Source: Escarpia spicata | Lineage: Eukaryota > Annelida > Polychaeta > Sabellida > Siboglinidae | Assembly: GCA_963995525.1 (NCBI GenBank) | Contig: OZ023214.1 | Location: 11,793,928-11,857,927, forward strand | Length of the DNA: 64,000 nt | Direction of reading: 5' to 3' | Shown here: positions 1-64,000 of the stretch, piece by piece | Layout of the letters: each line of letters opens with the position of its first letter | Numbering within the stretch: the stretch's first letter is position 1 | Made by a program: the position numbers and the translations under genes | Notes under the pieces: generated by a model | What the model saw: the letters and a program-made list of their open reading frames with translations, nothing else | The model's database searches: none | What the model was told of the DNA's origin: nothing

Positions 1-216
1 CTTTATGGAAACAGCGCTTATGCGTGCGTTTAAAGCGATAATCAGCGGCTTGTTTTATCGAGGTAGCGGCGTGTTAAGCGGTGGACAAATGGATGCGGAA
101 TGACGGTATGTTTATTATGCTAGCAAAACGAAACGAGTGGGATATATAATTTAAAAAAGCTGTAAGCAACGGTAACTTATAGGTAATAGAAAACGAGTGA
201 ACGTGAACGGTGTATT
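1..216. other. Left edge of window, unassigned
   Basis: A plus-strand frame is open from base 2 to a TGA at 101-103 (33 codons, two internal ATGs). It could be the C terminus of a gene beginning outside the window, but it is too short to identify. The rest has no recognisable feature. Confidence 0.3.
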
Positions 217-221
217 TTATT
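216..221 (-). terminator. Poly(A) signal AATAAA overlapping a stop codon
   Basis: The minus strand reads AATAAA, with the TAA stop of the 217-588 ORF inside it. This compaction is typical of small DNA virus genes and supports that ORF. Confidence 0.5.
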
Positions 222-588
222 GAGGGACAGCACGACGGTGGCGTGAAATTGGTGGTGCGACGCTGTCCGAATGTCCCAAGCGCAGTAATTGAGCAGAGCG
301 CGTACGAGCTGCAATACGCCGCCTTTTCAATGCAGTAGACGCATCTATCGGCGTTAACGATAGCTCATTAAAACCATGTCGTTCAAAGAGTTCATCGACT
401 GGTGGTGGTGTGTACCAGGACCCATTCGCCCCGAGTACGGTGAAAGATGTCATGAGACCGTCGGGTTGATCGACTGTGGTCGGGTCGACCTCCGTCAACG
501 CCGGCCCGGTGGCGTCCAACGAAGCCTCCTCCTCGGGTGTTGTTGGCGGTCGTGGCACCCCGGTGACACGACATAGGGGAACTGTCAT
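217..588 (-). CDS. Hypothetical viral protein, 123 aa
   Basis: Not recognised. The ORF starts at ATG 586-588. It has a proline/threonine-rich N-terminal half, an acidic middle containing DELFERHGF, and an Arg-rich stretch (KRRRIAARTR) near residues 88-97. The GC-rich ORF contrasts with the AT-rich DNA on its upstream side. Its stop lies within an AATAAA signal, which favours a real gene. The frame stays open upstream of the ATG for about 20 codons and crosses a possible 3' splice site (ttcattcacag), so the true start could be on another exon. An overlapping 103-aa frame at 392-703 is treated as a shadow. Confidence 0.4.
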   Translation of the reverse strand: MTVPLCRVTGVPRPPTTPEEEASLDATGPALTEVDPTTVDQPDGLMTSFTVLGANGSWYTPPPVDELFERHGFNELSLTPIDASTALKRRRIAARTRSAQLLRLGHSDSVAPPISRHRRAVPQ

Positions 589-824
589 GTCTAAGTATGC
601 GCGTGTCGGCAGGATGACGGCGCGTCGTAGGTGGTTTCTGTGAATGAATCATTTGGTAAATAAGTGAAGTGTATAGGAAAAATAAATAAAAGAACGAAAG
701 CATTAAATAGCAGTAAATAAAATATGAAAATAGTAAGTTACCGGAAAAGTAAATAGCACGTTTGCTATGTAGTAGATAATGAATATTTTGTTGTTGTTGT
801 TATGATAACTGTGAATAGAAATAA

Positions 825-1172
825 CCTCTGTCATATATGAAAAGGGGAGTTTTGAAAACGAAATGTATTTAAAACTGACAGATCTAAGAAATAATTAAAG
901 AAGAAATTATAAATCGGGGTAATAGGAAAAGAAAATAACCACTAAAATAAACTTATAGTTTAATATGTAAATGAAGAAATAAGAGTTATATGAAAATGAC
1001 CTCTGTCATATATGAAAAGGGGAGTTTTGAAAACGAAATGTATTTGAAAACTGACAGATCTAAGAAATAATTAAAGAAGAAATTATAAATCGGGGTAATA
1101 GGAAAACAAAATAACCACTAAAATAAACTTATAGTTTAATATGTAAATGAAGAAGTAAGAGTTATATGAAAA
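825..1172. repeat. Two-copy 175-bp tandem repeat
   Basis: The copies begin at 825 and 1000 with the same sequence cctctgtcatatatgaaaag. They differ by only a few bases over about 173 bp, so the duplication is recent. Confidence 0.9.
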
Positions 1173-1297
1173 TAAGAAGTACCTTTGTTCTTTTGCAGCG
1201 GCATTTGTTGACGTAGGTAGCGCTCGGGATGTGGCCATGACAAAGAATGAGCGAACCGGTGCGTTGTTGTGTAACGTTAGGTATGTGTTAAGAGCGC

Positions 1298-1735
1298 ATG
1301 CGCAAAAGTTATGTAAAAAACAGTGAAAGGAAAGATATCAAAATATCAATAAGTGACCGTTTAAATACCAAAATGAACCGTTGCAGCCGCTTAGTTAGGG
1401 ATCAGGCATATTGTGGAGTGTTAATAATAGAGAAATTCGATGTGAAAGTAACATTTAACGCAGGACGTACTAAAGTGACCGTGTAATTTTTTTCTTGGCG
1501 CTGGATGGTGACGCAAAACAGCTGTGACGCTAATGGAGGGTTCTTATCGTGAAAGGAATGTGAAGCGCGAACAATGCTTTTTCCAAACCGTAAACGACGG
1601 GTTAAAAGTATGAATTTAAGCGTTGTGTGGGATCAGTGGCGTGTAGGGAATTAAGTGGTGTGGTTATTGTAGAAAAATTGGCTGTAAATAAACGTTTGTC
1701 AACGAACGCACTACATGACCGTCTGATTTTTTTCC
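1298..1735 (+). repeat. Diverged tandem duplication with a decayed small ORF
   Basis: A 62-codon frame at 1298-1486 ends in a segment containing GVLIIEKFDVK. About 250 bp later (near 1640-1735) a related segment reads GVVIVEKLAVNK in another frame, with intervening stops. Both units end in a T-rich run after a gaccgt-like motif. They look like two copies of a short gene or control segment, one decayed. Function is unknown. Confidence 0.4.
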
Positions 1736-1831
1736 GGAAATAAAAGTCATCGGATACTAGGCGGTTATGCGTTGTAATAGAAACATCGATTAGGGGGGTA
1801 TGCGTTAAGTACGCATGCGCCGTATGTTGCC

Positions 1832-1839
1832 TATATAAA
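1832..1839 (+). promoter_or_regulatory. TATA box of the early block
   Basis: TATATAAA in the context gcctatataaa. Initiation about 30 bp downstream would fall near 1862, just past the ATG at 1857, which favours translation from ATG 1926. The same 11-bp context recurs at 2789-2799. Confidence 0.7.
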
Positions 1840-1925
1840 GCGGTGGAAAATTTTGTATGAGGTATAATGCAAGTGGTGTGACTGATTTCAGCAGCAACAG
1901 CCGTAGAAGTTCTTCAACCTCGAGA

Positions 1926-2645
1926 ATGGCCGAGCGCGACGAGATGACTGCACCGTTGAAAAAGATGAAGGCGATGCGCAAGCAAACGTGTAAGGCGAGC
2001 GGTAGTCAACAACAGCCGCCTGCGGAAGTGACCACACCAGCTGCTAAGAGACCCTTGTTGGTTGCGTCCTCGTTTGGTCGTAAACGAGGGGCAGAAGAAG
2101 CGGGGTTGGCGGCACCGCTGACTAGACGGGCCTCGCTTGAGCGAGAATGCAACACTGCAACGCCATCACAGGCTACCTTGGTGAGTGTAAGGGAACTGGC
2201 CGGTTCTAAGAACGGTGTCTACAAGCTTAAGACTTCAGCATATATCGAGGCAGTGAGTTATCGTGATAAATGCACGTACAGGGGCTGTTCCCAATGTCGA
2301 CGCAAACTGTATGAAAACACAGACGGCGTGATGTTATGTCGAACCCACGGGGAACCTGATAAGGTAAAAAATTACTTTGCTTTGCGTGTCATGATTCGAG
2401 ATGGCGATGACGAAGAAGATGAAATGTGGCTGACTTTGTTTGACACGCAAATGGCAAAGCTGGTTGAGTACCGGGCTGATTACTTGGTGGAGTTAAACGA
2501 GGAGGAACTTCGCGATACTGTACTTGAGTTGGCCGGCACTAAAGTGGATATCAGTGTTCGTAAGACTACCTGGGGCGGTGAGCCGTCGTATACGGTGCGC
2601 ACACTGAGGAGAGTCGTTGATGGTAATGGGTTTCTTGTGTTATAG
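1926..2645 (+). CDS. RPA-like single-stranded DNA-binding protein (OB-fold)
   Basis: The product is 239 aa from ATG 1926; an in-frame ATG at 1857 adds 23 residues but lies too close to the TATA box. Residues 1-85 are basic and low-complexity, with likely nuclear-localisation clusters (KRPLL, GRKRG). Residues about 86-239 resemble the C-terminal OB-fold of the large RPA subunit. Cys116, Cys121, Cys138 and His141 (with Cys124 nearby) match the zinc-ribbon insertion, and a strand-rich stretch with MWLTLFDTQMAKL follows, like the RPA pattern. Expected role: coating ssDNA during protein-primed strand-displacement replication. A perfect donor (GTGAGT) at 2181 sits exactly between the two parts in phase 0, so the N-terminal part may also be spliced to later exons. 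The assignment is from motif pattern, not a search. Confidence 0.7.
   Translation: MAERDEMTAPLKKMKAMRKQTCKASGSQQQPPAEVTTPAAKRPLLVASSFGRKRGAEEAGLAAPLTRRASLERECNTATPSQATLVSVRELAGSKNGVYKLKTSAYIEAVSYRDKCTYRGCSQCRRKLYENTDGVMLCRTHGEPDKVKNYFALRVMIRDGDDEEDEMWLTLFDTQMAKLVEYRADYLVELNEEELRDTVLELAGTKVDISVRKTTWGGEPSYTVRTLRRVVDGNGFLVL
2181..2186 (+). other. Candidate 5' splice donor, phase 0
   Basis: TTG|GTGAGT after codon 85 of the RPA-like ORF. It matches the metazoan donor consensus and lies at the boundary between the basic N-terminal region and the OB-fold. Confidence 0.6.
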
Positions 2646-2777
2646 GAGGCCCCGCTGTTGACGGCATTGCTAACTAGTAAACCGACTAGTGATGAAGCGG
2701 CGCGCTTACTAGCCGAGATAGCGGAAAATTACGTAATGGCCTGGTGTGCGGCTTACGAAGCAAAGAGAGCCTACTAG
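2646..2777 (+). CDS. AUG-less open exon A, 43 codons
   Basis: Directly after the TAG stop of the RPA-like ORF the same frame is open for 43 codons to a TAG at 2775-2777. The stop is part of a good 3' splice site (tttcttgtgttatag), so this exon could join the donor at 2180/2181 in phase 0. The peptide is probably helical, with Leu/Ala-rich heptads, and contains RLLAEIAENY. The alternatives are stop readthrough or chance. No family recognised. Confidence 0.4.
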   Translation, partial: EAPLLTALLTSKPTSDEAARLLAEIAENYVMAWCAAYEAKRAY

Positions 2778-2791
2778 AAAGACGCTCAGCC

Positions 2792-2799
2792 TATATAAA
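2792..2799 (+). promoter_or_regulatory. Second early TATA box
   Basis: TATATAAA with the same upstream context as the box at 1832. Initiation near 2822 would allow translation from ATG 2854. Confidence 0.55.
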
Positions 2800-2829
2800 A
2801 CATGACATTTATTTGTTGTATGTCTACAG

Positions 2830-3000
2830 GAGGTGCGGCGAATTCTGCTGGAAATGTTAGCCAATAATGAACGGATGCGTGCGAGATACGCCGAAGTTGC
2901 CCTGTTCGTACGAACACTACTCGATCGTTCGGTGACGGATAGTGAGAGGAAAGACGCCTCGTTGATGGCTCGTGTTAATGCAGCAAAAGAGGTGGATTAA
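2830..3000 (+). CDS. Small helical protein or open exon B
   Basis: The open frame starts right after a 3' splice site (gttgtatgtctacag) at 2830 and ends with TAA at 2998-3000: 56 codons in phase 0 relative to the 2181 donor. Alternatively it is a 48-aa protein from ATG 2854 under the TATA box at 2792. It is charged and probably helical (MRARYAEVALFVRTLLDR). No family recognised. Confidence 0.45.
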   Translation, partial: EVRRILLEMLANNERMRARYAEVALFVRTLLDRSVTDSERKDASLMARVNAAKEVD

Positions 3001-3097
3001 TGATAATAATGTGTTTTGTAGAGAGCGCGACGCCCCGAACGCGCGCACGCTCGCCGTGGGAAATGTGTGTTTGTAGGCACCTGCTTTTGTGCTGTAG

Positions 3098-3679
3098 GGA
3101 TGCGCGGGCGATGTCGATAGCGCCTTGGATGCTATCATTGAGGAGGCTCTTGGTACACCACCGCCTTACGAAAGTTTACACCAGCTTGTACCGTTGGACG
3201 CGATGCAACGACGCGTCGTCGAACCGGGGCGTGGTCAGGTGGCCTGTCGCTATGAGCGACATGCGCTGGCCCTCCTCGCTGAGCACCTCGGTGAGTTGAT
3301 ATTGGAGGCGGCGCGCGATCGATGCGGTGCTTGCGAAGTGAACGAGGGATGCCCGTACGTGCATATGATCGGCTATCGGGCGGGTAGGCCTACTCGTGAG
3401 TACGCACGGCGCTACGAGAACGTAGTCGAACTCGTCACGCAACACTTCAACGTAGTGTTGGACTCGTGTCTGCAGCACTCACTGATACCAACCTTCATAC
3501 GTCTGGTGGAGTTACTACACGCGAAGGCGCACGGACAGCAACCGGGACGAGCTGGGGAATTGTATTTGGTACAGTTCGTATCCGACTGGCTCCTCGGTAC
3601 GAATTGGCGCGAATTCGTCAATCGATCTCGACTAGAGTCGGCAGTGCACGTCTACGTACAGTGCAGAAGCGGTCTTTAA
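3098..3679 (+). CDS. Hypothetical protein or open exon C, 193 codons
   Basis: The frame opens at 3098, immediately after a strong 3' splice site (cacctgcttttgtgctgtag), and runs 193 codons to a TAA at 3677-3679. There is no in-frame ATG near its start; the first usable-looking codon is TTG 3125, which is unlikely in a eukaryotic virus. Joining to the 2181 donor would be in phase 0. The product has a Cys/His cluster (CGACEVNEGCPYVH) that could bind zinc and a helical C-terminal half. An AATAAA follows 72 bp later. No family recognised. Confidence 0.55.
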   Translation, partial: GCAGDVDSALDAIIEEALGTPPPYESLHQLVPLDAMQRRVVEPGRGQVACRYERHALALLAEHLGELILEAARDRCGACEVNEGCPYVHMIGYRAGRPTREYARRYENVVELVTQHFNVVLDSCLQHSLIPTFIRLVELLHAKAHGQQPGRAGELYLVQFVSDWLLGTNWREFVNRSRLESAVHVYVQCRSGL

Positions 3680-3750
3680 ATTAAAAAACGAACATTACTG
3701 CCTATTCTGCTGATTTTGCTTAATATCGCTTTTCGTTGTACGACACGCTT

Positions 3751-3756
3751 AATAAA
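3751..3756 (+). terminator. Poly(A) signal of the early block
   Basis: AATAAA, the only one I found between the RPA-like start and the CA repeat. It would serve all four plus-strand modules from 1926 to 3679, consistent with one transcription unit. Confidence 0.6.
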
Positions 3757-3791
3757 ACGTTGAAAATGTACGTTCCTCGTTTCCGAGTTAA

Positions 3792-3792
<1 letters not shown>

Positions 3793-3855
<63 letters not shown>

Positions 3856-3931
3856 ACACCACACCACACCACACCACACCACACCACACCACACCACACC
3901 ACACACACACCACACACCACACACCACACAC

Positions 3932-4012
<81 letters not shown>
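3793..4012. repeat. CA microsatellite inside the viral element
   Basis: An imperfect (CA)n tract with a central CACAC-type 5-bp and 7-9-bp variant block. It lies between the early block and the iteron-like array. ORFs over it in all frames are low-complexity shadows. Confidence 0.95.
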
Positions 4013-4016
<4 letters not shown>

Positions 4017-4405
4017 TACTTAACAAAACCACCACCACCACCCATATACTTAAGAAAAAAACATCACCCCAATAAGCACCTAACAAAAAACCACGTGGTG
4101 TATCATTAGTCGTTACTTAACAAAACCACCACCCCACTTAACAAAACCGCCACCCCATACGCGTCGCTAACAAAGACACACCACACCACGTGTGTCCCGT
4201 ACCTCGATATCATTAGTCGTTACTTAACAAATCCACCACCCCGTTACCTAACAAAACCACCACCCCACTTAACAAAACCGCCACCCCATACGCGTCGCTA
4301 ACAAAGGCACCACACCACGTGTGTCCCGTACCTCGATATCATTAGTCGTTACTTAACAAATCCACCACCCCGTTACCTAACAAAACCACCACCCCCACAT
4401 TACAT
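4017..4405. repeat. Iteron-like array upstream of the polymerase gene
   Basis: A core of the form cTAACAAAACCACCACCCC recurs about eight times. It is embedded in two nearly identical 130-bp units starting at about 4137 and 4267, which also contain acgcgtcgctaacaaag and cgtacctcgatatcattag. The complement is G-rich (GGGGTGGTGG). The array ends about 30 bp before the polymerase TATA box, so it could be enhancer repeats, an initiator-binding array or a structural element. No function is demonstrated. Confidence 0.85.
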
Positions 4406-4432
4406 CACTCACTGCGCATGTCCGTACCTCGT

Positions 4433-4440
4433 TATAAATA
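4433..4440 (+). promoter_or_regulatory. TATA box of the polymerase gene
   Basis: TATAAATA, 36 bp before ATG 4476, predicting a very short leader. Confidence 0.75.
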
Positions 4441-4475
4441 GAGGTATTCGAAAAAGTAGCAGCACAAAGAAAAGT

Positions 4476-7400
4476 ATGCCACCTACTAGGTGGCAATGTC
4501 CGAAATGCGGTGCTTATTTCTCGAAACAGTCGACGTTAGAGCGACACGCGAAGAGTTCGAAACGATGCGGCGATGACGCGCTATGCGTAAAGCGACGAGA
4601 GTGTCCGAAATGCGGCGTAACGTACAGTACGCGCGCCGTGATGCTACGACACCTGAGGGAACGGTGCGGTCAGCCGGCGGTGTCGTTACCCCCCGATGAT
4701 AATCCACCACCACCACCACCACCCGATGCTCTTCAGCGCGTCGTGGACGAGCATCGACGTAGCATAGAGACGTCGGTAGCGATCGGTGTCGTACAGTCCC
4801 GTTACAACTATCGTATGACCGCCTGTACGAGTACGCGGGTGCTCGAACCGCGTCTGAGGGTTATGTTTAGCGAACAAAAGAATGCGTTTAAAATAAACGT
4901 AAGCTATGGTTTCGTGTTACGCCACAAGGTATCGGGTCGTTACCGCTATTTTCATTCGTCCTGTAACTGCTGCGGTCGCCTTCTCGAAACACCCGCCCTC
5001 GTAACCGATAGCCGTTCTTTCGAACGATTCCTCGATCTCGTGCGCACGACCGACGTACTACAGTACGTCATCGCGCAGCGCCCCGATTCGGAGTGGTTGG
5101 TCGAGCTCGTAACGAACGCCACCTACTTCGTGAACGCCATCCTAAACCATCCTATCGGGTGCGTTGGCACCGCGCTCCCCGCCTACGTACGTAACAACAT
5201 CCACCTCGTGGCGTTGACGAATACTCGGGGAGGCAAGCCCTACGACGATCCTCTATGCCTCTTCCGATGCATCGCCCTCCATCGGCAAGGTGGTGGTGGT
5301 GGGAGGCACCTAAATACAACCCGTTTAACGCGAGTAGCTAAACAACTGAGCGCGCGCTACGCCCCGAAGCCGATCGGCGTGCGCCTGAACGAACTGGAAC
5401 GCGTGGAGACGTTTTTTCGTATCAACATCGTCGTCTATCGACTAACGGCGACTGGCGCCGCCGAACTAGTCCGTCGATCGCTCGAAGCGCACCCCACAAC
5501 CCTGAATGTCAACCTGTACGAGAATCACTTTTCGTACATAACCGATCTGCGCGCGTACGCGAAAACGTACAAGTGCTCGAAATGCGGCAACTCCCTCTGG
5601 CGGTACCCGTCACTATTACGACGTCACGAAGCGACGTGCGAGGGCGGTGTTCGTCACGTGTTTCCCGGTGGCGTCTACCGACCGAAGCCGTCCGTATTTC
5701 AACGACTCGACGACGAAGGTATCGACGTCGGCGACGACGATCTGCGCTACTATCCGTACCGCGCGACCTTCGACTTTGAATGTTATTTCGCCACCAACGA
5801 GCTACCGCCGGATACCGATAAATGTCGGTGGCTAGCGCGACACGAACTGCTCAGCGTGAGCGTCGCGTCGAACGTGCCAGGACACGAAGCGGCGCGCTGT
5901 TACGTCACGACCGGTGATTCGGCCGACCTAGCGCGTCGCCTCATCGATGACCTGGAAGCCGTGAGCGCGGCGGCTTGCGCGCTTCTACGCCCCCGCTACG
6001 ACGCGGTCTTTGAGGCGCTCGAAGCGCTCGATAAAGACTGGCGGCAACGAAGTGACGACGACGCCAAGGACGCGTCACCGTACGCCGCACTCGCCGACCG
6101 CCTGTGGACGCACCTTCGTCAAATGCCCGTACTGGGTTTCAACAGCGGTAAGTACGATTTGAATGTCGTCAAAAAGTACTTGACCCCCCTGCTCATAACG
6201 GACGACGCGCAGCACACATCGTCGACGTTCACGATTAAACGACAGAACGCTTACATGTGCCTGACGACGTCGACGTTGAAATTTCTGGACATAACTAATT
6301 ACCTCGCGCCCGGTGTCAGCTACGAGCGCTATCTGAAAGCGTACGACTGCGCGGCGACCAAGGGGTACTTTCCGTACGAATATATCGACGCGTTGACGCG
6401 CCTGGACGAGACCGTCCTACCGCCGCGCGAAACTTTCTACAGCCACCTGAAACGCGAGGGAATCTCCGCGGAGGCTTACGAAATTTGTGCGACGGCATGG
6501 CGCGACGAGTGCATGACGACGATGCGCGATTTTCTAATCTGGTATAATAACCGAGATGTGGCGCCGTTTCTCGAGGCCCTCGAGCGGCAGTTCGCCTTCT
6601 ATCGCCGTCAGCGCATCGACATGTTTAAGGACACCATCAGCGTACCGGGGTTGACGTTGTTGTACCTATTCAACGACCTGCCGTCGTCAATCCATTTCTC
6701 GTTGTTCAACGAACCGAACAAAGACCTGCACCGCCTACTGCAGTCGCAGATCGTCGGCGGTCCATCGATCATCTTCTCGCGTCATCAAGAAGCCGGCGTG
6801 ACGTCGATTCGAGGCGGTGACAACCCGTGTCGTTCGATAGTGGGCTACGACGCGAACGGTCTCTATCTATCGGCGATGATGCGGGAAATGCCGACGGGTT
6901 GGTACACGCGCCGACGCGCGGAGAACGACTTTCGAGCGGAACACGTGCACCGCTACGGTCGTATGGCCGTAGAGTGGTTGACGTACGAAGCGGAACGAAT
7001 AGACGCCCCTATACGACACCAGTTGAACGGCCGCGAGAAGCGCATCGGTAAGTACCGAGTCGACGGTTGGTGCGCCGCCACGCGAACGGCGTATCAATTT
7101 CACGGTTGTTTCTTTCACGGCTGCCCGATATGCCAGACGCACGTGACGACGAACGCCGTCAACGGTCAACCGATGACGACTCTGTACGCCGCGACGATCG
7201 CCGTGACGGTCTACCTGCGCCGCCACGTTGACGCCGTCGTCGAAATGTGGGAGTGCCAGTGGCGAGCCGTGAGACCCCCCGCCGTGACGCGACCCGACGC
7301 GAGGCGCGTAACGCACTCGACGATACTGGCGGGTGTACGCGACGGCTCTCTATTCGGTCTCGTGCAGTGCGATATCGCCGTGCCGGAAGCGCTGCGCGCT

Positions 7401-8558
7401 AAGTTCGCCGAAATGCAGCCCGTATTCAAGAACGTCGATATCGCACGCGACGACCTCAGCCCGTTCATGCGCCGCTACGCCGAGTCACACGAGCTACTCA
7501 CCCGACCTCAACGGACGCTCGTTGGTAGCTACTTCGGCACGGCGATCGTACTCGCCACGCCCCTTCTACGCTGGTATCTGGAGCACGGGCTCGTCGTCGC
7601 GCGCATCTACCAGGTGATCGAGTACACGCCGATCGCCTGCTTTCGTCGTTTCGGCGATACGGTGTCGACGGCGCGACGCGAGGGCGACGTCGACCCCGAT
7701 AAAGCGATCATCGCCGACACCTTCAAACTACTCGGCAACAGTTCGTACGGGAAGACGATTACGCGCGTCGATCGGCACCGGGATATCAAGTACGCTACGT
7801 CGGTAGGCGCCGCGCGACTCGTCAACAACCGTCGCTTCCGGCAACTCGACGTCGTCGTCGACGACGAGCTGTACGAGGTGGCGCTGAATAAGCGCACCGT
7901 CGTCTACGATCTGCCGATTCAAATCGGTTATTTCGTGTATCAATACGCGAAATTACGAATGCTGGAGTTTTATTACGACTTCGTCGACGCCTACATTCCA
8001 CGCCCGCTCTTTCAGTACTGCGCTATGGACACCGATTCGGCGTACATAGCCCTCGCGGGTCTCGACATCGACGCGCTCGTACCGGAAGCGATGCGCGAAC
8101 ACTACTTCCGGACGCGATCGCTCTGGTTTCCGGCCGAATGTTGCGACGCGCACGTGGACGCGTACGTACGGTGCCGCGTCGCCGGACTGACGTGGGAGGG
8201 TGGTGACTGCTGCGCGCGCCGTCTTCTATTCGATCGTCGAACGCCGGGTCTCTTCAAAGAAGAGTGGCGCGGCGACGGAATCGTGGCGCTGTGCAGTAAG
8301 ACGTACTACTGCTTCGGCGGCGACTGCGGCGCGAAGTACAGCACGAAGGGATTGAGTAAACGTCAGAACGATATCGACGAGCACGACTTCCTCGCCGTAC
8401 TGCGCGACCGACGCAGCGGCGTCGGTTGGAACTACGGTTTCCAAGTGAAAAACTCGTCCGTGTTGACGTACGTTCAAGAGCGCGCGGCGTTGAGCTATTT
8501 CTACGCTAAACGCCGCGTGCTCGACGATGGCGTCACCACGGCGCCGATACTCGTCTAA
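4476..8558 (+). CDS. Protein-primed DNA polymerase, family B (pPolB)
   Basis: The product is 1,360 aa, the usual size for animal Polintons. The N terminus has two C2H2-like zinc fingers (about residues 8-31 and 43-64), each starting CPKCG, and a third Cys/His cluster lies near 365-389 (KCSKCG). Between them, a segment with CLFRCIALH and a later HFSYI resembles the conserved Polinton N-terminal domain, possibly a cysteine-peptidase-like fold. Exonuclease motifs: DFECYF (about 431) and LGFNSGKYDLN (about 552). Polymerase motif A is YDANGLYLSAM (about 788), motif B KLLGNSSYGKT (about 1083) and motif C MDTDSAYI (about 1183). All catalytic acidic residues are present, so it appears functional. Its role is replication of the linear element from a terminal-protein primer. 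It has its own TATA box and an AATAAA 90 bp past the stop. Confidence 0.95.
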   Translation: MPPTRWQCPKCGAYFSKQSTLERHAKSSKRCGDDALCVKRRECPKCGVTYSTRAVMLRHLRERCGQPAVSLPPDDNPPPPPPPDALQRVVDEHRRSIETSVAIGVVQSRYNYRMTACTSTRVLEPRLRVMFSEQKNAFKINVSYGFVLRHKVSGRYRYFHSSCNCCGRLLETPALVTDSRSFERFLDLVRTTDVLQYVIAQRPDSEWLVELVTNATYFVNAILNHPIGCVGTALPAYVRNNIHLVALTNTRGGKPYDDPLCLFRCIALHRQGGGGGRHLNTTRLTRVAKQLSARYAPKPIGVRLNELERVETFFRINIVVYRLTATGAAELVRRSLEAHPTTLNVNLYENHFSYITDLRAYAKTYKCSKCGNSLWRYPSLLRRHEATCEGGVRHVFPGGVYRPKPSVFQRLDDEGIDVGDDDLRYYPYRATFDFECYFATNELPPDTDKCRWLARHELLSVSVASNVPGHEAARCYVTTGDSADLARRLIDDLEAVSAAACALLRPRYDAVFEALEALDKDWRQRSDDDAKDASPYAALADRLWTHLRQMPVLGFNSGKYDLNVVKKYLTPLLITDDAQHTSSTFTIKRQNAYMCLTTSTLKFLDITNYLAPGVSYERYLKAYDCAATKGYFPYEYIDALTRLDETVLPPRETFYSHLKREGISAEAYEICATAWRDECMTTMRDFLIWYNNRDVAPFLEALERQFAFYRRQRIDMFKDTISVPGLTLLYLFNDLPSSIHFSLFNEPNKDLHRLLQSQIVGGPSIIFSRHQEAGVTSIRGGDNPCRSIVGYDANGLYLSAMMREMPTGWYTRRRAENDFRAEHVHRYGRMAVEWLTYEAERIDAPIRHQLNGREKRIGKYRVDGWCAATRTAYQFHGCFFHGCPICQTHVTTNAVNGQPMTTLYAATIAVTVYLRRHVDAVVEMWECQWRAVRPPAVTRPDARRVTHSTILAGVRDGSLFGLVQCDIAVPEALRAKFAEMQPVFKNVDIARDDLSPFMRRYAESHELLTRPQRTLVGSYFGTAIVLATPLLRWYLEHGLVVARIYQVIEYTPIACFRRFGDTVSTARREGDVDPDKAIIADTFKLLGNSSYGKTITRVDRHRDIKYATSVGAARLVNNRRFRQLDVVVDDELYEVALNKRTVVYDLPIQIGYFVYQYAKLRMLEFYYDFVDAYIPRPLFQYCAMDTDSAYIALAGLDIDALVPEAMREHYFRTRSLWFPAECCDAHVDAYVRCRVAGLTWEGGDCCARRLLFDRRTPGLFKEEWRGDGIVALCSKTYYCFGGDCGAKYSTKGLSKRQNDIDEHDFLAVLRDRRSGVGWNYGFQVKNSSVLTYVQERAALSYFYAKRRVLDDGVTTAPILV

Positions 8559-8647
8559 CTCGTATAACTAAACCTACCCTAGGGGTGGGGGGCCGCCTAG
8601 GGGTAGGGTTCTGTATGTATGTATGTATGTAGGTAGGGTAGGATAAT

Positions 8648-8653
8648 AATAAA
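8648..8653 (+). terminator. Poly(A) signal of the polymerase gene
   Basis: AATAAA 90 bp after the polymerase stop, 38 bp from the opposing signal. Confidence 0.75.
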
Positions 8654-8690
8654 ACAAACACAAGTGCGTACATTTCATCGTCGTTGTTTT

Positions 8691-8696
8691 TTTATT
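8691..8696 (-). terminator. Poly(A) signal of the virion gene block
   Basis: AATAAA on the minus strand, 33 bp past the protease stop. It probably ends the capsid-protease transcripts. Confidence 0.75.
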
Positions 8697-8728
8697 ACTA
8701 CTACTACTATACACGTAAAAGCGAAGCG

Positions 8729-9184
8729 TTAATGCAATGGCTTTAGCCAATCGAATACGAGACAGTCATTAGCCACCCGATCGGTGCCGAATATGTTCTG
8801 GAACGCCGTCAACGGCATGCCGCGACATCGGAGGAGTAGGTAGGCGACGCAATATTGTCCGCACACGTTAGAGACGACGCTCTGCAGTCTCTTGTCGTTG
8901 TACGTCCACGCGTCGCCGCAGTGTCGGTGCAGGAAGGTGCGGAAGTCGGCGTGCAGCGGCGGAAGACCGTACGAATCGAAGTACTCGCCGACGCCTCGGG
9001 GGTCGACGTAGACGGCCACCCAGTGCTCCCCCGGTTCGCCGCCGTCGTCGGTATTGCACACGAAGCCCATCGGGTAAGTGGTGGCGGTGGTGGAAAGTAG
9101 CGCGTCTTTAGGTACGACGCCGCGGACGGTGTATTTAGCGTACGCATCGAGTTCGAGGCGACGCAGCAGTTGGAACGTATCCAT
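8729..9184 (-). CDS. Adenain-type virion maturation cysteine protease
   Basis: The product is 151 aa. It matches adenovirus-type protease architecture: His54 in GEHWV, Asp70 in EYFDSYG, Gln101 in LQSVVS and the nucleophile Cys112 in CGQYC. The family cleaves precursor virion proteins during maturation. It is slightly shorter than adenovirus protease (about 200 aa) but all catalytic positions are present. Its ATG overlaps the capsid gene stop by one base (TAATG), suggesting coupled translation or a shared transcript. No separate TATA box is evident. Confidence 0.92.
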   Translation of the reverse strand: MDTFQLLRRLELDAYAKYTVRGVVPKDALLSTTATTYPMGFVCNTDDGGEPGEHWVAVYVDPRGVGEYFDSYGLPPLHADFRTFLHRHCGDAWTYNDKRLQSVVSNVCGQYCVAYLLLRCRGMPLTAFQNIFGTDRVANDCLVFDWLKPLH

Positions 9185-10488
9185 TACGAGGTACAGTCGT
9201 ACAGGACGTTCCGGGTCCGATCGATTTCCAGCACCGTCTCGAATTCCGCGTACACGATGACGTTCACCGGTCGGGGTAGCGGTATCGAGAACTGTATGTT
9301 AGCGCCCACGCTCCCCTGACGCGCGACGTTGAAATGGTCCCCGTCGCAGCAGTCGGGGGTTAGGTCGAAAGCGAAGACGGTGTAGCCGGCTTCGAAGTCC
9401 GATCGCGATATGTCGTTCCCCTCGTCCTCCCCCGCCTTTCCGGTGGCCTCGAAGAGATTCATGTAGCTTCGTATGTACCGGTGGTGCGGAAAGTCCGGTT
9501 GCAGCGGCTTGCTCGGCACCTGACGTCCGTCGACGTTGAGCGCGAGGAAGTTTATGTCGTTGTGATGCGCGTTGAACGGATTTCTAGTGTAGTCTCCGTT
9601 GTAGGCGGCGTTGTCGATCATCATCAGGATTATGCGTTTCGGAATCGTGCCCATGTACAGGTTCTCGTGCGTGTGCGATAGCGTACCCGCGGTTATCGAG
9701 AACGACTTGCAGTCGACGCGGCGCATCGGAAACTTAGCCGTTCCCAAAAGCCACGCTTTGATATGACCCAGCTGGACTTCCGGGTTCAACTTCACTTTTC
9801 GGACTTCCAGGTAAATCGAACGTATCACGATATGCCACCCCGGCGCGGCAGCCGCGCCCATGAGCGCGAAGGCGTCCTTCGACTGGATCATGCGTATTTT
9901 CGTGTCGACGCCGCTCGGTAGGAGGAGGTTTAGCATAAACGCGTCGACGTGCAGGCGTCCCATCATGTCCACCTCGGTACTGGCCGCCGTCAGATCGCGT
10001 CGCGCTACGAACCCGGTGTTATCGTCCCCGCGCGCGTTCATGTGTCCGGCGCTATCTTTGTACCACAACGACCCCGTGAGATGCGATCGTTTCGCGTCGC
10101 TACCGTAACTCAGCAGGGTCTCGATGTAGGCCCGGTACGCGTACGTATTGGTCGACGGCGTCACGAGCGTACCGTTCAGCGACACGTCGATTTGACTGAA
10201 CAGCGAATGAAGGAAATTGTTGACCGGCGCCACATTGGTGCCGGCCGCCAGATCGGTACCGTCCCCCTGAACCACTTTGAAGCGGACGTACATTTGAAGG
10301 CTCGCCAGGTCCGTATAGTCGTTACCCGACCCTGGAATGAGGAACTCGATAGGACCGCCGGCGTCGAGAGCCGTCAGCGGTTGGTAGGCGGTCCGATAAC
10401 TGCTCTCGATGCTCTTCTGCGTCACCGGTCCGGCGAACAGGTCCAGTTCGGCCTTCACGCCCTCGCACGCTGTCTTTACGAACGCCAT
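9184..10488 (-). CDS. Major capsid protein, double jelly-roll type
   Basis: The product is 434 aa. The N-terminal segment (DLFAGPVTQKSIESS, then GGPIEFLIPGSGNDYTDL) is characteristic of animal Polinton capsid proteins, often annotated in animal genomes as F54H12.2-like. It should form hexon-like trimers of the icosahedral capsid. The length is normal for the family and no lesions are visible. The ATG lies 2 bp after the stop of a basic AUG-less ORF, and the stop overlaps the protease ATG. A TATA-like gatatattc lies only 12-20 bp upstream, too close for a standard start, so expression from an upstream promoter is likely. Confidence 0.93.
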   Translation of the reverse strand: MAFVKTACEGVKAELDLFAGPVTQKSIESSYRTAYQPLTALDAGGPIEFLIPGSGNDYTDLASLQMYVRFKVVQGDGTDLAAGTNVAPVNNFLHSLFSQIDVSLNGTLVTPSTNTYAYRAYIETLLSYGSDAKRSHLTGSLWYKDSAGHMNARGDDNTGFVARRDLTAASTEVDMMGRLHVDAFMLNLLLPSGVDTKIRMIQSKDAFALMGAAAAPGWHIVIRSIYLEVRKVKLNPEVQLGHIKAWLLGTAKFPMRRVDCKSFSITAGTLSHTHENLYMGTIPKRIILMMIDNAAYNGDYTRNPFNAHHNDINFLALNVDGRQVPSKPLQPDFPHHRYIRSYMNLFEATGKAGEDEGNDISRSDFEAGYTVFAFDLTPDCCDGDHFNVARQGSVGANIQFSIPLPRPVNVIVYAEFETVLEIDRTRNVLYDCTS

Positions 10489-10490
10489 CG

Positions 10491-10691
10491 TTACGCGTCG
10501 AATATATCGACCGGTCGACGTCCCCGCTTCCGTCTACTGACGGTCGTCGCCGTTCGACGCTGCTTCTTTATAGGCGGTCTTTTTTTCACCCGTCTCTTCT
10601 TCGGCGCCGGCCCTTTCAATAGGCCGTCGAGAAGATCGACGCCGGCCTCCTTCGCGCGTCGTCCACAGATTGGAGTCGCCTTGACCCCGCG
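10491..10691 (-). CDS. Basic AUG-less ORF, candidate virion core protein
   Basis: An open frame of 66 codons lies between in-frame stops at 10692-10694 and 10491-10493 and contains no ATG. It is strongly basic, with PKKRRVKKRPP, KKQRR and RRKRGRRP clusters, like small DNA-binding core proteins of adeno-like viruses. Its TAA is separated by only 2 bp from the capsid ATG, the same tight spacing as the neighbouring genes, which suggests it is translated. The start could come from splicing, a non-AUG codon or a mutated start. A TATATA lies just upstream (about 10,699-10,704). Confidence 0.5.
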   Translation of the reverse strand, partial: RGVKATPICGRRAKEAGVDLLDGLLKGPAPKKRRVKKRPPIKKQRRTATTVSRRKRGRRPVDIFDA

Positions 10692-10720
10692 TTAAATTGT
10701 ATATACTAACGCAGCCGCCG

Positions 10721-11335
10721 CTAACGCAGCCGCCGCCGCTCCATGTACTCCCGATAGCGCGGGTTGCCGACGAACTCCATAGGAATGTTCATACCCTTCA
10801 TACTCAACCCGAAAGCGCGCCATCCTAGGGGCTGCGTCGTCTTCGTTCTCGTTCGCATGAGATCGTTCACTAGATCGACCATGTTACTCCCCGCGATCGT
10901 TTTACCGTCGTACACGAATTCGCCGCGTTCGTTCCATCGACACAAGGGATCGGCTTTCATTTTCGCGATAAGTAGACTCGCCTTCCCTTTCAGCGTTTTC
11001 GGCATGCTGGCTACGATTTCGCGCTCTACGGCCTCCGATGATGGTGGTGGCGCCGTGGTCTGTGGTAGCTCGCCGCCGTCGGCGTTGACCATCGACACGC
11101 GTACCGGTTGCGCCGTTCGAGCCGCCTCTATAGTGTTGTAGCGACTCAGCAGCTGATTGTACGACACCACCTTATCGAGCTCGGATAAATCCGATCGCTC
11201 TAGAATATCTTTCATGTCGCTGTCCAGGCTACTCAGTACACGTAATCGAGGGGTGCTGCTCGACTGCTGCTGCGGTTGAAGGAGACTTTCCACCAATCGC
11301 GGGTCGACCAACGCCATCTTCTTCGCGTACTGCAT
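10721..11335 (-). CDS. Conserved Polinton-type virion-associated protein, 204 aa
   Basis: It begins with KKMALVDPRLVESLLQ and continues with a helical, Ser/Gln-rich N-terminal half. The C-terminal domain contains RWNERGEFVYDGKTI and SNMVDLVNDLM. The same pattern recurs next to capsid genes of animal Polintons as I remember them; its function there is not established and a minor virion protein is likely. It starts 3 bp after the preceding stop. The C terminus is Arg-rich (MERRRLR) and the last 15 bp are duplicated just past the stop (10,706-10,735). Confidence 0.7.
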   Translation of the reverse strand: MQYAKKMALVDPRLVESLLQPQQQSSSTPRLRVLSSLDSDMKDILERSDLSELDKVVSYNQLLSRYNTIEAARTAQPVRVSMVNADGGELPQTTAPPPSSEAVEREIVASMPKTLKGKASLLIAKMKADPLCRWNERGEFVYDGKTIAGSNMVDLVNDLMRTRTKTTQPLGWRAFGLSMKGMNIPMEFVGNPRYREYMERRRLR

Positions 11336-11338
11336 CGC

Positions 11339-11746
11339 TTAACCCCCGATGAACTGTTTGAGTAGTGGCAGGAAAACGGTGCTCGCTAACGGCGCTAGCA
11401 GGGCCGTCAGAAAACCACCCGCCCCCGTTTGCAAGATGGCTCGTTTCCGCTTCACCGGAATTCGTTTGTTGACCAAGTCACGCAGGTGATCTCTGTATTT
11501 TGTCAACACGCGTTTCTGCTTCGGCGACACCTTCACGTTCCCTCTCAGAATATTGTACGCGCAATCGCATAGACTACATATGAGACCGACCTCCGAGTGG
11601 GCGAGCACGGCTTTTCGCAGATCTACGTTCCGCTTATGTCTATCCATCAACTGCAGGGCGAAAACGTGTCTCTTCAGACGTCGCGCCGAAACGTCGTCAG
11701 TCTTCGGTCGTCGCTTCGCCGCTACCACCGCGCGTCTTCCCGGCAT
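11339..11746 (-). CDS. Basic protein with hydrophobic tail, virion-type, 135 aa
   Basis: Basic N terminus (MPGRRAVVAAKRRPK), a Cys pair (CSLCDC) in the middle, then KRKRAILQTGAGGFLTALLAPL and a hydrophobic C terminus of about 28 residues that could insert in or disrupt membranes. The GGFL-hydrophobic ending is typical of a small ORF in animal Polintons. A pVI-like or core role is inference. A TATA box lies 36 bp upstream. Confidence 0.65.
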   Translation of the reverse strand: MPGRRAVVAAKRRPKTDDVSARRLKRHVFALQLMDRHKRNVDLRKAVLAHSEVGLICSLCDCAYNILRGNVKVSPKQKRVLTKYRDHLRDLVNKRIPVKRKRAILQTGAGGFLTALLAPLASTVFLPLLKQFIGG

Positions 11747-11781
11747 ACCGACTAATGCGTACGCGGCGACGTCCCTCTCTA

Positions 11782-11787
11782 CTTATA
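11782..11787 (-). promoter_or_regulatory. TATA box inside the ATPase stop codon region
   Basis: The minus strand reads TATAAG. The ATPase TAA stop lies within it, and the 135-aa gene starts 36 bp downstream. Confidence 0.55.
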
Positions 11788-12433
11788 GTTGACCACCACC
11801 ACCACCACCACCCTTCCGTACGTAGACGTACTGAAGGGGGTCGTCCGGAAATATACACGTACGCAGGCGCATGTACTCTTCCGTTTCCTGTTTCAGGTCG
11901 ACGAAGAGATAGCCGTACGCCGGCGACGTCGCGTTTTTGAAAGACTCTATCATGTACTTGACCTCTCCCGGATACATCTGTTTCGCTAGGTGACCTACTT
12001 GACCAACGTCTCGGGGGTTCTTAAATAGTGCTAGGTATTGGGCGTTCAGGCTGATTGTGCGGTTTTCTCCCCCTTTCGGAAACATGTTCTGTCGGAGTTG
12101 TACGACCGACGTATTACAATGATGACTTTTTTTAGTAAATAGCGCCGTCACCCCACTATCGGCTTCCTCCATGAGGTCGTCGAGTACTAAAAGCGTCCTC
12201 TTTTTACCGTCTAAATACGTCGTAGTCGGCAGGCCGTCTACGAACTCTATTTCCGGAGCCATAGACGCGTAGGCGGGCTGCCACTGCCCGTAACACCACA
12301 GGACTTTTTCGGGCGCCGGATCGATCATAGCGCTTCGTATCAGACGGTCGACGAACGTCGTCTTACCGCATCCCGTAGGCCCTGATACTATACACGTAAA
12401 CGGATGCTTCAACAACGGTCCGCTCATTTTCAC
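11783..12433 (-). CDS. Genome-packaging ATPase (FtsK/HerA, A32-like)
   Basis: The product is 216 aa. Walker A is GPTGCGKTT (about residues 15-23) and Walker B is RTLLVLDDLMEEA (about 79-91). The short length and the Leu-Asp-Asp Walker B fit Polinton packaging ATPases, which pump DNA into the procapsid. The C terminus ends in a Gly run. It has its own TATA box inside the NADAR 3' end. The motifs are intact. Confidence 0.93.
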   Translation of the reverse strand: MKMSGPLLKHPFTCIVSGPTGCGKTTFVDRLIRSAMIDPAPEKVLWCYGQWQPAYASMAPEIEFVDGLPTTTYLDGKKRTLLVLDDLMEEADSGVTALFTKKSHHCNTSVVQLRQNMFPKGGENRTISLNAQYLALFKNPRDVGQVGHLAKQMYPGEVKYMIESFKNATSPAYGYLFVDLKQETEEYMRLRTCIFPDDPLQYVYVRKGGGGGGGQL

Positions 12434-12455
12434 GACTGATACTGGCTGATGTTTT

Positions 12456-12911
12456 TTACGCGTCTTTATAAAAGGAGCGCACCTCCATCAACAGTTTACC
12501 GAGCTTGTTCTCGCCCTCGACGTCACCAAGCCGGGTACCCCAGAAACCCTCCCTACTCGGCACCCACTCCACCAAGTCGGCGTCCCCAGTGGCCAACAGT
12601 TCGGCCTTCAACTCCCCGCCGAACTTACTTATCAACAGCCCCTTCATACAGGCGACCCTAACGACGTTCCAGTCGGTTCCCGTTCTCTTTTTTCGAATAC
12701 CGTAACTGAGTCGTTTCGCTGCGTAGGGCGATCGCGTTCTTTTGATACACGCGGCGCAAGCGAGGTCTTCGTTGAATAGCGCTTTCCTATACTGATAGGC
12801 GTGCTCGACGGATCGGAAGACCCGACCGTACGCCGTCAATCGGCACCTGTACATATTCGACAAGAAGGAGCGCGAACCGCCAAACTTTATACGTTCCGAC
12901 GACGACAACAT
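12456..12911 (-). CDS. NADAR-family protein (YbiA/DUF1768-like)
   Basis: The product is 151 aa, the typical single-domain length. Diagnostic features are GGSRSFLSNMY, FRSVEHAYQYRKA and GFWGTRLGDVEGENKLGKLLMEVR. NADAR proteins act on ADP-ribose and riboflavin-pathway derivatives; members remove ADP-ribose from guanine in DNA or hydrolyse N-glycosidic bonds in damaged intermediates. A role for the virus could be reversing host or competitor nucleotide modification, or NAD-linked metabolism; this is inference. It is the first gene of the minus-strand block and has a TATA box at 12,941. Confidence 0.85.
   Translation of the reverse strand: MLSSSERIKFGGSRSFLSNMYRCRLTAYGRVFRSVEHAYQYRKALFNEDLACAACIKRTRSPYAAKRLSYGIRKKRTGTDWNVVRVACMKGLLISKFGGELKAELLATGDADLVEWVPSREGFWGTRLGDVEGENKLGKLLMEVRSFYKDA
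12465..12470 (-). promoter_or_regulatory. TATA box of the ATPase gene
   Basis: The minus strand reads TTTTATAAAG, about 35 bp before the ATPase ATG and overlapping the 3' end of the NADAR gene. Confidence 0.65.
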
Positions 12912-12940
12912 GACTACTACCGATAAAAAGCGCTACCGCC

Positions 12941-12946
12941 TATATA
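12941..12946 (-). promoter_or_regulatory. TATA box of the NADAR gene
   Basis: The minus strand reads CTATATAGG, 30 bp upstream of ATG 12911. Confidence 0.65.
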
Positions 12947-12984
12947 GTCACGCTCCCGGGACAGGCGCCGGCTTCTATGAGCCC

Positions 12985-13217
12985 TTCGATCGCTAGTCGT
13001 TGATCGCTTAGGACGTTGATCGCTAGGTGTGACTTGGGTTAATCGCTAGATGGCGTTATCACGTAACTAGGGACGCTGTTATTAATCGCTAGATGGCGCC
13101 TGTCGTTCACAAAAAAGTGACAGGCCATCAATCACGTTTTTTATAAGTAGGTTCCCGATTTCTCTCAGGTTACCAAAAAGCCTTTGATCTTTTTTTTATA
13201 AGTAGGTTCCCGATTTT
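12985..13217. repeat. Right flank of viral element with short repeats and a hairpin
   Basis: Several copies of ATCGCTAG or ATCGCTAGATGGCG occur at 12,990-13,100. A hairpin-forming CCTGTC...GACAGG lies at about 13,098-13,125. A direct repeat of ttttataagtaggttcccga is at 13,139 and 13,194. No matching inverted sequence was seen at the left edge. This could be terminal control DNA. Confidence 0.6.
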
Positions 13218-13286
13218 GAAATCGACGTTTTTTATGCACGTAGTTAGATACAAAAGGGGCGTGGTTTGGGGCATGTGTATCCTACT

Positions 13287-14271
13287 AACTACTGTCCGAC
13301 TTTATCGTTTCTGGATATCCGAACATGGCAAAAATGGACTCCATGATCGGTATAACTGTCTCTGCACTGGTGCTTCTGGTCAAGTGAACGACTGGATATC
13401 TTGAATATTAATCTGTGACGCTGAGTAAATATTCGCCTGTCGTAACTGGGCCGCAGAAATCAATGCTCAGATTGATCCACGGGCCTCGCGGTAGAGTAGT
13501 CATGTTTAATGGCTCCATCTGGCGGCGGTTGGAGTTTGCAACACACGGAATGCAACCCATGACAACTGCTTCCGTTTCTTTGTCTATGCCTGGAAACCAC
13601 ACTTTGCTTCTGATCAGAGCTTTGGTCTTGCAGATGCCCTGATGACCCTCATGTACCAACTGTATGACACAACTGCGAAGTGCTGTCGGGATGACAATGC
13701 GAGAATCTCGTAGCAGAAAGTCTCCATTTTCTCCCACTGTCAGTTCATCCATCACTTTCCGGAATGCAGCAATGTCAGCTGACTCGTTGTTAGCTGTGTC
13801 ATGCCAACGACCTGTGCGGATGACCTCGATGACCTTGTTTAAGGTCGCGTCTTGTCTTGTGTGCACCTTAATTTCGTCAAGGGTGATGGCATTTGGCGTA
13901 GAGCTGTCAGCAATGTGATTGATGAAGTCCTCAGCCATACGCTGCGCTTGGCTGGCTTTTGTTGCTGGATTGACTGGCTGTGCACGTTTCTTTTGCCACG
14001 TCTGTGAGCTGCGCTGTGACTGTTGCCTTGGTTTGCTTCGGCACATGACAGCGAAATGTCCACGCACTCCACATTTGTGACACTCTTTATCACGTGTGCA
14101 CTTGCATTCGTCACTTGTATGGCCCTGTAAGCCACAGCGAGTGCACCGATCGTGACGTTGCTGAGTGTTAGAATGTCTGTTGACCGGTTTACGAGTGTGC
14201 GTTTCGAATGGTATGTGTGCTGACCTGTTGAATGCAGCATACACTGTGTTGTTTGCTTTGCCACGAGCCAT
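13287..14271 (-). pseudogene. gypsy gag zinc knuckles joined to integrase, broken
   Basis: Two CCHC knuckles (CTRCGLQGHTSDEC and CHKCGVRGHFAVMC) are followed within about 100 residues by an integrase zinc-binding region (HEGHQGICKTKALIRSKVWFPG) and the start of the catalytic core (SIDFCGPV). A stop interrupts at 13,408, after which the core continues to about 13,287. The protease-RT-RNase H segment is absent, by internal deletion. Confidence 0.75.
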
Positions 14272-14275
14272 GTCT

Positions 14276-14801
14276 TTAGCCTGGCGTTCTGACGATTCTC
14301 TCGTTTGCGATCGCCCTGTTTAGCGTGAGATCCTTTCCTGCGGCCAGGAGTTTGGTACGCAACGAATCAGAGCGACACCGATCGATTACTTGATCTCTGA
14401 TGTACTCATCGACATTGTTCCCGTAATCGCATGACGATGTCAGCTGTCGTAACCGTGTTACGAACTGCCCGACGGTTTCGCCTTCATGCTGTTCAGCGCG
14501 ATGAAACATGTGCCTTTGTACGGGACGTTTGATGTAGGCGTGAAATAGTCCGTCAGTAGTTCTTTTGTCTTTTGAAACGACGACGACGTACCTGTTTCTG
14601 GGATTGTATCATAAATGTCATGTACGCCTTCGCCCGCGGTGTGTAACAGCAAATCACGTTTTTGTTTGTCATCGGTGCATCCGACGCACTGGCCATCCTG
14701 TCAAAGTTTCGTATCCACTTTTTCCAACGTTCAGCCGTTGTTGAAGGCTCGTTTTGTGCATCGAAGGGCGGTAGTTGGGCCACATTGATCGGAACAGCCA
14801 T
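14276..14801 (-). pseudogene. gypsy gag, frameshifted
   Basis: Gag of the Ty3/gypsy type starts at 14,801 (MAVPINVAQLPPFD...RWKKWIRNF) and continues in other frames to 14,276 (RAEQHEGETVGQFVTRLRQL). Frameshifts break it into at least three pieces. Confidence 0.7.
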
Positions 14802-14869
14802 GGTGATTCGGTACGGTAGGCGGTTGCTTACTTGTAGGCTTAGCAGGTTCGCTTAATTCTCGTCGCCAT

Positions 14870-15039
14870 TGTATGATTGCTGCTGTTAAATGAAACACAC
14901 CATTTATCAGACTGAACAAAACATGGCCGTCGTTTATTATCTGATCCGACCAGCACCGGAGAAATCCGAAGTCAACGGGATCCGTCCGTAATACATAGGC
15001 TACGTATGTAAATAACATACAGGGAGCGGCTATATTACA
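14870..15039 (-). repeat. 5' LTR of truncated gypsy element
   Basis: On the minus strand it starts TGTAATATAG and ends CATACA, just before the gag leader. About 170 bp. The other LTR is missing. Confidence 0.55.
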
Positions 15040-15305
15040 CGACTGGGCGAAACATCAGCTAGATACGGGATGGAAATTAGCGCAGAAAACAACAAGCTGA
15101 TGACAAACAGCAACAATGCAATGAGGTCCAGAATAACTGCCAACGGACAAGAACCGGAGAGAATAAAACAGTTTAAATACCTCGGAACCATCATCAGTAA
15201 CAAGGGTTGCAGGATTGAAATCCTTACAAGGTCCGCACAAACACCAGCAGCATTGTCGAAACTAAAATCAATTTGGAAAGACAAGAACATCTCACAACTA
15301 TTTCA
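15040..15305 (+). mobile_element. LINE reverse-transcriptase fragment, left half
   Basis: Encodes YGMEISAENNKLMTN and QFKYLGTIISNKG, typical of the RT thumb region of endonuclease-RT LINEs, then WKDKNIS. The right half resumes at 19,898, after the gypsy insertion. Confidence 0.75.
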
Positions 15306-15483
15306 TGAGATTGGTCACTATCTCATGAATATGCTAGTTATATACTGGCTTGCTGACTACATCCGGGCAGTTCATATATGCATTCTATCCCACTTGGACG
15401 TTTATAACTGTACTCTACAATAGACAAATCTTTAACCATCTGATTAAGTTGTTTCTCATTATGTCAACACGCGAAACACAACA
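15306..15483 (+). repeat. 5' LTR
   Basis: Matches 19,720-19,897. Starts TGAGATTGG and ends ACACAACA just before the PBS. Confidence 0.8.
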
Positions 15484-15498
15484 TGGTGACCCCGTGAC
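15484..15498 (+). other. Primer-binding site
   Basis: TGGTGACCCCGTGAC directly after the LTR. It is the kind of PBS used by gypsy elements with a tRNA-Trp-like primer. Confidence 0.55.
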
Positions 15499-15561
15499 AT
15501 GATCGATTGATGAAATCGACGTAATCAATGGATGGAAACGACTTTGCGAAAGACAACGGAT

Positions 15562-16002
15562 GGGGTAAGACCACATTTAAATTTTACATAGGCGGCCATT
15601 ATAACGTTTCCTTCATTTCCTGTTAAATTTGACATACAATTGTATTGAAAATTCCAAAGCATATTTAACCTCCATTGACACAAGTGTTGTGGAAAACTCA
15701 TACCTCAGTTTTCAGAAAAATCCAACCAAACCTGACACCCCTCAATTTCGCCCCAATCTGGTGACGGATTTTGAAATATTGGTACGTTCTGCAAAATGGC
15801 CACTGTGCGAATACGCGAGCGACTAGCGTAAGTTTATTGCTACCTCGTGAAAGATCGAATGCAGTAGTACATTCAATATTCACTAGACTGACATGTGCCA
15901 TGTCAAAGTGCTCGAACAAAAATCACACATGACACCAAAACGGTATTGTTAAGGGCACTCTTTCGGGTAATGGCGGACGAATCCTTAATGTGGTCTTACC
16001 TC
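15562..16002. mobile_element. MITE copy 1 (TIR GGGGTAAGACCACATT)
   Basis: About 441 bp, with terminal inverted repeats GGGGTAAGACCACATT and AATGTGGTCTTACC, nearly identical to 34,458-34,907. Flanking GGAT/AGAT may be a 4-bp target duplication. It is inserted in the gypsy leader. Confidence 0.8.
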
Positions 16003-16559
16003 AGATGCTGCGCTGGCAGCGACATTGCCACCGCCTGGATTGAGCGGAGACAACACGTAACAGACAGCGCGAACACCGTATAAGGACATTTACGGACATC
16101 TAGCGCGATACGGGATTGTACGTTACGTTGTGACATTGTAACTTGTGCATAAGGATCCATGACATAATAATTAATAATAATAATTACATCACTGGAATTT
16201 GAGGTAAGCGGAATGACAACGGTACTATTACTTGCTATCAACAGTGAATAAAGTGATAGTGTTGTGACGGTATTGCGTGGTCTGTTATCATGGCAAGACA
16301 GTTTTAAAAAGGGCGACGTGGAAAGGCCAGCACAGTGAAAAAAGGGCGACGTGGAAAGGCCAGCGGAAAATACATTCGTTACAAGACAGGGACAGGTCCC
16401 ACGGGACAAACCACGTGAATAGTGGGTTTGGATTTGACACGATTAACGTCAACGCTGGTGACACTCCTGCACACTGCAATACCATTGAGACAGTGTACAG
16501 TGTTGTTGTGCAAAGAGATCAGGCCTTTGTCAATAACAATGTAAAGCCGCAAACTAAAT

Positions 16560-16849
16560 CGTACAGCCTGAAGTGTAAAAACGACACTGGTGCGCACGTA
16601 ATGCCAACGCGTGTGTACGCACAGTTGTTTCCGGACAAGATGAAGGACGGTGTTCCTGCAGGATTGCAACATTCAAACCTCTGCGTGTCAGCGTGTGGGG
16701 GGACACCAGTCAAACAACACGGACTGTGTGGAGTACCGTGCTCACACGGGGACACCACTGCAACATTGCCGTTCTTCATCACTGACGCCCCAGGATACAA
16801 AATGCTAGGACTTGGCTCACGTGTCACTGAACTGTCAACAGCCGTGTAA
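16560..16849 (+). pseudogene. gypsy aspartic protease remnant
   Basis: NDTGAHVMPTRVY carries the D-T-G active-site motif of retropepsins. It is followed by a strand-rich region to a stop at 16,849. Confidence 0.65.
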
Positions 16850-16889
16850 CAGTTGTCATGGCAACAGTGACAACAATGCTATTTCTGGG

Positions 16890-17665
16890 GAAAAGGGGCA
16901 CTCTCAACGGATAGACACCTCGCATCCATTGATTCCCTATGGCGTAATAACAGGTGACGCCAAACGCGACGTACTACAAAGGGAGCCAGCCTGTTTTGGA
17001 GGGATTGGCGCTTTTCCCGGTCTGCACCATGTGACCATGATGCCAGATGCAGAGCCGAGGATGCATCTGCCCAAGCGCGTTCTTGAAGCATTGAATGAAC
17101 CATTCATGAAAGAACTGAAACGAATGGTGGACAACGACGACCCGACAGACTGGGTCATCAATGTCGTATGCGCCGCGAAGGCAAACGGTGATTTGAGGAT
17201 CTGCCTGGACCCGCAAGATCTCAACCGTTGTGTTAAGCGAGAGCACACTGATACTGGACGACGTACTACTACGCTTGTCAAAAGCCAGTGTTCAGCACGC
17301 GCGTAGTGGTTACTGGAACGTGAAACTGGACAACGAGTCGCAACTCCTGACATCGTTCAACACACCATTTGGAGGCTACTGTATTCCAAATTACGTTCTA
17401 AGGCCTACAAGATGTGGTTACAATCGCAGACGACATCGTACTGTTCAGCGATGACGACGCTGACCATGACGCAAATTTATATGGTGCACATCAGCGCTCG
17501 AATGAGGTAGGCATCAAGTACAACGTAGACAAGTGCTCCTTCAAGCAGCCGCGAATTACGCTCTACGGACATTGTTTCTCAGACAAAGGCCTTGAACCGG
17601 ATCCTGATCAAATCAAGGCGATAATCGACATGCTGTCACCGAAATTGGTCTCAGAGATGCAGTAA
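16890..17665 (+). pseudogene. gypsy reverse transcriptase, broken
   Basis: RT segments appear in several frames: LPKRVLEALNEPF...ELKRM, RICLDPQDLNRCV, SFNTPFGGYC and TIADDIVLFSDD (the YADD-box equivalent). Frameshifts and small deletions separate them. Confidence 0.75.
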
Positions 17666-17847
17666 GAGCTAGGTATGACAAACCTACTTGGCTAGATTCA
17701 CGAGGAATCTCGTAACAGCCCCATTGCGGGACATGACGAAGAAGGACGAATACACGTGGGAAACTTGAACACCAGAAGACTTTCGACCAGCTGAAACAGA
17801 CCATCAGCTCACCCTAAGTACTATCCTACTTCGACGGAAGTAAACCC

Positions 17848-18273
17848 GTGGTCGTGCAGACAGACGCCAACACGAGGGGTGTACAAGCCGCTATACTAAA
17901 ATATGGTCGCCCTGTGGTGTATGCTTCCAAAAGCCTGACAGACACCGAGTCTAACTGCAGCACCATTGGGCGAGAACTGTTATCGGCGTTGTTTGGGCTA
18001 AAGCGTTTCCATCACTATGTATATGGAAGGAAAGTGGTAGTCGAATCAGACCACAAACCACTTGAAAGCATCGCTAAGAAAAGCATTACACAGGCACCGC
18101 CCAGGCTCCAGCGGTGGCTACTCAGAATCCAGCCCTACGACTTCGAAATCAAGTACGTACGAGGAAAGGACATTCCTGTGGCTGACGCAATATCTCGGCC
18201 GCCAATCGCAGGTGAGGAGATCCCAGACATGGATATTACAATGCATGAGTTTATCAACGCGTCGACAACATGA
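17848..18273 (+). pseudogene. gypsy RNase H region
   Basis: Starts VVQTDANTRGVQAAI and contains ESDHKPLESI and RLQRWLLRIQPYDFEIKYVRG. It is the RT-linked RNase H of Ty3/gypsy elements, open for 141 codons but cut off from RT by stops. Confidence 0.8.
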
Positions 18274-18399
18274 TTGGAGCAAATCAGGGCTTTGACGTCG
18301 CATGACCCACTCCTAGACGTCCTGGCTGGTAGACCAGATTCCCGTGACAGATGTCCTAGTGAATCTGAGGACTACCGGAATTACCGAGATGAACTCAGC

Positions 18400-19525
18400 G
18401 TTCATAATGGAGTGATTCTCGAGGGTATGCACTGCAGACTGAAGTTCTTGACTTGATTCACACAGGACACCAGGGCATAGAGAAATGCAGAATACTGTCT
18501 TCTGGTGTGGCCTAAACAATGACATCGACAACCTCATCCGGAGGTGCAACACATGCCACCACAATCAGGCCAGCCAGGAACAAGAGCCATTCATACACAT
18601 CGAGGCTGAGCAGCCGTGGAAGATTGTTGGGACTGACTTGTTCTACTGGCACAGGGCCAACTATCTTCTGGTTGTCGACTACTACAGGAACTTCCCTGTT
18701 GTTCGCAAACTCAGCTCGACAAACGCCTCTAATGTCATCAATAGTATGCGCTACATATTCGCAGAATACGAGGTCCCTCGGACGGTTATGTCCGCCAACG
18801 CGCCTCAGTATGCATCATGTAACTTTGCAAACTTCTGCAGGAAGTACAAATTCAAGCATGTCACCAGCAGCCCTCACTTCCCAGGCGAACGGGAAATTGG
18901 AACGATTTGTAGGCGCAGTCAAACGGACGCAACATAAGCCACTAGAAGCCGACAAAGACGCATACATGACCATGCTCTGCGTAAGGACGACGCCGTTTGG
19001 TCCCAAACTGCCATCGCCAGCGGAGCTCATGTTTGGACGCACGATACAATCAAACCTTTCCGCTGTCAACACTGCCGAGCTCGACGAAGACATTCAGAGG
19101 GACTTGCGCGACCTCCGAAATAAGCAACAAACAGCATATGGCATGCGTAGTCGACCACTCGGTGAGTTGAGCCCCAACCAGAATGTGCGCATTCAGGATC
19201 CCATCACAAAGAGGTGGACTCCTGCAATCGCCACTTCCATGTAAGGAGGCCGAAACACGATCCTATCTCGTGGAACACACCAGTGTCGCCGTGTTCCGGC
19301 GTAATCGTACACATCCGAACTACTGGTGAGCGCTTCAATTTCACGCGCGATATCGACAACCAATGCGCTTATGTAGGACACACAAGGCCAAGCAGTGACC
19401 AAGCCACTTCAGACCAGGCTGTTATACATAGCGGCACTGTGACCCCATCGCACAAGTCCTCCGACACCGGGTACGTGACACGCTCCGGGCGCATCGTCAC
19501 TGCATCGAAACGCATGGACTTGTAG
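18400..19525 (+). pseudogene. gypsy integrase, frameshifted
   Basis: Zinc-binding region CNTCHHNQASQEQEP, then core VGTDLFYWHRANYLLVVDYY and the region around MSANAPQYASCNF. A frameshift near 18,900 leads to a frame with PSPAELMFGR and a C-terminal tail ending at 19,525. Confidence 0.8.
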
Positions 19526-19705
19526 TTCTAGCCATCTGGACATTCTCAGTTTCAAGCTGCTTAGTTTAGTTATGTAGTGAGTTGTATGTAGTGCACCAAC
19601 ACACTGGACTTATGTTCAATTGACACTTTCCTTACGTACACAGAGCGGACGTTATATGATGGGTACTTTCTAAGTTTATTATTTCAAGGACATTCTAACT
19701 TTTTT

Positions 19706-19719
19706 CTAAAGAGGGGAGA
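19706..19719 (+). other. Polypurine tract
   Basis: CTAAAGAGGGGAGA directly before the 3' LTR. Confidence 0.6.
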
Positions 19720-19897
19720 TGTGACTGGTTAACTATCTCATGACTATGCTAATTATGTACCGGCTTGCTGACTACATCCGGGCAGTTTATATATGCACAC
19801 TATCCCACTTGGACGTTTATAACTGTACTCTACAAAACAAGTATATTTAACCATCTGATTAAGTTGTTTGTATTATATCGACATGCGAATTATAACA
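19720..19897 (+). repeat. 3' LTR
   Basis: Starts TGTGACTGG. Shares long stretches with the 5' LTR, such as tgactacatccgggcagtt. Confidence 0.8.
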
Positions 19898-20335
19898 TTA
19901 CATGCACTGGTTCTTTCCATCTTCCTTTATGCATGCGAATCATGGACCCTCACAGCGGAACTGCATAAAAAAATTGCGGCAGTGGAAATTAAATGCTACA
20001 GAAGAATCCTCGGCATCTCCTACACTGATGACATCACTAATGAAGAAATCACAAAAACTCAGCACGTGGGTCACTGCGAAGATCTTCTAGCTACAGTGAA
20101 GAAGAAGAAATTATATGGTATGGGCATGTAACACAATTAAGCGGGCTCACAAAAAAAACAATACTTCAAGGAACAGTGTTGGGGAAACGAAAACAGGGAA
20201 GACAGAGGAAGAAATGGACAGATAATAGATTAAAGAATGGACTGGGAAGAACTTCGCTGAAACCCAGGCAATAGCACACCACCGCAGACTACGCAATAGG
20301 CATTATGACGCAATATGAAATAGAACAGTGACATC
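19898..20335 (+). mobile_element. LINE fragment, right half (RT C terminus)
   Basis: Continues the LINE in frame: ALVLSIFLYACESWTL, then KCYRRILGISY and, past a frameshift, GRQRKKWTD and TGKNFAETQAIAHHRR. This is the C-terminal tail of the same LINE as 15,040-15,305. Confidence 0.75.
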
Positions 20336-20339
20336 CTTT

Positions 20340-21470
20340 GCTATATAAATTGTACATACCATTTATTACTTCAAATGTATGTACCATACAACTGTTGTAA
20401 AACAAAGGCATGTTACCGCAATAGTAACACTTACTCTCTAAAACAATGTAACATTTTATATACACGTAATAAAAACATTTACAACAGAGACAACATTATG
20501 CAGTATCGCTGTATTTATAAACGCATGCATGCACGCACGCAAGCACGCACGCACCCATGCACACTTATACTACACACATGCACGTAAGCACTCACGCACG
20601 CACGCACGCACGCTCGCACATACACACAGCCACAAACACACACAGGCACACTTATAAATCATACCAATGGAGAAATAAACTGTTGGCTCGCTATCGGGCA
20701 CATACCACAGTTGAGTTTCTCGTTGATGACCATTTTGACGTTTTGCAAAAATAATCAACTTCATAATGCAACATTTCACTGTCAAAGGTTCAAAGTTTCA
20801 ACTGTGACAACACTGCTAACAGAGCAACTGAAATCTCATACAAAGTTGAAAGCGGAACAATGATATGACCGCTATAAAGAAAATATTTCAAAGTGCAGGG
20901 TGTTGTCAATATCCCGTATTACCCAGCATTTGTTGTAGTCATCCTTGGGAATTTATTTAAATAATTCACATTTTCTACAATATAGGGCTCCAAAATGTTA
21001 CATAATTTAAACCGACGCGATCTCATTTTTAGTATTTTTTTAAAAATATATTATGTTCTTAATACTAGAATAAATATGTTGAACGTATACTACCTGCCAT
21101 ACTTGATTTAATAAACCACAAACATTGTTCGCAATTTAAATGTTTCGCCCACAAAACGTTGAAATTGTAAATAAAACATGCAATTTGTAAACACGCTCTA
21201 TTGACAATATTGTGCTGGCAGCTGGGACTAATCACAAACCGTGTTTCAAGGCAATTGATTCAGCGAACTTCCTTCTAATAATTACCGCCCCTGGTGCTTC
21301 CGGCTAAAGGAACAAAAGACCTTGTTTTAAATCATGCCGAATCACAATCGTCAAAACTGACAAGTCCTTATGAAGCGACATAGAATGGTTTCAGTGGGTA
21401 TCTACCACAATTATATGGATAACAAATTGGCATATAAAACAAATAGAGAACTAGCAGACATCGTGTTTAT
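20340..21470. other. Intergenic, low complexity and AT-rich
   Basis: A degenerate CACG/CACA-rich block lies at 20,520-20,650. The rest shows no gene or recognisable element. Confidence 0.6.
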
Positions 21471-21472
21471 AT

Positions 21473-23900
21473 TTAGGTTGAGCACGGTGGTGAACTGTGA
21501 AACAAAGCGAGAACTTCGACAAGAACAAATGAAATCGCAGCGCCAACGAACGATCCTAACTGTGTTGTGGCTCCGCACCAGAAGAGGGCGCTACTACCGC
21601 CTCGTTCTGAGAGATATGACGCTATGTTGACCTTGACATAGGAGAATATTGCGGTCTCCAGCACGACGCCCATCACCTGGCAAATGAGAACGAGGCGCAG
21701 TTTAGATTCGTGATCGACTCATTAGCACTGTATAGGTTATGTCAACAACATTTGTGTTTGTTGTTGTGGAAACTCTACCAACAGTATCACCATCATTATC
21801 AGATGTTTGGTCATTAACAGCACTTACAAAGAATAGTTGTTTGAACTACGACTTGCACAACAGGAATTATCCATAAACATAGATACCAGTTATTTTATCA
21901 TCTCAAAGACGATTATGGATATCAGTATTTAGACTGATAAAACAACTTCAGTAACCACCAGTCTAGGGTATGTGTAATGTGCAAAGCAAACTAGTTTTGC
22001 GACAGCGTTGTATTCGTGAAATTTTGATGCAAGATTCGACGGAGTCTATAGACATTACAAGACAAAAACATCGTATAAGCTAACTAATTATGGGATGCTG
22101 ACGATTACTAAGAAAGTTTATTATATATTTCCGCACTAACTCTGTTTAGTAGAACACGCTCTATCGATTATTTGCGTTGCGAAGTGATGAACATCGAACA
22201 ACGCGACAGAGTTAGACATAAGTTAGCGGAAATTGTTAGTGTTTTCGAGGTCATTTTTACCAGTACTTTCTACAAAATGTTGTTATACTGATAAACACGT
22301 TATTTTTTATTATTTGCGACATCAGTTTCTCATAGGATAGACATCTAATATGGAGGTATCTTGCGTTTTCTTTTAGACCTAAATCTGGGAACCCTGAGAT
22401 TCGTATGATTTCATAAGCCTGATATCGCTCTTTAAAATAATAATTTTTGATGTTGCTCCTTAGGTAAATTCGAAACATAAAATTGCATTTTCTTAAGAAA
22501 ATTTACCATAGAATAGTTCATAAAAAGGCTTCTTATTACGTACGAGGTTAGACCGCTCGACCTTATGACAGGAATGTTGGTTTCACAGCTGATGATGAAT
22601 TTAAAGTTTGTCGTGAAATGTATTTTGGAAATTCTCCTTACCTTTAACGACGGACTCTTTTTTAATGATGGATTTTTGTTATGAGATTTTAGTTAAACGT
22701 TTCCTGATTGATAAGGGCGTTGATACTTACGACTAACGCCTGCCCTGTCCAAACTGTCTGCAGTGGCGGTGTGGGGCTAACTGCCGCCAGATATACAAGG
22801 TAGACGCTGATGCCACTCGCGACAGTCGTCATGCAGCCGATGGAAGTGACAGAGCCGAGTCGCCGGAAGTAACACAAGAGGCAGGCAACAGGGTTGGCAA
22901 TGGTGGACAGTTTGACAGCGAGGTTGAAGGCTCTGTATCCGTACGGCAGACAGGCGTAAGACTGTAGCGCCGGTAGCACGCCGTTGGTGACGGCGTTGAT
23001 CCACGCCGTCAACGTGAGGATCCACACCAACTCGGCCGGCGACAGCGACATCGGTGCGCCGAACACGAAACCATTGCGGTTGTCTCTTGCATCAGAAATA
23101 TCGGGTTCCGTGAGATACGAGTTCGCCATCTCCAACTTGCAACGCGGAAGCTTGGTGAGGCCGACGAAGGCGATACCAGAGAAGCACATGATGACAAAGA
23201 GGAAGCCGAGGAATGCCGCGACGCTGAACAGCGGCTCGGGATAGACAGGAACGAGCTTGGTGAGCGTGTCGTCGACGCCTGTCGTCTTATTGACGCATGT
23301 CGGGCTGTCGCCGACGCCCTGTGCGATTCCAGCGATACCCGGCAAGAGTCCACTCAGCCCTTCGCCGATGTAGAAGGCTGTGATGTAGCGCGACGGAAAG
23401 GCGGCCATGAACGGCAGGTAGACGACCGACGACGTGCAGTCGACGAGCGCCAGCACCCCGGTGAGGGCCACCAAGGCGACGCTGTGCGGCTGGCCGGAGA
23501 CGACGGTCGTCTTCCGCCAGAAGAAGGCCAGCAGGAGGCACGCCCCGGCGCCGGTAGCGATGATCGAGCCAACGGCCGCCGACACCGGGAGCCGAGTTCG
23601 GAGCCGTGACTTGGCGATGCCATAGATGATAGGACCGATGTTGGCTACTTGGATGACGATGACGAGGTAGGACGGGAGCGCCCAGCCCTCGGGAAGCTCC
23701 TGCACAAACAGAGGCAACTCCACCCAGAGCCCTGACACGGCGACCCATGACGACACGGCGAAGCAGCACACTAACAAGTACGTGACGAGTGACAGTCTCG
23801 CGGTCTCCCTCCGCTCCGCCATGGTGTGGACTAACGTCGGCGACAACCTCGCCGTCTCATCGTTCGCCGGGTCGAGCATCGACGACGCTGACAGTGACAT
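21473..23900 (-). CDS. SLC52A: Riboflavin transporter, SLC52A family (two exons)
   Basis: Exon 1 is 23,900-22,731 (390 codons) and exon 2 is 21,676-21,473 (67 codons plus stop). The donor is gtc|GTAAGT and the acceptor is catttgccag|GTG, both phase 0, with a 1,054-bp intron. The 457-aa product has the size of the family and about 11 hydrophobic segments. Family landmarks: TYLLVCCFAVSSWVAVSGLWVELP near residues 42-65, IGEGLSGLLPGIAGIAQGVG in the middle, and the C-terminal LFWCGATTQLGSFVGA in exon 2. It imports riboflavin across the plasma membrane. A second Met at residue 28 (MAERRETARL) is an alternative start. The gene is intact. The family is certain, but the vertebrate subtype is not resolvable. 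Confidence 0.93.
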
Positions 23901-25630
23901 GGTGCACGGCGTGATTATATTCTCATCGGATTTGTTAGCCTCATCTAGAGTATATTCAAGTGGTGTCCACTTTTGGGTCGAGTCTCGTGTCTACCCATCC
24001 ACTTGGCCGCAGGTCGTAGTCTCTGCGCATAGTACGGTAGTCGCGCTCGGTCACACTGGTCGCCTGAATGCACAAATCAATAAACTCATAGACGGGATGT
24101 TAACTGCGACTTGGACTCGGCGTGTAACGAGATACTAATAAACATATGTATATAGATTACAGCCTACCACAACCTGAACCGTTGACTACAGGGGCTGTGG
24201 ACCGAAAAACATGTTAATCGATGAGTCGCCTCATAAGTTATCTGTGATTAACCAAACACATCTCGCACGCCCCCTATCGTGCCAGTTCCTCGTTTCCGGT
24301 TGCACTGCTATAGAGCACGGAATTGATGACATCACGTCGCTACGCAACCGGTTCGACTGGTTCCAACAAATCTTTTCAGCCGTATCTGTTAAGGGTCACT
24401 GTATAGATTGCGCTATTCCACGGCAGAAGTATTATGTCGACCGACGCTTGGCGTCTGCGGCTATTTACAGAACAGTCTGATACAGGCGATATGTTTACCG
24501 TCGTTAGTTCTCGGAAACACAAGACAAGCGTACGCTGCATCTCGTGATTGTGCTGTTGATAAGTATTTATTTATTTTAACATAGTGTTGTTACTTTGCAA
24601 CAGTATATGTCATAAATAAATCTTAACCCTAACATGGTGTTATGTTTTGCTCCAGACTGTAAGCATTATTCTGAAAGTCATACTTGTAGTTTTTCGGTTC
24701 AAAAAATTTGAATGTAACAAGCATAGATGGGTGACACAAATGATGTATTGCCTGTGTTATTCTTGGCGGGAACATTGGCGAGTCTAGATCGTTGAGAATT
24801 GGTGGTGCACTAAAGTTGAAAAGTGAGTGGAATTATTGATCGATAAGTTGTATTATTGTCTTAATATTATTCATAAAGTAGCAGTAGACCTATATTGAGT
24901 AACAGCTGTGCTTAAAGTTAGTCAAATAAAGTATTTAGAACACTTGTCTAATGAGTGATAACAGGGTAACTTAGGCTTCGATAAAACTACTTACATAAGA
25001 TAATATCTGAGTAAGCCAGTATCTCCTAGATACTTTGATTAGGTAGCATTGTTGTTAAAATTAAGCAAGTTTGGGCTCGGAACAGTGTTGACACTGGTGC
25101 AGACATTTCAGTCTAACTCAGAGTAGTGGTTACGTTATTGAGTATATGAGAATAAGAGATAGGAGTACATAGACTACACACAAGGAAATATCTGCCAAAT
25201 ATTGTAATAACTAAGTTTCAGTTTGACTCATGAACTAGTGCGAACTGGTTCAACACACACTGTCACATATGTAAAGTTAGTCTTAGGCCTTGGCCGAAGC
25301 TTCAGTGGGCGATAGTCGGGCGAACTTTAGTTTGTTTATGTAGCTAGTGTCCCACGTATTCGCTAAGGCGCGGTATAACCTAAATAAATAAGGTAGTCTA
25401 GCGTAAAGTAATTGATTGTATTTAAATTAGGTCACTACCGGTAACGTTAGCGTTTGTGATAGGGTAGATAGTCTGCTGTGTAATTAAAATCTGCTGTAAC
25501 ATAAAATTTACTGTAGTACACAGGAAACAGTCTTTCTAAAGACTATCTTAGTTTTAATACCTTAATTTCTACCTTGGATAAACAGTAAAACTAAACAAAA
25601 TCATGGCGCCGTGCAAACGACAAATAAAGG
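23901..25630. other. Upstream region of SLC52A, no gene seen
   Basis: Should contain the SLC52A promoter and 5' UTR. No TATA box or recognised repeat stands out. Short frames present are not convincing. Confidence 0.5.
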
Positions 25631-25633
25631 CTA

Positions 25634-28600
25634 TAGTCCGGCAGTCAAACGCCCTTTTGAAGGTGGACTGTGCATTACGGTCCGCACGATGTTTTCTTGC
25701 ATTTTTGTGACCTTCTAACCTTCTAGGTCAATAATCCGACGGGTGCCACTCAGGCACCCTTGAGCATTTTTGTATAAACTCATTAATTTGCAAATTAGTC
25801 AACGCCTTTAAAATATATACTACTTTTCTGAATATCTCGAATTGCAAACATCCAATCAAAATGATGTGTCCAAACGCATGTTTTCAGGGCATCTGGTTAT
25901 GGTAACGTCAGTAAAATCATAGTATGCATATTTGTCGCATGAATATGCAAATTAGCTCTGACCAGTGTAACTTCATGAGATTCGTTTATATCTCCTCAAT
26001 AGGCGAGCGATAGGCACTACTTAATGGACTTATTTAAATGCCCCCCTCCCCATACAAAATCCCAGATTGTATACCCTAGATATCCCCATCACAACGAGGC
26101 CTATCGTAGAACTAGCGTGACTCAAATGGCAAACAAGGTCACCGTCAAATGTTAATATTTCGAAATTGTCCGCTTCTGCAAACATTATAATTACAATGGT
26201 TGCATATCTACTTTTATTAATAATGAAATAGCCATGCCATATATTTTTTGAAAGCTTATTGTCTCCCGGCCAAAACAGGATACGATATGGAGCTGTTACA
26301 CTGTATAGTAAGGGTGGAGCTAAGGTCAAACAAGGTCACCATGAAATGCTGAATATCCGAACTTTTGCAATACCGCGAACGTTATTAGGTCACAATAACT
26401 CTCTATCGACTTCATTTCTATGGACATGTTACGTACATCGCGAAAGAACAATTTCTTCCCATTAAAATGAGATTGGAGGTTTCAGTTGATGGAGTTTGTG
26501 TGGAGCGGCGACCAAACAGTGTCTGCGTCAAGCAAGTGTCACCGTCAAGCGATAAAAGTTCGAAATTGCACCATCCCACAAACGTTATACTGTACTGTGG
26601 TGGCTTATAGCCTATCTACGTTACCTACTTACTCATGACCATGTGATTTACATTTTGAAAGCCTACTATCTTCCCTGAAATACAGAATACCACGAGGAGC
26701 TATCAAGTGATGCAGTAAGCGTGGAGTGAAGGTCAAGCAAGGTCATCACCAAGTGATGAGTGTTCAAAACTGCGCCATTCCGCAAACGTTGCACAATTAC
26801 AATGTTTGCATAACTATCTACTTTATCTACCTACACTGAGCCATGTTATACACATATGCGTATTGTATCCCCATCAAAATGATTGGCATGAAATTGTAAA
26901 GTAGTTGTCTAACTGTGGAGTGAAGTTTGTACAAGGTCACCATCAAAATATACATGAAATTGTGCCATTCCGCAGATTGTAGGTGATGTTATTCTTCTAC
27001 GGTATTTTTGCATCACCCATGGGATTAACAAATAGATGATGGTGGATGCCACCCTCAATTTTGAATTTGAATGTCATTTTGAGAGTCACAAACTCAATTT
27101 TGTGTCAAAATATATGTATGAATTAACTGATATGTTCTTGTGCACATGACAGCCTCTTCACGTCCTATATCCACCCCAGCCATCTGGAGTGAGCATCTGT
27201 GGTTCCTTCGTGGTATGAAATTTGTGTTTCCCATGCTACTGACAACTAGCAATGACGTGACAGGTCTTTTTCCCAGAGCATGGTGGATGCCGTTGCCATT
27301 ATGGTAAATAACGTTATTGTCTGTCCAAAAGCCTATCCAAATGTATGCAGCTGGATATAAACTTGACACACTCCTAATTCCTAACGATCGGAAACACATT
27401 GCGAATCATGCATAGCTTTGATCCCTGTTCCATAAAGCATTTTGCACAAGGCTCCACAGTTGCGTGCCAGGTTCTTCAAGGTCTTACTGGATGTAGCATG
27501 TCATAGTTGCACCTAGTGACGACGGCTGAAGTGTCTGAAGTGTCAAACACTTCCTTTCAACTTAGATAGTGAAGCATTGCAACCTTAATGGAGAGACATG
27601 CAAATAGCTCCTGTCTGTTAGTAACGATATTGTTGAAGTGTCTGTATACTTATCAAACGTGGTGATGTTGGTTGATGCATCTTTTGACGGCGATGCTGGT
27701 TGATGCATCTTTTGACAGTGACCTTCACTTTCAACCTTCACTCCTCACTTCGATCACTCTTTGCCCTGCCTCATTTTGACGGGGATACAGTACATATATA
27801 GATATATCACATGGCCTAATGTAGGTACGGTACACAAAGTAGATATGCAAACATTGCATTTGAACGTCTGCGGAATAGCGCAGTTTTGAACATTCATCAT
27901 TTGGTGTTGTCTTTGCTTGACCTTCAGTCCACACTTACTGCACGACCTGATAGCTCCCCGTGGTATCCCGTATTTACGGGCAGATAGTAGGATTTAAGGT
28001 ATAAGTCGTGACTATGACTAGATGGGTAAATGTATATAAGCCACCACATAGGTAAACGTATATAATAAGCCACCATTGGTTTTTGTATAACGTTTATGGA
28101 ATGGCGTAATTTCGAACATCTATTACTTGATGGTGATACTGTTTGATCGTCGCTCCACACAGACTCCATCAACTAACACCTCCAAGTCATATCACATTTT
28201 GACGAGAAGAAATTGTTCTTTCACAATGTGTATAACATGTCCATAGAAACGAAGCAGATACAGAGTTATTGTAACTTTATGAAGTGTGCCATATTGCAGA
28301 AGTTCGAATATTCATAATTTCACTGTAACTTTGTTTGACCTTAGCTCCACACTTACTATTCCGGGTAACAGCTCCGTGTCGTATCTCATTGTGATGGGGA
28401 GACAATAAACTTTCCAAAAATATATTACATACCCATTTTTTATATAAAGTACATATGTAATTGTAATACGGAAGCGCACAATTTCGAAGTTTTCATTTGA
28501 CGGTGACCTTGTTTGACCTTGGTGTCACGTTTATTGCATCACTTGGCAGTTCTAAGACAGACCTCGTTGTGATGGTGATATATTGGACTTTCAAATTATA

Positions 28601-29045
28601 TACAATTTGTCCGTTTTGCACGTGCAGGAAGGGGGGCATTTAAGTCGGTGCGTTAGGCAGTACCTACCGCTTGCCTATTGAGGAGATACACACGAAAGCG
28701 TGAGGTAATATTGGTCAGAGCTAATTTGCATATTCATGTAGCAAATCTGCATACCATGATTTGTTCACTGACATAATGATAACAAGAGACCATGAAAACA
28801 TTCGCTTGGACGCCTTATTTTGATTGTTTTGGATGTATACTATTCGATATGTTCAGGAAAACAGTATTTATTTTAATGACGATGACTAATTTGCATATTA
28901 ATGGGTTTATACAAAAATGCTCAAGGGTGCCTGGGTGGCACAGGTCGGATTATTGATCTACAGGTGTAGAAAATCACGAAAATGAAAAACAACATCGTGC
29001 GGACCGTAATGCACGCTTCATTGGCTAACGCCCGGACTACTAGTC
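25634..29045. mobile_element. Foldback element: 3.4-kb imperfect palindrome
   Basis: The outer ends match in inverted orientation: gcattacggtccgcacgatg (25,672) and its complement (about 29,010), and gcacccttgagcatttttgt (25,754) and its complement (about 28,926). Similarity continues inward for about 1.3 kb. The arms consist of diverged units of about 200-220 bp, each carrying a segment like ggtcaaacaaggtcaccgtcaa and a gcaaacgtt-like motif. A 0.6-kb spacer (about 27.06-27.7 kb) separates them. There is no transposase, so it is a foldback or nonautonomous DNA transposon. Confidence 0.75.
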
Positions 29046-29054
29046 GACACCCGA

Positions 29055-30060
29055 CATATTCAAAATGCAATAACTGGGTAGATTTTTTTAAATCGGGGTG
29101 TGAGAATTCATGGAAGGAGGTGCAGATAGAGGGTTTTCACTTTGAGTGTCAAGGTTGTAAGAGGTTGGAGTGTTTACTGGCGGAAGTAGACGAGCTGAAA
29201 AACGTGATTGTGATGATGACAGGAAAGGGTGACTTGGACAAGGTCCACCCAGATGGTGAGACTAGAGAGATCAGTGAGAACAGAGAGACGTGGAGGCTGG
29301 TGGTAAGGAGAGAGAAGCCAAAGAGATTGTTGAAGGGGGAAGACACATTGACAAGACGGAAGGAGACAAAAGGAAAATGGACAAAAAAGAAGGTGGCAAA
29401 AGGAAAAGGGACAAAGAAGAAGGTGACAGGAAAGAAAGTGACAACAGGGGGAAAGAAGACAGGAGTGAAGGTGACAGGGGGAGATGACAGCAATGAGACG
29501 GATGGAAACCAACAAAGGAGCTACTCTGAGGCAGTAATAGGAGGGGTGAGGAGAAAAGCGAGAATATTCATTGGGGACTCTTCAATGAGAAAGACAGACA
29601 AGACGCTTAGTGAAGGAGAAGACATAGTAGTTTGCTTACCAGGGGCCAACAAACAAGACAGCATAAAACAGAAAGGATAGAGAAAGCGATGGGTCCTGGG
29701 AAGGGAGGGACCATTCATGTAGGGACAAATAATGCAGAGAGGGAGGGGACAACCAGAACAGTCCATAAATACAGACCGTAGTTAAATCAGGCAAGGGCAA
29801 AACAGATTGTTCTCTCAGGAATTTTGCTAGAAATGGGAGGAAGGGGGCAAACATATAGAAACTGCAACAGGATGGCGATCAATGCACTAGTTGAGCAGAT
29901 GTGTGAAGTCTGAAGAGGGGGTGGGATTCATGGGGATACTTTGTTGGGAGGGAAGATATATACATGAGATGGCCTCCATCTAAATGGAAAGGGGGCAGAA
30001 TTTTGTTCAGAGAACCTGCTGCAATCTGTTGATAGTGGGACAGGTTGCATTTATTTAAAC
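29055..30060 (+). pseudogene. LINE ORF1 with SGNH/GDSL-type esterase domain, decayed
   Basis: Begins with FKSGCENSWKEVQ, FECQGCKRLECLLAEVDELK (a Cys motif followed by a short coiled coil) and a Lys/Gly/Thr-rich linker. Next comes RKARIFIGDSSMRKTDKTL, the GDS block of an SGNH hydrolase, and after a frameshift HVGTNNAEREGT and QIVLSGILLEMGGRGQTYRN. Esterase domains occur in ORF1 of CR1-type LINEs. The first part (28,982-29,680) is a 232-codon frame whose start derives from the neighbouring foldback arm, so that long frame is a chance fusion. Confidence 0.7.
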
Positions 30061-30189
30061 TAGAAGCACAGAGGGATTCACAAAGAAGCCTGATTGCAGG
30101 CAGTACTCCTGCTAAATGGTCAAATAGCCAAATAGCTGCCAAATATCCTTCCGCGTAGTAAAATCAGCTAAAAATACACCAATTTACTG

Positions 30190-31240
30190 TCAACAGCTTC
30201 TACGATCACACCTGGAAATCTGTACTCTTTCTAGCATATATATATATTTCTTAAGACATGGCCTCCATGCTTGTATACAATATTCTAAATGAGGCCTAAC
30301 TATTGTTTTGTACAGTGGTATTATTAGTTCTTTTTCCTTATACGCTATATTTTGCCTAATTAATCCAATGATTTGATTTCCCTTTGAAGCTGCAATATTC
30401 CGCACTGCTCTGAAACCTTCATATCTGCACTACTGGTTAACCCTAAGTACTTTTCTTTTACAATAATACTTAGTACAGTACCCATCACTGTTTATTGTAC
30501 ATCTTCGTTCCCATGTCCTGTGTGGAGGCATTTAAATTTCCCCAAATTGAACAACATTCGCAAATTTCAACACCTTGCTTGCTATATCATCATCCAAATC
30601 ATTGATATATATTAAGAATAATATAGGTTCTAGTACTGATCCCTGTGGTACCTCACTCAAAACTGATTTCCAGTTTGAAGCCTCCCCATCAACTACTACC
30701 CGTTGTCTTCTGTCAATCAGCCATTTTTCTATCCAGTTAATTATAACATTTCCTGTGCCATGGACCTTTAGTTTAAGCAATAATCTCTGATGTGGCACTT
30801 TGTTGGAAGCTTTCTGAAAATGTAAGTAAATGATATCTACAGGTGATCCCTTGTCTACCCACTTAGTGATATCTTCCAAAAAACAACATATTGTTAAGCA
30901 TGACCTCGCTTTCAGAAACAGATGTTGAGATGGGTTTATCAAGTTATGTTTAACAAGAAAATCCACCATGTGATCTTTAATTAGTCTATATAATAATTTG
31001 CAAATCACCGATGTTAAACTCACTGGTCTGTAGTTTTCTGACTTGTTTCTCAAACCTTTTTTAAATTACGGTATAATGTTTGCTTCTTTCCATTCTAAAG
31101 GAACCACTCCCTCTTCTAATGACAAGTTGAAAACTGTTGCAAGCGGTATGCTAATTTGTTCTACAATTTCCAATAGTAGTTTGGATTGAATCCCAGCCAC
31201 TCCAGGTGATTTATTATCCTTCATAGCCGTTACAAAGGTT
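30190..31240 (-). pseudogene. CR1-type LINE reverse transcriptase, truncated
   Basis: Contains NYRPVSLTSVICKLLYRLI, DIIYLHFQKASNKVPHQRLL, EVPQGSVLEPILFLIYINDLD and LYKTIVRPHLEYCIQAW. The FADD box region reads KFANVV, so the catalytic aspartates are lost. It lies opposite to the ORF1 fragment at 29,055-30,060. Confidence 0.85.
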
Positions 31241-32039
31241 TAATTTCTTAGGCTTAGCTACCATTTCCGGTGTTACAATTAACCGTCCTAAATAGTGTGA
31301 TTCCGCCCCCTTATTATTATATAACTAGGCCACCTATAATTATAATCACACATAATATATGAACGTATACATGAAGAAAAAAGCATGAAGCATGCCGTAA
31401 TTAACGCTCGAGCAAAGGAGTCAGGACAACAGTACCGATTTGTCGATTGTGTTCCATGCGCTGCGCTAGCGTGCTTTTGTTTACGCCTGTGATTCGTTTA
31501 CGCCTTGAGCACCTGTTAAGCCTACAAGCTGACAGATCTATAATAACGCAACCTGGTAAATGTCAAGTGCGCCAACTCACATCACAATAGACGACCCACA
31601 AAAATACTTGGGCGATCTTTTACTTTCTGACCTAACCATGAAAACTACCACCTACAGCCGCCAAACTTCTCCTCACATACCTCAAACTCAAGTAAAACTC
31701 GACTTCTACGGCGGCGACTATCCGGTGCTCCGCGGTTACCGTAAAATTGATATTGTGTCGAGCTTCACAGAAATTCCGTACAATGGCGCTATCATTACTG
31801 TACGCATGTTCGCGCGCGATATAAATATAATAACAATCGTTAATATATACGGGCGCGTGAGTGTGTGTGCGTGTGGTAGTTACAATAATTTTGTATTGAC
31901 ATTGTTTCAGTTAAAAAGTAGCTCGATTAATTAAGGCATGATTATTATCATTAGTATGGTTTGCAGGTAATGAAAGTTTTCTACTTAATGTAAAAAACAA
32001 AATAGGACTTACGAATACCCAATAATTGTGTTCCCGTGG

Positions 32040-32790
32040 GTCAATTCTTTTTCAGTTGATGACCAACGCACGAGTCGGTGCTCCAACGAATTACACAATT
32101 TTGGGGGGCATTCAGACTTAGGATGAATCATAGATATTCGTTTATGTGAACACTTGGTTAAATTGTGGATTTTTCTAAGCTGGGAAAGTCATTTCCGTAA
32201 TTAGTTAATGTGACAAACTGAACTAAGAAGACGCCAATCTTCATTTCCAGATAGTTGTTTTGTGTCACCATTAAAAGTGCAGATTTGGAACAAATTATGC
32301 ACAATTTGCTGCCACTCTGTATGTAAAAGGAAACTACTTGTGATACATCAATTGGCGGTGAACACGGAAATTCGTTGTAACTGCCTCGAAATTACGACGA
32401 TGAATTTTATTGTTTAATCCATTCTTCCCACAATAAAAAACTGCATTATGTAACCATCGATGTGAATCGCAGGTTGGCCGGTGTCGTGAGAGAATGAACA
32501 ACTTTCACACAAGTCGTTTCTGGGAAGTAGTGGCCACAGCCGGAAATGTATCTTTCATTCATTACGGTCCCATAGACTTCTCTGTGAAAGTGCATGTATT
32601 TGCCTATGTTGCATGTTCGTCAGACGCAAGATGTTGGAAAACATTTCCTGTAGTTGTTGCTAAGGCGAAACATCAAATGATCTCAATATTGGATCTGATT
32701 TATTGGTTAGAAGATTGTCTTTCATTCCCATTCGCTTATTGGTATATAAGGCGATGTTTCCGACTCCTACTTTATATCGATTTTCGGTTC
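32040..32790. other. Interior of the Merlin-like element, noncoding
   Basis: AT-rich, without recognisable features before the transposase start. Confidence 0.5.
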
Positions 32791-32798
32791 TTTTCGAG

Positions 32799-33470
32799 AT
32801 GGCTAAAGTAAATATGAATCTGCGCGGCTTGCGTTTGAGAAGTTTGGTTATCGCGACGAGATCGACCAGGAGGACAATCACCTGGCTGCAAGCGAATCGC
32901 CTGCTTGCAGCAAACCTCAACTGTCCGGTGTGCCACGTGGCATGTCGTTGGGAGGTGACGGCTGCGTTGGCCGATGGCTACGCATGGCGCTGTCCCAACC
33001 AGGCATGCCGAACACGCCTTTCCAACCGAGGACGTCGCATCGACAGGGTATGGGTGCTTGGCGGCGTCGACAGAGCTGATCATGGGGCGATTTTCCTAGT
33101 TCCTGTTCAACAGAGGGATGCCGCAACGCTTATTCCTATAATCCAGCATGTGGGTTCTGCCTGGTACGACGATCATAACCGACGAGTGGCGTGCATATGG
33201 CACCTTACAACAACTTGGGTACATACATAACTCGATAAACCACAGCCAGCACTACGTGGACCCCAACGATGCGACATTCCACACGAGCACCATTGAAGGC
33301 GTGTGGACGCAGGTGAAAAGGAAGTTCAAGAGGATGTCGGGAACGAGGAAGACTGGACCGCTGCTTGACACCTACCTCCAAGAGTTTATTTAGCGAAGGC
33401 GCTACGGGGATGCAGCATTTCACCACATCGTGAACTACGTCGTCGCCCAACTGTACCCCGTGTAGAGGAC
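32799..33470 (+). pseudogene. ISXO2/IS1595-like (Merlin) transposase, deleted and frameshifted
   Basis: ATG 32,799. The N-terminal zinc-ribbon helix region has CPVCHVACRWEV and GYAWRCPNQACRTRL. The sequence then jumps directly to NRGRRIDRVWVLGGVDR, so about 90 residues are missing, including the first catalytic Asp region. One frameshift near 33,146 leads to PGTTIITDEWRAYGTL and then TIEGVWTQVKRKFKRM. It is nonfunctional. Confidence 0.8.
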
Positions 33471-34457
33471 GAACAGATCGAGAACAAAAACAACGGCTCT
33501 TTTAGGAGCCAACCAACATTTCCCCAAAAGAGATTGTTACTATGCATATATGGTTATATTGATAAGAAAAGCACTAAGATATTAATAATTATTATTTTAG
33601 AATGCGATCAAACCGTTAAAAACTTTGTATTTTTCTACCACCATATTTCCCATCCCATATTCACATTTCGCGTAAATATCATTTATTCATTATGCTTAAC
33701 AAGTAATGAATATCCCAAAATGTATTAATATTATTATTAATACATATCTGATGGTAGCATTATATTTCATTAACTGAATAATAATTCTCTTATCAAAAGA
33801 ACGTATTGGTATACGTGCACACACACGCACGCACGCGCGCGCGCGCGCTCGAACGGGACACAATTATTGGCTATTCGTAAGACCTATTTAGCTTTTTACA
33901 TTAAGTAGAAACCTTTCATTACCTGCAAACCATACTAATGATAATAATCATGCCTTAATTAATCGAGCTATTTTTTAACTGAAACAATGCCACTAAAAAT
34001 TATTATAACTACCACACGCACACACACTCACGCGCCCGTATATATTAACGATATATTATTATATTTATATCGCGCGCGAACATGCGTACATTAATGATAG
34101 CGCCATTGTACGGAATTTCTGTGAAGCTCGACACAATATCAATTTTACGGTAACCGCGGAGCACCGGATAGTCGCCGCCGTAGAAGTCGAGTTTTACTTG
34201 AGTTTGTTTTGCGAAATTTGATCATTGTGGGAATGTAAAATAATTTGTTTGGTAACGTAGTGTGTGTATATGTATGTAAGATATGTGAGGAGAAGTTTGG
34301 CGGCTGTATGTGGTCGTTTTCATGGTTAGGTCAGAAAGTAAAAGATTGCCAATACTTGTCCTCAGTTGATTCGCATCTGTTTGTTTACACGCGTCGTTCC
34401 ACACCTATCCGTCGAGCAGCTGTGGCGCTACTGCACGAACATGTCCGACGGTCAACT

Positions 34458-34907
34458 GGGGTAAGACCACATTTAGATTTTACATAGGCGGCCATTATAA
34501 CGTTTCCTTAATTTCCTGCACAATTTGTCATACGATTTTCTTGAAAATTTCACAGCATATTTAACCTCCATTGACACAAGTGCTGTGGAAAACTCGTGAA
34601 ATTCTCGTACCTCATTTTTCAGAAAAATTCATCCAAACCTGACACCCGTTAATTTCGCCCCAATCTGGTGACGGATTTTGAAATATTGATGTGTTCTGTA
34701 ACCACTGTGCTAATACGCGAGCGACTAGCGTATATTTATTGCTACCTCGTGAACGATCTAATGCAGTAGTACGTTCAGTATTCACTGGACTAACATGTGC
34801 CATGTCAAAGTGCTCGAACAAAATTCACACATCACACCAAACCGGTATTGTCAAGGACACTCTTTCAGTCGGTAATGGCGGACGAATCCTTAATGTGGTC
34901 TTACCCC
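34458..34907. mobile_element. MITE copy 2 (TIR GGGGTAAGACCACATT)
   Basis: 450 bp, related to 15,562-16,002 over its whole length. Perfect 16-bp class TIRs, flanked by AACT on both sides, a 4-bp target duplication. No coding capacity. Confidence 0.85.
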
Positions 34908-35149
34908 AACTAGATTATCCAGGCTCCGTGAAGTGGCTGCTGGACTTCCGGTCGCCCCCCATGGGGTATTTTTGCAGTTTAGGCCCGCACCTAAAAAACT
35001 ATGAAAACGGTTGCCTACAGTCTCTAAGCTTCACATCATATGTCTACAACACCTATTCTACATATGCATAATTATCATGTGATCAAAAAATTAAATTTAC
35101 GATTTTTTATCGATCAAAATGTACAAGACAAAAATGATATTGGTGACAC

Positions 35150-36610
35150 CTGGGCTGGAAAGTATTTAAAACTGTAATGAGGACACCTCGCTTAGGAAAT
35201 CACTACCCAGATCAGTTTGTTAATAATGGCTTGACCATTAGTAATAAGGAAGATGTAACGAACATGTTTAACAATTATTTTACTAATATCGGTCCGGAGC
35301 TGTGAAAGGATATAACGACACCAACAAATGTTTCTATTTATGACTACCTAAGAAAACAGAAATAATCAAAATTAATTTCTAACTCCAGTAAACGAAGAAG
35401 AAGTTATCCGAGTTGTGAATTGGGAAAATAAAACATCCACAGATTGCGAAGACATAATTAGAAGTATGCATTTGGTCAAAAAATTATTAACTCCATTGCA
35501 AAACGTATATCACTTACATTTGTAATCTATCTTTCACTACTGGAGTATTCCTGAAGAAAATTAAAATAGCATAGGTTATCCCTCTCTTTAAGTGTGGGGA
35601 TGAATATATGTGTACTAATTATATGCCTATATTTCGATCACTATTATCACAGTTCTCAAAAGTATTAGAACAATTGTTCATTTAGATAGCTTTATTACCA
35701 AACACAAACTAATAAACCCAATCCAATATGGATTTCAACAAAATAAATCAACATGTCACGCACTATATATTGTTAATGGAATAACCCAATCATTGGGTGC
35801 CAAAAAAATATGCCATTGGTGTTTTATCGATTTAAAAAAGACATTTGACACTGTCAATCACCAACTGTTATGTAACAAATGAAATTTCTAGGTATCCGTA
35901 GCGTGGCATTTAACTGGTTACATAGTTATCTTGAAAACAGAAAACAATTTGTGTCCTTTGGCAAATGAAATTCTGTTGTGCGCAATATTTCATGTCGTGT
36001 CCCACAGGGTTCGGTCTTGGGCCCCAAACTATTCATTCTGTACGTTAATAATATGTGTAACATATCTAATCTAGTAAAATACACCCTCTTTGCAGACGAT
36101 ACTAATATGTTTTATGCAAATAGTAACATCAATAAACTAAACGAAACAGTATGTAACGTACTGGACCAAATTTATACATGGTTTGCAGTGAATAAATTAA
36201 CTCTGAACATATCTAAAACCAATTATATGTTATTTGGAAATCGTATGCTCAACAAAGAAGTTAATATAAAAATACGAAATGTTAATATCGAAAGAGTAAG
36301 GATCACCAACAATTTGGGGTGTGATTATTGATGATCTACTAAATTGGAAAATTCATATAAAATACGTACAATCATAGTGTTCAAAAAGTACAGTTATAAT
36401 GCATAGATGCAGTCATCTACTTGATAGAAATAGTAGACGCGTATTCTATACAGTTCTCTATTTTTGCCGTATTTAAATTACTGTGCAGAGATATGGGGAA
36501 ACACGTACCCAACAAATACTAACTGTATTTTCTTATTACAAAAAAGAGTAATCCGCATTATATTTGGTGCAAGACGGTTGGATCATACAAACTCACGTTT
36601 CCAACAATTA
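35150..36610 (+). pseudogene. LINE reverse transcriptase, decayed
   Basis: Scattered RT motifs in the plus frames: TKHKLINPIQYGFQQNKSTC, then VPQGSVLGPKLFILYVNNM, YTLFADDTNMFY (FADD box intact) and MPYLNYCAEIWGNTY. Stops and frameshifts occur before 35,978. Similarity stops abruptly at about 36,610. Confidence 0.8.
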
Positions 36611-37165
36611 CATGTTCAGATGCCAGGCAGTGATTGGCTCCCACTTAGTCGCAGCCTGGTCACCCGTGCATTTTCACCATATAGAGATGCAGGCCTCAGC
36701 ACACTGTTAGTTTTCCCATTGGCGACCATGTTAACGTTTTGTGTGATTATAAGAAAACCTGACCTACAAAATATCTTAAACTTCTCACCTGCTGTTATTA
36801 TCATCTTGTTGACATGCTAGTAGAGTTTAATCAAAATATTATATTTCTAGCTCTCGTAAAATGCCTCTGTGTGACATCCGTCTAACAATGCCCTGACCCC
36901 TGTAGGGCTAATCTGTCGCATTCCCTAGAAGTAAATCTATCCAGCTTAGCTGGGGCCTCATTTAAGGTCACATTGTCCAGATGTGACTGACAATGTTTAC
37001 ATCCTGGCTGGTGCTGTGTGAAAATGTATTTAATCCATGCTGGATTAAATCCATATTATTTATGTACAAAGCTTACTGTATAGCTACAGCTGTTTGCCAT
37101 CAAATATTCAGTTTGTTTACTAGACAGGAAATAGCATATTCAATATGAGCTAATCATGGCTTAGA
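36611..37165. other. Insertion splitting the LINE
   Basis: Unrelated sequence between the RT domain and its C-terminal tail. No TIR or coding content recognised. Confidence 0.45.
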
Positions 37166-37340
37166 ACGACAGAGAGAGCTGTTCTACCATATATATGCAA
37201 CCAATGTCTCTTTGTTTAAAGGGAGTGCAATTATGGAATTCTCTATATGTAATCATTTAAAAACTATTAATACTATTACTGAATTTAAGCGTAAATGCAA
37301 TAATCTTTTATTTGAGAAATATCTGGTTGTGGAAATCTAA
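37166..37340 (+). pseudogene. LINE C-terminal tail, displaced
   Basis: Encodes LFKGSAIMEFSICNHLKTI and ITEFKRKCNNLLFEKY, the usual end of this RT family. It continues the fragment that stops at 36,610. Confidence 0.6.
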
Positions 37341-38115
37341 ACAAAATCATACACAAATATAATCATGCCATTGAGGAAACTACAATATGTGTAAAGATGT
37401 GTACTTATCACAGACTTTAAATTTTGAACATGCACATATTCCATTACATGTTTTCAATTATTGTATAGATGCATGGTTAAATGAATAGCTTAAAGTTCAA
37501 TTAATAATATCGATGTCTCAATATACATGTACGTATGTATGTGTGTATATGTATGCATATGTGTATGTATATGTATATATACATATGTATGTATGTGTAT
37601 ACATAATAGGTATAGGCCTATAATATATAAATATGTGTCAGGAGCAAATTTACACAAAAGTCAATTACTTCGTATTTACCCCCTTCAAACATTATATATT
37701 CTCACTTGTATTATAATTAAACATGTTTGGTTGTCTTGTATATATATTCTTGCCAATGTTCTGAATAACCGTTTAATCATTCATTCATTCATTCATTCAA
37801 GAAAGTCACTCCTTTTTGTATTCATTAATTCCACCGGAAACTCCGGTAGGTGGCGCCACTTTATGATTGCGTTCAGACGTGGGGATAGATCACAATTCAT
37901 ATTTCAATAATAATTATTGTCAAAAAATCAATAAAATACACGATATTTAATTAAATTATTCAATTAAATAAGGTTACGTTAAATGTAATGTTGACAGCAA
38001 CTGAAGGTATTCATTACGGTTATTGCTTTGAGTAATTATTGCTGCATTTTAATATTGTCTACCAGAGGTAATTTATCTTACTATGATACAAACCATACAA
38101 TATATATAATTTTGT
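37341..38115. other. Intergenic AT-rich DNA
   Basis: TGTATG-type low-complexity sequence at 37,525-37,600 and an (ATTC)n run near 37,780. Nothing else seen. Confidence 0.5.
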
Positions 38116-38119
38116 TTTT

Positions 38120-38510
38120 ATTAACAATTTGTCTTTTGCAAAGAATATTTGACACAATCCATCTTCAAAATAATGAAGATTCTTAAGATCTATTGTATTC
38201 CCGAAAAGCTGTTAAAAGTTATTTTCAAAATGTAAAAGACCACGCTAAAGTATTGGTACCAGATGGAGAAACCTAACTGTTTGGATCCTGACAGGAGTTC
38301 TGCAAGGAGATACACTTGTACCGTACCTCTTCGTAGTAGTCCTTGATTTGACTTTGAATATAAATTCTAGAAAAACAACGTGCATGGCCCTGGTCCATCC
38401 TGAAAATATTAACATTGTGACCAGAGAAGGAACCGTTTTGGAGTAGGTCGAATATCTTAAATACCTCGGTTCCTGGGCCAGCTATACAACTTCCTCGTGT
38501 GACATACACT
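38120..38510 (+). pseudogene. LINE (RTE-like) reverse-transcriptase relic
   Basis: Decayed frames resemble the palm region of LINE RTs (a phrase like TPDGET, then GVLQGDTL and YLKYLGSW-like blocks) with many stops. About 100 bp of it recurs inverted at 38,900-39,010. Confidence 0.55.
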
Positions 38511-38894
38511 ATGTCTTTTATTTTTATGCTATGCCCTATAATATTATCATGTTATGTTATGTTTTTCTGTTGACTTGCATTTATATATTGTATGGTTTCT
38601 GTTTATGAGACATTTGGTTTACTTGTTCTTGCGCTGGTTGTCAACTGGTGGTCTTCGATGTTATTTCATATTCATGTCTGCGTCTATATCCGGAAAATTT
38701 AAGCATTATTTCTTGAATCTTCTTGGTATTGATAACTGTGTTCATATTTTTATATATGACTACATTTGTTGGATGGTCATTCCACATACTCCACTGTTGC
38801 AGTGAACATGCAACCACTACTGCTCCTGGATGGTTCACATTTCCAAATTGCTCTTATTGGCTACAGGCTTTACATGCTATTAACTTCCTGATCC

Positions 38895-39015
38895 TGACAG
38901 GTAGAGCTGACCCAGGAGCCGAAATATTTAAAATATTCGATCTCGTCCAAAATCGTTACTTCTCTGGTCACATTGTTAATGTTTTCATGGGTGTTCTAGG
39001 CCATACTCGGACCAT
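38895..39015 (-). repeat. Inverted partial copy of the LINE relic
   Basis: Matches 38,390-38,490 in opposite orientation, including a shared run around ttctctggtcaca(t/a)tgttaat. Probably a second insertion of the same LINE. Confidence 0.6.
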
Positions 39016-39419
39016 CTATAATTGACCTTCAAACCAATATTAGCACACGATGTTTCCACTCTAGCCAAGGGTGCGATATCGTCTGAAAATTAGAAAATTG
39101 TTGATGATTGCCAATTTGACATGTCAACTTTTTTCTTGTGAGTTGAAGTCCGGTTCCTATTCCCGTCTGTCTATGGGTTGTTCAGTGCATAGCAAAGGAC
39201 TAGTACGAATTAAAACGAAGAGAAACGGTGCGAGCGCATTTCTCTGCAGAACTCAAGCCAGGATCCAAACAGTTCCGTTTCTCGATCTAGTGACAACACA
39301 TTCTATTTCTCATGATCTCATACAATTAAGATAATGGCAATGTTTTAAATTCAAACTGCAAGCACTTTTACATTGTAGATATGCGGATACACACATACAT
39401 GATATTATCATAACACCGA

Positions 39420-39985
39420 GGAGACTGCCATATTGGATTTATACATATAAACAATACATGCCCAATCATAGCATTTGTTGCAGTCGTAGAGGTCTTAAGC
39501 ATCCAGAAACTAAATGGAATTTATAATTACCGGTTAAACGCAACTGTATTTGGGAGATAATGGTTATGTTATAATTATTCTGAAATTTCAGTTAAAGTTA
39601 CATATATATATATATGTATATTCAAAGCACCGATATGGTGGCGGCCATGTTGGATTTATGCAAAGTAAACAAGCCCGATCATAATTTTTATGTTACTCTT
39701 TGTTGGCATGAACATCCAGACACTTGGTGCATTTATAATAATTGTCAAATTCTAACTGTAACTGGATGTATAATCAAACCATTAGTATGGTGGCGGCCAT
39801 ATTGGATGTATGCAAATTAAAAAAGCCCGGTCATAATGTTTGTTTCAATCTTTGATGCAACAGCCTCCAGCATTTAATGCATTTAGAATCATCCTACTAT
39901 AATTGGATATCTGATGAAAATATTGATATGGAGGCGGCTATATTTTATTTATGCAAATTAAAAAAATTGCTCAAGGTGGCAGCCG
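39420..39985. repeat. Diverged tandem repeat, about 150-bp unit
   Basis: At least three clear copies begin with a form of atggtggcggccatattgga (39,635, 39,787, 39,927), and a fourth, weaker copy is near 39,426. Each is followed by tatgcaaattaa and a ccGgtcataat segment. Confidence 0.7.
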
Positions 39986-39989
39986 GCGG

Positions 39990-41970
39990 ATTCTGTTTCT
40001 GGACACCCTTGTTGGCAATAATCTGTCAAAAAACTTAGTTCATACTCGATGTCTAGGTTCAGCCTAAAAAGGCCTGTTGGCTGCCTGACTACACCTGCTT
40101 CCCTCTTGTGCGTCCCGCTCCGGCGTGAACGCAGTTGATTCCGGAAATTCAAAGTCCTACGTTTTCTAATGACGCTGACGCCAACATTTGAATGAAAAGT
40201 ATTTAATTGCGATCTCAAAATTTAGGAAGTGAATCATTCTCGTGAGAAGGGAAATGTTGTTAACAACTGAATGCGGTGTGATTTGTGTACTTCACAGCAT
40301 TCACCTGAATAACTGTTATGGTTCACTTTTAAAATCGATTTTATATAACCCAAATAATGTAGTTCACACCAGGCAGAGGTGTATTTGCATTATTAATTGC
40401 TTTTAATTAATTAACTCAATTAATTAATTTAATTTATAAAAGCACACAAATTAATTTAATTAATATACTTTTCAAGAAAATGTTATTTAACAATTTGTTT
40501 AAAGAAAAACATGATTCACACTCAAAACAATTATTGATATATACCCATTTGTAGCACGTACGAGTGGTTGTGTGTCGCTAGTCGCTACTGGCTGTGAATC
40601 TACTGGCATTTACTGCATGCAAGTTTGCATGTTAGCATAGGCCTACCACATTTGCTATATACGCTATCTATAGCGTACACTAGTATGTAGTTATTTCTTA
40701 TTAACCTTGTGCTAGACATTGTTTTGTCTGTCATAAAAATGTGTTTGTAAACACATGAAATGATCGTAATTTTTCACCTGTTGTACCAATTGAGTTATGC
40801 ACGCATACGTTGCGTCACGAGTGGTTTTGTGTCGACTCTGCTGAATGTGATTATACTGACATTTCTTGGTGTTGTGTAGAAACTAGACCTCGGCATTTCA
40901 ATATGGCGTCATATCAGTGAGAACGCGAGCACGCGATGACCAACCACGCATATAACCGTTATATCTATGCAGACATGCATGATGATAATAAATTATAACA
41001 CTCTACTGACACTCGGTATACCTATTAATCAGTTCGACTGATTGGCATTACAACACAATGAAAAAAGTAACAAAATTGGCATAATTATATACAAGTTACC
41101 TGGATTTGATCACATTGAAAGTAAAACAACTTTTAGTAATTATAATTAAATAAACATTCCTATTAGTAGATCAGAATTCTGGGTGATGAAAATCTGAGAA
41201 AATGTGTGGATGTCACATTGAAATTGTTCGGTTTATCTTTTGTTATTTTAACCACAAATGGATTACTGGATATTAAAAGTATGGTGCCATGATAGTATCG
41301 TTTTATAATGCGTGTGTATGGAATAACATTAATACATATTACATTTGATAAATATTGTTATGGTATGTAATACAGTAATGACCATTTCCGAAGATCTACT
41401 CTTAATTCCTAATAACACGATCATGCAAAAGTGGTTATCAATGTTGTACATTTTATGTGTATATTGTAGCAAGGAGATACAGACGGGACGCAACCAAGCG
41501 CTGCTGTACGTAAGAGGATGGAAGGCATTACGTGGGACAGAAGGTTGAAGAAACTGCTAAAAGGAAAAAGTGTTGGAAGTTAGTTATACGGGCTGGGGAG
41601 TCTTGTACCGACAGAGATACAAGAGAAGAGGGTATTCACAGCAGAGAACAACAACGATCAGTTTTACGAATATGTAAACGACACGAGGAGATGGCAGGAT
41701 GATGAGCGATTTAAGCGAATGTATTAACAGAATGAAGAAACAGTTAAAATACTTAAGAGAAAACTGCGATGTGCAAGACACAATACCCGATTGAGCGAGG
41801 AAAGATTAACAAAGAGAGCATGAAAATGGAAGAGGGTGATAGAAAGAGACGATGAAGACCACAAGTAAGATTGAGAGAATGTCCAAAGGTCGTTCCAAAT
41901 AGCTTGTATGAACAGCCTGGCGTTGAAAAAAATTGCAGAATATATGGATTGACCGTTGGAGATGACTTGG
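39990..41970. other. Intergenic, no gene recognised
   Basis: AT-rich DNA with no convincing frame. A purine-rich coding-like stretch at 41,480-41,970 ends in GLTVGDDLARGWNRPL, whose last codons became the unit of the adjacent satellite. Confidence 0.45.
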
Positions 41971-41971
41971 C

Positions 41972-43315
41972 AAGAGGATGGAACAGACCATTGATATGGC
42001 CCCGACACTAAGGGACCAATTTGATGGAACAGACCATTGATATGGCCCACACCCTAAGGGACCAATTTGATGGAACAGACCAATGATGTGGCCCTCACCC
42101 TAAGGGACCAATTTGATGGAACAGACCATTGATGTGGCCCCCATCCTAAGGGACCAAGAGGATGGAACAGACCATTGATATGGCCCCGACACTAAGGGAC
42201 CAATTTGATGGAACAGACCATTGATATGGCCCACACCCTAAGGGACCAATTTGATGGAACAGACCAATTATGTGGCCCTCACCCTAAGGGACCAATTTGA
42301 TGGAACAGACCATTGATGTGGCCCCCATCCTAAGGGACCAAGAGGATGGAACAGACCATTGATATGGCCCCCACACTAAGGGACCAATTTGATGGAACAG
42401 ACCATTGATGTGGCCCTCACCCTAAGGGACCAAGAGGATGGAACAGACCATTGATGTGGCCCTCACCCTAAGGGACCAAGAGGATGGAACAGACCATTGA
42501 TGTGGCCCTCACCCTAAGGGACCAAGAGGATGGAACAGATCATTGATGTGGCCCTCATCCTAAGGGACCAAGAGGATGGAACAGGCCATTGGTGTGGCTC
42601 CCACCCTAAGGGACAAGTGGATGGAACATACCATTGATGTGGCCCCCACCCTAAAGGACCAAGAGGATGGAACAGATCATTGATGTGGCCCCCACCCTAA
42701 GGACCAACAGGATGGAACAGACCATTGATGTGGCCCTCACCCTAAGGGACCAAGAGGATGGAACAGACCATTGATATGGCCCCCACACTAAGGGACCAAT
42801 TTGATGGAACAGACCATTGATGTGGCCCACACCCTAAGGGACCAATTTGATGGAACGGACCATTGATGTGGCCCTCACCCTAAGGGACCAAGAGGATGGA
42901 ACAGACCATTGATATGGCCCCCACACTAAGGGACCAATTTGATGGAACAGACCATTGATGTGGCCCACACCCTAAGGGACCAATTTGATGGAACAGACCA
43001 TTGATGTGGCCCTCACCCTAAGGGACCAAGAGGATGGAACAGACCATTGATGTGGCCCCCACCCTAAGGGACCAAGAGGATGGAACAGATCATTGATGTG
43101 GCCCCCACCCTAAGGACCGAGAGGATGGAACAGACCATTGATATGGCCCCCCACCCTAAAGGACCAAGTGGATGAACATACCATTGATGTAGCCCCCCCC
43201 ACCCTAAAGGACCAAGTGGATGAACAGACCATTGATGTGGCCCCCCCCACCCTAAAGGACCAAGTGGATGGAACAGACCATTGATGTGGCCCCCCACCCT
43301 AAGGGACCAAGAGGA
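41972..43315. repeat. 46-bp satellite array, about 29 copies
   Basis: The unit reads like gatggaacagaccattgatg, then tggccc(c/t)caccctaagggac and either caattt or caagag. The two variants alternate in blocks, giving a higher-order pattern. Copies at the right end carry extra C runs and are more diverged. Confidence 0.95.
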
Positions 43316-43365
43316 AGAAGAACTTATTGGGAAATACTTGTCATGACTACGCTCGCAGACATTCG

Positions 43366-43470
<105 letters not shown>

Positions 43471-43535
43471 GCCTTGACAGATGCAAACATACATACACCA
43501 CTCACGCGCCTGCACACGTACTCACGTACACGTAC

Positions 43536-43771
43536 CGTAGGCGGGTCCAGGGGGTCTGGGGGCCATGTGCCCCCCCCTAGACTTTGTAATCTGCTTGCGC
43601 TAACGTGACGTGCCCCTAGACCTTCAAGTGTTGGTATTTTGGCGAGCTTCAAGGGGGTGTAATTGGAGGTTTTTGGCGAGCCTCAAGGTTGGTACTTTTG
43701 GCCAGCCTCCGGAGGGAGTGCAATTGCAGTGCTTTGGGCCTCCTAGACTATCCTGTCTGGATCCGCCCCTG
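43536..43771. mobile_element. hAT-like MITE
   Basis: The right end reads CTGGATCCGCCCCTG, the complement of the common hAT terminus CAGGGGCGGATCCAG. The left end gtaggcgggtccagggg is a degenerate version. About 236 bp. An 8-bp target duplication is not clear. Confidence 0.5.
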
Positions 43772-45990
43772 CGTATACACACGCGCGCGTGAACACTCGC
43801 ACACGCACCATTTGTGAGATTATGGTACCGTATGACACACACACACATACATATAATTATGTTAACAGCTACAATTAATCATGACTTATGTGAGCCATTC
43901 ATGTCGACTTAGTGTTTGTAATGCATGGTTGACTGCGCTCGGTCAACAATGAAGGCCCCCAAAGAGGCGCATTGTGCTCCCAAACCGTTGCGTGAGATTA
44001 ACAGCAACGAACTATGATCCACATGCATTCACCGAGAAGTGAACTCTTATCCTAGCCACATCAATTAACTTATGTGTGTCAATAAACCATCACATGCGAC
44101 GGCTTCTAACGTTATACAGTCCCTGTGTCCTCACAGCGAACGGCGCTGAATGCATTTGACCTGACGTTTTTACACGAGAGAACAGTCAATGTTTACCGGC
44201 CTTCGGGTGACCTCGGTGCCTGCAAGCGACGCTTGGCAACGTCCGACAACGCCAAGTTTGGCGCCTGCTTGCGTCAATAACGAACCTCACTCGCCGGGTA
44301 GGCCGCCTCCATTGACTACATGTCGGAAGAGTGAAGACTGTCTCCGGCGTGAACGACGCGCATACAAGCCCGGCAAAATCAACACTGATTGTCTTGAAGA
44401 TTGCAGTGTCAAAGACCGGCTTGAAGGGACTAGTACAAGACGGGGAAATTGGAGATACCTGAGCATATAGACAGACACCCCCACAATGACTGCGACGCTG
44501 GTCGGAAACCGAGCTCCGCATCTATGGTAGGTACTCGACGGTACTACGGCTTGTTCAGTCAGGCTTGTTGTGATACTACAAAACGTAATAGTCAGTTGAC
44601 AAAGGTTTGTCACATGGGAAATACCCGGAAACCCCACAATTTGACAATTGTTCTGTAATCTCTTTCCAAATTCGAACAATATGAAGACATCTTGGCAAGA
44701 TGAATTAAGTAAATGGCCATAATTAATGCATATTTAAATAGATCTCGATTCCTTTGCAATTATAGCTACTGCGGAGGTGTTCTGGTCTAGCATATACTAT
44801 TCGATTCAGTGGTCGCAGCTCACGCCAACGAAGTATTGCCAGAGTTACTTACCCTTAAGATCTACGAAACGGTGCCTCGTACGAATGACTCGGTTGACTG
44901 CTTGACTAGGATGACTCGAATACAAATCTATAATAGTCGGTTCGGAGTCAGGTGTGGTAGTGTGGGGTATCGGTTGGAACCCTATTTATGGTTTTGCAGC
45001 GTCCCTGGCGAGGGGTTCATATCACTTGGCCAGCCGCAAAAACACAAAAAATCCCCTTATGTCTTGGCGTCCGCCACACAATTTTTGATGATATAAGGCT
45101 TTGTAGGCCAAAGTTCTACTTTTCATTTATATTTTTCTATCGTTGTTTTACTGGAATTGCTAGTTGTAAATGACGCAGTGGTACGTGTCGCCATTGTGTG
45201 TACTGCTCTATTACCTCTTCTAAAAAGATCCATTTTGATTCTAACAATTGAGTTTTATTCCTTTGGTTAATCTATTAAGCTATCTGGACTATAATTACTT
45301 GTAAGTATTCAGCTGTTCAACTGGTATGTGTTCATAGACTTATAGTGTATATCATCCCAGGCATTCATACTGTAGTAAACCTACATGTAAATGGCCCTGG
45401 ATATTTGTCACTTTGACCTATCAACTAACTTTGAAGGTTGGATTATTGCAATGTAGGCCTACCTTAAAGTTGCAAAATCATAATTTATTGAATAACTGAG
45501 AGGTTTAAATATATTTGAAAATGACTGACACTCAATATTTAAAGCTCCGGATACACTGGAGCGTTTCTGTGCGTACACTGTGATAGGTGCTTTTGTACAG
45601 AAGCGAAATAATTAATGCCAATAATGATCGAGTTGTATAATGTGTAATTTGAAACCGTGGGTCAACATAGTCAATGCTGCATTCGCGTGTACGGCATGGA
45701 CCGTGAAGACTATATGTGGAACGAGTAGTGTTGTGCATCTCGACAAAATACACATTCCAGAGTCTGCACTAACTCTATAATTGTTCAAATAGACGGCTAT
45801 ATGTGACATCGACAATCTATTTGGTGATATATGCAATGCACTTCGGGTATCTAGCCTTGAAACTATCAGTACATGCAAACAAACATTCTCGAATACTTCG
45901 TAGACGGAAGCATAATGAATGACCATATCCCGCCCCCCTGCCACCCTCCACCCCACCCTCTCTCCCTCCCTCCCTTCTTCCATCCCTACC
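43772..45990. other. Intergenic, no gene recognised
   Basis: Single-copy-looking DNA with short frames only (for example at 44,189-44,521 on both strands), none with a recognisable domain or splice context. The sequence ccggatacactgga at about 45,547 recurs at 59,177 and may mark a dispersed repeat. Confidence 0.4.
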
Positions 45991-45994
45991 TCCA

Positions 45995-46088
45995 TCACTC
46001 ACTCACTCACTCACTCACTCACTCACTCACTCACTCACTCACTCACTCACTCACTCACTCACTCACTCACTCACTCACTCACTCACTC
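45995..46088. repeat. (ACTC)n microsatellite
   Basis: About 94 bp of ACTC units within a pyrimidine-rich stretch. Confidence 0.95.
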
Positions 46089-46201
46089 GTTCATTCACTC
46101 GTTCTTTCCCTTCTTGTTTTTCCTTTTATCTCTCTCCTCCCCTCTTCACTCCCTCCTCTCTGTCTTTCGCTCTTCGCCATCCCTCCCTCATCATATGTAT
46201 A

Positions 46202-46306
<105 letters not shown>

Positions 46307-46656
46307 GCACACCGCACACCGCACACCGCACATACAGACGCACTCACACCCACACACGCACGCACGGACGCACGCATACACACACACATACGCAGACATG
46401 CGCACGCACGCACACACACATCTTGCAAGTCATACCTGAAATAAATGTCTTCGTACTCGTCCTCGTATCTGACACTGTTCTGTTGGCAGGTACCGAAATA
46501 AACTCGTTGAGAAACACTACGAGAACCGTTCGAGCGCCTTTGCTGTATGTACATTTATTTATTCGCTGCACTGCAGCCTCGAGCAGCCATTGCAAACGGA
46601 GCATAAAAACAGATATTTGAGTAGTTAACATATATAACGTTTTATTCTCAATAAAT

Positions 46657-46690
46657 AACCCCGAACCCCGAACCCCGAACCCCGAACCCC
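46657..46690. repeat. Short AACCCCG tandem repeat
   Basis: Four copies of a 7-bp unit AACCCCG. Confidence 0.85.
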
Positions 46691-46699
46691 CCGTGAAGT

Positions 46700-47340
46700 T
46701 GAATGAGACATATTGAAAACTTACGTAACGCTTGCATCATTCATACCCAACGAATAGCCGAAATACAATAGATCCAACATTTACATATTATTCAACTAGA
46801 ACTGCACAATGGTAATAAGCTATTTATCAGATGAGGACATTAATTCTCCGCTTGTAGTCATTTTTCAGATGTAGACGTTCATTCAGTCTGTTGCCATTAT
46901 ATCCAGGCACCACAGCTACTATAAATTAACGCACGATTGCCTACGTCTGTCTAAAGCAAGCTCTGCCGGTAATGCTATGCTGTGCGCGTGTGCGCGTGCG
47001 TGTTTCCGTGCGTTTGTATGTGCATGAATGAACGACTGCATAATACTCATACATACACATGTATACATGTGTATCGCGCACATACCTCACTCACACACGC
47101 ATGCAAGCAGTAATGAAATGATGTACACATATACGATTCTCACCTCAAATTACACAGGTCATAGCAGGCATTTCTCCATTTGTCACCATTGCAATATTAC
47201 ACATCGCACTCTCCACACAATTTATAAACTTCTATAATACATGTTTTAGAGGATTTCTTCAATAATATAAGTTTAATAAAAAAATGCTGTTCAATCTCTA
47301 CTGAATCCACATCTGTACCCCATGACGTTACCGATACGTT
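46700..47340. other. Intergenic or intronic, no feature seen
   Basis: No coding signal. It is probably the intron before the exon at 47,357. Confidence 0.4.
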
Positions 47341-47356
47341 TATGTGTATTTTCCAG

Positions 47357-47938
47357 CCAACCGCGGCCAGTCAGTCAGACTACTCGATCCACCCGCAATG
47401 GGTGTCGGAGGGTGGGTCCCGCACCAAGTCAGCGTCGACCACATGCCGCGCCTACCGACCATGGCCGTTCGAGTTCTGTGGCGCGCGGCAGTGGCCTGAG
47501 CGCGCGGACGGCAGCGCGTGGAGACTGCCGCCGAGCATCCCGCCGCTGTGTCAAAGCGTGCCGATGGCTGACGACCGCGCTCGTTCAGCCAGCGTCCCGT
47601 CGTCGCCGCCGTCGTCCGCCGCTCTCACGATGACGGAGCAGAGACCGACGTGGAAGCGCGACCCGCTGCCGCCGAAGACCTCCCAGCCGACCGGCCGTTC
47701 ACTGCCGCTACGGCCGCTCTCTTTCGTCCTGACTGCCCGTGCCGCGCCTGCTACTGGGCCCATTCCCTATTCCTACTACCACGTCTTCACGATTACCGAG
47801 CTTCCCAAGGAAAGGCCGGACGGGAAGAAAGCCAGTGTCCCGGTCCCCTACTGGAAGCGCAACGACAAGCTGAAGGGGTCCGTCCTCCCTCCAACTATTG
47901 AGTACTCCAACATGGTGAACACCAGGTGGATAGCCTGA
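47357..47938 (+). CDS. Terminal coding exon of an unidentified host gene
   Basis: A GC-rich frame follows an acceptor (tgtattttccag|CC) and runs 193 codons to TGA 47,936-47,938. It contains WPFEFCGARQWPE, a Pro/Ser-rich middle (PSSPPSSAA), and a C-terminal block YYHVFTITELPKERPDGKK followed by PYWKRNDKLKG. Codon composition is unlike the AT-rich surroundings, so it looks like real host coding DNA. The first exons were not found; they should lie upstream, possibly beyond the repeats. I do not recognise the family. Confidence 0.6.
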   Translation, partial: PTAASQSDYSIHPQWVSEGGSRTKSASTTCRAYRPWPFEFCGARQWPERADGSAWRLPPSIPPLCQSVPMADDRARSASVPSSPPSSAALTMTEQRPTWKRDPLPPKTSQPTGRSLPLRPLSFVLTARAAPATGPIPYSYYHVFTITELPKERPDGKKASVPVPYWKRNDKLKGSVLPPTIEYSNMVNTRWIA

Positions 47939-48428
47939 TGTACCGGCGTGACGTCACAAGAGGAACCTGTGTCGACGTCTGTATGCGGCATATGCAGAGC
48001 ATTTAATGCGGCGGTGTGTTTCCGTGTTGGCTTAGACTAGTGATTCCTTTCGATAGTGCGTTTGTGTATGGAGGTGCACGCGTGCATGCGAGCTTGCGTG
48101 CAATATTTGCTTGTGGGGACAAGACTTAAGCGAGAAAACTAGATGGTTGCTAACAATTGACATAAGTGTCCTCGCGTAAGTCTCTTTCCTACTAATATCT
48201 AACATAGAATGTAAATCTGTATCACTGGCGTCTGCCTTACTATTTGTGCGGCCATGAACTAAAGACACCTGGCGATCAACACGGCAAATATAAACAACCT
48301 ATTAACTAGACAAATTAACTGCGGTGATCCTGTGTTTCGCATAGGACTAGGCGTACGTGCATACCCCAATATCGGCGACACAGATTTCCCACAACGACAA
48401 CACGTATTTCCTGACGTCATCCGACTTG
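47939..48428. other. 3' intergenic between two convergent host genes
   Basis: Should hold the 3' UTRs of the plus-strand exon and of the RNase L-like gene. No feature stands out. Confidence 0.4.

Positions 48429-64000
<15,572 letters not shown>

Follow-up and report, generated by a model that had tools for sequence, protein, structure and literature searches.

How many proteins can an element of the Polinton type draw from a single transcription unit? The question is raised by a cassette in a 64,000-nucleotide stretch of the Escarpia spicata genome, here called the window, whose first letter is position 1. An initial annotation had noticed one splice donor followed by three acceptors that open in phase 0 into frames of 43, 56 and 193 codons, with an AATAAA beyond them; reading and scripted checks both recovered the donor, acceptors, phases, frames and hexamer at the positions given here, all on the forward strand. 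A TATA box at 1832..1839 (TATATAAA), the presumed promoter of the cassette, precedes ATG 1926, from which the coding part of exon 1 (1926..2180) specifies a common basic tag of 85 residues. The donor, at 2181..2186, interrupts the frame in phase 0 (TTG/GTGAGT, with the slash at the junction 2180/2181). If it is not used, the frame continues into an RPA70-C-like OB domain (2181..2645), the C-terminal part of the unspliced product, which is matched both in Pfam (Rep_fac-A_C, 4.4e-11) and in PDB (replication factor A protein 1, 6i52_C, 2.9e-6). Acceptor A (AG at 2644..2645, ttcttgtgttatag/GAG, ending at 2645) opens into terminal exon A, 43 codons and a TAG (2646..2777); acceptor B (AG at 2828..2829, ttgtatgtctacag/GAG, ending at 2829) into terminal exon B, 56 codons and a TAA (2830..3000), with an in-frame ATG at 2854; and acceptor C (AG at 3096..3097, cttttgtgctgtag/GGA, ending at 3097) into terminal exon C, 193 codons and a TAA (3098..3679). 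Each of the three opens in phase 0. The candidate common poly(A) signal, AATAAA at 3751..3756, is conserved in all 44 distinct close copies that reach that point.

The host is a Polinton-type element (1..13293 of the window, no strand assigned) that is about 13.9 kb long, with its left end 593 nt ahead of the window's first base and its right end at window base 13293, and that is present in many copies in the 1.06 Gb genome. Its ends are marked by a terminal inverted repeat, a 239-nt inverted match of 95% identity that begins AGTAGTTAGTAG, and by the 6-bp target site duplication GTCCGA on each side; the AG/AGT end motif agrees with that of Polintons/Mavericks in the excerpts of PMC8097293. Among the gene products of the element are a family B polymerase containing a C2H2-like finger (DNA_pol_B_2, 5.1e-7, window 4476-8558), an A32/IVa2-like packaging ATPase (Pfam Adeno_IVa2, 6.7e-8; Pox_A32, 5.1e-5), a NADAR-domain protein and a cysteine protease, the last with a PDB match to S273R (6lj9_B, 5.4e-4 across 41 residues) and no match in Pfam. 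The product of window 9184-10488, which gave no sequence match in Pfam, PHROG or PDB, may resemble a capsid protein. No rve match appeared in 11 translations scanned for an integrase (the four cassette pieces, PolB and six right-arm ORFs), a scan outside which lay the short or overlapping ORFs 217-588, 392-703, 8809-9147, 10081-10695 and 10785-11141. Integrase pieces near the element, a weak rve match in the left flank and Integrase_H2C2 (4e-12) in the right, belong to a flanking retrotransposon, and the element appears to have inserted within the integrase gene of that LTR retrotransposon.

Other copies in the same genome allow the cassette to be compared at several depths. The close set comprises 45 distinct places about 92-100% identical, the window included, after nine re-fetches were removed from 54 rows; the diverged set comprises 17 copies (L054-L070) whose C protein is about 57-78% identical; and six further copies (L072-L077), fetched later, serve as a hold-out. 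All are related and come from one genome, and the counts are therefore not independent. Matches to OB, A, B and C occur in that order in 17/17 diverged copies, and the hold-out copies keep the order too; in L056 the OB domain is matched at its end only, and the tag is unmatched in L054 and L056. The best tblastn match to exon A is 49-85% identical and that to exon B 60-82% identical, each across all 17 diverged copies. Signals at the two ends of the presumed transcript recur as well: a strict pattern finds a TATAWA box 338-385 nt upstream of the donor in 13/17 diverged copies, and a poly(A)-like hexamer lies past C in 18/18 copies, with another between the donor and the C acceptor in 5/18.

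At the donor, GTGAGT is found in 45/45 distinct close copies and in 22/22 diverged copies (16/16 of the diverged set having the region and 6/6 of the hold-out; L056 has no donor region). Within the unspliced frame these six nucleotides encode Val-Ser, and the choice of codons can be compared with that at other invariant residues. Across the 14 of 18 copies used for this comparison (L056, L059, L069 and L070 were left out), nine of all 36 invariant degenerate residues use a single codon; among the 17 with fourfold or higher degeneracy only three do, and two of these are the donor codons. A second Val-Ser pair, 24 codons downstream of the donor, provides a control: it too is written GTGAGT in the window, and in 15/15 other copies that keep the pair it is written with different codons (GTATCG, GTGTCT, GTGTCG or GTATCT). 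The donor codons, as judged from these alignments, are frozen while a nearby identical pair drifts. Between -330 and +1100 relative to the donor, no other GTRAGT occurs in 20/23 copies, with extra ones in the window, L065 and L073.

The acceptors are conserved as well. Acceptor A has its AG in 45/45 distinct close copies and stands in phase 0 in 22/23 diverged copies (16/17 and, in the hold-out, 6/6), the one loss being L065, with TAT for TAG; in eight copies (L054-L059, L069 and L070) exon A opens with two additional codons past the acceptor and is still in phase. Acceptor B is present in 45/45 distinct close copies and in phase 0 in 23/23 diverged ones (17/17 and 6/6, the hold-out copies being read directly from the sequence). 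Acceptor C is present in 44/45 distinct close copies, with AC in L041, and in phase 0 in 21/23 (15/17 and 6/6); L060 and L063 have TAAG, one base out. The surrounding context is uneven: branch-point-like motifs accompany A in 17/18 copies, B in 8/18 and C in 5/18, the C acceptor has a weak context with a short AG-free zone, and all three sites satisfy a loose acceptor filter in 12/18 copies, two of the three doing so in 6/18. The comparison of related elements for which the initial annotation had called thus finds donor phase and acceptors kept in nearly all diverged copies, and its proposal that one transcript could give four tagged proteins gains support from these counts.

The frames behind the acceptors have no obvious start codons of their own, except for B. 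Ahead of A, B or C no upstream in-frame AUG exists in any of the 18 copies, and the earliest in-frame ATG in the window is codon 31 of A, codon 9 of B (2854) and codon 36 of C (3203). Frame A has no ATG at all in 8/18 copies, and the first ATG of C shifts between codon indices 25 and 96 among the 12 copies with intact C; the earlier statement that A and C have no suitable AUG is borne out, none being conserved. For B, the ATG at codon 9 is kept in 18/18 copies; among the hold-out copies, L072 has AAG at that position, and B is shortened by a frame change in L076. Selection on the codons next to the acceptors can be measured directly. When the window is compared with the copies one at a time, A codons 1-30 give a pN/pS of 0.33 in frame (against 1.09 and 1.65 when shifted), B codons 1-8, which lie ahead of the ATG, one of 0.37, and C codons 1-28 one of 0.31, with values of 0.60-4.77 in the shifted frames of these three segments; all-pairs values are 0.54 (A 1-38), 0.32 (B 1-8) and 0.32 (C 1-28), from pairs that are not independent. 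The A values use 17/18 copies, L065 being left out, and the C values 12/18, with L060, L063 and L067-L070 left out because their frames are broken. As judged by pN/pS, coding selection on A, B and C extends up to each acceptor. As to conserved AUGs of their own, A and C have none, and B has one at codon 9, yet its codons 1-8 are selected and L072 does without the ATG. In a search of the genome with the C protein, among the best 150 of 1443 candidate places, four of which contain a stop, alignments start at residue 1 in 149 and at residue 2 in one, although in the window C has no AUG within its first 35 codons.

What the sequences show directly is where the sites lie, the phase of each, how well they are kept among copies, and coding selection that reaches every acceptor; that the sites serve splicing is supported by the comparison of copies, which makes a single transcription unit with one donor, three acceptors and four products, in our judgment, very probable. 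The weight does not come from the calculation offered by the initial annotation, in which three acceptors agreeing in phase by chance had a probability of about 1/27. That argument proved weak: in the window frame A is the OB frame, acceptors A and C overlap in-frame TAG stops, and of 54 AGs in the window stretch the loose filter passes six, all three proposed sites among them. It is conservation in the diverged copies that lifts the observation above chance. With so many AGs and three of them picked after the fact, one could hold that the splice-like sites are accidental and the downstream frames decayed remnants, but purifying selection acts in all three frames and the sites are conserved in the hold-out, and we give this idea next to no credence. 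A single unspliced mRNA could instead express the downstream frames by translational means, through stop readthrough, frameshifting, re-initiation or non-AUG starts (the last judged by eye), and in the window the OB frame does run on into A past its stop codon. Against this, the distances from donor to acceptors vary modulo 3 among the 17 copies (counts of 12/3/2 for A, 8/6/3 for B and 9/4/4 for C, part of the variation being decay in old copies), which means that the frames agree with one another only once the intervening RNA is removed; in-frame stops, mostly TAG, directly precede most of the frames. Selection that reaches the acceptors, together with distances that vary in this way, argues against readthrough or frameshifting, and we regard the translational explanation as very improbable.

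Two further alternatives accept that splicing takes place and differ on its partners or its extent. A, B and C might be spliced to an AUG-bearing 5' exon located elsewhere, another leader or a trans-spliced one, with the donor at 2181 not the partner or only one of several, since acceptor conservation alone does not name the donor. Acceptor-like TTTCAG or TTACAG sequences occur in the 5' UTR ahead of ATG 1926 in several copies, and a second GTRAGT lies 365-384 nt upstream of the donor, near the TATA box, in 7/23 copies (L060, L062, L063, L067, L072, L074 and L076), in whose lineage it is a possible alternative leader donor. The tag frame, moreover, carries a stop or a frame change before the donor in 10/22 diverged copies with the donor (8/16 and, in the hold-out, 2/6), among them L066, where the tag is broken although OB, A, B and C all have open frames; we read the broken tags as decay of old copies, but they could instead point to a different first exon in some of them. 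The upstream GTRAGT is missing from 16/23 copies, the window included, whereas the donor at 2181 is codon-frozen, usually without competitors nearby and in a phase that fits the acceptors, and a first exon elsewhere is in our view rather unlikely. Alternatively, B might be an independent gene, transcribed from a promoter of its own and translated from AUG 2854, leaving splicing necessary for A and C only. The initial annotation had allowed for both promoter and AUG, and the codon 9 ATG is indeed kept in 18/18 copies; TATATAAA also stands 38 nt ahead of the B acceptor in the window, but a TATA box in that place is found in 1/18 copies, the window itself, and the promoter part of the suggestion does not hold up. 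Selection on the eight codons before the ATG, the B acceptor kept in every diverged copy and the AAG of L072 likewise speak against an independent B, which we consider quite unlikely.

Under the preferred explanation, the cassette would be one transcription unit of a Polinton-type element, bounded by the TATA promoter near 1832 and a poly(A) site past 3751, and its transcript would be put to four uses. Left unspliced, with the intron retained, it would give the 85-residue basic tag joined to the RPA70-C-like single-strand DNA-binding domain, presumably the ssDNA-binding protein for replication by the polymerase of the element. Splicing of the donor at 2181 to one of the acceptors, presumably by the spliceosome, would replace the OB domain behind the tag by A (43 aa), B (56 aa) or C (193 aa), all three of them terminal exons that end in stop codons of their own. 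Retention and the three acceptors would compete, and their balance may set how much DNA-binding protein is made relative to the accessory proteins, as happens in the early regions of adenoviruses.

The tag that these products would have in common may act in nuclear targeting or as a common docking module. ATG 1926 is its likely start because it is kept in 45/45 distinct close copies, unlike ATG 1857, which falls about 25 nt past the TATA box at 1832 and for which L058, L062, L063 and L067 offer no counterpart in frame. From ATG 1926 the tag is 85 codons long, with a net charge of +7 in the window. In an alignment of nine copies chosen for an open tag (the window and eight diverged copies), its KR and GRKR clusters are kept in 9/9, with net charges of +5 to +7; the two basic clusters resemble a bipartite nuclear signal, and since the tag keeps them, nuclear delivery suggests itself as its simplest common role. 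A protein search with the tag-OB frame gave no relative at E 0.01.

Exon C carries features that may bear on its function. A PPxY motif, a type of sequence that links proteins to WW-domain partners, stands at residues 21-24 and is kept in 12 of 13 aligned members having that part. Because it precedes the first AUG of C in the window, a product containing it would there be made only through splicing. In the same alignment Cys76, Cys79 and His89 are invariant and Cys85 nearly so, an arrangement that resembles a zinc site; with the PPxY motif, it faintly suggests an adaptor that recruits host WW-domain proteins. A Bcl-2-like interpretation, prompted by the look of the C-terminal part, was set aside when searches of Pfam and of PDB sequences returned no member of that family. 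Protein searches with C, the second of which scored the best 8000 candidates by shared words, returned two relatives, P0001 (203 aa) and P0002 (178 aa), both from elsewhere and neither carrying the tag. P0001 has a Met start at the position of C residue 3, which could be a real start or merely the first ATG taken by a gene caller. Neither the searches with C nor that with the tag-OB frame turned up a protein in which tag and C are joined. In viral_contigs, scanned once with PolB and once with the C alignment, no relative from another species was confirmed.

The closest known parallel in layout is the E1B region of adenovirus type 5, in which, according to excerpts of PMC9663300, one donor inside the 496R/55K frame is used with three acceptors to give 93R, 156R and 84R, and these products and 496R have 79 N-terminal residues in common. 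The cassette resembles it in having a donor inside a long frame, three acceptors, an unspliced long product, four products in all and a common N-terminus, of 85 residues here. It differs in that the 156R splice rejoins the 496R frame, whereas the cassette acceptors, at or beyond the OB stop, open dedicated terminal exons, and in that its long product is RPA-like. At the level of sequence signals the cassette would work like E1B; membership in E1B is not supported, no sequence relation having been found and no E1B family being among the Pfam matches up to E 1. The T antigens of polyomaviruses, which have small circular genomes, also combine a common N-terminus with several alternatively spliced C-termini, in proteins unrelated to those of the cassette. 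For vertebrate Mavericks/Polintons, excerpts of PMC8097293 describe intact elements as carrying eight ORFs without introns, or seven in Xenopus tropicalis, a description that agrees with Kapitonov and Jurka 2006. The present element is like them in its 6-bp duplication, (AGT)2 end motif, family B polymerase, cysteine protease and A32/IVa2-like ATPase, and unlike them in having one gene that is probably alternatively spliced and in that this copy yielded no integrase among the translations scanned. Adenovirus-like PolB and virion genes in animals are likewise known from adintoviruses and other meldviruses, and alternative penton isoforms made by frameshifting have been suggested (PMC11071296, in excerpt). 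In PMC11071296 the strings 'splic' and 'intron' occur once each, neither time about adintoviruses. A spliced multi-acceptor gene in a Polinton is described neither among the literature matches listed nor in the excerpts of PMC8097293, PMC12220804, PMC11071296 and PMC4028283, and the arrangement appears to be a known splicing topology that is new, among those matches, for this element class.

A broader interpretation is that the cassette is an early-region switch of Polinton-type elements, in which one regulated pre-mRNA provides either the ssDNA-binding protein or three tagged accessory proteins, and that the E1B layout is inherited or recurrent in the lineage of adenoviruses and Polintons. 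We put this forward tentatively and think it unlikely as it stands. If both the switch and the lineage were as described, alternative splicing in these viruses would predate adenoviruses. The conserved cassette by itself, with one donor and three acceptors, would mean that regulated alternative splicing of an early-type region is not peculiar to adenoviruses among their relatives; intact vertebrate Mavericks have been described as intronless (PMC8097293, in excerpt). Such elements would rely on the host spliceosome, and gene prediction from open frames would miss whole proteins, as it would A and C, which have no usable AUG.

A non-coding leader exon is possible for the cassette, the gene with one predicted donor (2181) and candidate alternative terminal exons A, B, and C, because an acceptor-like string (TTTCAG|CAG) stands in its 5' UTR (1885-1925), immediately upstream of the ATG at 1926, and GTRAGT occurs 365-384 nt upstream of the donor in 7 of the 23 copies compared for such sites. 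Strings resembling TTTCAG|CAG are also present in the 5' UTR of other copies. Within the 3098-3370 part of candidate exon C, a PPxY motif is kept in 12 of the 13 aligned members having that part, in the variants PPPY, PPAY, PPTY, PPSY, and PPMY, and is followed downstream by a Cys-x2-Cys-x5-Cys-x3-His pattern. Candidate exon B (2830-3000) has a second, partial match in a diverged copy from the same genome (L058:1604-1672), upstream of that copy's main B exon and corresponding to residues 9-31 of B when its frame is read from stop to stop, which suggests a possible partial duplication of the exon. Between the cassette and the family B polymerase gene, the region 3793-4395 is repetitive: it contains a long stretch of AC/ACACC repeats and 2.2 tandem copies of a 129-bp unit, and it aligns unevenly from one copy of the element to another.

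The last gene of the element (12456-12911, minus strand) encodes a NADAR domain (PF08719, 1.6e-21), which to our knowledge is unusual for a Polinton-type element. Judging from the flanking sequence, the element appears to interrupt an LTR retrotransposon within its integrase region, with different parts of it on the left (L071:4446-5482) and right (window 13408-14971) flanks of the element; farther along the window is a riboflavin transporter gene (SLC52; 22689-23900, minus strand; 4e-116), which points to an animal as the host. A scan of 11 translations of the element (1-13293 plus its left 593 nt, L071:5336-5928) detected no rve integrase, although the element produced a 6-bp target duplication. 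Integration may occur in trans, or another enzyme may be responsible.
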